Source: Lachnospiraceae bacterium (GTDB taxonomy: Bacteria > Bacillota > Clostridia > Lachnospirales > Lachnospiraceae). From it: a DNA stretch of 64,000 bases. Within the stretch, counting starts at the first letter, position 1. Each line of letters begins with the position of its first letter. Below, in pieces: positions 1 through 64,000 of the stretch. Position numbers and translations under genes: made by a program. The notes under the pieces are model-generated. The model was not told the DNA's origin. It saw nothing but the letters and a program-made list of their open reading frames with translations, and did no database searches. The stretch spans positions 1-64,000 of the forward strand of contig SVFB01000056.1 in the NCBI GenBank assembly GCA_015057085.1. The letters are read 5' to 3'.

Positions 1-6
1 ATATAT

Positions 7-77
7 GGTGACTTAGCCAAGTGGTAAGGCGTGGGACTGCAACTCCCTGATCATCGGTTCAAATCCGTTAGTCACCT
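7..77 (+). tRNA. tRNA-Cys (GCA)
   Basis: A full cloverleaf can be folded. The seven-base acceptor arms GGTGACT and AGTCACC pair, the anticodon loop is CTGCAAC with anticodon GCA, and the T arm holds GGTTCAAATCC. The base after the acceptor stem is T, the discriminator typical of cysteine tRNAs. The 3' CCA is not encoded. A strong terminator follows within a few bases. Confidence 0.95.
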
Positions 78-80
78 TTA

Positions 81-107
81 GGATCCTGGATATCAGGATC
101 CTTTTTT
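81..107 (+). terminator. Rho-independent terminator of tRNA-Cys
   Basis: Perfect 8-bp stem (GGATCCTG / CAGGATCC) with a 5-base loop, followed by six T residues. The T run runs directly into the palindromic repeat at 108. Confidence 0.85.
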
Positions 108-235
108 ATGATATAGAAAATTTCTCCGAAATTTCTATATCATAAAAAACGCTCCGCTATGGATGCGCACTCGCGCGATAGGAATATGTTGCCTTCAGCA
201 ACCGCGCTCGGCGCGAGCATGTTGCAAGCAACATG
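108..235. repeat. Terminator-linked palindromic repeat, copy 1
   Basis: A 128-bp non-coding element, nearly identical in its right part to 21995-22121. It starts with an ATGATATAG-type hairpin (108-143), then has nested inverted repeats (CTCGCGC with GCGCGAG, GTTGC with GCAAC) and ends in a perfect palindrome, CATGTTGC-AA-GCAACATG. It begins exactly where the terminator T run stops. It has no coding potential and resembles a REP- or MITE-type element. The rest of the gap to 356 is AT-rich with no clear gene. Confidence 0.8.
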
Positions 236-356
236 ATTTCTTGTATCAATTTTCTATTTTTTTAAGCCACTATTATTTTTTTTTAAATTATTGTAGAATA
301 GAACTTACAAAAATGTCATATTATTAAATCTTGTAAAAAGAAGCGGAGGGATTCAT

Positions 357-476
357 ATGAAGAAATCAAAATCATCAGTGATTGTTATTATTACAACCGT
401 AATTGCAGTTGCCTGCTTAGTTGTATTTGGAATTCGTAGTTTAACAGAAAAGATTGACGAAATAGAGGAATTGTAA
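357..476 (+). CDS. 39-residue single-pass membrane peptide
   Basis: A short ORF preceded by a strong ribosome site (GCGGAGGG, about 7 bases upstream). The product has a basic start (MKKSKSS), one hydrophobic helix of about 20 residues (SVIVIITTVIAVACLVVFGI) and a charged tail rich in Glu. It is followed by a terminator, so it forms a monocistronic unit. I do not recognise a family. The layout (good ribosome site, one membrane helix, own terminator) argues for a real small protein, but conservation was not checked. Confidence 0.6.
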   Translation: MKKSKSSVIVIITTVIAVACLVVFGIRSLTEKIDEIEEL

Positions 477-498
477 TAGACGAATCTTCATATCGGAT

Positions 499-541
499 TA
501 AAAATCGGCAGAAGTTATGGATTAACCTCTACCGATTTTTT
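499..541 (+). terminator. Rho-independent terminator
   Basis: The stem AAAATCGG-AGA / TCT-CCGATTTT (one C-A mismatch) is followed by a T run and closes the small membrane-peptide gene. Confidence 0.7.
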
Positions 542-561
542 TGGTTAAAGGAAGCACTTTT

Positions 562-1530
562 ATGAACAGAAAAAAAATTTGTACACAAGGTTTATTATTC
601 TCAGCAATATTGCTTGTGAATATTACAATATGTGGATGTGAGGATAAAAAAATAGAATCGAATCTAACAAGTATCATACAATCCGAATCGACAACCAATG
701 AAGAAACAACCAATGAAGAAACAACCAATGAAGAGACAACAAAAGAGGAAAACACAGAAGAAGAGCAAACACAGTTAACGTTTGTGGATGTAAAAGGAAA
801 TGAATATACAATAGATATACACAATGATTGGCCTTTAAACCCATATAATGTGGATAACTTTGTAAGAGATGAGAATGGAAATATGTCATATTTATCTGAA
901 GAATACACTTATCGCTTAGGAGTAGATGTCAGTAAATATAGTGCAGAAATTGATTGGGCAAAGGTAAAGGCAGATGGCTATGAATTTGCCATTATACGCG
1001 TAGGATTTCGAGGGTATGGAAATTCTGGACAGCTGGTGGAAGATCCTTATGCGGTCTCAAATTTGAAAGGTGCATTAGAAGCAGGACTAGATGTCGGTGT
1101 ATATTTTTTCTCTCAGGCAATCAGTGAAGAGGAGGCTATTGAGGAGGCTAAATTTACGATTGAAATATTAGAGAAGGCCGGTGTTACATCAGAAGATTTG
1201 AAAATGCCTGTGGTTTTTGATCCTGAAACAATCACAGATGATGATGCAAGAACGGATGATGTCAGCGGGGAACAGTTTACTGCCAATGCGTTGGCATATT
1301 TGAAGAAAATAGAATCAGAGGGTTTTACCGGAATGATTTATAGCAATATGCTTTGGGAAGCCTATCAATTAGACTTAAATGAATTATCGGATTATCCTGT
1401 CTGGTATGCAGATTATGAAGATAAACCGCAAACACCTTATGCATTTGAGATTTGGCAGTACAGCGAAAGTGCGAATGTATCAGGTATTCCGAATCTGTGT
1501 GATGTGAATATTCAAATGATAAAGCAATAG
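562..1530 (+). CDS. GH25 lysozyme-type lipoprotein
   Basis: Glycoside hydrolase family 25 (lysozyme-type muramidase), predicted to cleave peptidoglycan glycan strands. ATG 562 was chosen because AAAGGAAG lies 9 bases upstream and it starts a signal peptide (MNRKK, then a hydrophobic core) ending in the lipobox-like ICGC. That cysteine is probably the lipidated residue. A Thr/Glu linker follows, built from three 15-bp direct repeats encoding TTNEE (near 690-735). The catalytic domain starts around residue 115 (LGVDVSKYSAEIDW, with the conserved Asp) and has a VVFDPE segment where family members carry the second acidic motif, and a C-terminal EIWQYS motif. It is probably anchored outside the membrane. 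The family call is firm; the substrate is inferred. Confidence 0.85.
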   Translation: MNRKKICTQGLLFSAILLVNITICGCEDKKIESNLTSIIQSESTTNEETTNEETTNEETTKEENTEEEQTQLTFVDVKGNEYTIDIHNDWPLNPYNVDNFVRDENGNMSYLSEEYTYRLGVDVSKYSAEIDWAKVKADGYEFAIIRVGFRGYGNSGQLVEDPYAVSNLKGALEAGLDVGVYFFSQAISEEEAIEEAKFTIEILEKAGVTSEDLKMPVVFDPETITDDDARTDDVSGEQFTANALAYLKKIESEGFTGMIYSNMLWEAYQLDLNELSDYPVWYADYEDKPQTPYAFEIWQYSESANVSGIPNLCDVNIQMIKQ

Positions 1531-1601
1531 GATGGAATTGGCTAGTTAGAATTTCTTAATAAAATTATAAGAAGCTTATCACAATTTAGAAACAAAACTC
1601 A

Positions 1602-1610
1602 TGTTATAAT
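1602..1610 (+). promoter_or_regulatory. Extended -10 promoter for the BI-1 gene
   Basis: TGTTATAAT contains a consensus -10 (1605-1610) with the extended-10 TG. The -35 match is weak. It lies about 40 bases before the start at 1651. Confidence 0.45.
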
Positions 1611-1650
1611 GAGGAAGTCGAATGAAAAAAAATAGAAAAGAGGAATATTT

Positions 1651-2370
1651 ATGGTTGGATTATCATCAGCAGAAAGAAAAGCAGAGCGTATGCGCGCTTT
1701 TGTAGAACGCGACAAAATAATAGGAGACAGAGCATATAATTTGATTATGGGATTGGTCGTATTCTATGGCTTGGTTGTAAATTATATTCTCTGTGCAACA
1801 ATTGGACCAAAAATTGCATTTAGCATGAATCCGATTGTATTTATTATAGGATATTTTGTGCTGGCGATTGCAGGAACTGTAATTGCAAATCGTTCAAACA
1901 GTCCGGTGATTAGTTTCCTTGGATATAATATGGTGGTGCTCCCTGTAGGAGTCCTGATATCGACATCAGTATATTATTACGGTGGAGTCAATAGTGCAGT
2001 TGTGACCGGAGCATTTTATTATACGATGTTAATCACAGGCATTATGATTCTGGCATCTTTACTCTTTCCGAAGTTTTTCTCAAAACTTGGTGGAATTTTA
2101 GGAATCGCACTTTTCGGAATTGTGATATCAGGTTTGATCATGTCACTATTTGGATTTTATAGCAATACGTATTCATATATTGTAGCAATCATTTTTGCGC
2201 TTTATATCGGATATGATTTTTGGAGATCGCAGCAATTCCCAAAAACTGCGGATAATGCAGTAGATTGCGCATTGGATATTTATTTGGATATCATTAATTT
2301 ATTTATTCGGATTCTCTCGATAATGGGTAGAAATAATGGAGGTAGCAGCTCCGGCGGAAGAGCGAAATAA
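1651..2370 (+). CDS. Bax inhibitor-1/YccA family membrane protein
   Basis: A 239-residue polytopic protein with a soluble N-terminus of about 30 residues and roughly seven hydrophobic segments. The last part reads YIGYDFWRSQQ followed by ALDIYLDIINLFIRIL, the C-terminal signature of the BI-1/YbhL family, whose members are proposed cation leak channels or membrane-stress proteins. A Gly/Ser-rich tail ends the protein. It is followed after 5 bases by the alarmone synthetase gene, suggesting co-transcription. Family assignment is firm; the physiological role is unknown. Confidence 0.85.
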   Translation: MVGLSSAERKAERMRAFVERDKIIGDRAYNLIMGLVVFYGLVVNYILCATIGPKIAFSMNPIVFIIGYFVLAIAGTVIANRSNSPVISFLGYNMVVLPVGVLISTSVYYYGGVNSAVVTGAFYYTMLITGIMILASLLFPKFFSKLGGILGIALFGIVISGLIMSLFGFYSNTYSYIVAIIFALYIGYDFWRSQQFPKTADNAVDCALDIYLDIINLFIRILSIMGRNNGGSSSGGRAK

Positions 2371-2375
2371 AACGT

Positions 2376-3074
2376 ATGAGTGAGAAGATTTCAGTCGAAA
2401 AGACCGTGATATCAGTGGAACAGGATAGTTTTATGCCACCGAAAGCCAGAGATTATCTTGATATGGACAGGCAGTATCGTCAGCTGATGTATATACATGA
2501 GGCGGCCATACAGGAAGTGGTATCAAGACTGAACATTCTCAAGGGGGAATTTCAGTTTAGCAACGATCGCAATCCGATTTCAGGAATTAGCAGCCGGATA
2601 AAATCAAAAGAAAGTATCATATACAAGATGGAGAAAAAGGGACTTCCCATGACCGTCAGCGCATTGCTGGGAAATATTCATGATATTGCCGGCGTTCGAG
2701 TCATCTGTCCTTTCATTGAAGATGTGTATTATGTGGCGAGAATGCTAGCCAGACAAAAGAGTATTGAACTTTTAGAAGTAAAAGATTACATTCGTGAGCC
2801 AAAGGCAAATGGTTATCGAAGTCTTCATTTAATCATTCACATTAATGTGGATTTTGCAGAAAGAAGCATGAGTGTACCGGTGGAAATTCAGATTAGGACA
2901 ACTGCTATGGATTTCTGGGCTGGAGCAGAGCATCAGCTTCGATATAAAAAAGAGCGTGAATTTACGGCTGAAGATGAAGAAAAACTCAAGCATTGCGCTG
3001 ATTTGATGGCGCAGGCCGACGAAGAAATGCAAGAAATATGTGGTGATTTTAATTTAGATCGGGATAGCTGGTAA
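2376..3074 (+). CDS. relQ: Small alarmone synthetase (RelQ/YjbM-type)
   Basis: A 232-residue RelA/SpoT synthetase domain without the hydrolase or regulatory domains of long Rel proteins. Such enzymes make (p)ppGpp from ATP and GDP/GTP. Visible family motifs are SRIKSKESIIYKM, DIAGVRVICPF, KANGYRSLHLI and EIQIRTTAMDFWAGAEHQL. The length fits the RelQ/YwaC class. The start at 2376 lies 5 bases after the BI-1 stop with no strong ribosome site, suggesting translational coupling. A bidirectional terminator follows. Confidence 0.88.
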   Translation: MSEKISVEKTVISVEQDSFMPPKARDYLDMDRQYRQLMYIHEAAIQEVVSRLNILKGEFQFSNDRNPISGISSRIKSKESIIYKMEKKGLPMTVSALLGNIHDIAGVRVICPFIEDVYYVARMLARQKSIELLEVKDYIREPKANGYRSLHLIIHINVDFAERSMSVPVEIQIRTTAMDFWAGAEHQLRYKKEREFTAEDEEKLKHCADLMAQADEEMQEICGDFNLDRDSW

Positions 3075-3084
3075 AAAAAAGATT

Positions 3085-3132
3085 AAAAAACCTTCACATC
3101 AAGCAAATTTGTTTGTTGCGAAGGTTTTATTT
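3085..3132. terminator. Bidirectional terminator between convergent genes
   Basis: The stem AAAACCTTC / GAAGGTTTT with A and T runs on both sides serves relQ (plus) and the pseudouridine synthase gene (minus). It overlaps the last codons of the latter. Confidence 0.7.
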
Positions 3133-4098
3133 ATTTTGCATTGAAATATCGGCATTTGCCATAACAGTGGCCATATCATCAGGAAAATCAACAGAAAAAG
3201 AAAGCAAATTTCCATTGATAGGATGATAGAAATCCAATCGTCCTGCGTGAAGCGCTTGGCGGGGGAGAGAATGATCATCGGGATGATAGATGCGATCTCC
3301 CAGAAGTGGAAAACCAATAGCAGACATATGAACACGAATTTGATGTGTTCTGCCTGTTTCTAAATGAAATTCCACTAACGCAATGCCATTGTTGCGTGAT
3401 AAGACCTGGTAATGTGTAATCGCCGGAGCTCCATTTTCTTCATCAATATATCTTCGAATAGAATGCAAATGGTCTGTTGCTTCATCTCTGGATATTGGAA
3501 GGGCAATCGTGCCGCTTTCCGGTAGAGGGTTTGAATTGGCATCATACTCAAAAACAAGACAATAGTAGGTGCGTTCTACCCTGCGGGATTTAACAGCTTC
3601 ATATAAGATTCCTGCAGAGAGCGGATGCTTAGCAATGATGGTTAATCCGGAGGTATCTTTATCAAGCCGATTCACGCATCGAAATATAAAAGGTTCATTG
3701 GAATGTTGTTTCAGATGTAAATCGTAAAGGGCATTGGCTAGAGCATTGTCCGGGTTGGATTTGGAAGGATGGATTGGCATACCTGAAGGTTTGTTGACCA
3801 CCATTAGATCTTCGTCTTCGTATACAATCTCGAAGGGAAGACAAACCGGAATGATATCCGACGGTTGACCGGTTTCGGAAATGATGACCGTCAAATCATC
3901 TGTCAAAAAATCAGTCATACAAGGTGCGATGGAGAATCGTCTGTTCATATGAACGCTCTCGCCATTTAAGAAAATGCAGTCATTTGTATGTCGCATTGCG
4001 GTCAAAAGTTGTTTTGAAAACCCTTGAGAATGAAGGAATTCAGAAATTTTTCGACCGGAATATTCGATTGGAATCTGATAAGTAATTGTTCTGCTCAT
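3127..4098 (-). CDS. RluA-family RNA pseudouridine synthase
   Basis: A 323-residue enzyme that isomerises uridine to pseudouridine in rRNA or tRNA. It has an S4-like N-terminal region (EYSGRKISEFLHSQGFSKQLL, residues about 10-85) and the catalytic motif NRLDKDTSGL, with the nucleophilic Asp in RLD. Later family motifs are TYYCLVF and LETGRTHQIRVHMSAIGFPLLGD. The RNA target cannot be told from sequence. It is convergent with relQ and divergent from the fru operon. Confidence 0.88.
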   Translation of the reverse strand: MSRTITYQIPIEYSGRKISEFLHSQGFSKQLLTAMRHTNDCIFLNGESVHMNRRFSIAPCMTDFLTDDLTVIISETGQPSDIIPVCLPFEIVYEDEDLMVVNKPSGMPIHPSKSNPDNALANALYDLHLKQHSNEPFIFRCVNRLDKDTSGLTIIAKHPLSAGILYEAVKSRRVERTYYCLVFEYDANSNPLPESGTIALPISRDEATDHLHSIRRYIDEENGAPAITHYQVLSRNNGIALVEFHLETGRTHQIRVHMSAIGFPLLGDRIYHPDDHSLPRQALHAGRLDFYHPINGNLLSFSVDFPDDMATVMANADISMQNK

Positions 4099-4188
4099 AA
4101 AAGTATTGTAGCAGAAGAAATGAGAGGAGGCAAAAGGGATGTTTTGTTAAAAACAGACAAAAACAAAGTATAGATTTTGTGAACGATT

Positions 4189-4209
4189 TTGACCGAAAGT
4201 GATTGACCG
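4189..4209 (+). promoter_or_regulatory. Candidate FruR operator (direct repeat)
   Basis: TTGACCG occurs twice (4189-4195 and 4203-4209), 14 bp apart and on the same helix face within limits. The second copy is also the -35 of the fru promoter. DeoR-type regulators often bind such direct repeats. This is inferred from position and pattern only. Confidence 0.4.
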
Positions 4210-4231
4210 TGACGGAAAATGGAAATATAAT
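4203..4231 (+). promoter_or_regulatory. Sigma-A promoter of the fru operon
   Basis: TTGACC (4203-4208), a 17-bp spacer, then TATAAT (4226-4231), upstream of fruR. A near-consensus promoter. Confidence 0.8.
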
Positions 4232-4295
4232 CAAATCAAGAGATGGCGGAATTTGAATGATTTTGAATTATTCTGCCAGAGGGAGACGAATATAT

Positions 4296-5042
4296 ATGTT
4301 AACAGAGGAACGTTATGCAAGAATCCTGGAATTGGTTAACGAGCGGGGAAGTATTACAGTAGCACAGTTGATGCAAGAGTTTGATGCATCTGAATCAACG
4401 ATTCGAAGAGACTTAAATACCATGGACCGAAAAGATCTTTTAACAAAGGTGCATGGAGGCGCAATATCACGTGTATCAAATGTCAATACAAAAGATGAAG
4501 AAGTACTTAACCGAAAAGCGTTAAATAAAAACGAAAAGGATGCAATCGCAAAATTTGCGGCAAATTTAATTGAAGATGATGATTTTGTATATTTGGATGC
4601 CGGTACGACAACCGAGCAGATGATCGAATATATCACTGCAAAAAATGTACATTTTGTCACAAATGCAATCACACATGCGAAGAAGCTATCCGATAGAGGA
4701 TACACAGCTTATATATTGGGTGGCGAATTTAAATCAGCTACAGAGGCCATTGTCGGAGAAGAGGCAGTGGAAGCACTGGAGAAGTATAACTTCACCAAAG
4801 GATTTTGGGGAACAAACGGAGTTAGCCTGAAAAAGGGATATACCACTCCGGAAATCAAGGAAGCCATGGTAAAGAAAAAATCCATGGAAAATTGTAAAAA
4901 CAAATATATCCTTGCGGATCCTTCAAAATTCAATGAAATATCAAGTATTAAATTTGCGGACTTTAAGGATGCAAAGATTATTACTACCAATACACCTGGC
5001 GGATATAAAGGCCAGAACAATATTATGGAGGCATGCGAATGA
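4296..5042 (+). CDS. fruR: DeoR-family regulator of the fructose operon
   Basis: A 248-residue DeoR/GlpR-type repressor. It has an N-terminal winged helix (MLTEERYARILELV, then VAQLMQEFDASESTIRRDLNTM) with the DeoR signature ending in VHGGAI. A sugar-phosphate-sensing domain follows, with LDAGTTTEQM and an NGV-type phosphate loop. ATG 4296 is preferred over the upstream in-frame ATG at 4257 because AGAGGGAGA lies 8 bases before it and the helix begins there. It is the first gene of fruR-fruK-fruA-ptsH-ptsI. Its stop overlaps the fruK start. It probably responds to fructose 1-phosphate, as FruR proteins of this class do. Confidence 0.9.
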   Translation: MLTEERYARILELVNERGSITVAQLMQEFDASESTIRRDLNTMDRKDLLTKVHGGAISRVSNVNTKDEEVLNRKALNKNEKDAIAKFAANLIEDDDFVYLDAGTTTEQMIEYITAKNVHFVTNAITHAKKLSDRGYTAYILGGEFKSATEAIVGEEAVEALEKYNFTKGFWGTNGVSLKKGYTTPEIKEAMVKKKSMENCKNKYILADPSKFNEISSIKFADFKDAKIITTNTPGGYKGQNNIMEACE

Positions 5043-5953
5043 TTTACACAGTCACATTCAATCCATCGCTTGATTACATCATTGGAGTCGATCAATTCAA
5101 AATCGGTGCAGTGAATCGTACAAAAAGCGAAATCATGTTCCCGGGAGGAAAAGGAATTAATGTCTCTCTTGTTTTAAAAAACATGGGAATCGACAGTGTC
5201 GCACTCGGATTCTGCGGCGGCTTCACGGGAAAAGAGTTCGTTCGCCTGATTGAGGAAAAAGGAATTATCACAGACCTCATTGAGGTAGAAGAAGGAAACA
5301 CAAGAATTAATGTCAAATTAAAAGCTGAGGATGAAACCGAAATCAATGGTCAGGGACCAAACATTCGGGAAGAAAACATTCAAACACTTTATAAGAAACT
5401 CGACAAATTGCAGAGAGGGGACATTCTGGTATTGGCAGGAAGTATCCCGGATGTAATGCCGAAATCCATCTATATGGATATCATGGCTTACTTAGAAAAC
5501 AAGGAAATCGATATTGTGGTGGATGCCACAAAAGATCTCCTGGTCAATGTACTTCCTCACAAGCCATTCCTGATTAAGCCAAACAATCATGAGTTGGGTG
5601 AAATCTATGGAGTAGAGTTAAAAACCAGAGATGAGGTTGTCCCTTATGCAAAGAAAATGCAGGAAGCCGGAGCAAGAAATGTATTGATTTCAATGGCCGG
5701 CGAAGGAGCCGTACTTTTAACAGAGGACGGACAGGTGCTAAAAGCAGAAGCACCAAAGGGTAAGGTTGTCAATTCGGTAGGAGCCGGTGATTCCATGGTA
5801 GCAGGCTTCTTAACCGGATATTTAAACAATAAAGACTACAAAGAAGCGTTTAAATTCGGGGTATGCACTGGTAGCGCCAGTGCCTTCTCAGTAGAACTGG
5901 CAACAAGAGCAGAAGTTGAGAGTTTGCTCGAGAACAACAAAAACCTATTCTAG
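5039..5953 (+). CDS. fruK: 1-phosphofructokinase
   Basis: A PfkB-family sugar kinase that phosphorylates fructose 1-phosphate to the 1,6-bisphosphate. Motifs are NPSLDYII at the N-terminus, FPGGKGINVS, and the PfkB signature VNSVGAGDSMVAGFL near residue 245, with catalytic Asp in GAGD. ATG 5039 is chosen because GGAGG sits 7 bases upstream and it overlaps the fruR stop (ATGA). An earlier ATG at 5033 is too close to the ribosome site. It receives its substrate from the fruA product. Confidence 0.93.
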   Translation: MIYTVTFNPSLDYIIGVDQFKIGAVNRTKSEIMFPGGKGINVSLVLKNMGIDSVALGFCGGFTGKEFVRLIEEKGIITDLIEVEEGNTRINVKLKAEDETEINGQGPNIREENIQTLYKKLDKLQRGDILVLAGSIPDVMPKSIYMDIMAYLENKEIDIVVDATKDLLVNVLPHKPFLIKPNNHELGEIYGVELKTRDEVVPYAKKMQEAGARNVLISMAGEGAVLLTEDGQVLKAEAPKGKVVNSVGAGDSMVAGFLTGYLNNKDYKEAFKFGVCTGSASAFSVELATRAEVESLLENNKNLF

Positions 5954-5966
5954 GGAGGGAAAAAAC

Positions 5967-8009
5967 ATGAAAATCAGAGATCTTCTTTCTGCTGACAGCA
6001 TCATGCTTTCAGCGGAGTGCGGAAACAAAGAAGATGCGATCAATCAGCTTGTCGAGCTGATGGGCAAACGCGGAAACATCAAAGATTTAGAGACTTATAA
6101 AAAAGGTGTTTTCGCAAGAGAAGAGGAAGGCAGCACCGGAATCGGTGAAGGAATCGCAATTCCTCATTGCAAGAGCGATGCAGTCAGTGCACCGGGACTT
6201 GCAGCAATGGTTGTACCAAACGGCGTAGAATTTGATGCTTTAGATGGTGCTCCTGTAAATTTAGCATTTTTAATTGCAGCGCCAAACACAGAAGACAATG
6301 TACATCTCGATGTATTAAGCAAGTTGTCTGTGATGTTGATGGACGAATCATTTACAAACGGACTTCGCAATGCAAAGACCGTAGATGAGTTCTTCGCAGT
6401 GATTGACAAAGCCGAAGCAGAAAAAGATGCAAAAGAAGAAAAGGCACAGACTTCCGGAGCAGACACCTTCATCGTAGCAGTTACAGCATGTCCAACCGGT
6501 ATTGCCCATACTTATATGGCAGCTGAAGCCCTTGAGAAAAAAGCAAAAGAATTAGGCTATGGAATCAAGGTTGAAACAAGAGGCTCAGGTGGTGCAAAGA
6601 ATGTGCTGACTGATGCCGACATTCAAAAAGCAACCGCAGTAATTGTCGCTGCAGATACCAACGTACCTATGGATCGCTTCGCAGGAAAGAAGCTGATTCA
6701 GACAAAGGTTGCAGATGGAATCAACAAGGCAGAAGATTTGCTTAAGCGCGCAGCCGCAGGAAATGCTTCCGTATATGTAGCATCAGGTAAAGATGCACAG
6801 ACAGAAAGCGTATCTAGCCAGGGCGGAGCAGGAAGAGCATTCTACAAGCACTTGATGAGTGGTGTATCTCACATGCTTCCATTTGTAATCGGTGGCGGTA
6901 TTATGATTGCGATCGCTTTCCTGATTGATACGATTATGGGATATGGCGGAAGCGGATCCGGCAATTTCGGTTCACTTCTTCCATTATCAGCATTCTTTAA
7001 GTATGCAGGTGGTCTTGCGATGGGACTGATGGTTCCGGTACTTGCAGGTTACATTGCATACTCTATTGCAGACAGACCGGGACTTGCAGTCGGCTTTGCC
7101 GGTGGTCTATTAGCTGCAAACGGAAATGCGAAGATTGCAGATTATGCATTTGAAAAATTTGGCGAGTTCAACGAATTTATTGCTAAATTCGGATTTACCC
7201 AGGTTGACGGTGGTGCAACTGTATCCGGATTCTTAGGAGGAATCGTTGCTGGTTTCCTTGCAGGAGCCATTGTATTATTGCTAAAGAAAGCATTTTCGAA
7301 ATTGCCGAAGTCATTGGATGGAATTAAGCCAACCTTGATTTATCCGTTGCTCGGTATCTTTATTATCAGTGTGTTGATGTGCTTTATCTTCAACCCATTA
7401 ATCGCACTTGTAAATGTAGGTCTCAGCAATATGCTGACTGCATTATCAGATGCAAATATGTTAGTCCTTCTTGGATTGATTCTTGGTGCAATGATGGCAA
7501 TCGATATGGGTGGCCCAATCAATAAGGCTGCTTACGTATTTGGTACAGGAATGCTTGGAACTGCTCAGACTTATCTTGATGCAGGCGCAAGCCTTTCAGA
7601 TCCAAAGGTTCAGGCTTGTTACATTGCAATGGCAGCAATCATGGTCGGTGGTATGGTTCCTCCGGTTGGAATTGCAATTGCCTGCAAGATCTTCCCAAAG
7701 AAGTTTACAAAAGCAGAGCAAAGCTCATGGATTTCAAACATTGTAATGGGATTCTCGTTCATTACTGAAGGTGCAATTCCATTTGCGGCTGCAGATCCGG
7801 GACATGTTATCCCTTGTACCTTAATCGGATCAGGTGTAGCCGGATGCTTATCAGCATTATTTGGATGTACATTGATGGCACCACATGGTGGAGTATTCGT
7901 AATTGCAACCATCGGACATCCGCTTCTGTTTATCCTTGCATGGCTGATTGGCTCTGTTGTAACAGCAGTATTACTCGGATTAATCAAGAAAAACGTATCC
8001 GAGAACTAG
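5967..8009 (+). CDS. fruA: Fructose PTS transporter EIIABC
   Basis: A 680-residue fused PTS permease that imports fructose and phosphorylates it at C1. The EIIA domain (residues 1-150) has the phospho-accepting His67 in IPHCKS. The EIIB domain has Cys175 in VTACPTGIAHTYMAAEAL. The EIIC domain, from about residue 290, is strongly hydrophobic with multiple membrane segments (FVIGGGIMIAIAF, GGPINKAAYVFG). ATG 5967 has GGGAGGG 8 bases upstream; the longer frame from 5916 overlaps fruK and is rejected. The order A-B-C in one chain is common in Firmicutes. Confidence 0.95.
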   Translation: MKIRDLLSADSIMLSAECGNKEDAINQLVELMGKRGNIKDLETYKKGVFAREEEGSTGIGEGIAIPHCKSDAVSAPGLAAMVVPNGVEFDALDGAPVNLAFLIAAPNTEDNVHLDVLSKLSVMLMDESFTNGLRNAKTVDEFFAVIDKAEAEKDAKEEKAQTSGADTFIVAVTACPTGIAHTYMAAEALEKKAKELGYGIKVETRGSGGAKNVLTDADIQKATAVIVAADTNVPMDRFAGKKLIQTKVADGINKAEDLLKRAAAGNASVYVASGKDAQTESVSSQGGAGRAFYKHLMSGVSHMLPFVIGGGIMIAIAFLIDTIMGYGGSGSGNFGSLLPLSAFFKYAGGLAMGLMVPVLAGYIAYSIADRPGLAVGFAGGLLAANGNAKIADYAFEKFGEFNEFIAKFGFTQVDGGATVSGFLGGIVAGFLAGAIVLLLKKAFSKLPKSLDGIKPTLIYPLLGIFIISVLMCFIFNPLIALVNVGLSNMLTALSDANMLVLLGLILGAMMAIDMGGPINKAAYVFGTGMLGTAQTYLDAGASLSDPKVQACYIAMAAIMVGGMVPPVGIAIACKIFPKKFTKAEQSSWISNIVMGFSFITEGAIPFAAADPGHVIPCTLIGSGVAGCLSALFGCTLMAPHGGVFVIATIGHPLLFILAWLIGSVVTAVLLGLIKKNVSEN

Positions 8010-8038
8010 ATTTTACGAACTACAGAGAGGAAAAAACT

Positions 8039-8296
8039 ATGAAAGAATTTGCTTATACCATTAAAGATGAACTTGGAATTCACGCACGCCCGGCGGGTCT
8101 TTTGATTAAGGAGGCTGCAAAGTTCCCTTGCTCAATCACAATTGCAAAAGACGGCAAAGCAGTCGACGCAAAGAGAATTCTTGGAGTTATGGGACTTGGC
8201 GTAAAATGCGGTCAGCAGATTGTCATCGCTGCAGACGGCGACCAGGAAGAAGAAGCAATTGCAACCCTGTCTAAATTCTTAGAGGAGAATCTTTAA
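8039..8296 (+). CDS. ptsH: HPr-like phosphocarrier lacking Ser46
   Basis: An 85-residue HPr that passes phosphate from enzyme I to the EIIA domain. His15 is present in the motif GIHARPAG. The regulatory site is altered: residue 46 is Arg (DAKRILGVMGLG), where classical Firmicute HPr has the Ser phosphorylated by HPr kinase, and residue 52 is Gly. It is therefore predicted to act in sugar transport but not to form P-Ser-HPr for CcpA-type repression. ATG 8039 follows AGAGAGGAAAAAACT. It sits between fruA and ptsI in the same operon. Confidence 0.93.
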   Translation: MKEFAYTIKDELGIHARPAGLLIKEAAKFPCSITIAKDGKAVDAKRILGVMGLGVKCGQQIVIAADGDQEEEAIATLSKFLEENL

Positions 8297-8299
8297 TAT

Positions 8300-9913
8300 A
8301 TGGAAATCAAGGGAAAGAGTGTCTTTAACGGCATCGCGATTGGAAAAATTGAGATTTACAGCAAAGGCGACAAGACCGTCGTTCGCAAAAGCGTGAGCGA
8401 TACGGCTGCAGAGGTTTCTCGCTTTGAAAAAGCAAAGCAAGATGCCTCTGAGCAGCTTGCTGCATTATACGAAAAGGCTTTAAAAGAAGTCGGAGAAGTA
8501 AATGCGGCCATCTTCGAAGTGCATCAGATGATGCTTGAGGATCCGGATTTTGTAGAAGCGGTAATTGGGATAATCGAGAACCAGAGCGTAAATGCGGAAT
8601 ACGCAGTTGCTCAGACCGGTGATAATTTCGCGGAAATGTTTGCGGCAATGGATGATGATTATATGCGTGCAAGAGCCGCCGATATCAAAGATATTTCAGA
8701 TCGACTTGTTGGAATTTTGTGCGGTGTCGGAGCTGATGGGATTCGTTCGGAAGAACCGGTTATTCTCTTAGCAGATGATTTGGCTCCGTCGGAAACAGTA
8801 CAGCTTGATAAATCAAAGGTTCTTTCCTTTGTCACCAAACATGGTTCTGCAAATTCGCATACCGCAATTCTTGCAAGAACAATGAACATTCCGGCACTGA
8901 TTTCCGTAGATTATCCGGAGGACTGCGAAGGCAAAACCGCGATTGTCGATGGATTCGAAGGAATTATCATCATCGATCCGCCGGTGAGCGAATTGGAAAA
9001 ATACACAGAGCGCCTAAATAAAGCGCAAGAAGAGAAGATGCTTCTTCAGCAGTTAAAGGGCAAAGAAAATGTGACCTTAGACGGAAGAAAAATCAATCTC
9101 TATGCGAATATAGGCGGCGTATCTGATGTGGCAGCAGTTCTTGCGAATGATGCTTCAGGAATCGGATTGTTCAGAAGTGAATTTCTCTACTTGGGAACAG
9201 ATGATTATCCAACCGAAGAGCAGCAGTTTTTGGCATACAAGAGTGTTGCTGAAACCATGGCCGGAAAAAAGGTCATCATTCGTACGTTGGATATCGGTGC
9301 AGACAAGCAGGTAGACTATTTTAATCTCGGAAAAGAAGATAACCCGGCTATGGGATATCGTGCAATCCGAATTTGCCTCGACAGACCGGAAATCTTCAAA
9401 ACCCAGCTTCGTGCAATTTATCGCGCAAGCTATTACGGTAATCTTTCGATTATGTTCCCGATGATCATATCAGTGGACGAGGTAAAGAAGATTAAAAGTA
9501 TTGTCGAAGAGGTGAAAGAGTCCCTCAGACAAGATGGAATTCCGTTCAAGGAAGTGGAACTTGGGGTAATGATTGAAACTCCGGCGGCAGTTATGATTTC
9601 AGATCTGCTGGCAAAGGAAGTTGATTTCTTCTCAATTGGAACCAATGATTTGACGCAGTATACGCTGGCGATTGATCGTCAGAACGCAAAGCTGGACAAT
9701 ATTTATGATTCTCATCATCCTGCAATTCTACGAATGCTTCAGATGGTCGTAGACAATGGGCATAAAGAAGGGTGCTGGGTTGGAATCTGTGGAGAGCTCG
9801 GTGCTGATACCAGTCTGACAGAGACTTTCATCAACATGGGATTCGACGAATTGTCTGTTTCACCATCCATGGTGCTTCGCGTAAGAGACAAAATTCGAAA
9901 GACCGGCGCATAA
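8300..9913 (+). CDS. ptsI: PTS enzyme I
   Basis: A 537-residue phosphoenolpyruvate-protein phosphotransferase that starts the PTS relay by taking phosphate from PEP to its own His (about residue 187, in ANSHTAILAR) and then to HPr. The PEP-binding TIM-barrel half has GIGLFRSEFLYL, the SIGTNDLTQYTLAIDR signature and the C-terminal GICGELGAD loop with the active Cys. The phospho-His region reads HGSANSHTA instead of the usual GGRTSHTA; the His itself is kept. The start is 3 bases after the ptsH stop, and a strong terminator follows. Confidence 0.95.
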   Translation: MEIKGKSVFNGIAIGKIEIYSKGDKTVVRKSVSDTAAEVSRFEKAKQDASEQLAALYEKALKEVGEVNAAIFEVHQMMLEDPDFVEAVIGIIENQSVNAEYAVAQTGDNFAEMFAAMDDDYMRARAADIKDISDRLVGILCGVGADGIRSEEPVILLADDLAPSETVQLDKSKVLSFVTKHGSANSHTAILARTMNIPALISVDYPEDCEGKTAIVDGFEGIIIIDPPVSELEKYTERLNKAQEEKMLLQQLKGKENVTLDGRKINLYANIGGVSDVAAVLANDASGIGLFRSEFLYLGTDDYPTEEQQFLAYKSVAETMAGKKVIIRTLDIGADKQVDYFNLGKEDNPAMGYRAIRICLDRPEIFKTQLRAIYRASYYGNLSIMFPMIISVDEVKKIKSIVEEVKESLRQDGIPFKEVELGVMIETPAAVMISDLLAKEVDFFSIGTNDLTQYTLAIDRQNAKLDNIYDSHHPAILRMLQMVVDNGHKEGCWVGICGELGADTSLTETFINMGFDELSVSPSMVLRVRDKIRKTGA

Positions 9914-9939
9914 AGCAATGTTATGGTTTGATTTTTATT

Positions 9940-9973
9940 ACGGCTACTAGTAAAATAGACTAGTAGCCGTTTT
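9940..9973 (+). terminator. Terminator of the fru operon
   Basis: Perfect 12-bp stem ACGGCTACTAGT / ACTAGTAGCCGT with a 7-base loop, then TTTT. Confidence 0.88.
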
Positions 9974-10036
9974 AAATTGGCAAAGTTTGCTAAATAATAG
10001 TATTTAAAAGAAACGTAAAGTAAGGAAGTATAGGAA

Positions 10037-10906
10037 ATGAGCGCACAGGATAAAATCGAAAAAGTACTTAGAGATATTCATGTATTGCTTTCCAAAAGTG
10101 AGCCGCTTCCGGGTCATCCGGGCCAGGTGGTAATCACAAAACAGGAAGTTTTAGACCTGCTTGCGGAGTTAAATACAAGCATTTATGGAATTATGGATGA
10201 GTATGAATTAACAGCGAGAAGCCGAGATAAGGCAGAGCGTGAATTCAGAAAGCGTGGAGACGAAATCATTTGGGACGCAAGCCGAAAAGCAGAAGATGTG
10301 TATGCAGCCTCTGTAATGTATTCAGAGGAGGCGCTGAACAACATCCAGGAAATTATGCAGCAGGCAACCACATCCATGCAGGACATTTATAAAGAAATGA
10401 ATGCGAAGCTTTTAGAAGAGCAACGCGTTGTGCATAATAATCAATCTGAACTGAAAGCACAATTGCGTGACTTAAGGGATACCGAGAAATATCTGCGCCT
10501 CATTGAGGATCGAAACGAAGAAATCCTAAAAGAAAAGCGAAAGAGCGGAAAAGCGCCAAAGGCAGAGGCTTCGCTGTATGCAAATCGTCAGACCGAAATT
10601 AAGGTGAATACGGAAGTGCTTGAGAAACTGGGATTGGCAGAGGATGCGCCGCTTGATGATGCGGTGGATGCTAGAGCACAGGCTGCAGAGGATGCAAAGG
10701 TAGTAGCAGAAGCTCAGAAAAAAGAAGCAAAAGCAGTCCAAGAGACGGATGAATATGATGATGATTTAGAATTATTAGATGAAAAGGAGACTTTTGCAAA
10801 TTTAGAGGAGGCAATGGCTTCAAAGAAAAAAGACAAAGAATCTGAAGGATTCGGAAAGATGCTCAAAAACATTACAAGCAGTTTCGGGGGAAATAAAAAA
10901 GTATGA
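10037..10906 (+). CDS. DivIVA-like coiled-coil protein, uncharacterised
   Basis: A 289-residue, highly charged protein. Residues 1-60 carry a conserved-looking segment (ITKQEVLDLLAELN), then a long coiled coil spans about residues 60-175, followed by an Ala/Glu/Asp-rich linker and a C-terminus KMLKNITSSFGG that could be an amphipathic membrane helix. Lachnospiraceae homologues are often loosely labelled as ATPase or V-type ATPase subunit H, but no nucleotide motif is visible. Its stop overlaps the start of the response regulator (ATGA), so the three genes form an operon and it may act with the two-component system at the membrane. Function unknown. Confidence 0.75.
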   Translation: MSAQDKIEKVLRDIHVLLSKSEPLPGHPGQVVITKQEVLDLLAELNTSIYGIMDEYELTARSRDKAEREFRKRGDEIIWDASRKAEDVYAASVMYSEEALNNIQEIMQQATTSMQDIYKEMNAKLLEEQRVVHNNQSELKAQLRDLRDTEKYLRLIEDRNEEILKEKRKSGKAPKAEASLYANRQTEIKVNTEVLEKLGLAEDAPLDDAVDARAQAAEDAKVVAEAQKKEAKAVQETDEYDDDLELLDEKETFANLEEAMASKKKDKESEGFGKMLKNITSSFGGNKKV

Positions 10907-11589
10907 CAGTATTAGTATGTGATGATGATAAATCAATTGTAGAAGCAATTGAAATTTATCTCCTTCAGGAAAATTTAGAAGTAAAAAAAGCCTATGACGG
11001 AGAAGAAGCGCTATCCATCATTGCCGAGGGAGGCATCGATCTTTTGATTATAGACGTGATGATGCCGAAATTAGATGGCATTCGCGCCACATTACAGATT
11101 CGAAAAGAGAGTCAGATTCCGATTATCATTCTCTCCGCAAAGACAGAGGATGCAGATAAGATTTTAGGTTTAAATGTGGGAGCTGATGACTATATCACAA
11201 AGCCGTTCAATCCACTGGAGCTGGTTGCACGAGTAAAATCTCAACTGAGAAGAATTGCTTTTGTTTCGAAGAGCGAAAATGAAAATGCCACGATCTATAA
11301 GGCCAACGGACTCGAAATCAATGACGATTTAAAGACAGTAACCGTGGATGGCGAGGAAGTGAAGCTGACCCCGATTGAATATAATATACTCTTACTTTTG
11401 GTAAAAAATAAGGGCAAAGTATATTCCATTAATCAGATTTATGAGAGTATCTGGAATGCGGAAGCAGTGGGAGCTGACAATACGGTAGCCGTACACATCC
11501 GACATATTCGGGAAAAAATCGAAATTAATCCGAAGGAGCCTCGTTATTTAAAAGTAGTTTGGGGCGTAGGATACAAAATAGAAGGATAA
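10903..11589 (+). CDS. OmpR-family response regulator
   Basis: A 228-residue two-component response regulator. The receiver domain has the acidic pocket DDDK (7-10), the phospho-acceptor Asp51 in LLIIDVMMPKLDG and the conserved Lys in ITKPFNP. A C-terminal winged helix (about 130-228) ends in NTVAVHIRHIREKIE and VWGVGYKIEG, typical of OmpR/PhoB and close in style to VanR-type regulators. It is translated with the adjacent sensor kinase, 4 bases apart. Target genes cannot be told from the sequence. Confidence 0.92.
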   Translation: MTVLVCDDDKSIVEAIEIYLLQENLEVKKAYDGEEALSIIAEGGIDLLIIDVMMPKLDGIRATLQIRKESQIPIIILSAKTEDADKILGLNVGADDYITKPFNPLELVARVKSQLRRIAFVSKSENENATIYKANGLEINDDLKTVTVDGEEVKLTPIEYNILLLLVKNKGKVYSINQIYESIWNAEAVGADNTVAVHIRHIREKIEINPKEPRYLKVVWGVGYKIEG

Positions 11590-11593
11590 GATC

Positions 11594-13066
11594 ATGGAAG
11601 AAAGAAGTTTCGCGAAAAAGGCATTTGCAGTTGCGATAGAGCAGTTGTTTATGCTGATAACGATTTTAAGTCTCTTTGCAGCTGACTATTTTCAAAAGGC
11701 AGGTGACAAAAAACCGGCCATCGGGCTTCTGGGATTGTCCATTCTGGGTCTGATAATGGTATTTGTCACAATAGGATATCTGACAAATGCCATTTCTTCA
11801 TTTCACGGTCTTGATAAAATAGGAGCAGATATTCAATTTGCGGTTTTGGCGGTAATCATCGCTCTCTTAATGAGCTTGATTTTGCCAATCAACGGTAATT
11901 ACGCATTGGCCGACAGAATGGTGGTAGTCGGAGTAGTTACTTATCTGATGAGTAGCGCATTTTTGCTGGTATATGCCAGCTTCGTGACACAGATTAAGGA
12001 CAAAATATTATGGAAAAACTGTTTCTTGGTCAGACTTAGTCATTTGATTATGACAAGCTTGTTTCAGCATACTATGCTGGCGAGAGCCCTGCGAGGTTTG
12101 CTGGCCTGGGCAGTGGGAATCGCCGGAACGGCCATCTTTTTCCTGCAAAAAAGATGGTGGGGATTGGTATGTCTTGCGATTTCGATTGTGATTGAGCTGT
12201 ATTATTCTTTGAATAAGGCATACGAAGAGAAAAAGATTCGGGAAGCCATTTTAAAGATCACGGAAGGTGATTTGAATCATCATTTGGAAGTGGAGCAGTT
12301 TCATGGGGATCAAAGCCAGACCGCAGAAGCCGTCAATCATATCAGAGATGGATTGGACAAGGCTGTCAAAAGCGGAATCAAGAATGAGCGCATGAAAGCA
12401 GACTTGATTACAAATGTTTCCCATGATTTAAAGACACCGCTGACATCCATCATTAATTATGTCAATATTCTAAAGGAAAAAATCCCGGAGACAGAAGATA
12501 CATGGCAGTATCTTGCGATTTTGGATGAGAAATCCCAGAGATTAAAGACTTTGTTAGAAGATTTGTTAGAGGTATCGCGACTCACATCCGGAACCGTTGA
12601 ATACGAAATTAATCGCATTGATTTTGTGGAATTGCTTTATGAAATCGGGGGAGAATATGATGATCGCTTCGAAAAGAGAGGTCTTACGATTGTCACAAAG
12701 CTGCCTAGACTTCCGATTTTGATTGATGCAGACGGAAGACAACTGTGCCGTGCTGTAGAAAATTTGTATACAAATGCAGCGAAATACGCAAAAGCAGATA
12801 CGCATGTACAAGTGGAGCTAAAGAAGAAAAATGACAACGCAATTCTTACAATTCGAAATATAATGGAACAGCCGATAACATTTGATTCAGAGGCAGGCGT
12901 GGATTTGACAGAGCGATTTGTGCGAGGCGATAAATCCAGAACCACGGAAGGAAGCGGTTTGGGATTATCGATTACAAAGGAAATTGTTTCTCAAATGGGA
13001 GGCCAATTTCAAGTGCAAGTGGAGGAAGATCTCTATATTGCATCAATTACTTTCAAAATTCCTTGA
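11594..13066 (+). CDS. Membrane sensor histidine kinase
   Basis: A 490-residue sensor partner of the preceding regulator. The N-terminal third is hydrophobic with about six membrane segments and little extracellular loop, suggesting it senses a membrane signal. A short HAMP-like linker (ILKITEGDLNHHLEVEQ) leads to the H box VSHDLKTPLTSI with the phospho-His, then the N box NLYTNAAKYAK and the G box GSGLGLSI. All catalytic motifs are intact. The signal is unknown. Confidence 0.9.
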   Translation: MEERSFAKKAFAVAIEQLFMLITILSLFAADYFQKAGDKKPAIGLLGLSILGLIMVFVTIGYLTNAISSFHGLDKIGADIQFAVLAVIIALLMSLILPINGNYALADRMVVVGVVTYLMSSAFLLVYASFVTQIKDKILWKNCFLVRLSHLIMTSLFQHTMLARALRGLLAWAVGIAGTAIFFLQKRWWGLVCLAISIVIELYYSLNKAYEEKKIREAILKITEGDLNHHLEVEQFHGDQSQTAEAVNHIRDGLDKAVKSGIKNERMKADLITNVSHDLKTPLTSIINYVNILKEKIPETEDTWQYLAILDEKSQRLKTLLEDLLEVSRLTSGTVEYEINRIDFVELLYEIGGEYDDRFEKRGLTIVTKLPRLPILIDADGRQLCRAVENLYTNAAKYAKADTHVQVELKKKNDNAILTIRNIMEQPITFDSEAGVDLTERFVRGDKSRTTEGSGLGLSITKEIVSQMGGQFQVQVEEDLYIASITFKIP

Positions 13067-13091
13067 TTTAAAGGTCTATAGTCGATATAAT
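13063..13091 (+). promoter_or_regulatory. Sigma-A promoter before the hydratase gene
   Basis: TTGATT (13063-13068), a 17-bp spacer, then TATAAT (13086-13091). It overlaps the last codons of the kinase gene and gives the hydratase gene its own start signal. Confidence 0.7.
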
Positions 13092-13136
13092 TTGGTTTAA
13101 TGAGTTAAAGTGTTACAGAGAGAGGAGAACCCTAAA

Positions 13137-15419
13137 ATGAAACTTTATGAAAACGGCGCCTATTTGGTAAACGGTACCGAGGTTGTATATTCCGGACAAG
13201 AGCATGCAGGAATGCCATCCAAGGAAGAGGCAAAGAAGAATACCATTGCTTATGGTATTTTGGAGAAGCATAATACTTCCGGAAATATGGAAAAGCTACA
13301 GATTAAATTCGATAAGCTTACCTCTCATGATATTACATTCGTAGGTATTATTCAGACTGCAAGAGCATCAGGATTGGAAAAATTCCCAATTCCTTATGTA
13401 TTGACCAATTGCCACAACAGTTTATGTGCAGTTGGCGGAACCATCAATGAAGATGATCACATGTTTGGATTAACCTGCGCAAAGAAATATGGCGGTGTAT
13501 ATGTACCACCTCATCAGGCTGTTATTCATCAGTTTGCCCGTGAAATGTTGGCAGGCGGCGGAAAAATGATTCTTGGATCCGATTCCCATACTCGTTATGG
13601 TGCACTTGGAACCATGGCTGTGGGCGAAGGAGGACCTGAGCTTGTAAAGCAGTTATTGAATCAGACATATGATATTGATATGCCGGAAGTTGTAGGTCTA
13701 TATCTGACCGGAGAACCGGTTAAGGGCGTAGGACCACAGGACGTTGCACTTGCAATTATCGGTGCAGTATTCGAAAACGGATTTGTAAAGAACCGTGTAA
13801 TGGAATTTGTAGGACCGGGTGTAAAGAACTTAACAGCAGATTTCCGAATTGGTGTGGATGTAATGACCACAGAGACAACCTGTCTTTCATCTATTTGGAG
13901 TACAGATGAGAAGATTCAGGAATTCTATGAGATTCATGGAAGAAGCGAGGATTATGCTTGTCTGAATCCGGGACCATGTGCATATTATGATCGTTTCATC
14001 GAAATCGATCTTTCAGAGATTCGTCCGATGATCGCAATGCCATTCCACCCAAGCAATGTATATACCATCGATGATTTGAATGCAAATTTGATGGATATTT
14101 TGGATGATTGCGAGAAGAGAGCAGAAGTCAGCTTTGATGGAAAAGTAAAATTAGATTTAAAGAGCAAAGTCAGAAATGGAAAATTATATGTAGATCAGGG
14201 AATCATCGCAGGATGTGCCGGAGGTGGATACGAAAATATCTGTGATGCAGCAGATATTTTGCGTGGAACTTCAATTGGAGCGGATGAATTTACTTTATCT
14301 GTTTATCCGGCATCAACTCCGATTTATATGCAGCTTGTGAAAAACGGTGCAGTGGCCACTCTTATGGAGACAGGTGCAATCGTGAAGACCGCATTCTGTG
14401 GACCATGTTTCGGAGCCGGAGATACACCTGCAAATAATGCATTCTCAATTCGTCATTCTACAAGAAACTTCCCGAACAGAGAAGGTTCTAAGGTACAGAA
14501 CGGACAGATTGCATCCGTTGCATTGATGGATGCTCGTTCAATCGCTGCAACTGCGGCAAACAAGGGTTATCTGACCAGTGCATGTGATGTAGATGTGAAC
14601 TTCACGAGACCGAAGTATTTCTTCGACAGCAGAATTTACGAAAACCGCGTATTCGATTCTCATGGCGTGGCAGATCCATCCGTAGAAATTCAGTTAGGAC
14701 CAAACATCAAGGATTGGCCGGCAATGTCTGCTTTACCGGAAGATTTGGTATTGAAGGTCGTATCTGAGATTCACGATCCGGTTACAACAACAGATGAATT
14801 GATTCCATCCGGAGAGACCTCTTCATATCGTTCAAATCCTTTGGGACTTGCAGAGTTTGCACTTTCCAGAAAGGATCCTGAATATGTAGGACGCGCAAAG
14901 GAAGTACAGAAAGTACAAAAGAACATTGAAGCCGGAGTAAGCCCGAAGCAGGCAGATGATGCTGAAGTAAAAGCTGTGATGGCAGCCATTCAGAAAGCAT
15001 ATCCGGACAAGGATTATACAAATGGAAATCTGGTGAACAACATCGGATTTGGAAGCACCATCTTTGCAGTAAAACCGGGTGACGGATCTGCGAGAGAGCA
15101 GGCAGCATCTTGCCAGAAAGTATTAGGTGGATGGGCAAATATCGCAAATGAATATGCGACCAAGCGTTATCGTTCAAACTTAATTAACTGGGGAATGCTC
15201 CCATTCTTAATCGACGAAGGAGAACTTCCGTTTAAGAATCTTGATTATATCTTCCTTCCGGGAATCAGAGCTGCAGTTGCAGCAGGTGCAACGGAGTTTG
15301 ATGCATACAAGATTGAGGGAGAAAACCTTGTGCCATTTAAGCTTCATATGGCAGAATTGACATCGGACGAAAAAGATATCATTTTGAAAGGCTGTCTAAT
15401 CAACTACAACAGAAGATAA
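13137..15419 (+). CDS. Aconitase-family hydratase (YbhJ-like)
   Basis: A 760-residue member of the aconitase superfamily, which isomerises or hydrates tricarboxylic acids using a 4Fe-4S cluster. Three cluster cysteines can be seen in the expected spacing: IIAGCAGG, then [10 protein letters not shown]. The segment [15 protein letters not shown] and the C-terminal swivel-type domain fit the family. It is closest in style to the putative hydratase YbhJ rather than to classical AcnA, but could serve as the aconitase of this organism. ATG 13137 has GAGGAGAACCC upstream; the frame from 13110 lacks a ribosome site. Confidence 0.82.
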
Positions 15420-15435
15420 GAGCAGAGGCTAGTGT

Positions 15436-16866
15436 ATGGATAATTTAGAAAATGATTTAGAAAAACGTGCATTGAAAAAAGCCGCCTGGACCGAAAAATG
15501 GCGCTGGGGCGTCGTGGCTTTGGTTGTCATTTTGGTCTGCATAATGGTATTTTTCCTAATGTTTCGTTTTAAGGGATTCTCAGTATTTTGGGCAAAGGTA
15601 ATGAGCGCATTGGCACCGATTATTTTCGGTCTTGCAATTGCTTATATCCTAAATCCAATTGAAAGATTTTGGGAAAAGCTGTTTTTAAAGGCATTTCGGA
15701 ATATCAAAAGAGATAGCACCAGAAATCATCTGGCGAGAGGACTTTCCACGGGACTGACCATAATCATCTTTGTGATGGTGATTGTGGGATTGCTTTTAGC
15801 CGTGATTCCGGCTTTGATTCAGAGTATTATCACTTTGGTAAATACCATGCCAGGACAGGTGCAGGCCTTTATCGATTGGTTTGAAACCTTTGAATTGCCG
15901 GATAATCAGTTTGTAGATGTAGTTGAAAATACCTTAACTTCTGTAACAGAGAACTTAAACACCTGGTTAAAAACCAACCTGTTACCGCAAGCGCAGACTT
16001 ACCTGACATCACTTACAACGGGAGTGATTTCCATTGCCAAGGGAATTCTAAACTTTATCATCGGTATCATTGTGGCTATTTATGTTCTTACCATTAAGGA
16101 TACATTAAAAGGGCAGAGCAAAAAAATTATCTATGCAATATTTAAGCCAAAGCAGGCAAATATTGTACTAACCACAGTTCGCAAGTCCAGCGATATTTTC
16201 GGAGGTTTCATTTCCGGAAAGTTGGTAGATTCAGCGATTATCGGTGTGATTTGTTACTTCGGATGTCTGATTATTCACGTTCCGCAACCACTTTTGATTG
16301 CAGTAATCATTGGCGTGACAAATATCATCCCGGTATTCGGACCTTTCATCGGTGCGATTCCGGCGTTGCTTTTAGTAGTCATCCAAAGTCCGATTCATGC
16401 ATTGTATCTGTTGATTTTTATCGTGGTATTGCAGCAGGTGGACGGAAATATCATCGGTCCGAAGATTCTTGGAAATTCAACCGGATTGTCTACATTCTGG
16501 GTGATGTTTGCAATCTTAATCGGAAGTGGAATGTTTGGCTTCATGGGAATGCTTTTGGGTGTGCCGATCTTTGGAGTCATTTACTACATCATCAAGCAGA
16601 TTGTGGCTTATGGTGTGCGAAAGCGTCATCTCTCGGATAATACCTTAGATTATATCGATGCAGATTATGTTGATCCGATGACATTAGAGATTGTGCCGAT
16701 AGATCCGCTTGCAAAAGAAAAGGAACGATTGAAAGCACAAGAAGAGGCAAAGGGTAAACTTGCCAAGATTGTAGAAGAAAAGCTGGCGGAAATCAAAACC
16801 AACGGCAGCGAGACACAGGAGAATCAAGAATCTGAGGACGAATCAGATCAGGATAAATCCGAATAA
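15436..16866 (+). CDS. AI-2E family transporter (TqsA/YdiK-like)
   Basis: A 476-residue polytopic membrane protein with about eight hydrophobic segments. It has the family features FGLAIAYILNPIERFWEK near the N-terminus and VTNIIPVFGPFIGAIPA, QQVDGNIIGPKILG and GMLLGVPIFGVIYYI in the second half. Members of the family export small molecules or ions (AI-2 in E. coli TqsA, Na+/H+ in others), so the substrate is open. A charged Lys/Glu-rich tail of about 70 residues follows. It lies 16 bases after the hydratase gene and is closed by a terminator. Confidence 0.85.
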   Translation: MDNLENDLEKRALKKAAWTEKWRWGVVALVVILVCIMVFFLMFRFKGFSVFWAKVMSALAPIIFGLAIAYILNPIERFWEKLFLKAFRNIKRDSTRNHLARGLSTGLTIIIFVMVIVGLLLAVIPALIQSIITLVNTMPGQVQAFIDWFETFELPDNQFVDVVENTLTSVTENLNTWLKTNLLPQAQTYLTSLTTGVISIAKGILNFIIGIIVAIYVLTIKDTLKGQSKKIIYAIFKPKQANIVLTTVRKSSDIFGGFISGKLVDSAIIGVICYFGCLIIHVPQPLLIAVIIGVTNIIPVFGPFIGAIPALLLVVIQSPIHALYLLIFIVVLQQVDGNIIGPKILGNSTGLSTFWVMFAILIGSGMFGFMGMLLGVPIFGVIYYIIKQIVAYGVRKRHLSDNTLDYIDADYVDPMTLEIVPIDPLAKEKERLKAQEEAKGKLAKIVEEKLAEIKTNGSETQENQESEDESDQDKSE

Positions 16867-16889
16867 CAGAAAAATATAGATTCAAAATA

Positions 16890-16920
16890 GGGAAGAGGCT
16901 TGGAACTCTTCCCTTTTCTT
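16890..16920 (+). terminator. Rho-independent terminator
   Basis: GGGAAGAG / CTCTTCCC stem with an 8-base loop, then TTTTCTTTT. Confidence 0.85.
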
Positions 16921-16988
16921 TTCAGCTATGATACACTAGAAGTAGTATTTTGCGAGTATTTTTAGAGCATATATTGAGGTGAAATGAA

Positions 16989-19946
16989 TTGGATAAGTAT
17001 GAATACAATTTAAAATTTGACCAGATAAAAAGTTTATGTAGCGAAGAGAACTATGAGGCCGCAGCAGAGATTGCGGATACCATAAATTGGACCAAAATTA
17101 GAAATGTAAATGCATTGGTAAAAGCCGGTGAAGTATATGAAAATGTGCAAAGATATGATGAAGCACATTCAATTTTGCTTATGGCCTATGACCGTTCTCC
17201 AATTGGAAGAATGATCATTTATCGTCTTGCAGAACTTGCAATCAAGATGAATAACTACGAAGAGGCAGAGGATTATTACCACGAATTTGTGGAAATCGCT
17301 CCGCGAGACAACCTAAAATATGTCTTGCAATATGAAATCTTGAAAGCAAAAGGCGCCGGTTATCCGGAGCTGATTTCTGTACTTGAAAAGTTAAAAGAGC
17401 AGGAATATACAGAAGAATGGTCATATGAGTTAGCATATTTGTATCATAAGGCCAATATGATTAGCCAGTGTGTTGAAGCTTGCGATGAGCTGATTCTCTG
17501 GTTTGGCGATGGCCCTTATGTAGAGCGTGCGTTAGAGCTGAAGATGTTATATCAGCCTCTGACGAAGACGCAGGAAGAGAAATATCGCACCTTTCGAATG
17601 GAGAAGGAAGGAATCACACGCATTCATGCGGAGGAGATGGAGCGAGCAGGAGAATACGGACACAAGCCGGTGAATATTCCCCAGGTTACCCTTTCTCCGG
17701 AGCGCTTTAATACCATTAATCTCCAGGAAGAGATAGCAAAAGGTATGCAACAGATTATGGAAGCGACGGAAAAGACTACAGTTTCCGATACCATGGACAG
17801 CATACGAAAAGCAGTAGAAGACATCCCATATCTTCAGCTTCCGGCACAGGGCGAAACCGTTGAAGATGAAGAGACTCATATTGAAACAGATGAAGAAATT
17901 GACGGATCTTTAAAAATCAATTTCCAGGAGCTGTTGGATGAAGATTCTGACGGTCAGATTAGTATGGTAGTGGACGAGCAGCAGCAGTTAGAGCGTCAGA
18001 TTACCGGACAGATGACGATTGCAGATGTTTTAGAAGAGTGGGAGAAGACAAAACGCGCTGCTGAAACAGCAATGAAGGAGGCAGAAGAGCGTCGACTTGA
18101 ATCCATGAAGGCTCGCGCACTGCAAGAAGCTGGTGTTATTATGGACCGTTTGACCGGAGCAATGCCGAAATTAGATGCAGGAATGCAACCGGTTGAACTT
18201 TTAAAAGAAGAATATGAAGCGAAGGATCGCAAAGATGAAGAGCCGGAGCACACAGGTTCAGGTTCTATCGGTTCTGCAGCAGTCGGTGCAGCAGGTGCGG
18301 TTGCAACAGGCGCATTAGGCGCAGCAGCGGGACTTGCAGGAGATATTGCAACAAATGTAGAAGAAGCAGAGAGCGCACCGGTTGTAGCCGGAATGAAAGC
18401 GCTTCACGAAATTGGACCAAGCCTGGCAGATCATATCGCAGCTGCAGCAGAGCAGCAGAGAGTTAAGACGCAGGTCGAAGAGCCGCAAATCGAGGAGCCA
18501 CAGATTGCAGAGGCACAGATCGAAGAGCCGCAGGTCGAAGAGCCACAGATCGAAGAGGCACAGATCACAGAGCCGCAGATCGAGGAGCCACAGATCACAG
18601 AGCCGCAGATTGCAGAGGCACAAATCGAAGAGGCACAGATCGAAGAGCCACAGATCGAAGAATCACAGATCACAGAGCCACAGATTGCAGAGGCACAGGT
18701 CGAAGAGGCACAGATCACAGAGCCGCAAATCGAAGAGCCACAGATTGCGGAGGCACAGAGCGAAGAGTCGAAGATCGAGGAGCCACAGATCTCAGAAGCA
18801 GAATTAGAAGAGGCGCTTGCGCAGCAGATTGCAGCGCTTGAGAATACAGAAAATTCAGCAGCAGAGAACCCAATTGTAGAAGAGAATATAGCTGAGGCTT
18901 CTGTCACAGAAACAGAAGAAGCGACAGTTCCAACAGAAGAAATGACGGATGATATGGCGAAGCTTTTGGCGCAGCCGACCATTCGTATTCCAAGTATTCA
19001 GGAATTCAATGCCGATGTGAAATTCCCGAGCGGAATATTACCGCGCACAATCGACCCTGAGGCAACAGCAGCAAAGAAAGCTGCGGAAATTCCGGAGATA
19101 GAGCTTCCAAAAGATGTCATCGAAGATATGGCTGCAACTGCAATGGAGGATCGTGCAAAAGAGCAGAAAGAACCTTTGACTGTGCGAAAATTGACCGCAG
19201 AGCAGAAGGCCATCTTCTCATATTTTGTTCCTGTAAAAGGAATGGAAGACCAGTTATGCCTGGCATTATCAGGTGCAATTCGACACTTGAAAGAAGATAA
19301 AACCGCAAAGACCGGAAATATGATTATTCAGGGTGGACGCGGATGCGGAAAAACCGTATTGGCAACCAGTATCATCAAAGTATTGCAAAAAGAAACCGGT
19401 AAACTTACCGGAAAGATCGGAAAAATCAACGCAGATGCACTTAACCGTAAGGATGTTCAGGGACTTCTCGAAAAGGTAAAGGGTGGAGTGTTGATTATTG
19501 AGCGCGCAGGAGAATTAGAGCGCGAGACAGCTGTTAAAATCGCACTGTTGATGCAAAACGACAGTTCGGGAACCTTAGTTCTCATGGAAGATACTTCAAA
19601 GGGAATTCGCAAGGCATTGGCATTGGATGGAGCATTTGCTTCCCTCTTCTCAGAGAAGGTGGATGTACCAATCTTTACAACAGATGAATTAGTAAGTTTT
19701 GCGCGATCCTACTCCGAAGAACTCGGATACGAGATTGATGAGATGGCAATTTTGGCACTGTACAAGAGAATTAGTAATATTCAAAAACTTGATCAGGCTA
19801 CAACATTAACTGAAGTAAAAGAAATTGTCGATGAGGCAATTGACCGTGAGCAACATGGAGGTTTGAAGAAGGCCTTTAGTATTCTGACAGCAAGTCGCTA
19901 CACAGATGATGATAGAATCGTCTTGCGCGAGAGTGTATTTGAATAG
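16989..19946 (+). CDS. TPR / pentapeptide-repeat / P-loop ATPase protein
   Basis: A 985-residue protein with an unusual layout. Residues 1-200 look like helical TPR-type repeats (YENVQRYDEAHSILLMAYDRS, NNYEEAEDYYHEFVEIAP). The middle is acidic and ends in about 22 perfect-length pentapeptides of type [IV]-E-E-P/A-Q (residues 496-605). The C-terminal 200 residues form a P-loop domain: Walker A GGRGCGKT (about 782-789) and a probable Walker B GGVLIIERAGEL. TTG 16989 is the start because GAGGT lies 8 bases upstream; the nearby ATG at 16984 is out of frame and stops at once. Known function: none that I recognise. The architecture suggests an AAA-like ATPase on a long scaffold. Confidence 0.8.
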   Translation: MDKYEYNLKFDQIKSLCSEENYEAAAEIADTINWTKIRNVNALVKAGEVYENVQRYDEAHSILLMAYDRSPIGRMIIYRLAELAIKMNNYEEAEDYYHEFVEIAPRDNLKYVLQYEILKAKGAGYPELISVLEKLKEQEYTEEWSYELAYLYHKANMISQCVEACDELILWFGDGPYVERALELKMLYQPLTKTQEEKYRTFRMEKEGITRIHAEEMERAGEYGHKPVNIPQVTLSPERFNTINLQEEIAKGMQQIMEATEKTTVSDTMDSIRKAVEDIPYLQLPAQGETVEDEETHIETDEEIDGSLKINFQELLDEDSDGQISMVVDEQQQLERQITGQMTIADVLEEWEKTKRAAETAMKEAEERRLESMKARALQEAGVIMDRLTGAMPKLDAGMQPVELLKEEYEAKDRKDEEPEHTGSGSIGSAAVGAAGAVATGALGAAAGLAGDIATNVEEAESAPVVAGMKALHEIGPSLADHIAAAAEQQRVKTQVEEPQIEEPQIAEAQIEEPQVEEPQIEEAQITEPQIEEPQITEPQIAEAQIEEAQIEEPQIEESQITEPQIAEAQVEEAQITEPQIEEPQIAEAQSEESKIEEPQISEAELEEALAQQIAALENTENSAAENPIVEENIAEASVTETEEATVPTEEMTDDMAKLLAQPTIRIPSIQEFNADVKFPSGILPRTIDPEATAAKKAAEIPEIELPKDVIEDMAATAMEDRAKEQKEPLTVRKLTAEQKAIFSYFVPVKGMEDQLCLALSGAIRHLKEDKTAKTGNMIIQGGRGCGKTVLATSIIKVLQKETGKLTGKIGKINADALNRKDVQGLLEKVKGGVLIIERAGELERETAVKIALLMQNDSSGTLVLMEDTSKGIRKALALDGAFASLFSEKVDVPIFTTDELVSFARSYSEELGYEIDEMAILALYKRISNIQKLDQATTLTEVKEIVDEAIDREQHGGLKKAFSILTASRYTDDDRIVLRESVFE
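18474..18803 (+). repeat. In-frame 15-bp tandem repeat array
   Basis: About 22 consecutive 15-bp units encode pentapeptides such as IEEPQ, ITEPQ, IAEAQ and VEEAQ. Units are degenerate at third positions, but blocks of several units are copied, a sign of expansion by slippage or unequal crossing-over. The array lies inside the 985-residue protein. Confidence 0.9.
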
Positions 19947-19973
19947 CAACTAATTGCATTGGAGGGGGAATAT

Positions 19974-21887
19974 ATGTACCAATTTACTGAAACCGATTGC
20001 TATTATTTTGGACAGGCAACCCATTATGACATCTACAAAAAGATGGGTGCGCACTTATGTAAAGTTAATTCAGAGCAGGGTGTTTGTTTTGATGTGTGGG
20101 CACCGCATGCAAAAGAAGTGTATGTGATTGGCGAATTCAACGGATGGGATGAAAATGCCAATCCAATGAGTCGTGTAAAGCCGGAAGAAATGGGTGTTTA
20201 TGAAGCATTTGTGCCAGGGGCAGAAAAGGGGCAGATGTATAAATACTTGATTATCAGCGAAAGCGGGGAGCGTCTGTATAAAGCCGATCCATATGCAAAT
20301 TATGCAGAACTTCGCCCGGGAACCGCATCCGTAATCACTGACATCGGACATTTTAAGTGGACAGACAATGCATGGATGAAAAAGCGCGCTTCCATTTCAC
20401 AGGAAGAGCTGATTGAGCAGCCAATGGCAATTTACGAATGTCATCCGGGATCATGGATGCGCCATCCGGGCAGAGCAGATGATGGTTTTTATACTTACCG
20501 TGATCTGGCAAAATCGCTGGTTAGCTATGTGGTTGAGATGGGATATACACATATCGAATTAATGGGAATATCCGAATATCCATTTGATGGTTCCTGGGGT
20601 TATCAGGTAACAGGCTATTATGCACCAACCTCGCGATACGGAACACCGGAGGATTTTGCTTACTTTATCAATGAATGTCATAAAAAGAAAATTGGTGTCA
20701 TTTTAGATTGGGTACCGGCGCATTTCCCAAAGGATGCACATGGCTTAGCTGACTTTGACGGAAAACCATTATATGAATATGCTGACCCGAAAAAGGGAGA
20801 GCACCCGGATTGGGGAACCAAAATATTTGACTACGGCAAAAATGAAGTCAAAAACTTTCTCATAGGTTCCGCGCTGATGTGGATTGAAAACTATCACATT
20901 GACGGATTGCGTGTGGACGCAGTGGCTTCCATGCTCTATTTGAATTATGGGAAAGAAGACGGGCAATGGATTCCGAACAAATACGGCGGAAAGGAAAATC
21001 TTGAAGCCATTGAATTCTTTAAGCATATCAATACATTGATTACCGGAAGATATCCGGGTGTATCAATGATTGCAGAAGAATCTACCGCCTGGCCGAATGT
21101 AACGGGTCCGGCTGAAAAAGATGGTTTGAATTTCACCTACAAATGGAATATGGGCTGGATGCATGATTTCATCGACTATATGAAACTGGATCCATATTTC
21201 CGCAAGAATAACCATAACAAGATGACCTTTGCGATGAGCTATAACCATGCAGAGAATTATATCCTGGTTCTTTCGCATGATGAGGTGGTACATCTCAAAT
21301 GCTCAATGCTTCGCAAAATGTCAGGTCTTGAGGGCGATAAGTTTAAGAATCTGATGGCGGGATACGCCTTCATGATGGGTCATAGCGGAAAGAAGCTGCT
21401 ATTTATGGGACAGGAATTTGCACAGGCCGAAGAATGGAGTGAGGCAAGAGAACTGGATTGGTATCTCTTAGACAATCCAAATCATAAAAAGGTGCAAAAC
21501 TGGATGAAAGAGCTGCTTCACATTTATAAGCGTAATCGATGCATGTATGAACTGGACTGCAGTTGGAAAGGCTTTGAGTGGATTAACGCAGATGACTGTG
21601 ACAGAAGTATTTTCAGCTTCATAAGAAAGAGCAAAGATGGAAAGAACAATCTGATCTTTGTCATTAATTTCACACCGGTTGAACGCCCGGATTATCGGGT
21701 AGGAGTACCGATGAAGAAGACTTATAAGCTGATTTTGAATTCCGAAGATGTGAAATTTGGCGGAAGCGAAGAAAACAGACCGGTAAATTATAAAGCTGAA
21801 GAAATAGAATGCGATGGTCAAAAATATTCAATCGCATATCCGCTACCGGCCTTTGGTGTAGCAGTCTTTCGATTCTCTTATGTATAA
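19974..21887 (+). CDS. glgB: 1,4-alpha-glucan branching enzyme
   Basis: A 637-residue GH13 enzyme that introduces alpha-1,6 branches into glycogen. It has an N-terminal CBM48 domain (VCFDVWAPHAKEVYVIGEFNGWD), then the (beta/alpha)8 barrel. Active-site motifs are DWVPAHFP, GLRVDAVASMLY (nucleophile Asp), MIAEESTAWP (acid/base Glu) and LSHDEVVH. ATG 19974 has GGAGGGGG 7 bases upstream. It follows the P-loop protein gene by 27 bases and is closed by a very strong terminator. No other glycogen genes are in the window. Confidence 0.94.
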   Translation: MYQFTETDCYYFGQATHYDIYKKMGAHLCKVNSEQGVCFDVWAPHAKEVYVIGEFNGWDENANPMSRVKPEEMGVYEAFVPGAEKGQMYKYLIISESGERLYKADPYANYAELRPGTASVITDIGHFKWTDNAWMKKRASISQEELIEQPMAIYECHPGSWMRHPGRADDGFYTYRDLAKSLVSYVVEMGYTHIELMGISEYPFDGSWGYQVTGYYAPTSRYGTPEDFAYFINECHKKKIGVILDWVPAHFPKDAHGLADFDGKPLYEYADPKKGEHPDWGTKIFDYGKNEVKNFLIGSALMWIENYHIDGLRVDAVASMLYLNYGKEDGQWIPNKYGGKENLEAIEFFKHINTLITGRYPGVSMIAEESTAWPNVTGPAEKDGLNFTYKWNMGWMHDFIDYMKLDPYFRKNNHNKMTFAMSYNHAENYILVLSHDEVVHLKCSMLRKMSGLEGDKFKNLMAGYAFMMGHSGKKLLFMGQEFAQAEEWSEARELDWYLLDNPNHKKVQNWMKELLHIYKRNRCMYELDCSWKGFEWINADDCDRSIFSFIRKSKDGKNNLIFVINFTPVERPDYRVGVPMKKTYKLILNSEDVKFGGSEENRPVNYKAEEIECDGQKYSIAYPLPAFGVAVFRFSYV

Positions 21888-21940
21888 GATGGATAAGAGC
21901 GAGACTTGAATTGTAAGAATATAGATATCTAAGCATCTAG

Positions 21941-21994
21941 ACAACCGACTATCGTATCAGGCATCGATCCTGATACGATAGTCGGTTGTTTTTT
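21941..21994 (+). terminator. Very long terminator hairpin after glgB
   Basis: A perfect 21-bp stem (21941-21961 with 21969-21989) and a 7-base loop, followed by TTTTT. The T run runs directly into the palindromic repeat at 21995, as at position 108. The 385-bp gap to the next gene holds this terminator, the repeat and a possible flagellar promoter. Confidence 0.9.
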
Positions 21995-22121
21995 ATGATA
22001 TAGGAATTTCTACGAAATTCCTATATCATAAAAAGCACTCCGTGCAGGATGCGCACTCGCGCGATAGGAATATGTTGCCTTCAGCAACCGCGCTCGGCGC
22101 GAGCATGTTGCAAGCAACATG
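21995..22121. repeat. Terminator-linked palindromic repeat, copy 2
   Basis: A 127-bp second copy of the element at 108-235. The first hairpin (21995-22029) is a perfect 16-bp stem with a 3-base loop. Where copy 1 has A-T pairs near the middle of the stem this copy has G-C pairs, a compensatory change that keeps the hairpin. The remaining roughly 80 bases are almost identical, ending in the same CATGTTGC-AA-GCAACATG palindrome. Confidence 0.85.
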
Positions 22122-22225
22122 CTATCTTGTCTATAATTATTTTGAAGTTTATTAAAGGTGAAAGAATCTATATTAAATAATGCGGAATCAAAAAAAGAAA
22201 TATGCTTACGGAAGAAGAAGATTAT

Positions 22226-22233
22226 GCCGATAT
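22226..22233 (+). promoter_or_regulatory. Possible sigma-28 -10 element
   Basis: GCCGATAT matches the flagellar sigma-28 -10 box. The base group 15 bp upstream (TACG) is only a partial -35 match. It lies 40 bases before the FliK-like gene, where a flagellar promoter would make sense. A 24-codon ORF (22202-22276) overlaps it and is unsupported. Confidence 0.35.
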
Positions 22234-22272
22234 AAAGATTAAAGAATTTTGTCAGAGACAATCTAAGGTGCC

Positions 22273-25200
22273 ATGATGGCAGAAAGTGAATCGAAGCTTA
22301 TGTTAGTAAATACCATCGATCAAATTAGAGAAAATAGTGTAAAAGATATAGATTCCGGAAAAGGAATCCAAAATTTTATGACTCAAAATAAGGAAGAAAC
22401 AACTGAAAAAAAGGGAATTATGAAGGTGGAAAGCGGATATGTGATTGATTCCGTAAAACCACAAACTCTAAATCCAACCTATCAGAATCCTTCGGACGAG
22501 CATAATCTGGCTGATGAATTAGAGTCTGCCACTGTAGAAAGCGCAGCGACACGCAAAAATCAGATGGCAGTGATGGCAAATACAACCACGCCGGAAGATT
22601 TGAAACGGATGCAAGAAGAAGGTTTTTCAGTTGCAGAAAGCCGACCGGAGCAAATAATCACGGTATCGGATCAGATTAAGGCGAATATTGCAAAGACCGG
22701 AGGAGAAGTAACCGGAGATCTGTCTAAAGAAGAGTTGGAAGTAATTGTAGGGAATGGATATCTGGCAACACAGATTGCAGAAAGTTTTCAGCAGAATGAT
22801 CTTCCGTTCACGGACGAAAATGTAGAAGGAATCAAGGAAGTATCCGAAATGCTAGGCTCTATAGAAGGCTTAGATACCCAGGAGCAGCTGTATCTGGTGA
22901 AAAACGAATTTGAACCAACGGTTTCAAATATTTATAAAGCCGCCCATAGCGCGGGACTTGCGATGCCAACGCAAAGTGTTTCCATCGAAGAATTCAGAAG
23001 CCAGGTGGAAAGCGTGATTGCAAATTCCGGATTGGAAGTCAATGAAGAAACCATAGCGGACGCGAAAACTTTAGTGGAAAATCAAATCCCGTTAACAGAA
23101 GAGAACTTATTATATTATCGTGATCTTCAGACTTTAGAAGGTGGATTGCAAAACACTACGATGCTGACACAGTCTGTATCTAACGCTGTCGCAGAAGGAA
23201 ATACAGCAACCGATGCGATGGTTTTAGAAGGTTATTCCATGACAGACAAAGCACAGCATACATCAGAATTGCTAAACGAAGTCACAGATGAGGATTTAGC
23301 CTATGTAATTGCAAATGAGAAAGAAATCAACCTGGCGAATTTAACGGAGGCGAAGGCGCATCGCGGAGAAGTCGATGTGACAAAATGGGAGCAAAATCTA
23401 TCCTTCATCACTGCCAAGCGTGTGTTAGAAGAAACAAGACTATCCATGACAACAGAAGCAAATTTATCGCTGCTAAAAAAAGGAATTTCCATCGATACAA
23501 AGCCGTTGGAAGAAATCGTGGAGAATCTAAAAACACAAGAGAAGAATCTCTATGAGAATCTGTTATCGCAGTATGATATAGAGCCTACGGAAACAAATGT
23601 CAAAACATACAGCACAACCCTTGACGTGCTTTCCCAGTTAAAAACAGCACCGGCCACCATCCTTTCTGCAGATGAAGTAGAGCAGACCTTATCTGCACTT
23701 TCGAATCGTGCAGCAGTACAGAAAGCAGATTACGAAAAGGTTGGTGCGGAATATGAGAAACTGTGGACCGCGCCGAGAAGCGATATGGGTGATAGCATCC
23801 AGAAGGCATTTCGAAATGTGGATGATATATTGGCGGATATGGATTTGGAGCTGTCCGAATCGAACCGTCGCGCAGTGCGAATACTTGCATATAATCAAAA
23901 TGAATTAACAGAAGAAAACATTGCAACGATCAAAGCAAAAGATGAACAGATGCAACGTGTGTTTGCAAATCTGACACCGCGTACAACACTGGAATTAATC
24001 CGCCGCGGCGAAAATCCAATCGACATGCCGTTAGAAAAGCTTAATCAGGTAGTAGAAGATATCAAGACGGAAATTGGAGATAACGGACTAGAGCGGTTTG
24101 AAAAATTTCTGTGTAAATTAGAACAAAACAAGGCCATCAGCGAAGAAGAACGTTCATCTTACATCGGCATCTATCGTTTAATTGCTCAAGTAGAGAAAAA
24201 TGATGGTGCAGCTTTAGGCGCAGCATATCAACAGGGGTCGGATATTACCATGCGTTCGTTGCTTACGCAGATTCGTAACCAAACCAAGAAAAACAGCGAC
24301 TACACAGTCGATGATGATTTTGACGGAGTATCAGCAAAAGCAACAGGGCCAAAAATTGATCGACAAATCGAAGCTGCATTCCAAAACAATTGTATCAAGG
24401 ATGTGGCAGAGCAATTATCTCCGGAAATGCTGACAAGATTTACGGACGACAGTTGGATGGATATGACACCGGAGCAACTTAAAGAAGCATTATTCCATCC
24501 TCAGGAAATAAATAATGCACCGCAATATGAAGCGCAGTTAAATTCTTCACAGTCAAATGAATCCGCATCTCAGGTGATGAAAGATGTAAACATGGCAGAA
24601 GCAAAAATTGCGCTGGCAGAACTAGAACAGGCATCTCTTGCATCAGAAGACGTGTATGCACAGTTGGAGCGCATGGATATGCAGGCGACGGTTTCAAATG
24701 TTTTAGCAATGCAGCAGTTTATGGCGCATCCGGGCAATGCAATTTCTACAATATGGAAAGCGAAAGATTCTCTGGCAGAAGCGAAAGAGGAACTGTTGGA
24801 GCGCTTTGGGGAAGCAGTGAAATCACCGACAGAATTGGCAGATGCACTTGAAACCTTAGAAAGAGTAGCAGAAAAAGCAGGAGAGAGTATGGCGGAAGAA
24901 GCAGAAGCAATCACTTCCGTTGATGTGCGCGCAATGCAGCTGGCAACCAAGCAAATTACAATCGCTACGAAGCAGACCAGTGAAGAGAGCTTTTTGATTC
25001 CGGTACAAACATCCGACGGAAATGTAACAGGCGTATCCCTAAAGGTCGTACGCGGAAGCGGAAAAAAAGGAATCGTAGATATCTTATTCGAGACAACATC
25101 CATCGGTAAAGTATCAGCTTCTTTTGAGGCAAAGAGCGATCACATTAGCGGTTTGATTGTCTGCGATGATAAAGAAGCGCGAGAAATGATGTCTCAAAAG

Positions 25201-25398
25201 TTGCCACTTCTAGCTTCTGAAATTTCCGGAGAAAGTGAAGAGAGCGTAGAACTAAGCGTGGCTTACGGAGAGGCAGGACTTGTTCAAAGACAACAAAAAC
25301 CGTCCGATGTAGAAGTATCCTCTGAAGAATACTCCGTACAAACCGGACGGTTATATGGAATTGCAAAAGCATTTATTGAATTTGCAAGTGAGTTCTAA
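22273..25398 (+). CDS. Large FliK-like / hook-length-type protein
   Basis: A 1041-residue, mostly helical, Glu- and Gln-rich soluble protein with no signal peptide or membrane segment. Repeated helical blocks contain the phrase LTEENL/LTEENI (near residues 275 and 545), suggesting internal duplications. The last 150 residues (FLIPVQTSDGNVTGVSLKV, then GKVSASFEAKSDHISGLIVCDD) resemble the C-terminal domain of flagellar hook-length control proteins (FliK), with a helical MSQKLPLLASEI end. It may belong to a Lachnospiraceae DUF6240-like group. The ATG at 22273 and the next at 22276 are equally possible starts. A possible sigma-28 site upstream and nearby flagellin genes support a flagellar role, but this is inference. 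Confidence 0.65.
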   Translation: MMAESESKLMLVNTIDQIRENSVKDIDSGKGIQNFMTQNKEETTEKKGIMKVESGYVIDSVKPQTLNPTYQNPSDEHNLADELESATVESAATRKNQMAVMANTTTPEDLKRMQEEGFSVAESRPEQIITVSDQIKANIAKTGGEVTGDLSKEELEVIVGNGYLATQIAESFQQNDLPFTDENVEGIKEVSEMLGSIEGLDTQEQLYLVKNEFEPTVSNIYKAAHSAGLAMPTQSVSIEEFRSQVESVIANSGLEVNEETIADAKTLVENQIPLTEENLLYYRDLQTLEGGLQNTTMLTQSVSNAVAEGNTATDAMVLEGYSMTDKAQHTSELLNEVTDEDLAYVIANEKEINLANLTEAKAHRGEVDVTKWEQNLSFITAKRVLEETRLSMTTEANLSLLKKGISIDTKPLEEIVENLKTQEKNLYENLLSQYDIEPTETNVKTYSTTLDVLSQLKTAPATILSADEVEQTLSALSNRAAVQKADYEKVGAEYEKLWTAPRSDMGDSIQKAFRNVDDILADMDLELSESNRRAVRILAYNQNELTEENIATIKAKDEQMQRVFANLTPRTTLELIRRGENPIDMPLEKLNQVVEDIKTEIGDNGLERFEKFLCKLEQNKAISEEERSSYIGIYRLIAQVEKNDGAALGAAYQQGSDITMRSLLTQIRNQTKKNSDYTVDDDFDGVSAKATGPKIDRQIEAAFQNNCIKDVAEQLSPEMLTRFTDDSWMDMTPEQLKEALFHPQEINNAPQYEAQLNSSQSNESASQVMKDVNMAEAKIALAELEQASLASEDVYAQLERMDMQATVSNVLAMQQFMAHPGNAISTIWKAKDSLAEAKEELLERFGEAVKSPTELADALETLERVAEKAGESMAEEAEAITSVDVRAMQLATKQITIATKQTSEESFLIPVQTSDGNVTGVSLKVVRGSGKKGIVDILFETTSIGKVSASFEAKSDHISGLIVCDDKEAREMMSQKLPLLASEISGESEESVELSVAYGEAGLVQRQQKPSDVEVSSEEYSVQTGRLYGIAKAFIEFASEF

Positions 25399-27120
25399 TT
25401 AATCAAAATACTTATCAACAGTATTCCAAATGTCGGAGGTTTCGAACCCGAGGCGCCAGAAAGCGCATCCGGCAAGGTTGGACTCCTGCATCAGCTTAAG
25501 TCGTTCCTCAAGAGAATCTGAATTTTCTAACCAAATTTCATAGATGTTACCGTTTTCGGTATATGTGGCGTAGAACTGACCGGCATCTGAAAGCCAGGTT
25601 TTTTCTGCGCCTTTGCTTTCGATTAAAGAATTAGCCTCTGCCATACCAAGTGCATCAGAGCTAATGGAATAAACCTGATCGGTATCTGAATCACCGGTAT
25701 CGCCTTGTGGAGTCTTACACCAAAGTCTGGTATAAAACGGCATCGCCAAAATAATCTGTTCAGCAGGAACTTCTGACATAGTATTAGTTACGGCTTCAGA
25801 TACCCAATCCAAAGCTGCAACGGAACCGGTTTCTTCTGAACCGGCATAATGCTGATCATATCCCATTATGACAACATAATCAGCAAATAAAGCTTGCTCA
25901 CTGCGATTATAAAAAGCAGTGTAATCAGACGGAACATAGTTATCAACTGAAAGAACAATTCCATTGTTTTCGAGCTTAACAGAAAGTTCGCGAACCAACT
26001 GAATGTAGCCATCGCCAACTTCTGGGCTGACACTTTCAAAATCTAAATTGATTCCGTCCAAATCATATTGAATTGCTGCGGAAACAATTTGATTTACAAG
26101 ATTGTTTCGTACGGATGTATGTGTAAGGATATAAGTAGTATCAATATCGGAATTTTCCAGGTTACTAACCAATGCCCAAACTTCAATTCCCTGATTATGG
26201 CACATGGTAACATAAGAAGAGCTTGCCATATCATGAAGATTTCCATCGTTATCATTGACATAGAACCACGTAGGTGAAATCACATTGATTCCATCTGATG
26301 AAGCCAAGACATTTGCAATATTATCATTGGCTGCATATGAATATAATGCATTCCAGCCCATACAAATATCAAAATCCTTAGTGATGTGGTTAAATGTTTC
26401 TTCTTCAAAATCCGTTGTGACTTCCACATCGGTTGTGGAAGATAAAGTAGAAGATTTCACATATCCGATAAATCCGTCTGCGGTCATAACTTCAGTCCAT
26501 TTTTCATCTGCTGAAATAATGGTTAAGGTATCTTTTTTAGAAATATCCTGAATGATAGGACTCTTAATTCCACCGAGAACACGCAGATAAGTATCCTTCT
26601 TTGCAGTAGCAGTTGCCACAGTACCAAATTCTGTAGTTACGACAATTCGATTCGGATCTTCGTAGTACGAATATTCCATCTTGGTATATTTCTTTACGAA
26701 ATCAATATTCACATAAGTATGTTCACCGGAGATGGTGACAATGGTGTTTCCAAAATCTACGCTATCTTTATTTTCGGTATAGCTTGACTCATCTGTATTA
26801 GCGGAAATGATACTGTTGGATGTGGTATAGAGAAGAATGTTCTCATTACCATCCCAATAAAAACGTGCATTGATATAATCATGGACGAAATCATAATCTA
26901 AATAAACTGTATCATCGATTAAAATCCCCTGTGATTCAACATTCTCATAATTCAGCATAATCAATACAGAATCCTCGGATGAGATACCATAGTATTCCGA
27001 TAGGTCGACATGCTCCTTCGACGGTGCATATTTCTTAATCAGGTTCGAAAGTAAGATGCCACAAATAACAAGTAAAATTAAACCTGTGACAACAAGAACC
27101 GGAATAATCTTCTTTTTCAT
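25399..27120 (-). CDS. Membrane-anchored GH18 hydrolase with SH3 domain
   Basis: A 573-residue exported hydrolase. An N-terminal anchor (MKKKII plus about 20 hydrophobic residues) is followed by a copper-amine-oxidase-N-like domain, a bacterial SH3 domain (about residues 180-235) and a glycoside hydrolase 18 barrel. The catalytic signature DLDGINLDFESV (DxxDxDxE) and VVIMGYDQHY are intact. Such proteins cleave peptidoglycan or chitin-like glycans and some act on spore cortex. ATG 27120 is preferred over an upstream ATG at 27153, because a -10 sequence lies only about 6 bases before 27153. Confidence 0.85.
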   Translation of the reverse strand: MKKKIIPVLVVTGLILLVICGILLSNLIKKYAPSKEHVDLSEYYGISSEDSVLIMLNYENVESQGILIDDTVYLDYDFVHDYINARFYWDGNENILLYTTSNSIISANTDESSYTENKDSVDFGNTIVTISGEHTYVNIDFVKKYTKMEYSYYEDPNRIVVTTEFGTVATATAKKDTYLRVLGGIKSPIIQDISKKDTLTIISADEKWTEVMTADGFIGYVKSSTLSSTTDVEVTTDFEEETFNHITKDFDICMGWNALYSYAANDNIANVLASSDGINVISPTWFYVNDNDGNLHDMASSSYVTMCHNQGIEVWALVSNLENSDIDTTYILTHTSVRNNLVNQIVSAAIQYDLDGINLDFESVSPEVGDGYIQLVRELSVKLENNGIVLSVDNYVPSDYTAFYNRSEQALFADYVVIMGYDQHYAGSEETGSVAALDWVSEAVTNTMSEVPAEQIILAMPFYTRLWCKTPQGDTGDSDTDQVYSISSDALGMAEANSLIESKGAEKTWLSDAGQFYATYTENGNIYEIWLENSDSLEERLKLMQESNLAGCAFWRLGFETSDIWNTVDKYFD

Positions 27121-27158
27121 TTCTTCAGTGAAACCCCTTTCTATGCATTTCACTTGAA

Positions 27159-27167
27159 ATTATAACA
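27159..27167 (-). promoter_or_regulatory. Extended -10 promoter for the GH18 gene
   Basis: On the minus strand TGTTATAAT is an extended -10 with consensus TATAAT. No good -35 is seen. A GTGGGCCG / CGGCCCAC hairpin lies farther upstream at 27209-27233. Confidence 0.5.
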
Positions 27168-27330
27168 TACTATAAATTAAATACGAAACAAATTCAGGAG
27201 ATTTCTGTGTGGGCCGCAAATGACACGGCCCACGTACTTTTTCGTAAAAATCAACACGTGAGAGGAGCATTGAACACTCCCTCCCATTTTATGTTTGTAA
27301 ATAATTGTTTATTTGGTATCTAAGTTTAGA

Positions 27331-27465
27331 TTAAGAAAGCGATCCATCACCTCCTTCGCATAGATTCTCAGCCTCGTCGTAATTTGGAAAAAATGAAATT
27401 ACAGCGCCGCTGAAAACATTAGGGTCATATTCAACTTGCAATTGAAAAATAATGTTTTGGTTCAT
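27331..27465 (-). CDS. 44-residue ORF, uncharacterised
   Basis: A short ORF starting 5 bases after the stop of the ATPase gene at 27471, with a weak AGGT ribosome site. The product begins MNQNIIFQLQVEYDP and ends in an acidic, Gly-rich tail (ENLCEGGDGSLS). No family is recognised. Its tight spacing argues for a real third gene of this minus-strand operon. Between it and the GH18 gene (27121-27330) I see hairpins only. Confidence 0.4.
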   Translation of the reverse strand: MNQNIIFQLQVEYDPNVFSGAVISFFPNYDEAENLCEGGDGSLS

Positions 27466-27470
27466 GACTT

Positions 27471-28100
27471 TTACCTGCCCGAGAAAAGAAGTTTCGTGGT
27501 ATATGGATTCCTTTCGAGCGCCCTTTCAATAAATTTCCAATGATTGGAGGATAGTTGAAACGGATTTTCAACGAAGGGAACGGGAATGGCATGTATACCG
27601 AAACGACGTCTGAACTGCTTGATTTCTCCCTGGCTGCTGAGATTTCCCAATAGAATGATTTCCTTGTGCTCATTGTTAATATTGTGAAATATGTTTGCGA
27701 CCCAGTTCCAATATGACTTGCTGTTCCACGGGCTCATATAGCCAAGCACAATGCAGAGATCACAGCGCTTAAAAGCCGGGTAGGTGTTCTGATTCAAAAC
27801 CCCAAAATCAAGAACCAGGACATCATAGTGCTCAGAGAGGAGTCCGGTCAAATCGGTCAAATTTGATTCCGGATAAAAGTCGATGCCATGCTTGCGGAAC
27901 GAGAGTTTATCTGATTCATCCGGCAAATTTGAAAATGCGCCGGTATCATTGAGTTCCACGCAGGCAACCCACTTGTTTGCCCCACTGCTCAAAAAAGTTG
28001 AAAAGGCTAAAGTCACTGTCGTGACTCCTGTGCGATGTGACGAACCGCAAATTCCGATGGTAATCGGATGTTTTTGTTGATTGGAATAATGATGCTTGAT
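27471..28100 (-). CDS. MinD/CpaE-like ATPase with apparent ATC start
   Basis: A 209-residue ParA/MinD-superfamily protein. The P-loop-like segment ITIGICGSSHRTGVTT lies upstream of the first canonical start (GTG 28016), so the true N-terminus must be earlier. The only plausible start between the preceding stop and the P-loop is an ATC codon at 28100-28098, placed 8-9 bases after an ideal GGGAGGG ribosome site. The frame upstream of it is closed by a TAA. Later motifs are DVLVLDFG (Walker B-like) and a CDLCIVLGY segment. It resembles TadZ/CpaE pilus-localisation ATPases and is adjacent to the kinase-ATPase fusion. Role in the Tad system is inferred. Confidence 0.7.
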   Translation of the reverse strand: MKHHYSNQQKHPITIGICGSSHRTGVTTVTLAFSTFLSSGANKWVACVELNDTGAFSNLPDESDKLSFRKHGIDFYPESNLTDLTGLLSEHYDVLVLDFGVLNQNTYPAFKRCDLCIVLGYMSPWNSKSYWNWVANIFHNINNEHKEIILLGNLSSQGEIKQFRRRFGIHAIPVPFVENPFQLSSNHWKFIERALERNPYTTKLLFSGR

Positions 28101-28115
28101 AGTAAAAACCCTCCC

Positions 28116-29474
28116 TTAAAGTTGTAGCAACTTTTCGAAAAAAGATAGTTTTTTCTTCGTGACACAAAACGCGTCGGAATCGTCCCGAAACTGATAGACA
28201 GGCATAGACAAGGCTTTAGATAGTCGTTTGGAGTTTGCCTTGTTGTTTGACGTACAGATTACTTTTACCCGATCCCGATATGGCAATAAAGTTTCGTTTA
28301 TGTCGATGCATTTGTTGATACACCAGGGAGAACCATCTCCTAAAAGAAGGATTATGTCAGAGGATTTGAAATTTTGCATGACTGTAGTGTTGTTAACAGT
28401 TACAGCATAATCCGCCTTTGGTATATCAAGCACAATGCCGGGGCCATACTCCGGAATGCCGGTAAAGTGTCTGTATCGATAGATGCCGTCTTGTCTGTGG
28501 AACGGGAAATTGTTTTCGGATAAAATTCTCAAAGTATTAGCCCCGTCTTTTTCGAAAAAGATGGTGGTATAACCTAGAAAATTTAAACAGCTAGTCAAAG
28601 CAATTCCGAAATGTGTTGCGCCACAGCCATGAAAGCTGCCGATAATGGCGATATTTTTACAAGATATTCGTTCTTTTCTTTCTTCAAATTCATCAATTTC
28701 TTCTTCACTGAGATGCAACAAATCTGCTTTTAGTGCTTCCACCGTTTCATATCGAAGTACAGGATCGGCAGCAGTTGCGGTTTCTAAAATACTATTTAAT
28801 TTTTGGGAAAATACCTCTTCCACATGACAGAGCAAATATTGCAAAAAACTGCCAAGGGTAAAGATATCTGAAAGCGTTGTCGGATTCCCGCCAGATAAAA
28901 CCTCCGGTGCCGAGAAACACTTATTTCCGCTTATTTCGACGGTTGTTTCCGATGAGAAGCAGTTCACACAAAAGTCGATTAACTTTAACTGGTTGCCGCA
29001 TAAGATTACATGTTCCGGCTTCAGGTCCTGATAACAAAAATCTGAAGAACACTTATGCAGATAGATAAAGATATCGCATAACTGCAACGCATATGAATAA
29101 AAATTCTTTAAGGAAATAACCGGTTGATGAAGGAATAACTCAGAAATCGATTCACCATCTAGAAATTCTTCAACCAGATATACATAATCATCATCTTCAA
29201 AATAATCGTATATTCTGGGAATTCCGGGATGATTCAAGGATTTCAGGAACTTGCCTTCCTCCAAAATCCTTTGTGCAGAACCTTCGTCTTTGGGGGAGAC
29301 TTTCATTGCATATTCTGCATCCAGGTAGAGATGTCTGATCAAAAACACATTGGCGCTTTCACCGGACCCGAGGGGACGGATACAAGCGTACTTATCAGAC
29401 AAAGATAAAAACTTATTAATCGTTTTGGATTCCTTTCCGAAAACGAATATCTTGTGAAAAAAGATATAACACAT
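28116..29474 (-). CDS. Protein kinase fused to CpaE-like ATPase domain
   Basis: A 452-residue fusion. Residues 28-265 form a Hanks-type Ser/Thr kinase: glycine loop LGSGESANVF, Lys58 in EYAMKV, catalytic Asp150 in YQDLKPEH, and a DFG variant DFC at Asp167, then SAPEVLSGG. From residue 270 a second domain starts with a P-loop-like IAIIGSFHGCGATHFG, as in MinD/CpaE ATPases. There is no membrane segment. ATG 29474 lacks a good ribosome site; an alternative start a little downstream is possible. The kinase appears active except for the unusual DFC. Its stop lies 15 bases before the ATC start of the ATPase gene. An FHA protein at 53954 could be a binding partner. Confidence 0.8.
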   Translation of the reverse strand: MCYIFFHKIFVFGKESKTINKFLSLSDKYACIRPLGSGESANVFLIRHLYLDAEYAMKVSPKDEGSAQRILEEGKFLKSLNHPGIPRIYDYFEDDDYVYLVEEFLDGESISELFLHQPVISLKNFYSYALQLCDIFIYLHKCSSDFCYQDLKPEHVILCGNQLKLIDFCVNCFSSETTVEISGNKCFSAPEVLSGGNPTTLSDIFTLGSFLQYLLCHVEEVFSQKLNSILETATAADPVLRYETVEALKADLLHLSEEEIDEFEERKERISCKNIAIIGSFHGCGATHFGIALTSCLNFLGYTTIFFEKDGANTLRILSENNFPFHRQDGIYRYRHFTGIPEYGPGIVLDIPKADYAVTVNNTTVMQNFKSSDIILLLGDGSPWCINKCIDINETLLPYRDRVKVICTSNNKANSKRLSKALSMPVYQFRDDSDAFCVTKKKLSFFEKLLQL

Positions 29475-29574
29475 AAATTTTTAGTCTGCAAGTAGTTTTG
29501 TTAAAAATAGTACAAAAAGACCATCCGCTATCGCAAAAAGTCTGAATTTTAGAAATATTTAATAGGTTTATCGC

Positions 29575-29603
29575 TTTACATCAGAGGATAGTTTGATTAT
29601 AAT
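29575..29603 (+). promoter_or_regulatory. Sigma-A promoter of mecA
   Basis: TTTACA (29575-29580), a 17-bp spacer, TATAAT (29598-29603), 26 bases before the ATG at 29630. Confidence 0.75.
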
Positions 29604-29629
29604 AAGACTACTCAAAAAGAGGTGATTGA

Positions 29630-30406
29630 ATGAAGATTGAGAAATTAAATGACAATCAGATTCGATGCACACTGACAAAAGAAGATCTTGCAGATCGCCA
29701 AATAAGATTGAGTGAATTGGCATACGGCTCCGATAAAGCACGCGAGTTGTTCAAAGATATGATCAGCAAGGCAAACACCGAATTGGGATTCAATGCAGAG
29801 GATATTCCACTCATGGTGGAAGCAATTCCGGTATCTGCAGACACGATTATATTGGTTATCACAAAGGTTGAATATCCGGAGGAATTGGATACCCGTTTTT
29901 CAAGATTTTCGGACCCGGATCCGGATCTGTTGGGCAATTTCTTGCCAAGTGGCGACAAAATGCCGAAACCGGGAGCGTCAGACATCGTAGACCTTTTCAA
30001 ACAAGCATACGAAAAGGTTAGCAAAGAAGAATCTGAGAAAACAGAAAAAACAGAAAACGCAGAAAACATAGAAACGGAAAAGAGGAAGGAAACAAGCGTA
30101 GAATTAAAGGATTTTGCGCGTTTGTTTGTCTTTACTCGGTTAGAACAGGCAGAGCGCCTATCTAAGATACTTTATGGTTTCTATCATGCAGATAGCTCGC
30201 TGTTCAAGAATCCGTCAAATGAAAAGTATTATTTAACACTTCATAAAGGGAATCATACCCCGGAAGAGTTTAATAAAGTATGCAATATCGCATCAGAGTA
30301 TGCCACACAGCAGAATTACTCAAAGGCAAGCGATGCATTTTTCCACGAGCATGGATATGTAATTGTGGATCATCATGCCATTGAGACTTTATATCAGCTG
30401 AATTAA
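29630..30406 (+). CDS. mecA: Adaptor protein MecA
   Basis: A 258-residue MecA-family adaptor that delivers substrates to ClpC-ClpP and controls competence and stress regulators in Bacilli. The N-terminal domain (MKIEKLNDNQIRCTLTKEDL) binds substrates. An acidic Glu/Lys/Thr linker (about 130-155) separates it from the C-terminal ClpC-binding domain (LFVFTRLEQAERLSKIL). Both are intact. It has its own promoter and terminator and is divergent from the kinase-ATPase gene. Clostridial MecA targets are mostly unknown. Confidence 0.92.
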   Translation: MKIEKLNDNQIRCTLTKEDLADRQIRLSELAYGSDKARELFKDMISKANTELGFNAEDIPLMVEAIPVSADTIILVITKVEYPEELDTRFSRFSDPDPDLLGNFLPSGDKMPKPGASDIVDLFKQAYEKVSKEESEKTEKTENAENIETEKRKETSVELKDFARLFVFTRLEQAERLSKILYGFYHADSSLFKNPSNEKYYLTLHKGNHTPEEFNKVCNIASEYATQQNYSKASDAFFHEHGYVIVDHHAIETLYQLN

Positions 30407-30431
30407 GAAAGATATGCAAAGACACAAAAAT

Positions 30432-30461
30432 GCCCTAAGCAAACGCTTAGGGCTATTTTTT
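30432..30461 (+). terminator. Terminator of mecA
   Basis: Perfect 9-bp stem GCCCTAAGC / GCTTAGGGC with loop AAAC, then a T-rich tail. Confidence 0.88.
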
Positions 30462-30478
30462 ATCTTACGAAAAAAGGA

Positions 30479-30709
30479 TTAGTTCGCAGCTGCTTTCTTT
30501 GCTGCAAGATCCTTCTCTACAAATTCGTTAATGCTCTCAACAAGGGCGTCCGGATCGATTCCGTGAACCATAGCTGCTTCTTCGATGGTTTCCATCTGAG
30601 AAGATGGGCATCCAAGACAATGCATTCCGATATTTAAAAGTACTGGTGCGATATCTTCATCAATCTGAAGAAGCTCACCGATCATAGTCTCTTTTGTAAT
30701 TGTTGCCAT
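30479..30709 (-). CDS. DUF1858 protein (redox disulfide domain)
   Basis: A 76-residue protein of the DUF1858 type, with the conserved motif [19 protein letters not shown]. The CxxC cysteines are intact and are thought to act as a redox-active disulfide or metal site; fused versions accompany hybrid-cluster proteins. ATG 30709 has AAGGAGG 8 bases upstream; the longer frame from 30751 has no such site. It is a free-standing gene between mecA and flagellin. Confidence 0.85.
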
Positions 30710-30816
30710 GAGTAGTTCCTCCTTTATTAATTTGAAGTTGCGCGATTCCAATTATAATACCTTTTGCAGATAATTGCAACAAACGACAGCAACAAACGAA
30801 AGGTTCAAAATGAGGT

Positions 30817-30843
30817 TAAGAAAAAGGCTGATTCAGTCGATAT
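30817..30843 (+). promoter_or_regulatory. Sigma-28-like promoter of flagellin
   Basis: TAAG, a 15-bp spacer and GTCGATAT (30836-30843), close to the TAAA-N15-GCCGATAA consensus of the flagellar sigma factor, 27 bases before the flagellin start. Confidence 0.7.
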
Positions 30844-30870
30844 AAAAAGCATGAAAGGTGGAATGTACTT

Positions 30871-32313
30871 ATGAAGATTAATAGAAACATGTCAGCTGTT
30901 ATTACAAATAAACAGTTACTTCGTACAGAGAGAAAACTTACATCTTCCATGGAACGACTTTCCAGTGGTTTGAAGATTAATGCGCCTGGTGATAACCCAT
31001 CAGGAATGGCGATTTCTAATAAAATGCGTGCACAAATTCGTGGCTTGGATCAGTCGGAATCCAATACAACCGATGCCATTAGTGTTATGCAGATTGCAGA
31101 CGGAGCGTTAAATGAAACAACCAGTATTCTTCAGAGAATGCGTGAACTGTCTGTACAGGCTGCAAACGGAACAAACTCCGAATCCGATCGGGAAAGTATT
31201 CAGGCAGAAATTGATCAGCTGGTAAAAGAAGTGGATCGAATTTCAGAAGACACCGAGTACAATACAAAGGTACTGTTGGATGGCTCATCGGATACAAGAG
31301 TATATGCAACTCCGAAGGATGCATCCAGAATCAATATCTCAGATCAGGTTCCAATGGGAATTTACGAGGTAGAAGTAGAAGCGCAAAGCACTTATGCTGA
31401 AACCACAATTCCGGATTTGACAGCACTGGGAGTAGATGGAGTTATCAGCATCAACGGCGTGGAAGTCGGTGTAAAAACAAATGAAAATTCAGAAGAATAT
31501 ATCAAAGAAATGCGTGATGCCATCGAAGCAGCAGGTGGTATTTTAACGGAAGAAAATTCCAATGAATTGACATTTCATTCCAGATTAAGCGGCTCAGCAC
31601 AGGAATTGACAATTACTTATCCTGAAAATATTGCAACAGCATTAGGCGTAAATAACGATGCGACATGGTCTTATGATGAGACAACCCAGACCTACAGCAA
31701 GACATTTACAGGAACGGATGCCGTTGTAAATAAGGGTGAAGGATTGAGCGAAACCACAACCATCACTGCCGAGGGAAATCGAATCCACATCACAGATCAG
31801 GGTGGCTTCTCCATCGATTTTCTATTGAGCGACGGAGCTCACTATGCAGGTGAAGAATATACAAAAGATGGAAACACCATCACATCTGACGGAATCATTT
31901 CTTTAGAAGTCAGCGATGTTGGACGAATGGTGATTCAAACCGGAGCAAACGAATATCAAACAATTGATGTACGAATTCCGGAAGTTTCAAGCGAAAGTAT
32001 GTATCTTGATACCATAGATGTAACTGTATACAAAGGACCGGAAGATGCTATGAGAACCATGGATGACGCAATCGCATATATCAACGATGTGCGTGCAAAG
32101 ATTGGTGCTTATCAGAATCGTCTGGAGTATACTGAAAACTCATTATCGGCAACAAATGAAAACATGACTTCTGCTTACTCAACCTTAATGGATACGGATA
32201 TGGCTGAGGAAATGGCAGAATATACACAGCAGAATGTGCTTGAACAGGCTGCAATTTCAGTGCTTTCACAGGCAAATGAAATTCCGCAACAGGTTTTGTC
32301 TTTGTTATCATAA
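30871..32313 (+). CDS. Flagellin
   Basis: A 480-residue flagellar filament protein. The conserved N-terminal D0/D1 region reads MKINRNMSAVITNKQLLRTE, SSGLKINAPGDNPSGMAIS and LSVQAANGTNSESDRESIQ. The C-terminal D1/D0 region ends in NVLEQAAISVLSQANEIPQQVLSLLS. Between them (about 150-395) is a variable insert of beta-rich sequence, the surface-exposed part. It is secreted by the flagellar export system without a signal peptide. The chaperone-like gene follows 11 bases later. Confidence 0.95.
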   Translation: MKINRNMSAVITNKQLLRTERKLTSSMERLSSGLKINAPGDNPSGMAISNKMRAQIRGLDQSESNTTDAISVMQIADGALNETTSILQRMRELSVQAANGTNSESDRESIQAEIDQLVKEVDRISEDTEYNTKVLLDGSSDTRVYATPKDASRINISDQVPMGIYEVEVEAQSTYAETTIPDLTALGVDGVISINGVEVGVKTNENSEEYIKEMRDAIEAAGGILTEENSNELTFHSRLSGSAQELTITYPENIATALGVNNDATWSYDETTQTYSKTFTGTDAVVNKGEGLSETTTITAEGNRIHITDQGGFSIDFLLSDGAHYAGEEYTKDGNTITSDGIISLEVSDVGRMVIQTGANEYQTIDVRIPEVSSESMYLDTIDVTVYKGPEDAMRTMDDAIAYINDVRAKIGAYQNRLEYTENSLSATNENMTSAYSTLMDTDMAEEMAEYTQQNVLEQAAISVLSQANEIPQQVLSLLS

Positions 32314-32324
32314 GGAGGCACTGA

Positions 32325-32798
32325 ATGGATCAGGAATTAAAACGAACCTTCACTCGGCGCATCAGTCAAAGTAACAAAACCGAATTGGTTGTAGTCATTT
32401 TTGACATTTATTTTGCGCATACCGAATGTGCGGTAAAGCAAAAAGCAGTCGGCGATCGCCGTGGCTATAAAGAATCGCTTCGTTTAGCAGTAGACGTGCA
32501 AAACGAACTTATCCGCGCACTGGACATGAAATATGAAATCTCGGAAAATTTAAAAGCAATCTATCAGTATTGTAAGCGTCTGGTATATCGCGCACTTTCC
32601 GAGGATAATATCGATTATTTAAAAGAATCAGACCGTCTGATGGGAAAATTACGAGAGTCCTTTGTGGAAGTTGCAAAGACGGATAATTCTGCTAAGATGA
32701 TGCAAAACACACAGAATGTGTATGCCGGCATTACTTATGGAAATGGAACTTTAAATGAAAATTATGATTACTCAGCATCAAGAGGATTCTTCGCATAG
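32325..32798 (+). CDS. FliS-like flagellar export chaperone
   Basis: A 157-residue, mostly helical protein placed directly after flagellin, the usual place of FliS, which keeps flagellin unfolded before export. The segments LVVVIFDIYFAHTECAV and ALDMKYEISENLKAIYQYCKRLVYRAL follow the FliS helical pattern (the four-helix bundle with LYxYxxxxL), although similarity is loose. Its stop codon lies inside the terminator stem. FliS-like rather than certain FliS. Confidence 0.75.
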   Translation: MDQELKRTFTRRISQSNKTELVVVIFDIYFAHTECAVKQKAVGDRRGYKESLRLAVDVQNELIRALDMKYEISENLKAIYQYCKRLVYRALSEDNIDYLKESDRLMGKLRESFVEVAKTDNSAKMMQNTQNVYAGITYGNGTLNENYDYSASRGFFA

Positions 32799-32812
32799 AA
32801 GAATCCTTTTTT
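32784..32812 (+). terminator. Terminator of the flagellin operon
   Basis: Perfect 9-bp stem GGATTCTTC / GAAGAATCC with loop GCATA, then TTTTTT. The stem overlaps the last codons of the chaperone gene. Confidence 0.88.
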
Positions 32813-32986
32813 GATTTTGTGGCAAACTTACAAATAAAAAAAATTATTTTTGGAAAGAAGAAACAAAGATTTTGTGAAATTTTGATTTTGACTAGACATT
32901 TGCAAATTGCGGTTGTAAGATTCGATTCACACACAAAACAGGAGGTGATGTGAACGGAGCATGCAATAGAGATTGCATCAAAGCTG

Positions 32987-33484
32987 ATGCTCGCGACAAT
33001 CGTATTGATTGCGATGATATCAGATATCTACGGCAGACGAATCAGTAACCGGTTGATCGTTGTTGCCTACATCATTTGCATAGCGAAGGCCTTGGGGAGC
33101 CGGACGTTTAGTGCAATTCTACAGGTTGTAATCGACCTGTCCACACCGGTCATCATACTTTATCTCTTGTACTTAATTGGAGTAATTGGAGCAGGAGATA
33201 TCAAATTATTATCCGTTATAAGTGGATTTACAGGAATGATATTTGCGGGAAAGGTGACACTCTTAGCATTTTTGCTTGGAGGGGTCTGGTCTGTTGCACG
33301 CTTATTGCAAGAAAAGTCGCTCATGCGAAACATGTATGCAGGCGTGGGATATATATGGAATCTGATGCAGGGAAAGGTGACGGATTATCAATCATTTTCT
33401 CCGGATCGTTCAGATATAACCATACCCTTTTCCGTATGTATCGGGATTGGAACTTATATGCTAATGCTAATTGAAATGATGTAA
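32987..33484 (+). CDS. Prepilin peptidase, A24 family (TadV/CpaA)
   Basis: A membrane aspartyl peptidase of about 165-176 residues that removes the leader from Flp-type pilins. Catalytic aspartates lie in SDIYGRRISN and GAGDIKLL (GxGD). The first canonical start is ATG 32987, but it has no ribosome site and would shorten the first membrane helix. A perfect GGAGG (32941-32945) is instead spaced 8 bases from an in-frame ACG at 32954, which would add 11 residues and complete the helix. First gene of the Tad locus. Confidence 0.85.
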   Translation: MLATIVLIAMISDIYGRRISNRLIVVAYIICIAKALGSRTFSAILQVVIDLSTPVIILYLLYLIGVIGAGDIKLLSVISGFTGMIFAGKVTLLAFLLGGVWSVARLLQEKSLMRNMYAGVGYIWNLMQGKVTDYQSFSPDRSDITIPFSVCIGIGTYMLMLIEMM

Positions 33485-33508
33485 AAATGCGGGAAGAAGG
33501 AGAAAACA

Positions 33509-34552
33509 ATGGGAAAAGCTTCTCTTGGAATTTATATGGAAGATCAGGAATACGGAAAGCGATTTTGCGCCATTTTGATGAATCGCTATCATAACAAAGT
33601 CAGCTTGCATATATACTCAAAGCTTGCAGAAATATTAAAGGAAAACCAGAATCTGGATGCATTTCTGGTGGAAGGAATCTGCAGCGAATTTTTGGAAGAG
33701 ATACAACAAATTCAGGGAAGAAATTGCCCGGTATTTTGGTTGAAAGACAGCGAAGATACAGAAATAGAAAATGAAACGATTGGTGAGGGGATGGGATTGA
33801 CAGAATTGGATAAGTACGGAAATATTGCCACAACCATGGATGAGATTCTCTCTCATATTGGACGGGAAATTACAGAAATCAGAGAAACAGGAGAACTTGG
33901 GAAGAAGACAGCTTTGTTTGGAATCTATGGGTTGTGCGGAAGCGAGTTTCAGCTACCATTCTCATTGACGCTGGGAGAAATACTATCAGAGACCGAAAAA
34001 GTCCTTGTGCTGGATTTGCAGGAAAACAGCGGATGTGCGGAAATCAGAAATAGTGAGAACCATCCGGGACTCGAGGACTTGATGCTTCTGGCAAAAACGA
34101 ATCAAATGCAGACGGAAGCGGTGCGCGAGACAATCGGAAGATACGGGAATATTGATTTTATTTATCCGGTGGAGAATACCGAAATTTTAACAGAAGCTGA
34201 TGGAAATCTTTATGAAACGATGATTTCTTATATCAAAAACTATATGGATTATACAGTAATTCTTGTGAATTTCGGACCTCGTTTTCAGGGTTTCTTTGAT
34301 TTGATGAACCAGTGTTCATCCATTTATATGATGCAAAGAAAAGGCGGATTAGGGCATTGGCGGGATGCGGAATTTAATGAGGAACTTAATCGCCGTGGCT
34401 ACGGATATTTAAGAGAGCGTTTATGCAAAATCGAGCTTCCAATCATAACAGGCTCTGCAATGAGTTGTGAAACACTGGTGGAACAATGGAGATGGGATGC
34501 ATTTGGGGATGACATCCGCAAACTCTCCATGAGGGAGGCCGTTAGTGGATGA
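33509..34552 (+). CDS. TadZ/CpaE-like pilus ATPase-fold protein
   Basis: A 347-residue protein with a receiver-like N-terminal half (MGKASLGIYMEDQEYGKRF) and a MinD-like C-terminal half. The P-loop position reads FGIYGLCGSEFQLPF, which lacks the Lys-Thr of a working Walker A, so it probably does not hydrolyse ATP. TadZ proteins of this kind place the Tad machine at the pole. ATG 33509 follows GAAGGAGAAAACA. Its end overlaps the tadA start by 8 bases. Confidence 0.75.
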   Translation: MGKASLGIYMEDQEYGKRFCAILMNRYHNKVSLHIYSKLAEILKENQNLDAFLVEGICSEFLEEIQQIQGRNCPVFWLKDSEDTEIENETIGEGMGLTELDKYGNIATTMDEILSHIGREITEIRETGELGKKTALFGIYGLCGSEFQLPFSLTLGEILSETEKVLVLDLQENSGCAEIRNSENHPGLEDLMLLAKTNQMQTEAVRETIGRYGNIDFIYPVENTEILTEADGNLYETMISYIKNYMDYTVILVNFGPRFQGFFDLMNQCSSIYMMQRKGGLGHWRDAEFNEELNRRGYGYLRERLCKIELPIITGSAMSCETLVEQWRWDAFGDDIRKLSMREAVSG

Positions 34553-35474
34553 AATCATTCGTGCAGTTCAAAAGCAGGTCTTAAGCGAGATGGATTTATC
34601 GCGCGACATATCAGATGAAGAAGTACGCGTGATGATTACGAAAGCAACGCGGGCAATAATAGGAATACGCTCGGTATCCCTGAAAGAGCGTGTGTTTGTG
34701 GAAAACGCTGTATTTAACGGATTGCGTCGTCTGGATATTATTCAGGAATTGGTGGAAGACGAGGACGTAACCGAAATTATGGTGAATGGTCCAAATCATA
34801 TTTTTTATGAGCGTGGCGGCGCAATCTATCAATGGGACCGTAAATTCGAATCTGAGGAGAAACTTCAGGATGTAGTACAGCGTATTGTGGGAAATCATAA
34901 CCGTTCAGTAAACTTAGCCTCTCCCATTGTGGATTCCAGGTTGGATGATGGTTCACGTGTTAATGTGGTGCTCTCTCCCGTAGCAATAAATGGCACCACT
35001 CTAACCATCAGAAAATTTCCAAAGGAGCCAATGTCTATGGCACGTCTTATAGAATTAGGGTCCATATCTGAGGAAGCGGCTGAGTTCTTACGGATTATGG
35101 TGCAGGCAGGGCGAAGTATTTTTGTGACAGGTGGAACCGGATCCGGAAAAACCACCTTCCTAAATGCCCTGTCTGAATATATACCATCTGATGAACGTGT
35201 TATAACCATAGAAGATTCGGCAGAATTACAGCTTAAGGGCATTAAGAATCTGGTACGGATGGAGACAAGAGGTGCAAATAATCGTCAGGTTGAGCCCATT
35301 ACCATCCGCGATTTGATCAAAACTGCACTCAGGATGAGACCGGATCGAATCATAGTAGGTGAGTGTCGAGGAGGAGAAGCCTTCGATATGTTGCAAGCTA
35401 TGAATACAGGACATCTTGTATTCCCATCTTGCCTACACTATTTCCATCTGAGAAATCCTCTGTTTGTTGTTTAA
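34545..35474 (+). pseudogene. tadA: tadA/cpaF pilus ATPase, 5' part (interrupted)
   Basis: Secretion ATPase that powers Flp pilus assembly. GTG start at 34545 with GGGAGG 6 bases upstream. Walker A VTGGTGSGKTTF (about residue 196) and Walker [20 protein letters not shown] are present. After MLQAMNTGH (ending at 35414) the frame leaves the gene and reads about 20 foreign codons to a stop at 35474. The expected continuation DGSMSTGHANS lies at 49054. The gene is split by the mobile element at the conserved ATPase core, so the truncated product lacks the last 91 residues and should be inactive. Confidence 0.9.
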
Positions 35475-37044
35475 GTGTTATTATTTGCCCTGATTTAAGG
35501 GTTATATCTATATCACCGTTAGGTGGTAGGTCGATTCTGTCAATATAATTTTGGATGCGGTCACGGTCTATAGTTGTAAAGTTCTTCAGCTCTGCAATAG
35601 CCTTTTTGATTTCGGCAATCTTATCATCCACATAGGAAAAACTTAATTTATTGGATTCTTTGTCCTCAATGATGGTAGTAAGATTATTGATTTCTTCGGT
35701 AATTGTATTCAGCTTAGACTTAACCTTCTCCTTAGCAGCATCCGTAAGCCCGTCGTCCATAAGAGCATCAATTAAGCTGTTTATCTTCTTTTCCTTAGAT
35801 GCCTTTTGCTTTTTTAGATTACTGATTTCTTCTCCGTTGTTTTGTGTAGCCTCCACACACTCAATAAGTACAGTTTCTAGGGATGAAAGAACATGGCTTT
35901 GTTGCTCAATAACATGTTTTAATGCTATTCGAGTTACTTCTTGCAAATCATCCTCATAAATACTACGTATAGGATTAGGACAGTCCTGATGATTTTTGAT
36001 TCTGTAGACTGGCTTTGTCTTTTTACGGTCTGCATATCCAAAATGATATGGCTTGCCACAAACTGGGCAAAAAATTTTGCTAGCATAGAGGTGCATTCCC
36101 TGAAAATGAGCCTGAACAGTCTTTTTGTCAGGCTTCTCGTAAATAGTGATTCTGGAATGGTGTATTCTCTGTGCCAGCTCGAAAAGGTCTGTATCAACAA
36201 TCTGAAGGTCAGGGCGTTCACAAAGTACCCAGTTTTCTTTTGGTAACTGGATACGTTTTGATTTTGTGCGTCCGGTACCGAGTTTAGTGGTACGTTTGTT
36301 GATATAAAATTTACCAATATAACGCTCGTCTTTGATTATGTTTGATACAGATCGGCTACATATACTAATACCTTCGTTATTTAGGGCACGCTGTATGGAA
36401 GCAGGAGTGCCGTTACGATAAACAAAGTCCTCAAAAATTCTGCGAACAATAGCAGCTTGTTCTTGATTGATGGTGATTGTCTTATCTTCACGATGCCAGT
36501 CATAACCGAAAGAGCAGTCTTTGGCAGATAATTCTTTTCGCTCACAACGGAGTTCCTGCGTTTTTTTACCATTTATGCTTTGCTGTTTAACAAACTGAGC
36601 ATCCATAGCATATTTAATACTGTGAAATAGACCAGAGTTCATATCTTCAAAGTCATGAACTTGTCTATCTTCAAGAGTAAGAACAGTTGCGTTGTGATCT
36701 AATAACATTCTGTTAAGTACAAGTGAGTTAAGTTCGTCACGATTAAGACGTGATAATGCCTTAGTAAGAATAAGGTCAAAACCATCATCAGAAAGTTTTT
36801 GAAGCATTTCATTATACTGTGGTCTGGTAAAATCATTTTTACCAGAGATACCATCATCTACGTATGTTTCAATAAGCTGGATGTTTGGATGCTCTTCAAT
36901 ATATTTTTTTGCAAGATAGACCTGATTAGAGCATGATTCCTTTTGTCCTTCGTTATCAGTTGATACTCTTGCATATATAACGGCTCTGATATTATCAGTG
37001 GAACCATTATTAAGTTTTTCTCTAATTTCTTGTGCTAATGTCAT
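35398..37044 (-). CDS. Large serine integrase
   Basis: A 548-residue large serine recombinase. The resolvase domain has the nucleophile Ser28 in [14 protein letters not shown]. The recombinase domain contains [14 protein letters not shown], a zinc ribbon [17 protein letters not shown]...NHQDC follows at about 305-350, and a coiled coil spans roughly 385-470. It integrates and, with a partner, excises the element. The last eight codons and the stop lie across attL: the TAG stop (35398-35400) is host tadA sequence. On the circular form the frame would continue for 44 more codons (see findings). It overlaps the upstream gene by 4 bases. Confidence 0.93.
35402..35414. repeat. attL core, 13-bp direct repeat
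   Basis: GAATACAGGACAT, identical to 49041-49053. The bases on each side differ (T/C before, C/G after). It lies in the tadA codons for MNTGH and in the last codons of the integrase gene on the other strand. Confidence 0.85.
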
Positions 37045-37730
37045 ATATCAATCTCCTTACGATATTTTAAAAATCCTTCTTGTAGCGAATATATGTCTAA
37101 ATGAAGTTGTTCTCGTATTTTGCAAAAGTTAGCTGTTCGCCAATGCACATCATTTAAGTTATGAACTAGGAGCAAATCGTATTTGTCTCTGTTTTTTATT
37201 AGCTCCATAAGTTGAACTTGCTCTCCATCCTTCTGATGAAGGCTTTCATCAAAATACTGGTCAACAACAGTCCATTTTGTTTTCTTCTTTGTAAATAGGG
37301 TAAAGATATCATTCTTTACCGGAATAACCTCTTTCATTTCGTTTGGTGTTCCAAAGTGACAGGTGTAGGTTGCTACACGAAGAGGTTTGTTAAAAGGTGC
37401 TTCATCCCAAATAAAGCATCCGTTTTCAATCGAATAAATTTGTAATCCTTTTTCACGTAACATCAGCAGGTCGTTCATGAATCTGCCAGTGTTTTTTGCT
37501 ATGTGGTAAAAATCCTTTGTAACAAGGACATCATATTTCTCACAACACTCAATGAAGCGGTCGTATTCAGTACGCTCAAACTTCTTAAGGCTCATATCAC
37601 AATAAATATCAACAACTTCAAAACCCATAGAGACCGCATATTCTTCTAATGCTTTTAACTGGTCTTTATAGATTTTGGGTCTTTGTTTACTTTCATTTGT
37701 AAAGTGATATATTGCTGCCTTTTTTCTCAT
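37041..37730 (-). CDS. Degenerate resolvase-like accessory protein
   Basis: A 229-residue protein whose N-terminal half copies the serine-recombinase catalytic fold (KKAAIYHFTNESKQRPK, GFEVVDIYCDMSLKKFERTEYDRFIECC, DVLVTKDFYHIAKNTGRF). The YARVS motif is replaced by YHFTNES, so the catalytic serine context and arginine are lost. The second half resembles another partial copy (WTVVDQYFDES, DLLLVHNLNDVHWRT). No DNA-binding or zinc domain follows. It overlaps the integrase start by 4 bases (ATGA), so it is probably made together with it and may modulate it. Function inferred from position. Confidence 0.7.
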   Translation of the reverse strand: MRKKAAIYHFTNESKQRPKIYKDQLKALEEYAVSMGFEVVDIYCDMSLKKFERTEYDRFIECCEKYDVLVTKDFYHIAKNTGRFMNDLLMLREKGLQIYSIENGCFIWDEAPFNKPLRVATYTCHFGTPNEMKEVIPVKNDIFTLFTKKKTKWTVVDQYFDESLHQKDGEQVQLMELIKNRDKYDLLLVHNLNDVHWRTANFCKIREQLHLDIYSLQEGFLKYRKEIDI

Positions 37731-37869
37731 AATCTGATCGTAACTCCTTTATCATTTCATTGACCGCTTCATACGGTGTTGGATCTTTTACTCCGCAAGA
37801 ATCCCTAAGGTCTAACATTTCTTGCTTGATTCTGCGATTTAATCTTTGTCGGTTTCTGCTTTTCATTTT
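37693..37869 (-). CDS. 58-residue basic protein, uncharacterised
   Basis: A small Arg/Lys-rich protein (MKSRNRQRLNRRIKQEMLDLRD) followed by TPYEAVNEMIKELRSDYEKKG. ATG 37869 is chosen because GAGGT lies 8 bases upstream; the longer frame starts at a TTG (37935) without a ribosome site. It overlaps the start of the resolvase-like gene by 38 bases, a sign of coupling. Small genes of this kind are common next to serine integrases in clostridial elements. Confidence 0.6.
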   Translation of the reverse strand, partial: KMKSRNRQRLNRRIKQEMLDLRDSCGVKDPTPYEAVNEMIKELRSDYEKKGSNISLYK

Positions 37870-37949
37870 TGCATACCTCAAATAAGCTATTCTTTTAACG
37901 ATGACGTCCGATAATTCGGGAAACACCGAGTTCAATAGAACTGTTATAG

Positions 37950-38087
37950 TTATGCCGCCTGTTTTTCTTTGTCGGCGTTCAGAATTTTCTGAGCTGCTTT
38001 ATCGTAAATGGTTTTGTCGATTACCTTGGATTGAAGTAAATCATTTAAGAGTAAGAGCTCTAGAGAGATGTTTTTCTTTTCATTCAT
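37950..38087 (-). CDS. 45-residue SHOCT-like protein
   Basis: A small ORF with an ideal AAGGAG site 8 bases upstream and an ATGA overlap with the stop of the Xis-like gene. The product (MNEKKNISLELLLLNDLLQS, then KVIDKTIYDKAAQKIL) has the length and pattern of a SHOCT-type oligomerisation motif. It is part of the xis-to-integrase operon. Confidence 0.65.
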   Translation of the reverse strand: MNEKKNISLELLLLNDLLQSKVIDKTIYDKAAQKILNADKEKQAA

Positions 38088-38290
38088 ACCGCAATCTCCT
38101 TTCCGACCTGTTCACCATGAAGGTAAGAGATTAAAGAATCTTTTGGGATTCTAACAAGTCTTCCTACCTTAATATGGGGAAGGTCATTATTTTTGATGTG
38201 TCTTCTTACGGTAGCTGGGGTTATATTTAGAATCTCAGCTACTTCAGAAATGCTTAATACTGCTGGATAATCTTTTAATAATTCCTCCAT
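38084..38290 (-). CDS. Excisionase-like HTH protein
   Basis: A 68-residue MerR/excisionase-type DNA-binding protein. The helix-turn-helix reads LSISEVAEILNITPATVRRHIKNNDLP and the wing KVGRLVRIPKDSLISYL. AGGAGGACAAAA precedes the ATG. It is the first gene of the minus-strand operon leading to the integrase, which fits a directionality factor, though it could also be a local regulator. Confidence 0.8.
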   Translation of the reverse strand: MEELLKDYPAVLSISEVAEILNITPATVRRHIKNNDLPHIKVGRLVRIPKDSLISYLHGEQVGKEIAV

Positions 38291-38341
38291 TTTTGTCCTC
38301 CTGAATCTTTTTGTATCATTTTGAATTTTAAAAACCTAAAA

Positions 38342-38419
38342 GTTCTGTTTAGAACAAATTTGTTTTCTTTAAGAGCATATTAGCACACAAAAATGTTTTA
38401 TGCAAGAACAAATTTGCTC
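38342..38419. promoter_or_regulatory. Palindromic operators between xis and regulator
   Basis: GAACAAATTTGTTT (38352-38365) and GAACAAATTTGCTC (38406-38419) are near-identical palindromes 54 bp apart. An overlapping GTTCT-GTTT-AGAAC inverted repeat lies at 38342-38355. They sit between the divergent Xis-like and XRE genes and are probably bound by the XRE regulator. Confidence 0.6.
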
Positions 38420-38479
38420 TATTTTATTAAAAAGAACGTCTAAAGTAACTTTTTTGTTTATAAAAGAGCATTATCGTGG

Positions 38480-38485
38480 TATGAT
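38480..38485 (+). promoter_or_regulatory. Extended -10 promoter of the XRE gene
   Basis: TGGTATGAT is an extended -10 (hexamer 38480-38485) with TTTATA 17 bp upstream, 35 bases before the ATG at 38520. Confidence 0.55.
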
Positions 38486-38519
38486 TTAAAGGTAATTTGA
38501 TAAGAAAGTGAGGCGTCTT

Positions 38520-39146
38520 ATGGCTATTTTTATGAGTATGCTCGGTGGCGAAGATTTTGCTGATATAAATGAGGACAGATCTGGAGCACGTGTAGGTGAA
38601 AGAATAAAGAAAATAAGAGAAACCCGAGAGATGAGCAGGGCGGAGCTAGGTGCATTAGTTGGGCTTGACCAAAATCGAGTTCAGCAATATGAAAATGGAA
38701 AGCGTAAGCCAAAGATTCCTTTATTAAAGAAAATCGCAGCAGCTTTAGGTGTTGAAACTATTGCGCTTATGGATCCAATAACAGAAAGCTATGTTGGAGC
38801 AATGCATGCCCTTTTTCAGATGGAAGAAAAACTAGATATGAAAGTTGTGAAAAAGGATGGTTGCTATTATCTGCAATTTGGAGATGGTAGATTTGACGGG
38901 ATGAATAGCTATCTAAGTAAGTGGTATGAGGTTCGACACGAATTGGATGAAGCTATGCCGAATCTTACTGATGAAGAACGTAAGAAAAAGATATTTGACT
39001 ACAATATGTTTGAATGGACTTATCCAAGTGGAACGGCGATGAATGCTGATAGAAAATACAATGAGCATCTAATGAATCGTATGGATGAAATACATGAGGA
39101 TAATGAGAAATTTAAGGAATTGATGAAGCGGTTAGATAATGAATAA
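38520..39146 (+). CDS. XRE-family regulator
   Basis: A 208-residue regulator. The helix-turn-helix (GERIKKIRETREMSRAELGALVGLDQNRVQQYENGKRKPK) is a classical Cro/CI type. The C-terminal part is helical and acidic with a coiled-coil end, probably for dimerisation or effector sensing; no peptidase triad is visible. ATG 38520 has GTGAGG 7 bases upstream; the frame opens earlier at GTG 38508, which is that ribosome site. It is divergent from the Xis operon and upstream of the restriction genes, and probably controls both. Confidence 0.85.
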   Translation: MAIFMSMLGGEDFADINEDRSGARVGERIKKIRETREMSRAELGALVGLDQNRVQQYENGKRKPKIPLLKKIAAALGVETIALMDPITESYVGAMHALFQMEEKLDMKVVKKDGCYYLQFGDGRFDGMNSYLSKWYEVRHELDEAMPNLTDEERKKKIFDYNMFEWTYPSGTAMNADRKYNEHLMNRMDEIHEDNEKFKELMKRLDNE

Positions 39147-39154
39147 AAGGGTGG

Positions 39155-40684
39155 ATGAGTTTAAAGATGAATGATGCTGAGTATGTTCTTTTCGCAAAGG
39201 ATAAACATAATAGCAATGAATTTACTAGAAAAGAATTAGAGGCTGTTTTTGATTATTGCCAAGGGAAAACATTTGAGTTTCTAGATAGAATGAATGTTTT
39301 TGCGAAGGCTTTTAATAATCCGAAGATTACAGGAATAGCTGGGGATGTTGTAGAGCAATCTATTCTTGGTATGAAACAAAATTCAAGGCAAGAACCAGAT
39401 TTAATTGTAGATGGAAAACAGATTGAGCTTAAAACGACGGGGCTTCGTGTAGATAAGAAGAATAAAGGTGAGTTTACTCCTAAAGAACCAGTAACAATAA
39501 CAGCTGTATCAATTAACAAAATAGTTGATGAGGATTATTTTGATAAGTCCACACTTTGGCATAAATTGCAGAGCATTCTGTTTGTGTATTATCACTATAA
39601 CAGTCCAGTGACTGTAAATGCTCTTGGATATTCAAAATTTACGGTTCTGTCACATCAGTTTTATATGCCATCAGATCTTGATAGGGCAAGGTTTGAAAAT
39701 GATTGGAGAATTGTAAGAGATTTTTTAAGAAAAGTGCAGAATACATATGACGAACCTGAAAAAGGATATCCTTTACTATCGACTGAAATTAATCCTCAGT
39801 TAGTGGTTTTGGATACTGCGCCTAAATATCCTCATCCACCAAGATTTCGAATAAAAAGAGCGTATTTTGCAGTAATTGTAAAAAAACATTTTGCTCAGAA
39901 ATTAGAGTCTTTATCGGATGAGTATGTTTCTTATGAGCAGTTAGATATTAAGCTTCATAGTCTGAAAGAAATGTATGCGGCACAGTCTGTTAGAGCAATT
40001 GCGTATGAATTAGGATTAGATACCAAGCGTATCACTAAGCAAATGGCAGAGCAATTGATTGTAAGGATGTTTGGTGGTAACTCCAAAAAAATGAGTAAAG
40101 TCGAAATGTTTGAAGCATTCGGAATTACTGGTTATAGCATAGCGTTATCAGCAAAGGATGGTAGAACAGAAGACACAAAAATGTGCCCTATTAATTTTAG
40201 TGAAGTTATGGAAGAAAAAGACTTTGAGGATTCTGATTTTTACCATTATTATCATGATAATACATTTTTGTTCTTCATAGTAAAGGAAACAGAGGTTGCT
40301 AGTTCAGCAAAAGGTAAAGAAGTAAAAGTTGATTACGGAAATAATCAGTTCCTTGGGTTTAAAAGAGTCCGTTTTAGCGAGGAATTCATATATAAAAATG
40401 TAAAACCGGTATGGGAAAAAATACGAGAGTTGATTTCTGAAGATAAACTTGAATTTGTACCGGATTTAAAAAAAGATGGAACACCTATAATTAATCCGAC
40501 TGGTGAAATAAAGGGTGCTCCTAATTTCCCTAAAAGTTCAGAAGGTATTATTTTTGTTAGAGGTACAGGTTCTAATTCATCAGATAAAAAAGAATGTGTG
40601 AATGGTATTCGTATGTATAGGCAAAATCTGTGGATTAGAGGTGATGAAATCGTAGAAATCTTATCACAGCAAAAATTTATATAA
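39155..40684 (+). CDS. Sau3AI/MutH-family restriction endonuclease
   Basis: A 509-residue nuclease. The catalytic domain has GIAGDVVEQ (Glu67), EPDLIV (Asp82) and QIELKTTG (Glu91, Lys93), the MutH/Sau3AI arrangement. A second, divergent copy of the fold may form the C-terminal half, as in Sau3AI. Enzymes of this family cut at or near GATC; the site here is unknown. ATG 39155 lies 9 bases after the XRE stop; ATG 39167 is an alternative. It is paired with the C5 methylase that follows. Confidence 0.85.
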   Translation: MSLKMNDAEYVLFAKDKHNSNEFTRKELEAVFDYCQGKTFEFLDRMNVFAKAFNNPKITGIAGDVVEQSILGMKQNSRQEPDLIVDGKQIELKTTGLRVDKKNKGEFTPKEPVTITAVSINKIVDEDYFDKSTLWHKLQSILFVYYHYNSPVTVNALGYSKFTVLSHQFYMPSDLDRARFENDWRIVRDFLRKVQNTYDEPEKGYPLLSTEINPQLVVLDTAPKYPHPPRFRIKRAYFAVIVKKHFAQKLESLSDEYVSYEQLDIKLHSLKEMYAAQSVRAIAYELGLDTKRITKQMAEQLIVRMFGGNSKKMSKVEMFEAFGITGYSIALSAKDGRTEDTKMCPINFSEVMEEKDFEDSDFYHYYHDNTFLFFIVKETEVASSAKGKEVKVDYGNNQFLGFKRVRFSEEFIYKNVKPVWEKIRELISEDKLEFVPDLKKDGTPIINPTGEIKGAPNFPKSSEGIIFVRGTGSNSSDKKECVNGIRMYRQNLWIRGDEIVEILSQQKFI

Positions 40685-40687
40685 GTG

Positions 40688-40716
40688 TTGATCTTCATCA
40701 GGGTTGTTGCTATAAT
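40688..40716 (+). promoter_or_regulatory. Promoter of the methylase gene
   Basis: TTGATC (40688-40693), a 17-bp spacer and TATAAT (40711-40716), also with an extended TG. This gives the methylase its own promoter after the nuclease gene. Confidence 0.75.
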
Positions 40717-40742
40717 TTAAAAGTAAAGGAGCTGTGAGAATA

Positions 40743-42131
40743 ATGGAAAAAACGGTATGTGAACTTTTTGCAGGAGTAGGTGGATTTAGATGTGGGCTAA
40801 ATCATATACATTCTGGTGATGATATAAAAGAAAAAGATAAAAATTGGAAAACGGTTTGGTTTTCACAATGGGAGCCAGCTGATAAAAAAACACAGTGGGC
40901 GCATGACTGCTATGTATATAATTTTGGAACCTGTTTAGACAATGATGGAAAAGATACTACAAATTATAATGTTGAGGAAGTTGATAAGACAACGCTTCCT
41001 AACTTTAATTTACTTGTTGGTGGATTTCCATGTCAGGATTATTCGGTAGCATCATCTTTAGCAACTTCAAAAGGCTTAGAAGGCAAGAAAGGTGTGCTGT
41101 GGTGGTCTATTAGAGAGACTTTAGAAGCGAAGAAACCACCATTCGTGTTATTGGAAAATGTAGATAGACTGCTAAAATCACCAGCAAGTCAAAGAGGTAG
41201 AGACTTCGGAATAATTTTGGCTTGTTTTAGAGATGAAGGTTATACTGTAGAGTGGAGAGTAATAAATGCTGCAGAGTATGGCTTTCAGCAAAGAAGACGT
41301 AGAACATTTATTTTTGCATATAAAAATGAGTTGAAATATGCAAAGAGTGTAATTAATAGAATCAATTACATTTCTCAGTATGGAGATGAATTACATCGTC
41401 AGAGTATAACTAAATTGATTAATTCAGAAGGCTTTTTTGCAAAGACATTTCCAATAATGGCTATTGATGGGAAAAAAATCAAGATAGAGAAATTACCACT
41501 TGGGATTGGAGAACTATCTGAGCATTTTAGCTTTTCATTTGAAAATAGTGGAGTAATGCTGGATGGCGTGATTTATACAGTAAAAACAATTCCGGATTAT
41601 GATGGAAAGCAAATAACTTTGGGGGATATCATGGAACAGGGCGATGTAGATGAGAAGTATTTTATCCCAGAGGAAAAGCTGTATTATACCTATCCTGATA
41701 TTACGCATAGTGATGAATCGCATGGAAAGTTACCAAAGGAACAAAGACAGACTTGGCAGTATTTAAAAGGCGCCAAAAAGCTTCCTAGAAAGGCATCTAA
41801 TGGGCATGAATATATCTTCTCAGAAGGCGCAATTCCTATGATTGATGCAGCGGACAAACCAGCACGAACCATGTTAACGTCTGAAGGTAGTTTTAGCAGA
41901 ACTACACATATTGTGAAGGATAAAAGGACTGGAAAGATAAGACTTTTAACTCCTACAGAAACAGAAAGGATACAAGGATTTCCAACTGATCATACAAAAT
42001 ATTCATTAGTTAATGGCGAAATAGTTGAAATGCCTGTTAATAAGAGACGATTTATGATGGGTAATGCGTTAGTTGTTAATCTAATTGAGCAAATGGAACC
42101 ATTGCTAAATAGCATTATTAGTAATGAATAG
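40743..42131 (+). CDS. DNA cytosine-5 methyltransferase
   Basis: A 462-residue Dcm-type enzyme that methylates C5 of cytosine to protect the host from the restriction partner. Motif I is CELFAGVGGFRCGL, motif IV is GGFPCQDYS with catalytic Cys97, then ENVDRLL and QRRRRTFIFA. The target-recognition region is the long variable stretch before the C-terminal MGNALVVNL motif. ATG 40743 has AAAGGAGC upstream. Its end overlaps the HNH gene by 8 bases. Confidence 0.93.
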   Translation: MEKTVCELFAGVGGFRCGLNHIHSGDDIKEKDKNWKTVWFSQWEPADKKTQWAHDCYVYNFGTCLDNDGKDTTNYNVEEVDKTTLPNFNLLVGGFPCQDYSVASSLATSKGLEGKKGVLWWSIRETLEAKKPPFVLLENVDRLLKSPASQRGRDFGIILACFRDEGYTVEWRVINAAEYGFQQRRRRTFIFAYKNELKYAKSVINRINYISQYGDELHRQSITKLINSEGFFAKTFPIMAIDGKKIKIEKLPLGIGELSEHFSFSFENSGVMLDGVIYTVKTIPDYDGKQITLGDIMEQGDVDEKYFIPEEKLYYTYPDITHSDESHGKLPKEQRQTWQYLKGAKKLPRKASNGHEYIFSEGAIPMIDAADKPARTMLTSEGSFSRTTHIVKDKRTGKIRLLTPTETERIQGFPTDHTKYSLVNGEIVEMPVNKRRFMMGNALVVNLIEQMEPLLNSIISNE

Positions 42132-42990
42132 GGCTTATGTGATTGGAGATGGTATATTGACAATTCGAGAAAAAATAATTAAGGCTGTGAATGAATATGT
42201 TTATGAAAATGGATATGAAACGTGGATGAGTCGTAGAGAGGTTGTTGACTTCGTGAACTCATGTTATACCGATAATATTAAGTATAGCAGCTTACTTCCA
42301 TCGGATTATTGTTATAATCGATATAATATTGGCCTGGCAGATTTTGAAAATAAAGACAGGCTTTTTGAATACAATGATGGTTTATATAGACTACTTGGAG
42401 AGCATTATTCATTTACGGGAGATGTTTGGCGATATCCAAGTGATGCTGATGTCGAACCATATATAGTAGGCCGGTGGGAAAATGGAAAATTTGAGTTATA
42501 TTCACATGAAGTAATTGAGAATATCAAAGATGAACAAAGCTTTAAGAAAGAAGCCGTAAATATAGCGGAGAGTATAGATGATGATTTAAATAATCAAGGT
42601 ATTCAGGGTGAAGAAAGAATAGCATTAACGAAAGTAAGAGTGAATCAAAGCACTTATAGGCGTGGATTGATTAGAAAATATAAGCACTGCTGTTTGTGTG
42701 GTGTTTCTTCTGAAGATTTTCTAATTGCAAGTCATATCAAGCCTTGGAGCGTGTCAGAAGCTGATGAAAAATTGGATTTTGATAATGGATTATTACTCTG
42801 TCCTAATCATGATAAGTTATTTGATTCTGGGTATGTATCATTTGATAATAATGGCTCGATTATGATATCTAAAAAACTTGGAGATGTTGATAAAGTTTTT
42901 TTTAATGTTAACGAGGAAATGAAAATTTCTTTGAATGGAAAGACAAAGGAATATATGAAATATCATAGGGATCATGTTTATAAAGGATAG
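42124..42990 (+). CDS. HNH endonuclease of the R-M cassette
   Basis: A 288-residue protein with a C-terminal HNH nuclease: CCLCGVSSEDFLIASHIKPWS, then NGLLLCPNHDKLFDSGYVSF. The Cys and His pairs bind zinc and the ASHI-N-H residues form the active site. The N-terminal 150 residues are unassigned. It overlaps the methylase stop, so it belongs to the same cassette and may be a second or modification-dependent nuclease. Confidence 0.85.
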   Translation: MNRAYVIGDGILTIREKIIKAVNEYVYENGYETWMSRREVVDFVNSCYTDNIKYSSLLPSDYCYNRYNIGLADFENKDRLFEYNDGLYRLLGEHYSFTGDVWRYPSDADVEPYIVGRWENGKFELYSHEVIENIKDEQSFKKEAVNIAESIDDDLNNQGIQGEERIALTKVRVNQSTYRRGLIRKYKHCCLCGVSSEDFLIASHIKPWSVSEADEKLDFDNGLLLCPNHDKLFDSGYVSFDNNGSIMISKKLGDVDKVFFNVNEEMKISLNGKTKEYMKYHRDHVYKG

Positions 42991-43000
42991 ATTCTATAGA

Positions 43001-43031
43001 AATAGTGGTGGTCGTATGAGCCACCACTATT
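43001..43031. terminator. Bidirectional terminator
   Basis: AATAGTGGTGG / CCACCACTATT stem with a 9-base loop and T-rich flanks, between the convergent HNH and membrane-protein genes. Confidence 0.8.
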
Positions 43032-43035
43032 TTAG

Positions 43036-44172
43036 TTATTGATGTTGTATCCGTTCCCATTCTTCTTTGCGATATCTGTTGGCATAATATCCGTCGAAAT
43101 ACCACAATATAAATAGGTATATAATCTGAATTCCGATGAAGAGAGGTATCAGATTGATGGGGATGAAATATCGTATTGGTTCGGCAAATACCGTGATAAC
43201 GGCAAGTGAACCAATAAGAACTTTGAAAGATAGTGTACACCAGCGCTCTTTGTACTTGTGATAGATAGCTACAATGCCAGCACCAATTCCAAAACATCCA
43301 GCTAAGATCAGTGCTGTAATAGAGATTCTAAGCAACCATGCCCAATACCATTCCATTTTATTAGAGAAACTCGAAAGCCATGGAACATAGATTGCTATAA
43401 AGTCTGCAATTGAGGATGCTACTACAATTATTAAGTCAACGAAGTCAGTACGCACTTGCTCATTCATAATACCGCAACATAGCAATGTGAAGGCGAGTAG
43501 CCCCAAATAGAGGCTTGTCTTTCTTTTAAGTGTTTCTTTCGCGGCTTTGGCTTCTGATTCTGCCAGTCGCTGTTTTTCATGAGCTTCATAGGTTTCGTGA
43601 ATAGATTGAGATTTAATCTCTTTTATTTTCTTTTCACAGTCACGGAGAGTTTGCTTTCGTTCAGCATTAGCTTTATCAACTGCGTCAACAGATGATTTGT
43701 TAACCATCTCACGAAGTCTATCGTTCAAAGCCTGAGTGTCCTCTAGATCTTCCATAAGCTCGACTTGTTCGTTCCTCAATTTCAGCCCGTTGTTGTTCCT
43801 CAAGTCGTCGTTCTGCTTCACGAGAGCGCGATTGTTCATCGTAAGCAATTGATTTATTCTCTGTGTCTCGAACAACTCTGTTCTTAGACTGGTTATCGCT
43901 GATGTCAGTTCTGATTTCTCGGATGAGAGATTCTGTATCTTTTCTTGATCCTGAGGTCTGCCCTGCTTCTTCAGTAAGTTCAGTTCTCTCGAAGTCTCGT
44001 TCAATTCCTTCTGCAATTGCTGTATCGTTTCTGATTGCTTTTGCAGTATCGAGTCCTGCAGCTGCGGATTCGAGTTCTTTGTAGTATTGTTTAAGTTCTG
44101 CTTCGGCTCGCTCTTTGTCTCTATCTGCTTTGAGTTTTGCGAGTCGGAGTTCATTCTGTCTCGTAAATTCAT
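43036..44172 (-). CDS. Coiled-coil membrane protein (DUF6040-like)
   Basis: A 378-residue protein with a long N-terminal coiled coil (about residues 35-210) and five or so membrane segments in the C-terminal half (YLGLLAFTLLCCGIM, ISITALILAGCFGIGAGIVAIY, LIPLFIGIQIIYLFILWYF). It resembles DUF6040 proteins found beside relaxases in Firmicute elements. Its first 151 codons overlap the relaxase gene in another frame. The start is supported by a perfect AAGGAGGT site 9 bases upstream, inside the relaxase gene. Role in mobilization is inferred. Confidence 0.75.
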   Translation of the reverse strand: MNLRDRMNSDSQNSKQIETKSEPKQNLNNTTKNSNPQLQDSILQKQSETIQQLQKELNETSRELNLLKKQGRPQDQEKIQNLSSEKSELTSAITSLRTELFETQRINQLLTMNNRALVKQNDDLRNNNGLKLRNEQVELMEDLEDTQALNDRLREMVNKSSVDAVDKANAERKQTLRDCEKKIKEIKSQSIHETYEAHEKQRLAESEAKAAKETLKRKTSLYLGLLAFTLLCCGIMNEQVRTDFVDLIIVVASSIADFIAIYVPWLSSFSNKMEWYWAWLLRISITALILAGCFGIGAGIVAIYHKYKERWCTLSFKVLIGSLAVITVFAEPIRYFIPINLIPLFIGIQIIYLFILWYFDGYYANRYRKEEWERIQHQ

Positions 44173-44968
44173 TTAATAATACCTCCTTGTTTACTTCCAT
44201 ACCTGAAAAGGTTTTTTCTAAGTTGCTATCACGGACTTTATCACCGTTTTGATTTTGAAAAACAATATGTTTTCTAGAGTCTTCCCATTGAACTGACCAA
44301 CCTCGTTCTTCCATGCCATCTATAAATTCTTCACGGTTAGTAGATTGAGGAATGACATCCAATAGAGCTATTGCACAATCAGCTACAAAACTCTTTTTGG
44401 AGTCGTTGACTAGAAGGTTATATTTATCTTTGCTCCATGCTGTGATTTCACCAACTTCCATTTTGGATCCATCGAAATGATGTCCTTTTACGGCTATAGA
44501 GAAGCCACGTTCAAGACAAAGAGAATTAGTAAACTCCTTTTGCTTTTCTAAATCGTGTTTGGTTTGATGTAGCTTTAACCCATCAATATAGGACACACTA
44601 TTGGTTACAATATGACAATGAAGATGACCTTTATCTTGATGAACGCTGATAACACATTGATGTCCAGAAAAGAATTGGTTAGCAAAATCTTTTCCAATTT
44701 CAAGAACCTGTGCTGGAGTTATGGGCTCATCTTTGTGGAAAGAAATGATATTATGTGAATACATTCTTCCTGAATCCTTATCCCATAGTTTCTTTTCATT
44801 TATCCATGTTTTATAGACATCATCGTAGTTTATGGTGCTGGCAGAATAAGGACCGGTAATCTCGACAAAACCTTCTTTTACTTTGTCATCACGAAGTACA
44901 TATTCGATTACGTTTCTCATTGCTCCGTGACTTTTTGTTGATTTATTGACGACCTTATTGATTGCCAT
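43718..44968 (-). CDS. MobP-like relaxase
   Basis: A 416-residue relaxase that nicks oriT and starts transfer. The HUH motif reads HQDKGHLHCH (His110, His115, His117) and the N-terminal Tyr in IEYVLRDDK is the likely nicking residue. The last 150 residues are charged and coiled-coil-like and are encoded in the region that also encodes the membrane protein in another frame. It overlaps mobC by 52 bases. Relaxases of this kind (VirD2-like) are found on plasmids and mobilizable elements of Firmicutes. Confidence 0.9.
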   Translation of the reverse strand: MAINKVVNKSTKSHGAMRNVIEYVLRDDKVKEGFVEITGPYSASTINYDDVYKTWINEKKLWDKDSGRMYSHNIISFHKDEPITPAQVLEIGKDFANQFFSGHQCVISVHQDKGHLHCHIVTNSVSYIDGLKLHQTKHDLEKQKEFTNSLCLERGFSIAVKGHHFDGSKMEVGEITAWSKDKYNLLVNDSKKSFVADCAIALLDVIPQSTNREEFIDGMEERGWSVQWEDSRKHIVFQNQNGDKVRDSNLEKTFSGMEVNKEVLLNEFTRQNELRLAKLKADRDKERAEAELKQYYKELESAAAGLDTAKAIRNDTAIAEGIERDFERTELTEEAGQTSGSRKDTESLIREIRTDISDNQSKNRVVRDTENKSIAYDEQSRSREAERRLEEQQRAEIEERTSRAYGRSRGHSGFER

Positions 44969-45309
44969 ATTTCTTCACTCTCCTTTCGCATAATAGAAAC
45001 TTGATCTGATAATACGGATAAAGAATTTTCCGTAGGCAACGCGCCTTGTCCATTTGCGACGTGAGCCATCTGATTGATATTAGTTCCAAGACCACGAACT
45101 TGTTTTTCAAAATCAGCAAAGGTTTTACTGATGTCTTTAAGGACAGCAATTTCATCTGAGGGTGTAATGGTAGCACCACGAACGGCACTGATGATATAGG
45201 CTTGCTGTGTAAGTCCTGATTCTTCGACCTTATTTTGGAAGTCAGCGTACTCTGTTTTATTCATACGTACAGTGACAGCTATGTTGCGTTTTCGTTTTAC
45301 TTTTTGCAT
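44917..45309 (-). CDS. mobC: MobC-family relaxosome protein
   Basis: A 130-residue accessory protein that helps the relaxase load at oriT. It has a ribbon-helix-helix-like N-terminus (NIAVTVRMNKTEYADFQNKVEESGLT) and the MobC motif VRGLGTNINQMAHVAN. It lies directly after the oriT-like region and overlaps the relaxase start, the usual order. Confidence 0.88.
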   Translation of the reverse strand: MQKVKRKRNIAVTVRMNKTEYADFQNKVEESGLTQQAYIISAVRGATITPSDEIAVLKDISKTFADFEKQVRGLGTNINQMAHVANGQGALPTENSLSVLSDQVSIMRKESEEIWQSIRSSINQQKVTEQ

Positions 45310-45529
45310 TTGTTTCTACTCCTTTCTTTGATTTGATACATAGGGTGTAATATTTAAAAAGTAATTGCTGTTATTAGCAGGATTCCAAAGGGATGCAATC
45401 TCTTTGGTGGGATGCAAGGGTGAAACCCTTAGATGGTCTGACGGAGACATAAGAAAATTATCCAGTGGATGATTTTCGTTGTCGGATGTCAGGCGGTCGG
45501 GCTTCGGTGTGCAGAGGTTGAATAAACCT

Positions 45530-45640
45530 TGCTAGGGGTTCCAAGGGGGCAAAGCCCACTGGCAAGTTTAGGTAGAAAATGCGAAAGCATTTCTCTACCG
45601 GTGCGTTGTGGCTTGCCACAATGCGAAACTTGCCTAACTA
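45530..45640. other. Candidate oriT
   Basis: A dense set of inverted repeats upstream of mobC. GGCAAGTTT (45561-45569) and AAACTTGCC (45626-45634) enclose two hairpins: GGTAGA-AAATGC-GAAA-GCATTT-TCTACC (about 45571-45599) and GTTGTGGC-TT-GCCACAA (about 45605-45620). A GGGGGCAAAGCCC hairpin lies just before. Position and structure fit an origin of transfer; the nick site is not identified. Confidence 0.55.
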
Positions 45641-45713
45641 CCCGAAGCAGATTTAGAAGCTTAGGCGGTCTGCGATAGGGGAGTTAGTGGGCTTGCGATT
45701 TACACAGAAGCGA

Positions 45714-45929
45714 GATACCTGATGGAGCAGTCGAGACGGAAATATGGTTTCCCTTGGGAAAGCATATTGATGTCGAGGTTGCTTCAAACGGAGATACTGA
45801 AGGACAGTCCAGTGGACTGTTCAAAGTATCGTAGTGGTCAGGTATCGAACTGCTGTGAAGAACTGATAGCGGTGCGAAGAGCACCGATTTCAGTTCTGCT
45901 AAATCGCTCGTCCGAGTTTATGAGGACGA
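45714..45929. other. Multi-hairpin structured region
   Basis: GATACCTGA (45714-45722) pairs with TCAGGTATC (45838-45846) around two hairpins (AATATG-TTTCCC / GGGAAA-CATATT at 45741-45768, and GATACT with ACAGTCCA / TGGACTGT at 45793-45830). A strong hairpin follows (AGAACTGA-CGGTGC / GCACCG-TCAGTTCT, 45859-45897), and then TCGTCC / GGACGA at 45908-45929. This could be a replication origin or a structured RNA. The whole 45310-45917 gap has no convincing gene. Confidence 0.6.
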
Positions 45930-48902
45930 TATGGAGAGGATGGTTTGTAAAGTTTCATTGACAAGTTCGTGAGGAAGCATATTCTCCTGTCGTTTGGTAC
46001 GGGAACAATTCTTCCAGTCGTTTAAGGAAATAGGTGAAATGCCCCAACTATTAACAGTTGCAACAACATCAGATTGCTTTAAACCATCTAAGGCTGGTAT
46101 TTGATATAATCCCGAACGATAACCCATAAGAATGGATAGAAGTATTTTGCGGTCAAGATCCTTGCCAATATAACCTTTGGTTTTTACAGTTGATTTAACC
46201 CTTACACGCTCCAAGTCTGCGGTAACTTTTACGCAATCTTCGTTTTGCATCGTGTTACGATAATTCAGAAACTCTTCGGCATCGTTAAAAGGTCTTGTAT
46301 CGTATTCAGCAATAACGGTATCTACTGAATACTGACCATCGGCACTGGTGTACTGGACTGGAGTATCAACAGAGGTTTCAACAATAGGGCATCGCTTATA
46401 ATCAAAGTTCATTGATAACTGACGAATACTTTCTGTAACATGGAAATCATGCTTTCTTTCAACGATTTCCGAAAACTCTGTCCATACCTTAGTGGAGCAT
46501 TTTAAACGTCCTTCTCGTGCTAATACAGCGATGATATAGGCATCTCTATCAGCTCTACTGTCTTTGATTTCTCCGGTGGTGTAGGAATTGTGAGCAAGTA
46601 CGCCTTTGTCGTTTACTGCTACATTTCCACGTGTGGTAATGTTGAGGAATGTGTCGTTAAAATGCTTTGGCTCCCAAACCTGATTCGCTTCACAATTTTC
46701 ACGTGTTTGATTAAGAACGTAGCGACCATTCTGGAATATCTGAGCAAAACCATAGGCATCTAATCCACGAACAACCTCAGTAGGTGCATCCGTTATAAAA
46801 CCATCAGTGGTAACTGAATAAACGTGATATCCCATATCGTGAAGCTGGTTGATGCAGGCGATTAACATACATCTGACAAGGGCTGTAGTATATGTGGCGT
46901 GGTATGGACTTGTGACTGTAGAAGGCTCTGCATCTACACGACCCATTGTCTTGGCGTTATAACGTGTTTTAGGACTTACATTTTGAGCTGTTTTTCCGTA
47001 ACAGCTATTAACCATTGTTTTAAGGCTCTTTTCTACAAGAGGATTGTCTTTATACATCTTTTTAGCCAACATACGGTCTTGAACAAGGTTTGTAACTGCA
47101 TATGCGAGGCATTGAGAAGGCTTTCCGTCCTTTTCAAGCATCTGACAAGTAAAACCACGGAAAATCTTAATCTTTGCGCCAAGCTTTAAAGCAAGAAACA
47201 TATCGGGACCCGACATATAAACGTTTCTTCCGTGACGAGGGTAAATCTTCATACCACCTTTTACAGGAACTGGAATGTTAGGACAGTAACAGTCGTCAGG
47301 GAAATCGAAATCTCCAACAGCAACAGCTGGAATAAGAGGATTCATTAAATCCTGCATTCGTAGATAGTCACGAGGGAGATCTCGAACGTGTTCGTTCCAA
47401 TCAATATCAATGATGTTTGCCATAGCGGTAGGATAAGCGTTTTGAAGGTCAAAGTCCGTTGTCTGCTCTGTTATCCATCCAATATAGAAAGATGCATTAA
47501 AACCACCTGTATAAGCCTCCTCAAAGTATTCCGATACAAGCTTGGCATCAGGATTGTCACGAATAGGAACATAACGGGTAGCCTTTAAAAACTTCATACA
47601 TTCATCTTTTGATGGGATAACACCTTCATCTAACATTTCTAACCCCCTATAAATTCGGTCATAGTCTTCTTTTTTACTCACACCAAAGTATTGTTTGATA
47701 CTTCCGTACATGGACGATGCAGCTGCACTCGAAAGAGTCATAGGTACAGCATGATTACACTGAAAAAGTTCAGCACAGAAGGAAACAACAATGTCGGAAT
47801 CATTCATGGCATATTTGTAATATTCAACTGGATTACTGATAGCAAATGCAGCCATGTGTTCAATTACTTTATTTGGAAGCTCTATCTTTGGTCGGTGTAT
47901 TACGTTACCTAAGGCTTTTAGAGATTTGTTTTCAGCAGGAGTTAAGCCCAGGGTATCTCTAATGCAAAGATTTACGAGCCAATAATAATTACGGTTTCTG
48001 TCATTGGTTGCAGTTAAGTGAACATACTCAGTAGTCATCCAACCACCTTGAATTTCTCCGAGTTTTCTTAATAGGTCGATATCGTATTTGGATCGTCTAA
48101 ACACGGATATGTCAGCTTTACCGGTGTGGCAGATGATTGTAATTGGAACAACGCTGTCAGACATTTTTCTAAAATCAATTACCTTAAAGGGTTCATGGTC
48201 TTTCCATTGTTTTTCCTTATAAACAAGCTTTTCTTTACGAATAAGAGGAAAGTCTTTGAAGTAACACTTTTTCAAATCGTCCAAAATATCAGCAAGACAG
48301 TATTTGAGTGGAATAAGACCACCTTCGGCAGTTACTTCTTGAAAACGAGGGTCAACAAGGAAAAAGTACCTTATCAATGTTTCTCCAATGGCTACAGTCA
48401 TTTGTAAAGAGAGCACACGCCTATTCTTTCCAGAGCCATCACGGTAATCCTGAAATTCAGTATCAAAACCTATGTTCAAACTCATGCTGTTAGATTGGAT
48501 AACTTTGAAAGAAGGAATTACATCAGCGATACTTTCAGCTTTTTGTATATCCAGCGGAGCGAGGAATGGTTTTTTATACGAAGTGGTGTCGGTGTCATTT
48601 ACATGTATTGCACCGCATAAGGGTGAAATGACACCACTAGGGTTAGCCGTTGATTTTACTGGGTTTGCGGTGTCTGTGATTTGACGCAAGTTTGATTCTT
48701 GCGTCAGGTTGGGTGACACCACTTCTTTTAGTAATGTGTACTCTTCACGACCTTTAAGGTACTGGCAACCGTGTTGCTGAAGGGCTTGTACGATTGCAGA
48801 ATGGTCATCTTGAGTCCAAATGACATCAAGCAAATGGTTTTCGTGTATGAGAACCGGCATTGAAGCAGGCTCTATTTTTAATGCTAAATTTCCATCAATC
48901 AT
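45918..48902 (-). CDS. Family-B DNA polymerase of the element
   Basis: A 994-residue family-B DNA polymerase. The 3'-5' exonuclease has Exo I FDTEF (Asp147, Glu149), an Exo II candidate at Asp264, and Exo III YAMNDSD (Tyr364, Asp368). The YTGG linker is at 464-467. Polymerase motif A is DLQNAYP (Asp485), motif B is KTMVNSCYG (about 628-636), and motif C is VYSVTTDGF (Asp699), with Thr replacing the first Asp of the usual DTD. It could be protein-primed or primer-independent; no terminal-protein gene is seen. AAGGAGG precedes ATG 48902. It presumably replicates the circular form of the element. Confidence 0.88.
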   Translation of the reverse strand: MIDGNLALKIEPASMPVLIHENHLLDVIWTQDDHSAIVQALQQHGCQYLKGREEYTLLKEVVSPNLTQESNLRQITDTANPVKSTANPSGVISPLCGAIHVNDTDTTSYKKPFLAPLDIQKAESIADVIPSFKVIQSNSMSLNIGFDTEFQDYRDGSGKNRRVLSLQMTVAIGETLIRYFFLVDPRFQEVTAEGGLIPLKYCLADILDDLKKCYFKDFPLIRKEKLVYKEKQWKDHEPFKVIDFRKMSDSVVPITIICHTGKADISVFRRSKYDIDLLRKLGEIQGGWMTTEYVHLTATNDRNRNYYWLVNLCIRDTLGLTPAENKSLKALGNVIHRPKIELPNKVIEHMAAFAISNPVEYYKYAMNDSDIVVSFCAELFQCNHAVPMTLSSAAASSMYGSIKQYFGVSKKEDYDRIYRGLEMLDEGVIPSKDECMKFLKATRYVPIRDNPDAKLVSEYFEEAYTGGFNASFYIGWITEQTTDFDLQNAYPTAMANIIDIDWNEHVRDLPRDYLRMQDLMNPLIPAVAVGDFDFPDDCYCPNIPVPVKGGMKIYPRHGRNVYMSGPDMFLALKLGAKIKIFRGFTCQMLEKDGKPSQCLAYAVTNLVQDRMLAKKMYKDNPLVEKSLKTMVNSCYGKTAQNVSPKTRYNAKTMGRVDAEPSTVTSPYHATYTTALVRCMLIACINQLHDMGYHVYSVTTDGFITDAPTEVVRGLDAYGFAQIFQNGRYVLNQTRENCEANQVWEPKHFNDTFLNITTRGNVAVNDKGVLAHNSYTTGEIKDSRADRDAYIIAVLAREGRLKCSTKVWTEFSEIVERKHDFHVTESIRQLSMNFDYKRCPIVETSVDTPVQYTSADGQYSVDTVIAEYDTRPFNDAEEFLNYRNTMQNEDCVKVTADLERVRVKSTVKTKGYIGKDLDRKILLSILMGYRSGLYQIPALDGLKQSDVVATVNSWGISPISLNDWKNCSRTKRQENMLPHELVNETLQTILSISSS

Positions 48903-49040
48903 ATCTATCCCTCCTTCTCAGTACGGAGATAACAGTTGACTGTTACCTCTACTGTTTGGTTGGGATTTCTCCTTGAATGAATGGATTTTGGGTAGGTAAA
49001 TGATGTTAGAAACACCTTGTTATAGGTGCTGTCAAGATGC

Positions 49041-49053
49041 GAATACAGGACAT
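49041..49053. repeat. attR core, 13-bp direct repeat
   Basis: GAATACAGGACAT, identical to 35402-35414, followed directly by the rest of tadA. Confidence 0.85.
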
Positions 49054-49329
49054 GACGGATCCATGTCCACCGGTCATGCAAATTCTTGCAGAGATATGGT
49101 CGGTAGACTGGAAATGATGGTGAAAATGGGGATGGATTTGCCTTTATCGGCGATTCGCGCCCAAATTGCATCCGGAATTGATTATTTGGTACATCTTAGC
49201 CGGATGAACGACAGAAGCCGCCGCGTGATGGAAATAGCGAAAATCGAGGGCGTAGAAAATGGAGAAGTTGTCTTAAAAACAATATTTGAGAGGAAAGGAG
49301 AGCGACTTTGTCAGATAGAAAAATTGTAA
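49041..49329 (+). pseudogene. tadA: tadA/cpaF pilus ATPase, 3' part
   Basis: The C-terminal 91 codons of tadA after the shared MNTGH sequence: DGSMSTGHANSCRDMVGR, DLPLSAIRAQIASGIDYLVHL and RRVMEIAKIEG, all typical of TadA ATPases. Joined to 34545-35414 it gives an intact 381-codon gene with no other mutation, so the split is recent or reversible. Its end overlaps the tadB start by 22 bases. Confidence 0.9.
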
Positions 49330-50039
49330 TTATTCAGGCTATCTTGTGTTCTATCGCAGTAGCAGCAGTGGCATCTTTTCTTCTATATGATTCCTGGAGA
49401 GTAATGCTGATTACGCCTGTCCTGTTTATTCCGATTCAAAAAGTATTTAGAAAAAGGGAACAGGAGAAACATATGGCTGGTCTTCGAGAGGACTTTTTAA
49501 TCGTGCTTGGGGCCGTGGAGGGTGATTTGAGAGCAGGTTTATCAATGGAAAATGCATGGAAAGAATCTCTTAGTGTACTTCAGAGTGCTCATAGCGACGC
49601 TAAGCGACCGGGCTATATGGAAGAGGAATTAAAAAGAATGTGTAGATCTTTGGAATTAAACATTCCGTTGGAGCGTCTTCTTTATGATTTTGCCAAAAAG
49701 ACGAACGAACCGGATATCCTAAATTTTGCGGAAGTCTTTGGATATGCGAAAAGAGGCAGTGGAAATTTGGCAGAAACAGTCGAGCACACAGTGGCAATCA
49801 TAAGAGAAAAGGGAGAAGTCCAAAAGGAGATAGAGGTATTGGTGGCATCAAAAAGGATGGAGCAAAGGGTGATGAATTTAATGCCCATTTTCATATTGCT
49901 GTATTTAAGGATTACCGCATCAAACTATTTGAGTGCCTTGTACCACAATATTGGAGGTGTAATTGCGATGAGCATTTGTGCAGCCATATATGCTATCACA
50001 TATTGGCTTTCACAAAAGATTCTAAGAATAGAGGTGTAG
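49308..50039 (+). CDS. tadB: TadB-like pilus inner-membrane protein
   Basis: A 243-residue GspF/TadB-type membrane protein of the Flp pilus platform. Two N-terminal and two C-terminal hydrophobic segments flank a cytoplasmic helical domain (EDFLIVLGAVEGDLRAGLSMENAW, ILNFAEVFGYAKRGSGNLAETVEHT). The TTG start at 49308 has GGAG 7 bases upstream and overlaps tadA. It is the first Tad gene after the element, so in the integrated state its transcription from the tad promoter is interrupted. Confidence 0.85.
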   Translation: MSDRKIVIIQAILCSIAVAAVASFLLYDSWRVMLITPVLFIPIQKVFRKREQEKHMAGLREDFLIVLGAVEGDLRAGLSMENAWKESLSVLQSAHSDAKRPGYMEEELKRMCRSLELNIPLERLLYDFAKKTNEPDILNFAEVFGYAKRGSGNLAETVEHTVAIIREKGEVQKEIEVLVASKRMEQRVMNLMPIFILLYLRITASNYLSALYHNIGGVIAMSICAAIYAITYWLSQKILRIEV

Positions 50040-50044
50040 GAGAC

Positions 50045-50695
50045 GTGGTTGAACGTAAACGAAAAATATATTTTGGAATCGGCATATTGCTTTTAATCAT
50101 TTTGTTTTTTCGCGATTGGAGTGTGCATTTTACGACTTTAACTTGTTGGAAAATGTTGCTGATTGAACTTTTGGCAGCAATTTTGATTCCACTATCTGAG
50201 GCAGAGACAAGAAAAAAGCAAATAGAAAAGAAAAATAGACAGCTAAAGTTGGATTATACAGAAATCGTAGGAAATATGGCGGTTTTAGTAGGTGCAGGAA
50301 TGCCGGTAAAAGTTGCATGGAATAAAATTTCCGCTCAATATTCTATGAAGCGGAACACAAAAACGAGAATCGGATATGAACTTCTCGCAAAAGGAAGCAA
50401 TGAAATGGCAGATGGAGAAACGGAGAGAAATGTATATTTGAATATGGCAGAAAGGGCCGGAACAGTTGAATATCGGAGATTATCACGGCTGCTGATTCGA
50501 AATTTAGAAAAAGGAAGTCGCGCATTGGCTCCATTGTTAGAGCATGAGAGCGAAGCCGCTTTTGTGGAGCGAAAGCGGTTGGCAATGAAACTGGGAGAAG
50601 AAGCAAGCACAAAAATGCTTTTCCCTATGATGATTATGATGTGCATCGTAATGGCAATTGTTATGATGCCTGCAGTGAGTAGTTTTACAATATAG
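50045..50695 (+). CDS. tadC: TadC-like pilus inner-membrane protein
   Basis: A 216-residue partner of TadB. Two membrane segments at the N-terminus, the domain DYTEIVGNMAVLVGAGMPVKVAW and NMAERAGTVEYRRLSRLL, then a C-terminal membrane helix. GTG 50045 is chosen, with GAGGTG 8 bases upstream; the longer frame overlaps tadB. The Asn-Lys-rich loop is cytoplasmic. Confidence 0.83.
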   Translation: MVERKRKIYFGIGILLLIILFFRDWSVHFTTLTCWKMLLIELLAAILIPLSEAETRKKQIEKKNRQLKLDYTEIVGNMAVLVGAGMPVKVAWNKISAQYSMKRNTKTRIGYELLAKGSNEMADGETERNVYLNMAERAGTVEYRRLSRLLIRNLEKGSRALAPLLEHESEAAFVERKRLAMKLGEEASTKMLFPMMIMMCIVMAIVMMPAVSSFTI

Positions 50696-50707
50696 AAGGA
50701 GGAAATT

Positions 50708-50875
50708 ATGTTTGGATTAAACAATTTTGTTAAGGATGAAACTGCTGTTGGAGTAGTGGAATTGGTTCTGATCGTGGTCGTGTTAATCGGTTTGGTCTTA
50801 ATTTTTAAAACACAATTGACAGCGATTGTGAATTCGATTTTCAAAAAGATTTCGAGTCGCGCAGGAGAAATTTAA
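50708..50875 (+). CDS. Flp-type pilin
   Basis: A 55-residue pilin with a short leader (MFGLNNFVKDETAVG) and a single hydrophobic helix VVELVLIVVVLIGLVLIF followed by a charged tail. The Gly-Val-Val-Glu region with a conserved Glu is where an A24 peptidase would cleave. It resembles the Flp1-like pilins of Clostridia. GGAGGAAATT precedes the ATG. Its stop overlaps the next start (TAATG). Confidence 0.85.
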   Translation: MFGLNNFVKDETAVGVVELVLIVVVLIGLVLIFKTQLTAIVNSIFKKISSRAGEI

Positions 50876-52377
50876 TGAATAGAAATAGGCTCAAGTCCGG
50901 GAGTGTCACATTGGTATCGGTACTTGCTTTTATGTTGGTTGCAGGTCTGCTTTTCACAATGTTGGAAGCAGGCCGCTTCCGGGAGATGGAAAAAGTGGCA
51001 AAGATGCAGACTGATGCAGCGATTGAATCCCTGTTTGCAAATTACGAGCCGACTCTTTGGGAAGAATATCATTTTCTCGCTGTGGAGGCAGGAGATTCTA
51101 GAACAGATTCCTTTGAGCAAAGAGAGACATATCTAAAGGATTTGCTTGAAGAATCTATGGGAGGATTTTTTACTGCAACTGTGCAGAATTTGGAATTAGA
51201 CCATTACATCTACGTTACCGATCAAAAGGGTGCAGCATTTCAATCAGCCGCAACAGCTTATATGGAGAATAATTTTGCCTATGAATTTTATCGTCAAATC
51301 AGCCAGCTTAGCGAGGGGATTGAAGAATTAAAGGAGGAAGATCTAGATGAATATGTGGGTGAAGCACAGGACTTAATAGAAGCGGCAGAATCAGAAGCAG
51401 AAACAGAATCAGGAACCACGCAAAAGCCGCGTATTTTGACTGGATACAAGTTAAGCAATCCAAATCAATATCAAAGTAATACTCAAAGCGAAACACCACT
51501 TGATGTAGCGGATGAAATCAATGCTACCGGGCTCATGTGTATGGTGCTTCCACCCGGTACAAAGGTGTCAGGGAAAAGCATTGATCTGGCACAGGCAGTT
51601 TCGAAGAGAGAGCGAAAAAACGGAAGCGGAGATACAATAGCAACCGGATTTTATCAGACGATTGCAACAGAAGCATATTTGTCAACTTACTTTTCTTCGT
51701 ATACAAATCCAATCAAAACACATGGAATGGAATATGAATTGGAATACATTTTATGCGGATTTGAACGGGATCAGTCGAATTTAAATGCATCCATTGCTGC
51801 GTTAATCGGGGTTCGTGAATTGGCGAATTTTGGATATTTGCTTACAGATACGAAAAAATGCTCAGAAGCAGAGGCAATCGCCTCCGGTATTGCAATTGCA
51901 ATCTTTCAGCCGGAGCTGATAGAGCCTATAAAATATGGGATTCTGGCGTCTTGGGCCATGGCGGAAAGTGTGATGGACGTACGGGCATTATTACAGGGAA
52001 AAAAGATTGCTTTGATAAAGAATTCCGCTCAATGGTCTAGCGATTTGTCGAATTTAATATCGATATTCGACACTGAAACCATAAGCCAGGATTGTGAAAA
52101 CGGATTTGATTACCAGACGTATCTCTTGGCGTTATTGCTATTGAAAAGCTCCGAAAAAAGATCTTTAAGGGCGCTGGATTTAATGGAAGCGACGGTGCGT
52201 GAGCAAGAGAATCGAGCTGATTTTTGCATTGATCATTGTTTGATAGAGACTGGACTGGCGGTTTCGTACCGATATCACAGCGTCTTTTGGGGAATGGATA
52301 TTTTGACAAAAGATTTTGAAGGGGACTTTTTTGTAGAAGGAGTTAGCAAATATTCTTATAGAAAGGCAGGTGCATAA
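50875..52377 (+). CDS. DUF5702-type Tad-locus protein
   Basis: A 500-residue protein with one N-terminal membrane helix (GSVTLVSVLAFMLVAGLLFTML) and a large extracellular part. It has the DUF5702 character common in Lachnospiraceae Tad loci, where it may be a pseudopilin or pilus-tip protein. An acidic linker (about 165-185) and a long predicted helical C-terminus follow. It overlaps the pilin stop by one base. Confidence 0.75.
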   Translation: MNRNRLKSGSVTLVSVLAFMLVAGLLFTMLEAGRFREMEKVAKMQTDAAIESLFANYEPTLWEEYHFLAVEAGDSRTDSFEQRETYLKDLLEESMGGFFTATVQNLELDHYIYVTDQKGAAFQSAATAYMENNFAYEFYRQISQLSEGIEELKEEDLDEYVGEAQDLIEAAESEAETESGTTQKPRILTGYKLSNPNQYQSNTQSETPLDVADEINATGLMCMVLPPGTKVSGKSIDLAQAVSKRERKNGSGDTIATGFYQTIATEAYLSTYFSSYTNPIKTHGMEYELEYILCGFERDQSNLNASIAALIGVRELANFGYLLTDTKKCSEAEAIASGIAIAIFQPELIEPIKYGILASWAMAESVMDVRALLQGKKIALIKNSAQWSSDLSNLISIFDTETISQDCENGFDYQTYLLALLLLKSSEKRSLRALDLMEATVREQENRADFCIDHCLIETGLAVSYRYHSVFWGMDILTKDFEGDFFVEGVSKYSYRKAGA

Positions 52378-52379
52378 GG

Positions 52380-53249
52380 GTGTCTCGTTGTTTCGCATTT
52401 TTGATTCACGTCACGTCAAAAAAATCTTTCTCGCAACACGCCACAGTGACAGAATCCATCCATCCATTATGCAAGTTCAATGGGATACCCTTATGTGCCT
52501 GCATGAAGAAAGGTGTATTGACACTTGAAGCAGCCGTAGTATTCCCTTTTGTAGCAGCATTTTGGGCTTGCATATTAATGTTTTTTCGAATACTTGCAAT
52601 TGAGACAGATGTACAGACGGCACTTGTATATGCAGGACGAAAAGCTGCTGCGACAGCCATTGCTGATTCGTCGGAAGTGGGATTGATCCTCACAGCAAAA
52701 GCGAACTGGTTATATGGATTGCAGGATGAGGATAGTATAGAGGCGTTTCTTCCGGGCGGACCCTCTAAAGTTAGTTTTCTAGGGTCAGAAGTGTCAGAGG
52801 GAGAAATTAAACTAAAAATTAATTATACATTAAAAGTGCCGTTTTCTCTGTTTCCGGGACTGGGATATGAGGTGAGTCAGACCCAGTCCTGCAAGTTGTG
52901 GACAGGCGATGAAACTACAGAAACAGAGGAAGATATATATGTTTATGTCACGGATTATGGGACTGCATATCATACTAGTACGGATTGTAGCTATTTGGAT
53001 TTGTCAATAGAAGCTGTAGAATACAGCAAAATAGCGGGTTTGAGAAATGTAGATGCTCACAAATACTACCCATGTTCGCTTTGCGCGGAGGAAAATACAA
53101 GCTATAAAACAGTATATATTACCGATTACGGGACTGTATTTCACACAGATGCAGACTGTCCCGGACTGAAACGGACTATATATATGGTTCATTTATCAGA
53201 GGTTGGGAATCGATATCCCTGTCAGAAATGTGCCGGAGGTGAGAGATGA
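52380..53249 (+). CDS. TadE-like pseudopilin with two Cys/His modules
   Basis: A TadE-type protein with the prepilin-like segment KKGVLTLEAAVVFPFVAAF, then a globular domain. The C-terminal 100 residues contain two copies of a module: DYGTAYHTSTDCSYL ... YYPCSLC and DYGTVFHTDADCPGL ... RYPCQKC. The His/Cys pattern suggests metal binding. The GTG start at 52380 follows AGG by 9 bases; an internal ATG at 52503, just before the leader, is an alternative. It ends in an overlap with the second peptidase. Confidence 0.78.
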   Translation: MSRCFAFLIHVTSKKSFSQHATVTESIHPLCKFNGIPLCACMKKGVLTLEAAVVFPFVAAFWACILMFFRILAIETDVQTALVYAGRKAAATAIADSSEVGLILTAKANWLYGLQDEDSIEAFLPGGPSKVSFLGSEVSEGEIKLKINYTLKVPFSLFPGLGYEVSQTQSCKLWTGDETTETEEDIYVYVTDYGTAYHTSTDCSYLDLSIEAVEYSKIAGLRNVDAHKYYPCSLCAEENTSYKTVYITDYGTVFHTDADCPGLKRTIYMVHLSEVGNRYPCQKCAGGER

Positions 53250-53692
53250 AAGATAGTCTTTGGATCTTAATAGAAGTATTGCCCGTGATGTTGATCAACT
53301 CAATCAAGGATATGAAATCAAAAAATATATATCTGATATTAACGATTGTCTGGGGGCTCGTCGGGCTTCTGTTAAAAATACATGCTGCGTTGCAAAGCGA
53401 TGGTTTTGTGCTTTTTGATTGGTGTGGAATCAGTATTGGCTTGCTTGCAATAGGAATCTCATGCATAACAAAGGGACAAATTGGGATTGGAGATGGACTG
53501 GTTATGATTGGGCTTTCGCTATATTTTGATCTTGGCGAAATGATTATGGTTGTATTTGTAGCAGGAATGCTATCGGCAATAACAGCATTATGCTTGATGA
53601 CATTTTTTCGAAAGAAAGGGAAAAAAGAGATTCCTTTTGTTCCTTTTTTGACATTTGGCACAATGGTAACACTTGCGGGGAGAATTTTATGA
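53246..53692 (+). CDS. Second prepilin peptidase, A24 family
   Basis: A 148-residue membrane peptidase with aspartates in SIKDMKSKNIYL and GIGDGLVMIG. It is shorter than the first peptidase gene at 32987. Two A24 genes in one Tad locus suggest separate substrates (pilin and TadE-type pseudopilins). It overlaps the genes on both sides by 4 bases. Confidence 0.8.
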   Translation: MKDSLWILIEVLPVMLINSIKDMKSKNIYLILTIVWGLVGLLLKIHAALQSDGFVLFDWCGISIGLLAIGISCITKGQIGIGDGLVMIGLSLYFDLGEMIMVVFVAGMLSAITALCLMTFFRKKGKKEIPFVPFLTFGTMVTLAGRIL

Positions 53693-53961
53693 GAAAGACA
53701 AGAACAAAAATAAAAGTCATGTTTAAAAGCAAATATGAATCAAAACAAGATTTGGCACGCGGCAGTCTCACCGTAGAAGCAGCAGTTATTTATCCCTTGT
53801 TTTTTTTAATCATATTAAGTGCATGTACATTGGGAGTGAATTTGTATCAGGAAATCGATGAAAAGCAAGAATATTTAAAAGTTGAGGGCATGTGGGAAGT
53901 AAAGAATTTTTATCGCTACAGTGCCATCAAAGAAACAATAGGAGATTATTTGGATGATTAA
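53689..53961 (+). CDS. TadE-like minor pseudopilin
   Basis: A 90-residue protein with the TadE-type leader and helix ARGSLTVEAAVIYPLFFLIIL. ATG 53689 overlaps the peptidase stop (ATGA); the earlier frame from 53590 lies inside the peptidase gene. It overlaps the FHA gene by 8 bases. Confidence 0.8.
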   Translation: MRKTRTKIKVMFKSKYESKQDLARGSLTVEAAVIYPLFFLIILSACTLGVNLYQEIDEKQEYLKVEGMWEVKNFYRYSAIKETIGDYLDD

Positions 53962-55234
53962 TAGAGAGGTGTTATATGAACGCAATCTGACAGGAAGCTT
54001 TATCAAAATTCCGGCTTCCTATCAAGGAGAGTTTGATGAAAAGATGATGTTGCGAAAAAAAATACCCGGAATGATTTCTGTGGAGAAGTGTTTTTATAAC
54101 GGGGAAGGGCGCTATTGGTATGATATCACCGGATTTCAATCTTTAGAAACGAAGTGCCAGATTAGAGAACCCGATTATGGATTTATAGAAAAATTGTTGC
54201 TCAAAGTATGCAATCAATTGGAGACATTGGAATTAAATCTTATCTCTCCGGAAACATTACTAATGGATCCGGAATATATCTTTATAGACAATAATTCTAG
54301 AGAAATCAGATTTATGATGTATCCGGGCGTAGAAGGTGATGTGATTGCACATTTTCGTGAGTTGATGGAGTTTCTGTTGGTGAAAACGAATCATGCAGAT
54401 CCAAAGCAGGTGCAAAATGTGTACGCGCTGTATGAGTTGATGCTGAATCAGACTTGCTCTGTTGCGGATATCAGAATGTGGTTGGAAAACAAGCGGCAAA
54501 GTAAGTTGAAAGAAGAGATAGAAGCGGAGAAAGAAACAGAGAAAAAAGAGACGAATTCAGATTTCGTTTATATGCAAACAAAAAAGCAAACAAAAAAGCA
54601 AACTCAAAAACAAAAACTTCAGAGCTCGAATGTCGGGCGAGCCTATAAAAAATGGATCAGAAGATTTATGGAATTTCTTGGGTTAAAGACAGGCGATTAC
54701 CAAATAAAAGATAATCAAATCGATTGGAAAGCGGAATCAAAAGTAGAATCAAAAGAAGAATCAAAAGCTGAATCAAAAATAAGCTCGAGAAGGGATATCA
54801 AAAAGGATTTTAGGGTGAAACTCCGGGAAAAAAGAAAAGGCGTTCAGGATGATTTTTTGGTCGATGCAAGATATATGGAGGAGGAGGTCCAGGCGGAGCC
54901 GGAATATTATCCAACGATTTGTATTACGGCAACCAGGAAATCAGCCGAAGGAATATTGAAGTATGAGGGGGATGCTGATTATGAAGATATTCATATTAGT
55001 TCCAAAGAGATGCGAATCGGAAAGGGAAGAAATGCGGATATTCGAATCGAAAATGATACCATTAGCCATATTCATGCGAAGATCATAAAGGAGGATGGTG
55101 CATATTATTTAGAGGATTTAAATTCGACAAATGGCACGTTTATCAATGATGAAATGTTGCAAAACAAAGAAAAATATAAGTTGAATATAGGAGACAGAAT
55201 ACAGTTTGCGGATATGATTTATCGATTTGGATAG
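53954..55234 (+). CDS. DUF6382-like / FHA-domain protein
   Basis: A 426-residue protein. The N-terminal 190 residues resemble the DUF6382 domain of Tad loci, with a pseudokinase-like look. A charged Lys/Glu linker with KKQTKKQT and KAESKVESK repeats follows. The C-terminal 80 residues are an FHA domain (MRIGKGRNADIRIENDTISHIHAKI, LEDLNSTNGTFIND), which binds phosphothreonine. It may read the output of the kinase-ATPase fusion encoded at 28116. Confidence 0.82.
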   Translation: MINREVLYERNLTGSFIKIPASYQGEFDEKMMLRKKIPGMISVEKCFYNGEGRYWYDITGFQSLETKCQIREPDYGFIEKLLLKVCNQLETLELNLISPETLLMDPEYIFIDNNSREIRFMMYPGVEGDVIAHFRELMEFLLVKTNHADPKQVQNVYALYELMLNQTCSVADIRMWLENKRQSKLKEEIEAEKETEKKETNSDFVYMQTKKQTKKQTQKQKLQSSNVGRAYKKWIRRFMEFLGLKTGDYQIKDNQIDWKAESKVESKEESKAESKISSRRDIKKDFRVKLREKRKGVQDDFLVDARYMEEEVQAEPEYYPTICITATRKSAEGILKYEGDADYEDIHISSKEMRIGKGRNADIRIENDTISHIHAKIIKEDGAYYLEDLNSTNGTFINDEMLQNKEKYKLNIGDRIQFADMIYRFG

Positions 55235-55249
55235 TGCCTCTGAGGTTGC

Positions 55250-55288
55250 TTTTAATCCCAGAAATTTATATACTAAAAGGGATTAAAA
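55250..55288. promoter_or_regulatory. Inverted repeat before the SCP2 gene
   Basis: TTTTAATCCC (55250-55259) and GGGATTAAAA (55279-55288) form a perfect 10-bp inverted repeat with a 19-base loop, without a T run. It could be an operator for the gene at 55311. Confidence 0.4.
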
Positions 55289-55310
55289 CACAATCTGAAA
55301 AGAGGTTTTT

Positions 55311-56300
55311 ATGAACGTTAATGTATATTATGGCGGACGTGGATTATTGGACGATCCAACTCTTTATGTTTTGAATAAGATGGAGGATGTGTTACGGGAG
55401 CTTCGTGTGAATGTGACGCGGTACAATATCTATGAGCACAAGCATGAGATCGCGACTCTGCCGCAAACATTTAAGGATGCGGATGGAATTATACTTGCCA
55501 CAACGATTGAATGGCTGGGAATCGGCGGATATATGCAGCAATTTTTGGATGCTTGCTGGCTTTACGGTGACAAGGAAAAGATTCGCACTGTTTATATGCA
55601 GCCGATTGTAATGTCTACCACCTACGGTGAGCGCGAAGGGGAACTGGATATTCGAAAAGCCTGGGAAATGCTGGGAGGATTACAGTGCGAAGGCCTTTGC
55701 GGATATGTTGAAGATTTGATTTCGTTTGAAATGAATCCGGGCTATACGGAAATTATTGAAAAAAAGGCAGAGAATCTTTATCGAACCATTTCTCAGAAGA
55801 TGAAAAGCTTGCCTTGCTCCAGTCAGGCGGTGCGTCAGAGTGTATTGCGTACGCAGGAGTTGCATTTGACGCCGCAGGAGAGCGAGCAACTTTCACAATA
55901 TGTTTCCGACGATACATACGTGAAAAAGCAAAAGGAAGACATTGAAGAGTTGGCATCTATGTTTAAACAGATGTTAAACAAAAATGATGAAACCGAACCT
56001 TATATCGATTCCTTCCGCAAAGCATTTGTTCCACAGTTGGATTACAGTGCAACTTATACGATAGAAATCGAAGGAAAAAAAGATCGTCTGAATATTAAAG
56101 TAGAAGACGGAAGTCTGGATATTTCATACGGATTGCCATTTGAGGCAGATGTATCAGTGAAATTAAGCGATAAAAACATGGAGGAAGTTGTGGCAGGTCG
56201 AATGACCTTCCAAAGAGCCTTTATGACAGGAGAAATCGTGGCAAAGGGTGATTTCAAGATTCTTCGAATGTTAGATGAATTTTTCCGTTTTGAGCAATAG
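55311..56300 (+). CDS. Flavodoxin-like / SCP2-domain protein
   Basis: A 329-residue fusion. The first 180 residues look like a flavodoxin/NADPH-dependent FMN reductase fold (MNVNVYYGGRGLLDDPTLYVLNK, ADGIILATTIEWLGIGGYMQQFLD). The last 100 residues match an SCP2-type lipid-binding domain (NIKVEDGSLDISYGLPFEADV, GRMTFQRAFMTGEIVAKGDF). Role unknown, perhaps reduction of a lipid-bound substrate. Confidence 0.75.
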   Translation: MNVNVYYGGRGLLDDPTLYVLNKMEDVLRELRVNVTRYNIYEHKHEIATLPQTFKDADGIILATTIEWLGIGGYMQQFLDACWLYGDKEKIRTVYMQPIVMSTTYGEREGELDIRKAWEMLGGLQCEGLCGYVEDLISFEMNPGYTEIIEKKAENLYRTISQKMKSLPCSSQAVRQSVLRTQELHLTPQESEQLSQYVSDDTYVKKQKEDIEELASMFKQMLNKNDETEPYIDSFRKAFVPQLDYSATYTIEIEGKKDRLNIKVEDGSLDISYGLPFEADVSVKLSDKNMEEVVAGRMTFQRAFMTGEIVAKGDFKILRMLDEFFRFEQ

Positions 56301-56329
56301 AAACCAACAGAAGGGAGCATAAGCATATC

Positions 56330-56752
56330 ATGAGAGACGACAACTGTATTTTTTGTAAACTGGCAAATGGAGATATTCCTACAAATTCCATTTATGAGGA
56401 TGATGATTTTAATGTGATATTGGATGCATCACCGGCGATGAAAGGTCATGCATTAATTCTTCCAAAGCAGCATTATGCAAACATTTATGAGATTGACCCG
56501 GAAGTACTTGCGAAGGTCGCAAAACTTGCAAAGCATATAATCGAGGTTGAGACACCTATCCTTGGAGCAGACGGTTATAATTTAGTTCAAAATAATGGCG
56601 AGACCGCAGGTCAGACCGTGTTCCACTTCCATATGCATTTGATTCCAAGATACAAGGATGCGAATAATGTAGGTGTGGTTACATGGCGTCAGGGTGAGCC
56701 GTCAGCCGATGAACAGCAAGCATTATGTGAGAAGATGAAGATTCATAAATAA
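56330..56752 (+). CDS. HIT-family nucleotide hydrolase
   Basis: A 140-residue histidine-triad protein. It has the N-terminal CIFCKLANGDIP with zinc-type cysteines, GHALILPKQHYANI, and the triad QTVFHFHMHLIPR. Such proteins hydrolyse adenosine nucleotide conjugates. It follows the SCP2 gene by 29 bases. Confidence 0.92.
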   Translation: MRDDNCIFCKLANGDIPTNSIYEDDDFNVILDASPAMKGHALILPKQHYANIYEIDPEVLAKVAKLAKHIIEVETPILGADGYNLVQNNGETAGQTVFHFHMHLIPRYKDANNVGVVTWRQGEPSADEQQALCEKMKIHK

Positions 56753-56767
56753 GCATTTTTCAGAAAT

Positions 56768-56813
56768 AAAAAGGGATTTGAAAATGGATTGTCCATTTTC
56801 GAATCCCTTTTTT
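56768..56813. terminator. Bidirectional terminator
   Basis: Stem AAAAGGGATT-TGAAAATGGA / TCCATTTTCG-AATCCCTTTT with a T run on both strands, between the HIT gene and murG. Confidence 0.85.
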
Positions 56814-56818
56814 GGAAA

Positions 56819-57886
56819 TTAAATTGCGATTTCTCGAATAAGATTTACAATTGTACCGATGGAATCCATTTGACCGCTGTCAGCCATTGATTTTCTGTAG
56901 GAATCTCTGTTTTCATATACCTCAGCAATTGCCTCTTTTAATGAATCCTCTGTCAGATTTTCTTCTTCAAGAACATACGAGAATCCCTGTTTTCGGAATG
57001 ATTTTGCATTTAAAATCTGATCTCCGCGACTTGCTGCGGCAGAAAGTGGGATGAGGATATTTGGTTTATGTAATGCGAGAAGCTCACAAATGGCATTTGC
57101 GCCGGCGCGAGAAATTGCCAAATCAGTAAGGGCAAATAAATCAGGAAGTTCTTCACTGATATATTCGAATTGAACATATCCCTTCAGATTCGTCATAGAT
57201 TCATCTAAATTACCCTTTCCGCAGAGGTGAATAATATAAAACGAATCTAAAAGAGTAGGTACAATCGCACGAACGGCGTCATTGATTACTTTTGATCCGG
57301 AACTTCCGCCAATGATTAAAAGCACAGGTTTATCATGATCCGGGAATCCGCAGAAATTCAGTGCACGATCCGCATCGCCGGAAAAAAGCTGACGTCGAAT
57401 CGGAGAACCGGTCAATACAGCCTTTCCTTCCGGAAGATACTTTAACGTCTCCGGGAAGTTGCAACAAACCTTTGAAGCACCACGAATTGCAATCTTGTTT
57501 GCGAGACCCGGTGTAATGTCCGACTCATGGATGATGGCCGGAATATGGCACTTTTTCGCTGCCAATACAACAGGAACGGATACAAATCCACCTTTTGAGA
57601 ATACGATGGATGGTTTCTCCTTTTTCATAATACGTTTTGCTTGGAAATAACCTTTTAACACACGAAATGGATCAGAAAAGTTTTTGATATCAAAGTATCT
57701 TCTTAACTTACCGGAGGAAATTCCGGTGTATGGAATACCTTGGGCTTCGATTAAGTCCTTTTCCATTCCGTTATAGGAACCTACATAAGAAATATCAAAT
57801 CCGGCTTCCTTAAGTGCAGGCATTAATGCGATGTTTGGTGTGACATGTCCGGCGGTACCGCCACCGGTCATAATTATCTTTTTCAT
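56819..57886 (-). CDS. murG: UDP-GlcNAc transferase MurG
   Basis: A 355-residue glycosyltransferase that adds GlcNAc to lipid I to form lipid II on the inner membrane face. Motifs are [13 protein letters not shown] (N-terminal G loop), [24 protein letters not shown] and [13 protein letters not shown]. All are intact. It stands alone on the minus strand, away from a dcw cluster. Confidence 0.93.
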
Positions 57887-57961
57887 AATGAAATAAGAGT
57901 CCTTTCTACTGAATAAATTCGACTACTGCATTATAGCACAGCGGCGGAATATTGCAAAAAT

Positions 57962-57990
57962 TTGACAAATGTATAGACTCTTGTTATAAT
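57962..57990 (+). promoter_or_regulatory. Consensus sigma-A promoter of the SleB gene
   Basis: TTGACA (57962-57967), exactly 17 bp, TATAAT (57985-57990). Perfect at both boxes. A long AT-rich leader of about 80 bases follows. Confidence 0.9.
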
Positions 57991-58075
57991 GTGCGCGTAA
58001 CAAAATTGTAACAATTGAAACAAAATTTTAAAATTCTAACAAAAGTCGTATAGACAGAAAGTCGAAAGAGGAAGA

Positions 58076-59290
58076 ATGTTAAACAAGAGATTACTGGAGA
58101 GTGCGTCTGTTCTCGTTCTAGCAGGTATCCTTACCGTAGTAGGCGTAATGAATGGCAATGGCACTACGACAGCAGTTGATGCGGATTCCAATCAATCGCA
58201 AGTCGAAGCCGGTATTTATGCCGGAGCCACAGATTATTTAGAATCTTTAGATTTAGATAATGTTGTAGCAGTTAACGTTACGGTAGAAAAGGAAGAAGTA
58301 GAGCTAGCTACTTCTACAGATGTTGAAGCTTCTGAGGAGCAACTCTCCGAAGAAGAACTTGAGTGGCAGAACAAACTGATTGCAAATATCGGTGAGTCTA
58401 CACTAAATGTGCGTGAGTCAGCATCCACAGATGCAGAAATTGTCGGCAAAATGGAATCCGGCGATGTGGCGGAAGTGGTTGAAAAAGGTGACAAATGGAC
58501 ATTGATTCAATCAGGCAATGTAGAGGGATACGTTTCAAACGATTACTGTATTTATGCCTCTGAAGCATATGCATATGCTTTGGAGAATTATAAGACAGTA
58601 GCAACCTCAAAGGTTGATGGTTTGCGCGTACGTTCCTCAGCGGATACAGATGCTGATGTTGTGAAAAAATTATCCGAGGGCGCTTCACTGACAGTCGATA
58701 CGGATGCGAAAGAAATTTCCGGATGGGTTGCAGTGATTTATGATGATGAAACCTGTTATGTTAGTGCCGACTATGTAACAGTTGCCATGGATTATGGAAC
58801 CGCATTAACAATTGAAGAAATCAAGGAAATCGAAGAAGCAAAAGCTGCAGCAAAAGCAGCAGAAGCGGCAGAGAATAACAGCAAGAGCGGTAACTATCAA
58901 ACTGCAAATACTGTGCAGGGTGAGGGAATCAGTTACACAGAAGACGAATTATACTTACTTGCATCACTTCTTTATTGTGAAGCCGGTGGACAAGGCTATG
59001 ATTGTCAGCTCGCTTGTGGAGCAGTTATTGTAAGCCGTGTAAAAGATAGTAGATTCCCGAATAGCATTTATGATGTTATTTATCAGGCAGGTCAGTATGG
59101 ACCGACCAGATCAGGAAGTCTTGACCGCGCAATGGCAAACGGAAGCGCAACACAAAGCTGTTTTGATGCGGCACGTGCGGCACTCTCCGGTGTGGACAAT
59201 ACCAATGGAGCACTTGGATTCCAGGGCGTATCCTGTGGATATGATGGAGTCGAGTACAATGGTATGTTGTTCTATAATATTTGGGACTAA
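58076..59290 (+). CDS. SH3-domain cell-wall hydrolase (SleB-type)
   Basis: A 404-residue exported protein. The signal or anchor segment lies within the first 27 residues (ASVLVLAGILTVVGVMNG). Two SH3b domains (about 105-165 and 185-240) bind peptidoglycan, then an Ala/Lys/Glu linker leads to a Hydrolase_2 (SleB-like) domain: LYLLASLLYCEAGGQGYDCQLACG, with the catalytic Glu in CEAGGQ. SleB enzymes are lytic transglycosylases; related proteins also act in vegetative cells. It has a perfect promoter and its own terminator. Confidence 0.88.
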   Translation: MLNKRLLESASVLVLAGILTVVGVMNGNGTTTAVDADSNQSQVEAGIYAGATDYLESLDLDNVVAVNVTVEKEEVELATSTDVEASEEQLSEEELEWQNKLIANIGESTLNVRESASTDAEIVGKMESGDVAEVVEKGDKWTLIQSGNVEGYVSNDYCIYASEAYAYALENYKTVATSKVDGLRVRSSADTDADVVKKLSEGASLTVDTDAKEISGWVAVIYDDETCYVSADYVTVAMDYGTALTIEEIKEIEEAKAAAKAAEAAENNSKSGNYQTANTVQGEGISYTEDELYLLASLLYCEAGGQGYDCQLACGAVIVSRVKDSRFPNSIYDVIYQAGQYGPTRSGSLDRAMANGSATQSCFDAARAALSGVDNTNGALGFQGVSCGYDGVEYNGMLFYNIWD

Positions 59291-59320
59291 TTGCAGATTG
59301 TTCCAAAAAAATGTATCGAT

Positions 59321-59355
59321 AAAACTCTCGTGGACAGATCCATGAGAGTTTTTTT
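59321..59355 (+). terminator. Terminator of the SleB gene
   Basis: AAAACTCTC-TGGA / TCCA-GAGAGTTTT stem with a G-T mismatch and a T run. Confidence 0.85.
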
Positions 59356-59429
59356 ATACTATAAATAGCCAATAAAACTAGAAATAATATACAAATTTTT
59401 GTGATAATATGCATATTTATGAGAAAACG

Positions 59430-59458
59430 TTGTATTTTTAATGCAAAACGAGTATAAT
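59430..59458 (+). promoter_or_regulatory. Promoter of argF
   Basis: TTGTAT (59430-59435), 17 bp, TATAAT (59453-59458). AT-rich sequence just upstream (GCATATTTATGA) could include an ArgR-type site, but this is weak. Confidence 0.65.
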
Positions 59459-59501
59459 CAATCATCGTAGAGACAAAAGTAGCATTACGGGAGGTACTAT
59501 C

Positions 59502-60488
59502 ATGAATTTAAAAGGAAAAAACTTCTTAAAACTAATGGATTATACTCCGGAGGAAATCACTTATTTAATTGATCTTTCTGCTGAGTTAAAAGAAAAGAAA
59601 AAGAAAGGCATCGCCCATGACGAATTGCGTGGAAAGAATATTGCCTTGATTTTTGAGAAAACAAGTACCAGAACCCGATGCTCATTTGAAGTAGCAGCGC
59701 ATGATTTAGGAATGCAGGTTACTTATCTTGATCCGTCCGGTTCACAAATCGGCAAAAAGGAAAGCATTGCCGATACTGCGCGTGTACTTGGTCGAATGTA
59801 TGATGGAATTGAATATCGCGGATACGGTCAGGAAATCGTGGAAGAATTGGCAAAATATGCAGGTGTTCCGGTTTGGAACGGACTGACAAACGAGTTCCAT
59901 CCTACGCAGATGATTGCGGATATGTTGACAATTCGAGAGAAGTTTGGAACTTTAAAAGGATTAAAGTTTGTATACATGGGTGATGCGCGTTATAATATGG
60001 GCAACTCACTTATGGTAACCTGTGCAAAGCTTGGTATTCACTTTGTAGCCTGCACCAATGCAAAATATTTCCCGGAACAAAAACTGGTGGATTATTGCAA
60101 GGAAGTTGCAGCACAAACCGGAGCAAGTATCACTCTGACAGAGGATGTGGCAGAGGGAACGAAAGATGCTGACGTGATTTATACGGATGTATGGGTTTCC
60201 ATGGGAGAGCCGGAAGAAGTATGGGCTGAGCGAATCAATGATCTGAAAGCATATCAGGTCAACGAAAAGGCTTTTGAGAATGCGAAGGATACAGCAATTT
60301 TTATGCATTGTCTCCCGGCATTTCACGATTTAAATACTACAATCGGAAAGCAGGTTTATGAGAAATTCGGTTTGGCAGAGCTTGAAGTTACAGATGAAGT
60401 GTTTGAAGGACCGCGTTCTGTCGTATTTGACGAAGCTGAAAATCGAATGCATTCCATTAAGGCCATCATGTATGCGACTTTAAAATAA
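59502..60488 (+). CDS. argF: Ornithine carbamoyltransferase
   Basis: A 328-residue OTCase that joins ornithine and carbamoyl phosphate to citrulline. Motifs are [15 protein letters not shown] (carbamoyl phosphate site), [24 protein letters not shown] and [10 protein letters not shown] (ornithine site). All are intact. It may serve biosynthesis or the arginine deiminase pathway (arcB); with no arcA or arcC nearby this is open. GGGAGG lies upstream. Confidence 0.93.
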
Positions 60489-60660
60489 TAGCTAATAAAA
60501 GAATCAAAAAAGAATTAAAACAGAATCAAAATAAAATCAAAATCAAAATAGATTCAAAATAGCATCAAACAGCATCAAGCCGCATAAAAAAACCAGTAGT
60601 AAAGCCAACGCAAAAGCAGAATAAACAGCAGCGAATAAAAAGAAGAGCTACTGAAGAGGC
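60489..60660 (+). repeat. AATCAAAA-rich low-complexity spacer
   Basis: A purine-rich, T-poor stretch between argF and birA with many AATCAAAA / ATCAAAAT units. No ORF, terminator stem or clear promoter can be seen. It appears to be a degenerate tandem repeat. Confidence 0.6.
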
Positions 60661-60678
60661 GGATAAGTAGAATTAAGT

Positions 60679-61794
60679 ATGAAGCAACAAATGATACAAC
60701 TGTTGCATGAGGCTGAAGGGTTCGTTTCCGGGCAGGAGTTATGTGACCATTTCGGTGTCTCGAGAACAGCAGTGTGGAAAGTGATTAATCAACTAAAAGA
60801 AGAGGGCTATATCATCGAGTCGGTGACCCGAAAGGGATATCGGTTGCTAGAGGCTCCGGATTTGATGACAGCGGAGGAAATTTTTGCTGCGAGAGGGCGA
60901 ATCCACAGCGCTTGTGGGCCTGTATCATCAGAAACGCCGGCGAATGCATCCTCAAATGGTGCACTCAGAGATATCGCAGGCGAAAAACTTAAAATGGGTT
61001 GTCGGATATTAAGCTATGATACCATTGACTCTACCAACATCCGTGCTGCGAAGTTGGATGAGGAAGGCTATCCGTCCGGCAGTCTTGTGGTAAGCGAAGA
61101 GCAGACAGCGGGCAAAGGCCGTCGTGGGCGAAGCTGGTCATCCCCATCCGGCAAAGGCATCTTTATGAGTTTGATGATTCGACCGGAAATCAATCCAAAT
61201 CATGCCTCCATGCTAACGTTGGTGGCAGCACTTGCAGTCAGTCGCGCAATTTCACGTGTGCTTGGCACGAAACTTCCGGAAAATGCGCTTGCAATCAAAT
61301 GGCCAAATGATATTGTATTAAACGGGAAGAAAATCGTAGGAATCTTGACCGAGATGAATGCCCAAATGGATTACGTGAATCATATTGTCATCGGAATCGG
61401 CATCAATGTGCACAATACAGATTTCCCGGATGATATTAAAGATACTGCAACTTCTTTATATAAAGAAAGCGGCGTGAGAATAAAGCGCGCGGATTTGATA
61501 GCAGCATTTTTAGATGAATTTGAGCATGATTACGAAATCTTTTTAAAAACAGAGGATTTGTCTGCGCTGCAGGAAGAGTATAATAAGCTTTTGATTAATC
61601 GCAATCGCCAGGTGAAAGTGCTTGATCCAAAAGGTGAATTTACAGGAATTGCAAAAGGAATCGATGTTACCGGCGAGCTGCTGGTGGAAGTGGAGCACTC
61701 GGGTGAAAAGGCAGGAAATCCGACGCAAGAGATCGAGGTGAAAAAGATTTCCAGCGGAGAAGTTTCAGTGAGAGGAATATATGGATATGTCTGA
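60679..61794 (+). CDS. birA: Biotin ligase / biotin operon repressor
   Basis: A 371-residue bifunctional BirA. The N-terminal helix-turn-helix (GQELCDHFGVSRTAVWKVINQL) binds the biotin operator. The ligase domain has the GKGRRGRSW ATP/biotin loop and AIKWPNDIVLNGKKIVGIL, and ends in an SH3-like domain. It joins biotin to carboxylase carriers and represses biotin genes. An insert of about 30 residues (near residue 75-105, HSACGPVSSETPANASSNGA) between the domains is longer than usual. It overlaps the next gene by 14 bases. Confidence 0.92.
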   Translation: MKQQMIQLLHEAEGFVSGQELCDHFGVSRTAVWKVINQLKEEGYIIESVTRKGYRLLEAPDLMTAEEIFAARGRIHSACGPVSSETPANASSNGALRDIAGEKLKMGCRILSYDTIDSTNIRAAKLDEEGYPSGSLVVSEEQTAGKGRRGRSWSSPSGKGIFMSLMIRPEINPNHASMLTLVAALAVSRAISRVLGTKLPENALAIKWPNDIVLNGKKIVGILTEMNAQMDYVNHIVIGIGINVHNTDFPDDIKDTATSLYKESGVRIKRADLIAAFLDEFEHDYEIFLKTEDLSALQEEYNKLLINRNRQVKVLDPKGEFTGIAKGIDVTGELLVEVEHSGEKAGNPTQEIEVKKISSGEVSVRGIYGYV

Positions 61795-62122
61795 TAAAAA
61801 AGATATTCTATGCGTATCAAACGCATATCAAAAGAAATATTATCTGAATGATACATTTCAGGAATTGCCGAAGAGTATCAAGGAAGATTTGCAGGTGCTT
61901 TGTGTACTCTACACGGAGGACATCGGCGGGATTTTGACCTTATACTTTGATGAAGATGGCAATCTGGAGTTTGAGACGACCTATGAAGAAGGCGATTTCT
62001 TTTATGATGAAATCGGAAGTGTCTTAAAGATTAAGCAGTATCGCAACGAAAAGCGAGAGCTGTTTGAGGCATTGGAACTTTATTATAAGGTTCGCGTATT
62101 GGGAGAAAATCCAAATGTGTAA
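61781..62122 (+). CDS. DUF6145-like small acidic protein
   Basis: A 113-residue acidic protein (DILCVSNAYQKKYYLNDTF, LPKSIKEDLQVLCVLYTEDIGG, FDEDGNLEFETTYEEGDF). It looks like the DUF6145 family of Lachnospiraceae, of unknown function. The ATG at 61781 or 61787 may be used; GAGAGGA lies between. It overlaps birA and the dihydrouridine synthase gene, so it is part of a coupled operon. Confidence 0.75.
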   Translation: MDMSDKKDILCVSNAYQKKYYLNDTFQELPKSIKEDLQVLCVLYTEDIGGILTLYFDEDGNLEFETTYEEGDFFYDEIGSVLKIKQYRNEKRELFEALELYYKVRVLGENPNV

Positions 62123-63191
62123 CGTGATTCACCCATTAACAATCAAAAACGTAGAATTAAAAAACAACTTAATGTTGGCTCCAATGGCAGGTGTAACAGA
62201 CCTGCCTTTTCGTCTGTTATGTAAGGAACAGGGCGCAGGCCTTTTGTGCATGGAAATGGTTAGCGCAAAAGCCATCCTGTATCAGAACAAAAATACGCAG
62301 GAACTGATGAAGGTTGATCCGCGAGAGAATCCGGTATCGCTTCAGCTTTTTGGCTCGGATCCGGATATCATGAGCGAAATTGCGCAGCAAATAGAAGACG
62401 GACCCTTCGATATCATTGATGTCAATATGGGTTGTCCCGTTCCGAAAGTCGTTAAGAATCAAGAAGGCAGTGCGCTGATGCTCGATCCAAAACGAGTGGA
62501 AGCAATATTGTCAAAGATGGCAAAGGCCATCAAAAAGCCGCTGACTGTCAAAATTCGAAAAGGATTCGATGATGATCATATCAACGCGGTGGAAATTGCA
62601 AAAATTGCGGAAGCCAGCGGAGTGTCAATGATTGCAGTGCACGGAAGAACCAGAGAGCAGTATTATTCCGGAAACGCGGACTGGGATATCATTCGACAGG
62701 TGAAAGAAGCAGTCAAGATTCCGGTCATCGGAAACGGAGACTTGCATACGGCAGTTGACGTGAAACGTATGTATGAGCAGACCGGGTGTGACGGATTTAT
62801 GATTGCGAGAGGTGCGCAAGGAAATCCTTGGATTTTCTCTCAAATTCTTAAAGCCTACGAGAACAACCCGGAAGAAACAAAATCCAAGGAAGAAACAGAA
62901 GAATTAACGAAACGAAATCAATCTCATCCGAAACACGGAATGATCTACGGAAAACCATCTCGCCAGGAAGTGGCAAGGATGATTTTGCGACACGGAGCAC
63001 TCTTGATGGAGCATAAGGGTGAGTATATCGGAATGCGCGAAATTCGCAAACATGCGGCCTGGTATACAACCGGCTATCCGAATTCATCACGCATCAGAGA
63101 TGAGATAAATCACGTGGAAACTTATGAGCAGTTAACGAGTTTAATCACTTCTTGGGGACAGTTGGATCAAATAACCTTAAGAAATAATTAA
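62115..63191 (+). CDS. dusB: tRNA-dihydrouridine synthase
   Basis: A 358-residue FMN-dependent Dus enzyme that reduces uridines in the tRNA D-loop. Motifs are LAPMAGVTDLPFRLLC, QLFGSDPDIM, DVNMGCPVPKVVKN (catalytic Cys), VHGRTREQYYSG and GNGD. ATG 62115 has GGGAG 9 bases upstream; the longer frame from 62064 lies inside the previous gene. The exact Dus class is inferred. Confidence 0.9.
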   Translation: MCNVIHPLTIKNVELKNNLMLAPMAGVTDLPFRLLCKEQGAGLLCMEMVSAKAILYQNKNTQELMKVDPRENPVSLQLFGSDPDIMSEIAQQIEDGPFDIIDVNMGCPVPKVVKNQEGSALMLDPKRVEAILSKMAKAIKKPLTVKIRKGFDDDHINAVEIAKIAEASGVSMIAVHGRTREQYYSGNADWDIIRQVKEAVKIPVIGNGDLHTAVDVKRMYEQTGCDGFMIARGAQGNPWIFSQILKAYENNPEETKSKEETEELTKRNQSHPKHGMIYGKPSRQEVARMILRHGALLMEHKGEYIGMREIRKHAAWYTTGYPNSSRIRDEINHVETYEQLTSLITSWGQLDQITLRNN

Positions 63192-63360
63192 GGATTTTCC
63201 GAAGAAGAAGGATTGACCTTACAAAAATATGAGGATAATATAGCAAGTGGTGCTCCCGTGCGTGGCGCGAGCGAGTTTTGACCATATATCGAATTTCCTC
63301 AAATAATATATACGAAAACATCATAGTTATATCAATGTCAAGATGAAAAGGAGAGTTATT

Positions 63361-64000
63361 TTGGAAGAGAAAGAAAAGCGTTCTCCGCTGGAGAAGAGAA
63401 AAGCGAAGAAAAAATTAAGGAACGAGAGACCGCAAAGAATCTTTCGTGCTGCAGAAATTCCGTTAACAATTTTATGGTTACAGCTGGTATTTCAGTTATC
63501 AACCGTAGGACATATTAGCGGAAAATTTGTACTGTTTGGATTGCTTTTTGGCATCAGCTACGGACTCCTGTTGGAGTTTTTGGTATCCCTGATTCCAAAT
63601 GCAACTGCTTACAGAATTGTAAAAGCCGTTGTAATCGGGGTACTTGGAATTTTGATCACCGCAGTATACTTTGTATTCTGTAAGTTCAACACATTCTATG
63701 ACTTAAAGACGATGTTCGGTGGAGCCGGCGGAGCAGTCGGAGAATTCCAGGATTCCATTATGAAATTGATTTTCTGTGCAAACGGAATCATTCATATTAT
63801 CCTCTATTTAATTCCGCTGATTTTAAATATTGTTGCAGCAGTATTCCTTACGAAAAAATTTGCAAATGTGATTTGGAGAGAGCGCATCAACTCCATCGCA
63901 ACAGCAATTGTAGTATATATTCTCGCGCTGATTCTGGTACGCGTGATGCCAAGCGCATGGAATACCTATAAAGTTGAATACAATTACACACATGCAATCG
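63361..64000 (+). CDS. LTA-synthase-like membrane protein (partial)
   Basis: An open frame runs from a TTG at 63361 (AAAAGGAG 8 bases upstream) to the window end without a stop. It has a basic, Lys-rich N-terminus, then about four or five hydrophobic segments (GKFVLFGLLFGISYGLLLEF, AVVIGVLGILITAVYFVF, GIIHIILYLIPLILN). This matches the membrane half of LTA synthase/phosphoglycerol transferase proteins, but the catalytic sulfatase-like domain is outside the window. The 169-base gap before it has an AT-rich leader and no gene. Confidence 0.55.
   Translation, partial: MEEKEKRSPLEKRKAKKKLRNERPQRIFRAAEIPLTILWLQLVFQLSTVGHISGKFVLFGLLFGISYGLLLEFLVSLIPNATAYRIVKAVVIGVLGILITAVYFVFCKFNTFYDLKTMFGGAGGAVGEFQDSIMKLIFCANGIIHIILYLIPLILNIVAAVFLTKKFANVIWRERINSIATAIVVYILALILVRVMPSAWNTYKVEYNYTHAI

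Follow-up and report, generated by a model that had tools for sequence, protein, structure and literature searches.

An attachment site within a serine integrase gene as a probable joint to replication and mobilization genes in an integrative mobilizable element of Lachnospiraceae

Background

The nearest precedent for the organization described here is the archaeal provirus SNJ2, for which transcript mapping and mutants have established that excision produces an operon of the integrase and replication genes, and whose authors propose that excision gates replication (PMC13107129). As in the present element, the integrase is joined to replication genes located at the other end, and a new reading frame spans attP. 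The two differ in several respects: SNJ2 is an archaeal virus with a proposed rolling-circle initiator, the frame spanning its attP is a separate ORF downstream of the integrase, and its transcript starts inside the integrase gene; moreover, the evidence is experimental there, while it comes from sequence only here (PMC13107129).

In Tn916, processing and conjugation genes are expressed from Porf7 only after circularization (PMC11658703), in agreement with what an earlier note on this DNA said of Tn916. When Tn916 is integrated, these genes have no internal promoter; in the present element none was found for the polymerase by scans that are weak. Unlike the latter, Tn916 encodes conjugation machinery of its own, together with the antiterminator canT, and has a terminator with insulating function, T1; a reading frame spanning the junction is not mentioned in the available portion of that report (PMC11658703).

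Two systems share single traits with the element. In mycobacteriophage BPs attP lies inside an ORF, and integration alters the C-terminus of the product, from 136 to 103 residues; the split gene, however, encodes a repressor and not an integrase, and the longer form bears a degradation tag (PMC4557955). In the archaeal plasmid pTN3 the integrase gene is disrupted by integration, but the enzyme is a tyrosine recombinase acting at a tRNA-Leu gene, and the text available mentions no connection with a replication gene downstream (PMC5495485).

Pipolins and PolB plasmids resemble the element in being integrative or plasmidic, in encoding their own B-family polymerase and in commonly carrying restriction-modification genes (PMC9710591, PMC7385651). 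Plasmidic pipolins, including those of S. epidermidis, carry relaxases (PMC9710591). The integrases described for them are tyrosine recombinases (PMC9710591, PMC7385651), whereas a serine integrase is found here, along with a polymerase about 25% identical to the plasmid PolBs. Finally, IME_Rho_tet, from gut Bacillota, is also mobilizable, with a serine recombinase, a relaxase and mobC, but it uses another target site and carries tetracycline resistance, and the word polymerase does not occur in the main text of the report, as available (PMC12904643). No serine integrase gene spanning its own attP was found in the literature, most subscription papers being outside the scope of the search.

An integrative mobilizable element in a tadA gene

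The window, i.e. the whole stretch of DNA analysed, is 64,000 nucleotides long and comes from a contig of a Lachnospiraceae bacterium. It contains an element that interrupts a tadA/cpaF-type pilus ATPase gene and measures 13,639 bp from one core to the other (Table 1). The 3' part of the host gene resumes at 49041 (49041–49329), and joining the flanks at the 13-bp core generates a single open ATPase frame. The insertion splits tadA/cpaF within the codons for AMNTGHDGS; until the element excises, its carrier is probably without this pilus ATPase. We infer that crossover takes place at the dinucleotide CA, at 35412–35413: CA/TG is central in the dyad of all four joined attP sites.

The element is classified as integrative and mobilizable because it encodes a site-specific recombinase, the serine integrase, and has defined ends, as seen from the 13-bp core, the attP dyad and the rejoined host frame; it also has a relaxase (PF03432) with an accessory factor (PF21983/PF05713) and no conjugation machinery of its own. 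Type IV secretion families were absent from the element ORFs scanned, which comprised a subset of the small ones. A joined attP was looked for in the host assembly and none was found, a result uninformative in either direction. The region 34000–50000 has no match in Rfam.

Table 1. Coordinates of the features of the element and of its insertion site, as positions in the window
Feature	Position	Strand	Evidence or remark
Host tadA/cpaF pilus ATPase gene, 5' part to left core	34545..35414	+	T2SSE Pfam 6e-50
Large serine integrase, integrated form, 548 aa	35398..37044	-	Resolvase, Recombinase, Zn_ribbon_recom Pfam; phrog_95 5e-75
Left core copy GAATACAGGACAT (attL), 13 bp	35402..35414		exact repeat
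Second serine-recombinase-like protein	37041..37730	-	PF00239 2.4e-11; 4-nt overlap with integrase start
Excisionase-like HTH protein (xis)	38084..38290	-	TIGR01764 2.6e-13; HTH_17
Divergent control region, two AGAACAAATTTG(T/C)-type repeats	38291..38507		best -35/-10 not above shuffles
HTH_3 (cI-like) repressor	38508..39146	+	PF01381 5.8e-14
Terminator-like site, 14-bp stem, after DUF6040	42999..43033		found on + strand only
DUF6040 protein	43036..44172	-	PF19506 3.8e-14
MobA/VirD2-like relaxase, MOBP type probable	43718..44968	-	PF03432 1.7e-28; NF041893 below cut-off
NikA/MobC-like relaxosome protein	44917..45309	-	PF21983 1.4e-12; PF05713 1.9e-7
GC-rich intergenic stretch, 608 bp, polymerase-mobC gap	45310..45917		ten inverted-repeat pairs
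B-family DNA polymerase, 994 aa	45918..48902	-	phrog_11768 1e-12; DNA_pol_B_2 1.8e-4 (below cut-off)
Conserved integrase tail, 48 codons + stop 48905–48907	48905..49051	-	joined to integrase only in circle
Shine-Dalgarno AAGGAGG of polymerase	48910..48916	-	within last integrase codons
Predicted 10-bp hairpin in tail mRNA, just before Shine-Dalgarno	48926..48949	-	local fold
Right core copy GAATACAGGACAT (attR), 13 bp	49041..49053		exact repeat

The order of genes that the earlier note had assigned to the minus strand is the one found: xis-like gene, small ORFs, integrase, attP, polymerase, mobC, relaxase and the DUF6040 gene, whose product is the membrane protein of that note. Between the small ORFs and the integrase lies an additional minus-strand gene, encoding a second serine-recombinase-like protein. 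YxRxS, which we take to be the catalytic motif of serine recombinases, is absent from this protein and from its relatives (five of the five elements aligned), and the protein may be a regulatory partner or a directionality factor.

The region between xis and the divergent repressor gene is the presumed promoter of the xis-int operon. It contains two near-identical palindromic repeats, at 38351–38370 and 38405–38424; these AGAACAAATTTG-type repeats are likely operators of the repressor. At the far side of the element, the GC-rich stretch between polymerase and mobC is, by its sequence, a possible candidate for oriT and/or a replication origin, and the terminator-like site after the DUF6040 gene is a possible end of the circle's operon. 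The plus strand also carries restriction-modification cargo (39155–42990): a Sau3AI/MutH-like endonuclease, a C5 cytosine methylase and an HNH/DUF7225 protein.

The polymerase has distant relatives in the PolB proteins of small plasmids from staphylococci and fusobacteria (23–27% identity and E 5e-22 to 4e-31 among the matches listed), with weaker matches in Pseudosulfitobacter plasmids. By tblastn 45 plasmid records were matched, all at less than 60% identity; three of them are predicted to be mobilizable, one being an S. epidermidis plasmid with a relaxase of type MOBP. No match was obtained from phages at 1e-5, nor from PDB. An alignment of 12 relatives shows largely invariant residues at DTE, NDxD, DLQNAYP, NSCYG and TTDG, presumably the motifs for exonuclease and polymerase activity. 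The protein would be the one that replicates the circle.

Related elements

The search of genome contigs with the polymerase identified 15 loci, 10 of them in Lachnospiraceae records. Six of the 15 (L003, L005, L009, L010, L012, L013) are located in tadA and feature the same kind of right end; one more tadA element, L045, was added by an order-level search with the integrase. Together with the element of the window, marked "WIN", they form the set of eight tadA-site elements used below. Both ends are known in five elements, the fifth being L045, which was left out when ends were joined.

In family genomes the polymerase was matched in 2 of 299, namely the genome of the window itself and G240, where the match is a piece of 38 residues; viral contigs yielded no relative of it. 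For the integrase, viral contigs yielded one locus, L033, with an end that matches the L013/L020 element; at E 1e-60 it was matched in 2 of 392 genomes of the order, those of the window and G004, and in 1 of 391 genomes of the class, again that of the window. Within the genus, 20 of 62 genomes were matched at 1e-20; besides the window's own, none of the matches is closer than about 30% identity.

The integrase reading frame across the attachment site

When the two ends are joined at the 13-bp core, the integrase ORF reaches 592 aa, compared to 548 aa in the integrated form. In the latter, the TAG stop is provided by the host gene and the end falls at 35398; in the circle, the frame continues for 48 codons beyond the crossover, up to a TAG at 48905–48907, which acts as integrase stop in the circle only. 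The relatives behave alike: each of the four joined circles gives a single long integrase, predicted at 587–595 aa, versus 547–565 aa for the integrated form in five elements, where 3 to 20 residues follow the crossover (the length for L010 is counted from a few codons after its start). As in BPs, integration alters the C-terminus of an element protein, at the level of the predicted proteins; in comparison with the known systems this is the more unusual feature of the element, and it was absent from the earlier note.

The integrase frame is open for 45–50 codons after the crossover in all eight tadA-site elements, and each of the remaining two frames contains 2–5 stops in all eight. No tail contains an ATG codon. 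GTG or TTG codons, at which an internal start could conceivably lie, are present in seven of the eight (none in L012). When the bases of each tail are shuffled, the frame stays open in 0.04–0.10 of the trials; since the elements are related, these chances do not multiply from tail to tail.

The substitution pattern indicates a coding function. In the closest pair, WIN and L003, 13 of 33 synonymous sites are changed, but only 4 of 111 nonsynonymous ones (dN/dS 0.07). Over all 28 pairs dN/dS ranges from 0.07 to 1.08, with values of 0.39–1.08 for the pairs including L009 or L013, the most diverged tails. Past the attP arm, changes summed over four disjoint pairs affect 58 of 135 third codon positions versus 75 of 270 first and second ones (Fisher P 0.0025); P is 0.0008 when the closest pair is taken by itself, while the excess is absent from the L009–L013 pair. 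The tails can be aligned as proteins, with the consensus VFLTSFTYxKSIxSRRNPNxTVEVTVNCYLRT and five invariant columns. A conserved coding tail, devoid of ATG, is best explained if it is translated as the C-terminal part of the integrase made from the circle; judged by reading frames and substitutions, the integrase joint is real and under selection.

An 88-aa ORF at 48905–49171, present in the integrated form, was taken as a chance product: its upstream half is antisense to tadA, and the relatives do not have the open stretch in common, its extension from the chromosome into the tail varying from 4 to 51 codons among the eight elements, with an ATG in two (WIN and L009). Nor does the tail appear to be a general domain of serine integrases, as the joined 592-aa protein matches phrog_95 only up to residue 531. 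A profile of the tail had matches in 2 of 397 family genomes, that of the window and G004, each carrying this kind of element; a 55-residue tail piece had no match in plasmids at E 1.

The circle junction itself is an inverted repeat around a central TG/CA, where 18–20 of the 25 arm positions match in the four elements joined. Such dyads are usual for serine integrase sites; here the repeat sits within integrase codons. In the joined mRNA it would fold into a strong hairpin, not accompanied by a run of T.

The joint with the replication gene

According to the earlier note, excision would bring the integrase stop to two bases from the polymerase start, with AAGGAGG across the joint. The gap is confirmed, 48903–48904 separating the integrase stop from the polymerase ATG at 48900–48902, and so is the head to tail junction of the two genes, through the 592-aa circle ORF and its conserved coding tail. 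The position of AAGGAGG is correct as far as the joint between the two genes is concerned, the motif being included in the last integrase codons; it does not span attP, the crossover being 148 nt away from the ATG.

The distances from the tail stop to the next ATG in the eight tadA-site elements are +2, -4, +13, -4, +12, -4, +14 and +9. With a stop located between 14 nt before and 4 nt inside the next start, in eight of eight, any mRNA carrying the full-length integrase of the circle must reach the following gene. This argument, which needs no promoter prediction, is the strongest support for the operon proposed by the earlier note for the circle, and makes it, in sequence terms, well supported. 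The gene that follows the tail is the polymerase in seven elements and a replication initiator in L045. As the seven were found through the polymerase, or given with it, its presence after the tail is not independent evidence; only L045 provides an independent test.

In L045 the tail is conserved, with 79% identity over 52 residues; the element also lies in tadA and retains the mob genes, together with two of the three restriction-modification genes. Its polymerase slot encodes a 297-aa protein, which matches phrog_270 (phage replication initiation, 1e-15) and has no match in Pfam. Conservation of the tail in an element without polymerase indicates that the former is kept independently of the latter, and a replication gene once more occupies the slot. 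The replacement, at 4173–5567 of L045, consists of the replication initiator and a second small gene, and looks like an exchange of replication modules at the att-proximal slot. A stretch resembling the GC-rich one at 45310–45917 is also present in L045, as are the Sau3AI/MutH-like endonuclease and the C5 cytosine methylase, with approximately 70–75% identity.

A scan of the minus strand detected no terminator-like site between xis and the left end, none between the right core and the polymerase, and none at the joined junction. The earlier note also saw no clear promoter for the polymerase, and this agrees with a consensus scan, in itself weak, where no site scored 9/12 or more on the minus strand of 48681–49400. 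With a weight matrix, made of approximate frequencies, none of the eight right ends rises above shuffles; yet the same is true for the presumed xis promoter region, so that promoter scans carry little weight. A 9/12 promoter-like site is present at 35570–35542, inside the integrase gene and directed at attP, but 34 such sites occur in 35200–45400, versus 36 expected. A promoter just inside the right end was discarded: a perfect TTGACA is found near the core in WIN, L003, L005, L012 and L045, with no good -10 at usable spacing. The hexamer corresponds to Leu-Asp-Asn/Ser codons and is missing from L009, L010 and L013. Poor expression of the polymerase in the integrated state is plausible, and confinement of its expression to the circle is likely.

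Interpretation

It is probable, in our judgement, that the attachment site acts as a genetic joint: excision would rebuild the integrase, and the integrase transcript would enter the replication and mobilization genes only in the circle. This reading builds on what is seen in the sequence, i.e. the joint, the conserved tail, the stop at the next start, the gene order and the lack of a detected terminator. With attP falling within the integrase gene, towards its 3' end, integration would leave an integrase truncated by tadA sequence at one end and, at the other, a tail of 45–50 codons, devoid of ATG, before the replication gene. Excision would rejoin body and tail. A transcript, starting either in the repressor-controlled xis region or at a promoter inside the integrase gene, would then extend past attP, along the tail, and reach the polymerase and mobilization genes, which would gain this promoter only in the circle. 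Which of the two drives the circle operon is a matter of inference.

A further step may be conceived, though tentatively, as we would not expect it to hold. The direction of recombination would be set by the tail: the long integrase, made from the circle, would carry out attP x attB recombination; the short form, ended by the host, would excise the element with the help of Xis and perhaps of the inactive recombinase-like partner. A single crossover would, in this case, exchange the integrase isoforms and also flip the replication operon.

The tail could, alternatively, be kept only for the function of the integrase in integration; its proximity to the polymerase would reflect compact packing, and the polymerase would have its own weak or unusual promoter in both states. 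Conservation of the tail in L045, where no polymerase follows, fits this explanation, as does the strong Shine-Dalgarno sequence of the polymerase, and non-consensus promoters could escape the scans. Packing alone, however, does not change the consequence of a stop overlapping the next ATG, or within 14 nt of it, in all eight elements: the full transcript enters the next gene anyway. Moreover, L045, which was not found through the polymerase, still has a replication gene next to the tail. We regard this explanation as unlikely.

An RNA lock is another conceivable explanation. The polymerase Shine-Dalgarno could be folded away in chromosomal transcripts, and opened only by ribosomes translating the integrase tail. 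A stable hairpin is in fact predicted just before it, with z -3.9 in WIN and z -6.0 in L045, while six other element genes range from -1.3 to 0.9, and the local fold is below shuffles in five of the eight tadA-site elements (MFE P <= 0.035). The Shine-Dalgarno itself is paired in most single folds, but dinucleotide shuffles pair it equally well in eight of eight (P 0.39–0.93), and the covariation term assigned by RNAalifold to the tail hairpin is unfavourable. An RNA lock is accordingly considered improbable in the tadA group. The translational joint suggested by the earlier note may fall short of strict coupling: the polymerase has a strong Shine-Dalgarno of its own, and in none of the eight does its pairing exceed that of shuffles. 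That the open tail frame is a functionless chance read-through can practically be dismissed: a single open frame of this length has a shuffle probability of about 0.04–0.10, but it is open in eight of eight, versus none of eight for either other frame, and conserved as protein, with dN/dS 0.07 in the closest pair.

If the attachment site is indeed a genetic joint, DNA topology would be the switch: one recombination would rebuild the integrase and activate the genes for replication and transfer, the joint itself having no further regulator. A principle shown experimentally in SNJ2 would be extended to bacteria and to serine integrases, and naturally occurring long and short forms of a serine integrase could help to explain the control of directionality. 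In addition, when an integrase of this family is read from a genome with the element integrated, its true C-terminus is missing, so that tools derived from such sequences may carry a truncated enzyme.

Relatives at tRNA sites

Some relatives of the polymerase are found in elements located at tRNA genes. L006 and L016 are the two tRNA-Pro relatives with integrase and polymerase on one contig, both genes being partial in L016. In both, tRNA-Pro closely follows the end of a tyrosine integrase gene, which in the circle gives the order integrase, att, polymerase. In L056 and L057 a related integrase likewise ends at tRNA-Pro, on the opposite strand; L058 and L016 are the same contig.

In a polymerase tree of 14 rows the attachment types are intermixed: at least two changes are forced by the starred branches, 7 of the 11 inner branches being weak, and two of the rows, L008 and L014, are assigned to the tRNA group by upstream similarity or a nearby tRNA alone. 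As the types are intermixed and the order is kept, recombinase modules appear to have been exchanged.

A tyrosine recombinase with a tRNA att site is usual in E. coli pipolins, although not strictly defining. Both traits are present in the tRNA-Pro relatives; the element of the window has a serine integrase and is located in tadA.

In the tRNA-site relatives the Shine-Dalgarno of the polymerase is hidden in a hairpin, to an extent beyond shuffles in five of the six elements scored (the sixth, L006, gives P 0.115); a seventh, L008, was left unscored because its match begins inside the gene. The hairpin is located at 9954–9997 in L004 and at 9958–9997 in L016, and is also found in L007, L011 and L014. 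A terminator-like hairpin at the polymerase start implies that read-through from the integrase would need antitermination there, and calls for caution over a simple read-through model for these elements. The hairpin is reminiscent of T1 in Tn916, a terminator that overlaps orf24 (PMC11658703). The terminator-like character is seen in both loci scanned, and compensatory changes occur at 6 of 14 pairs.
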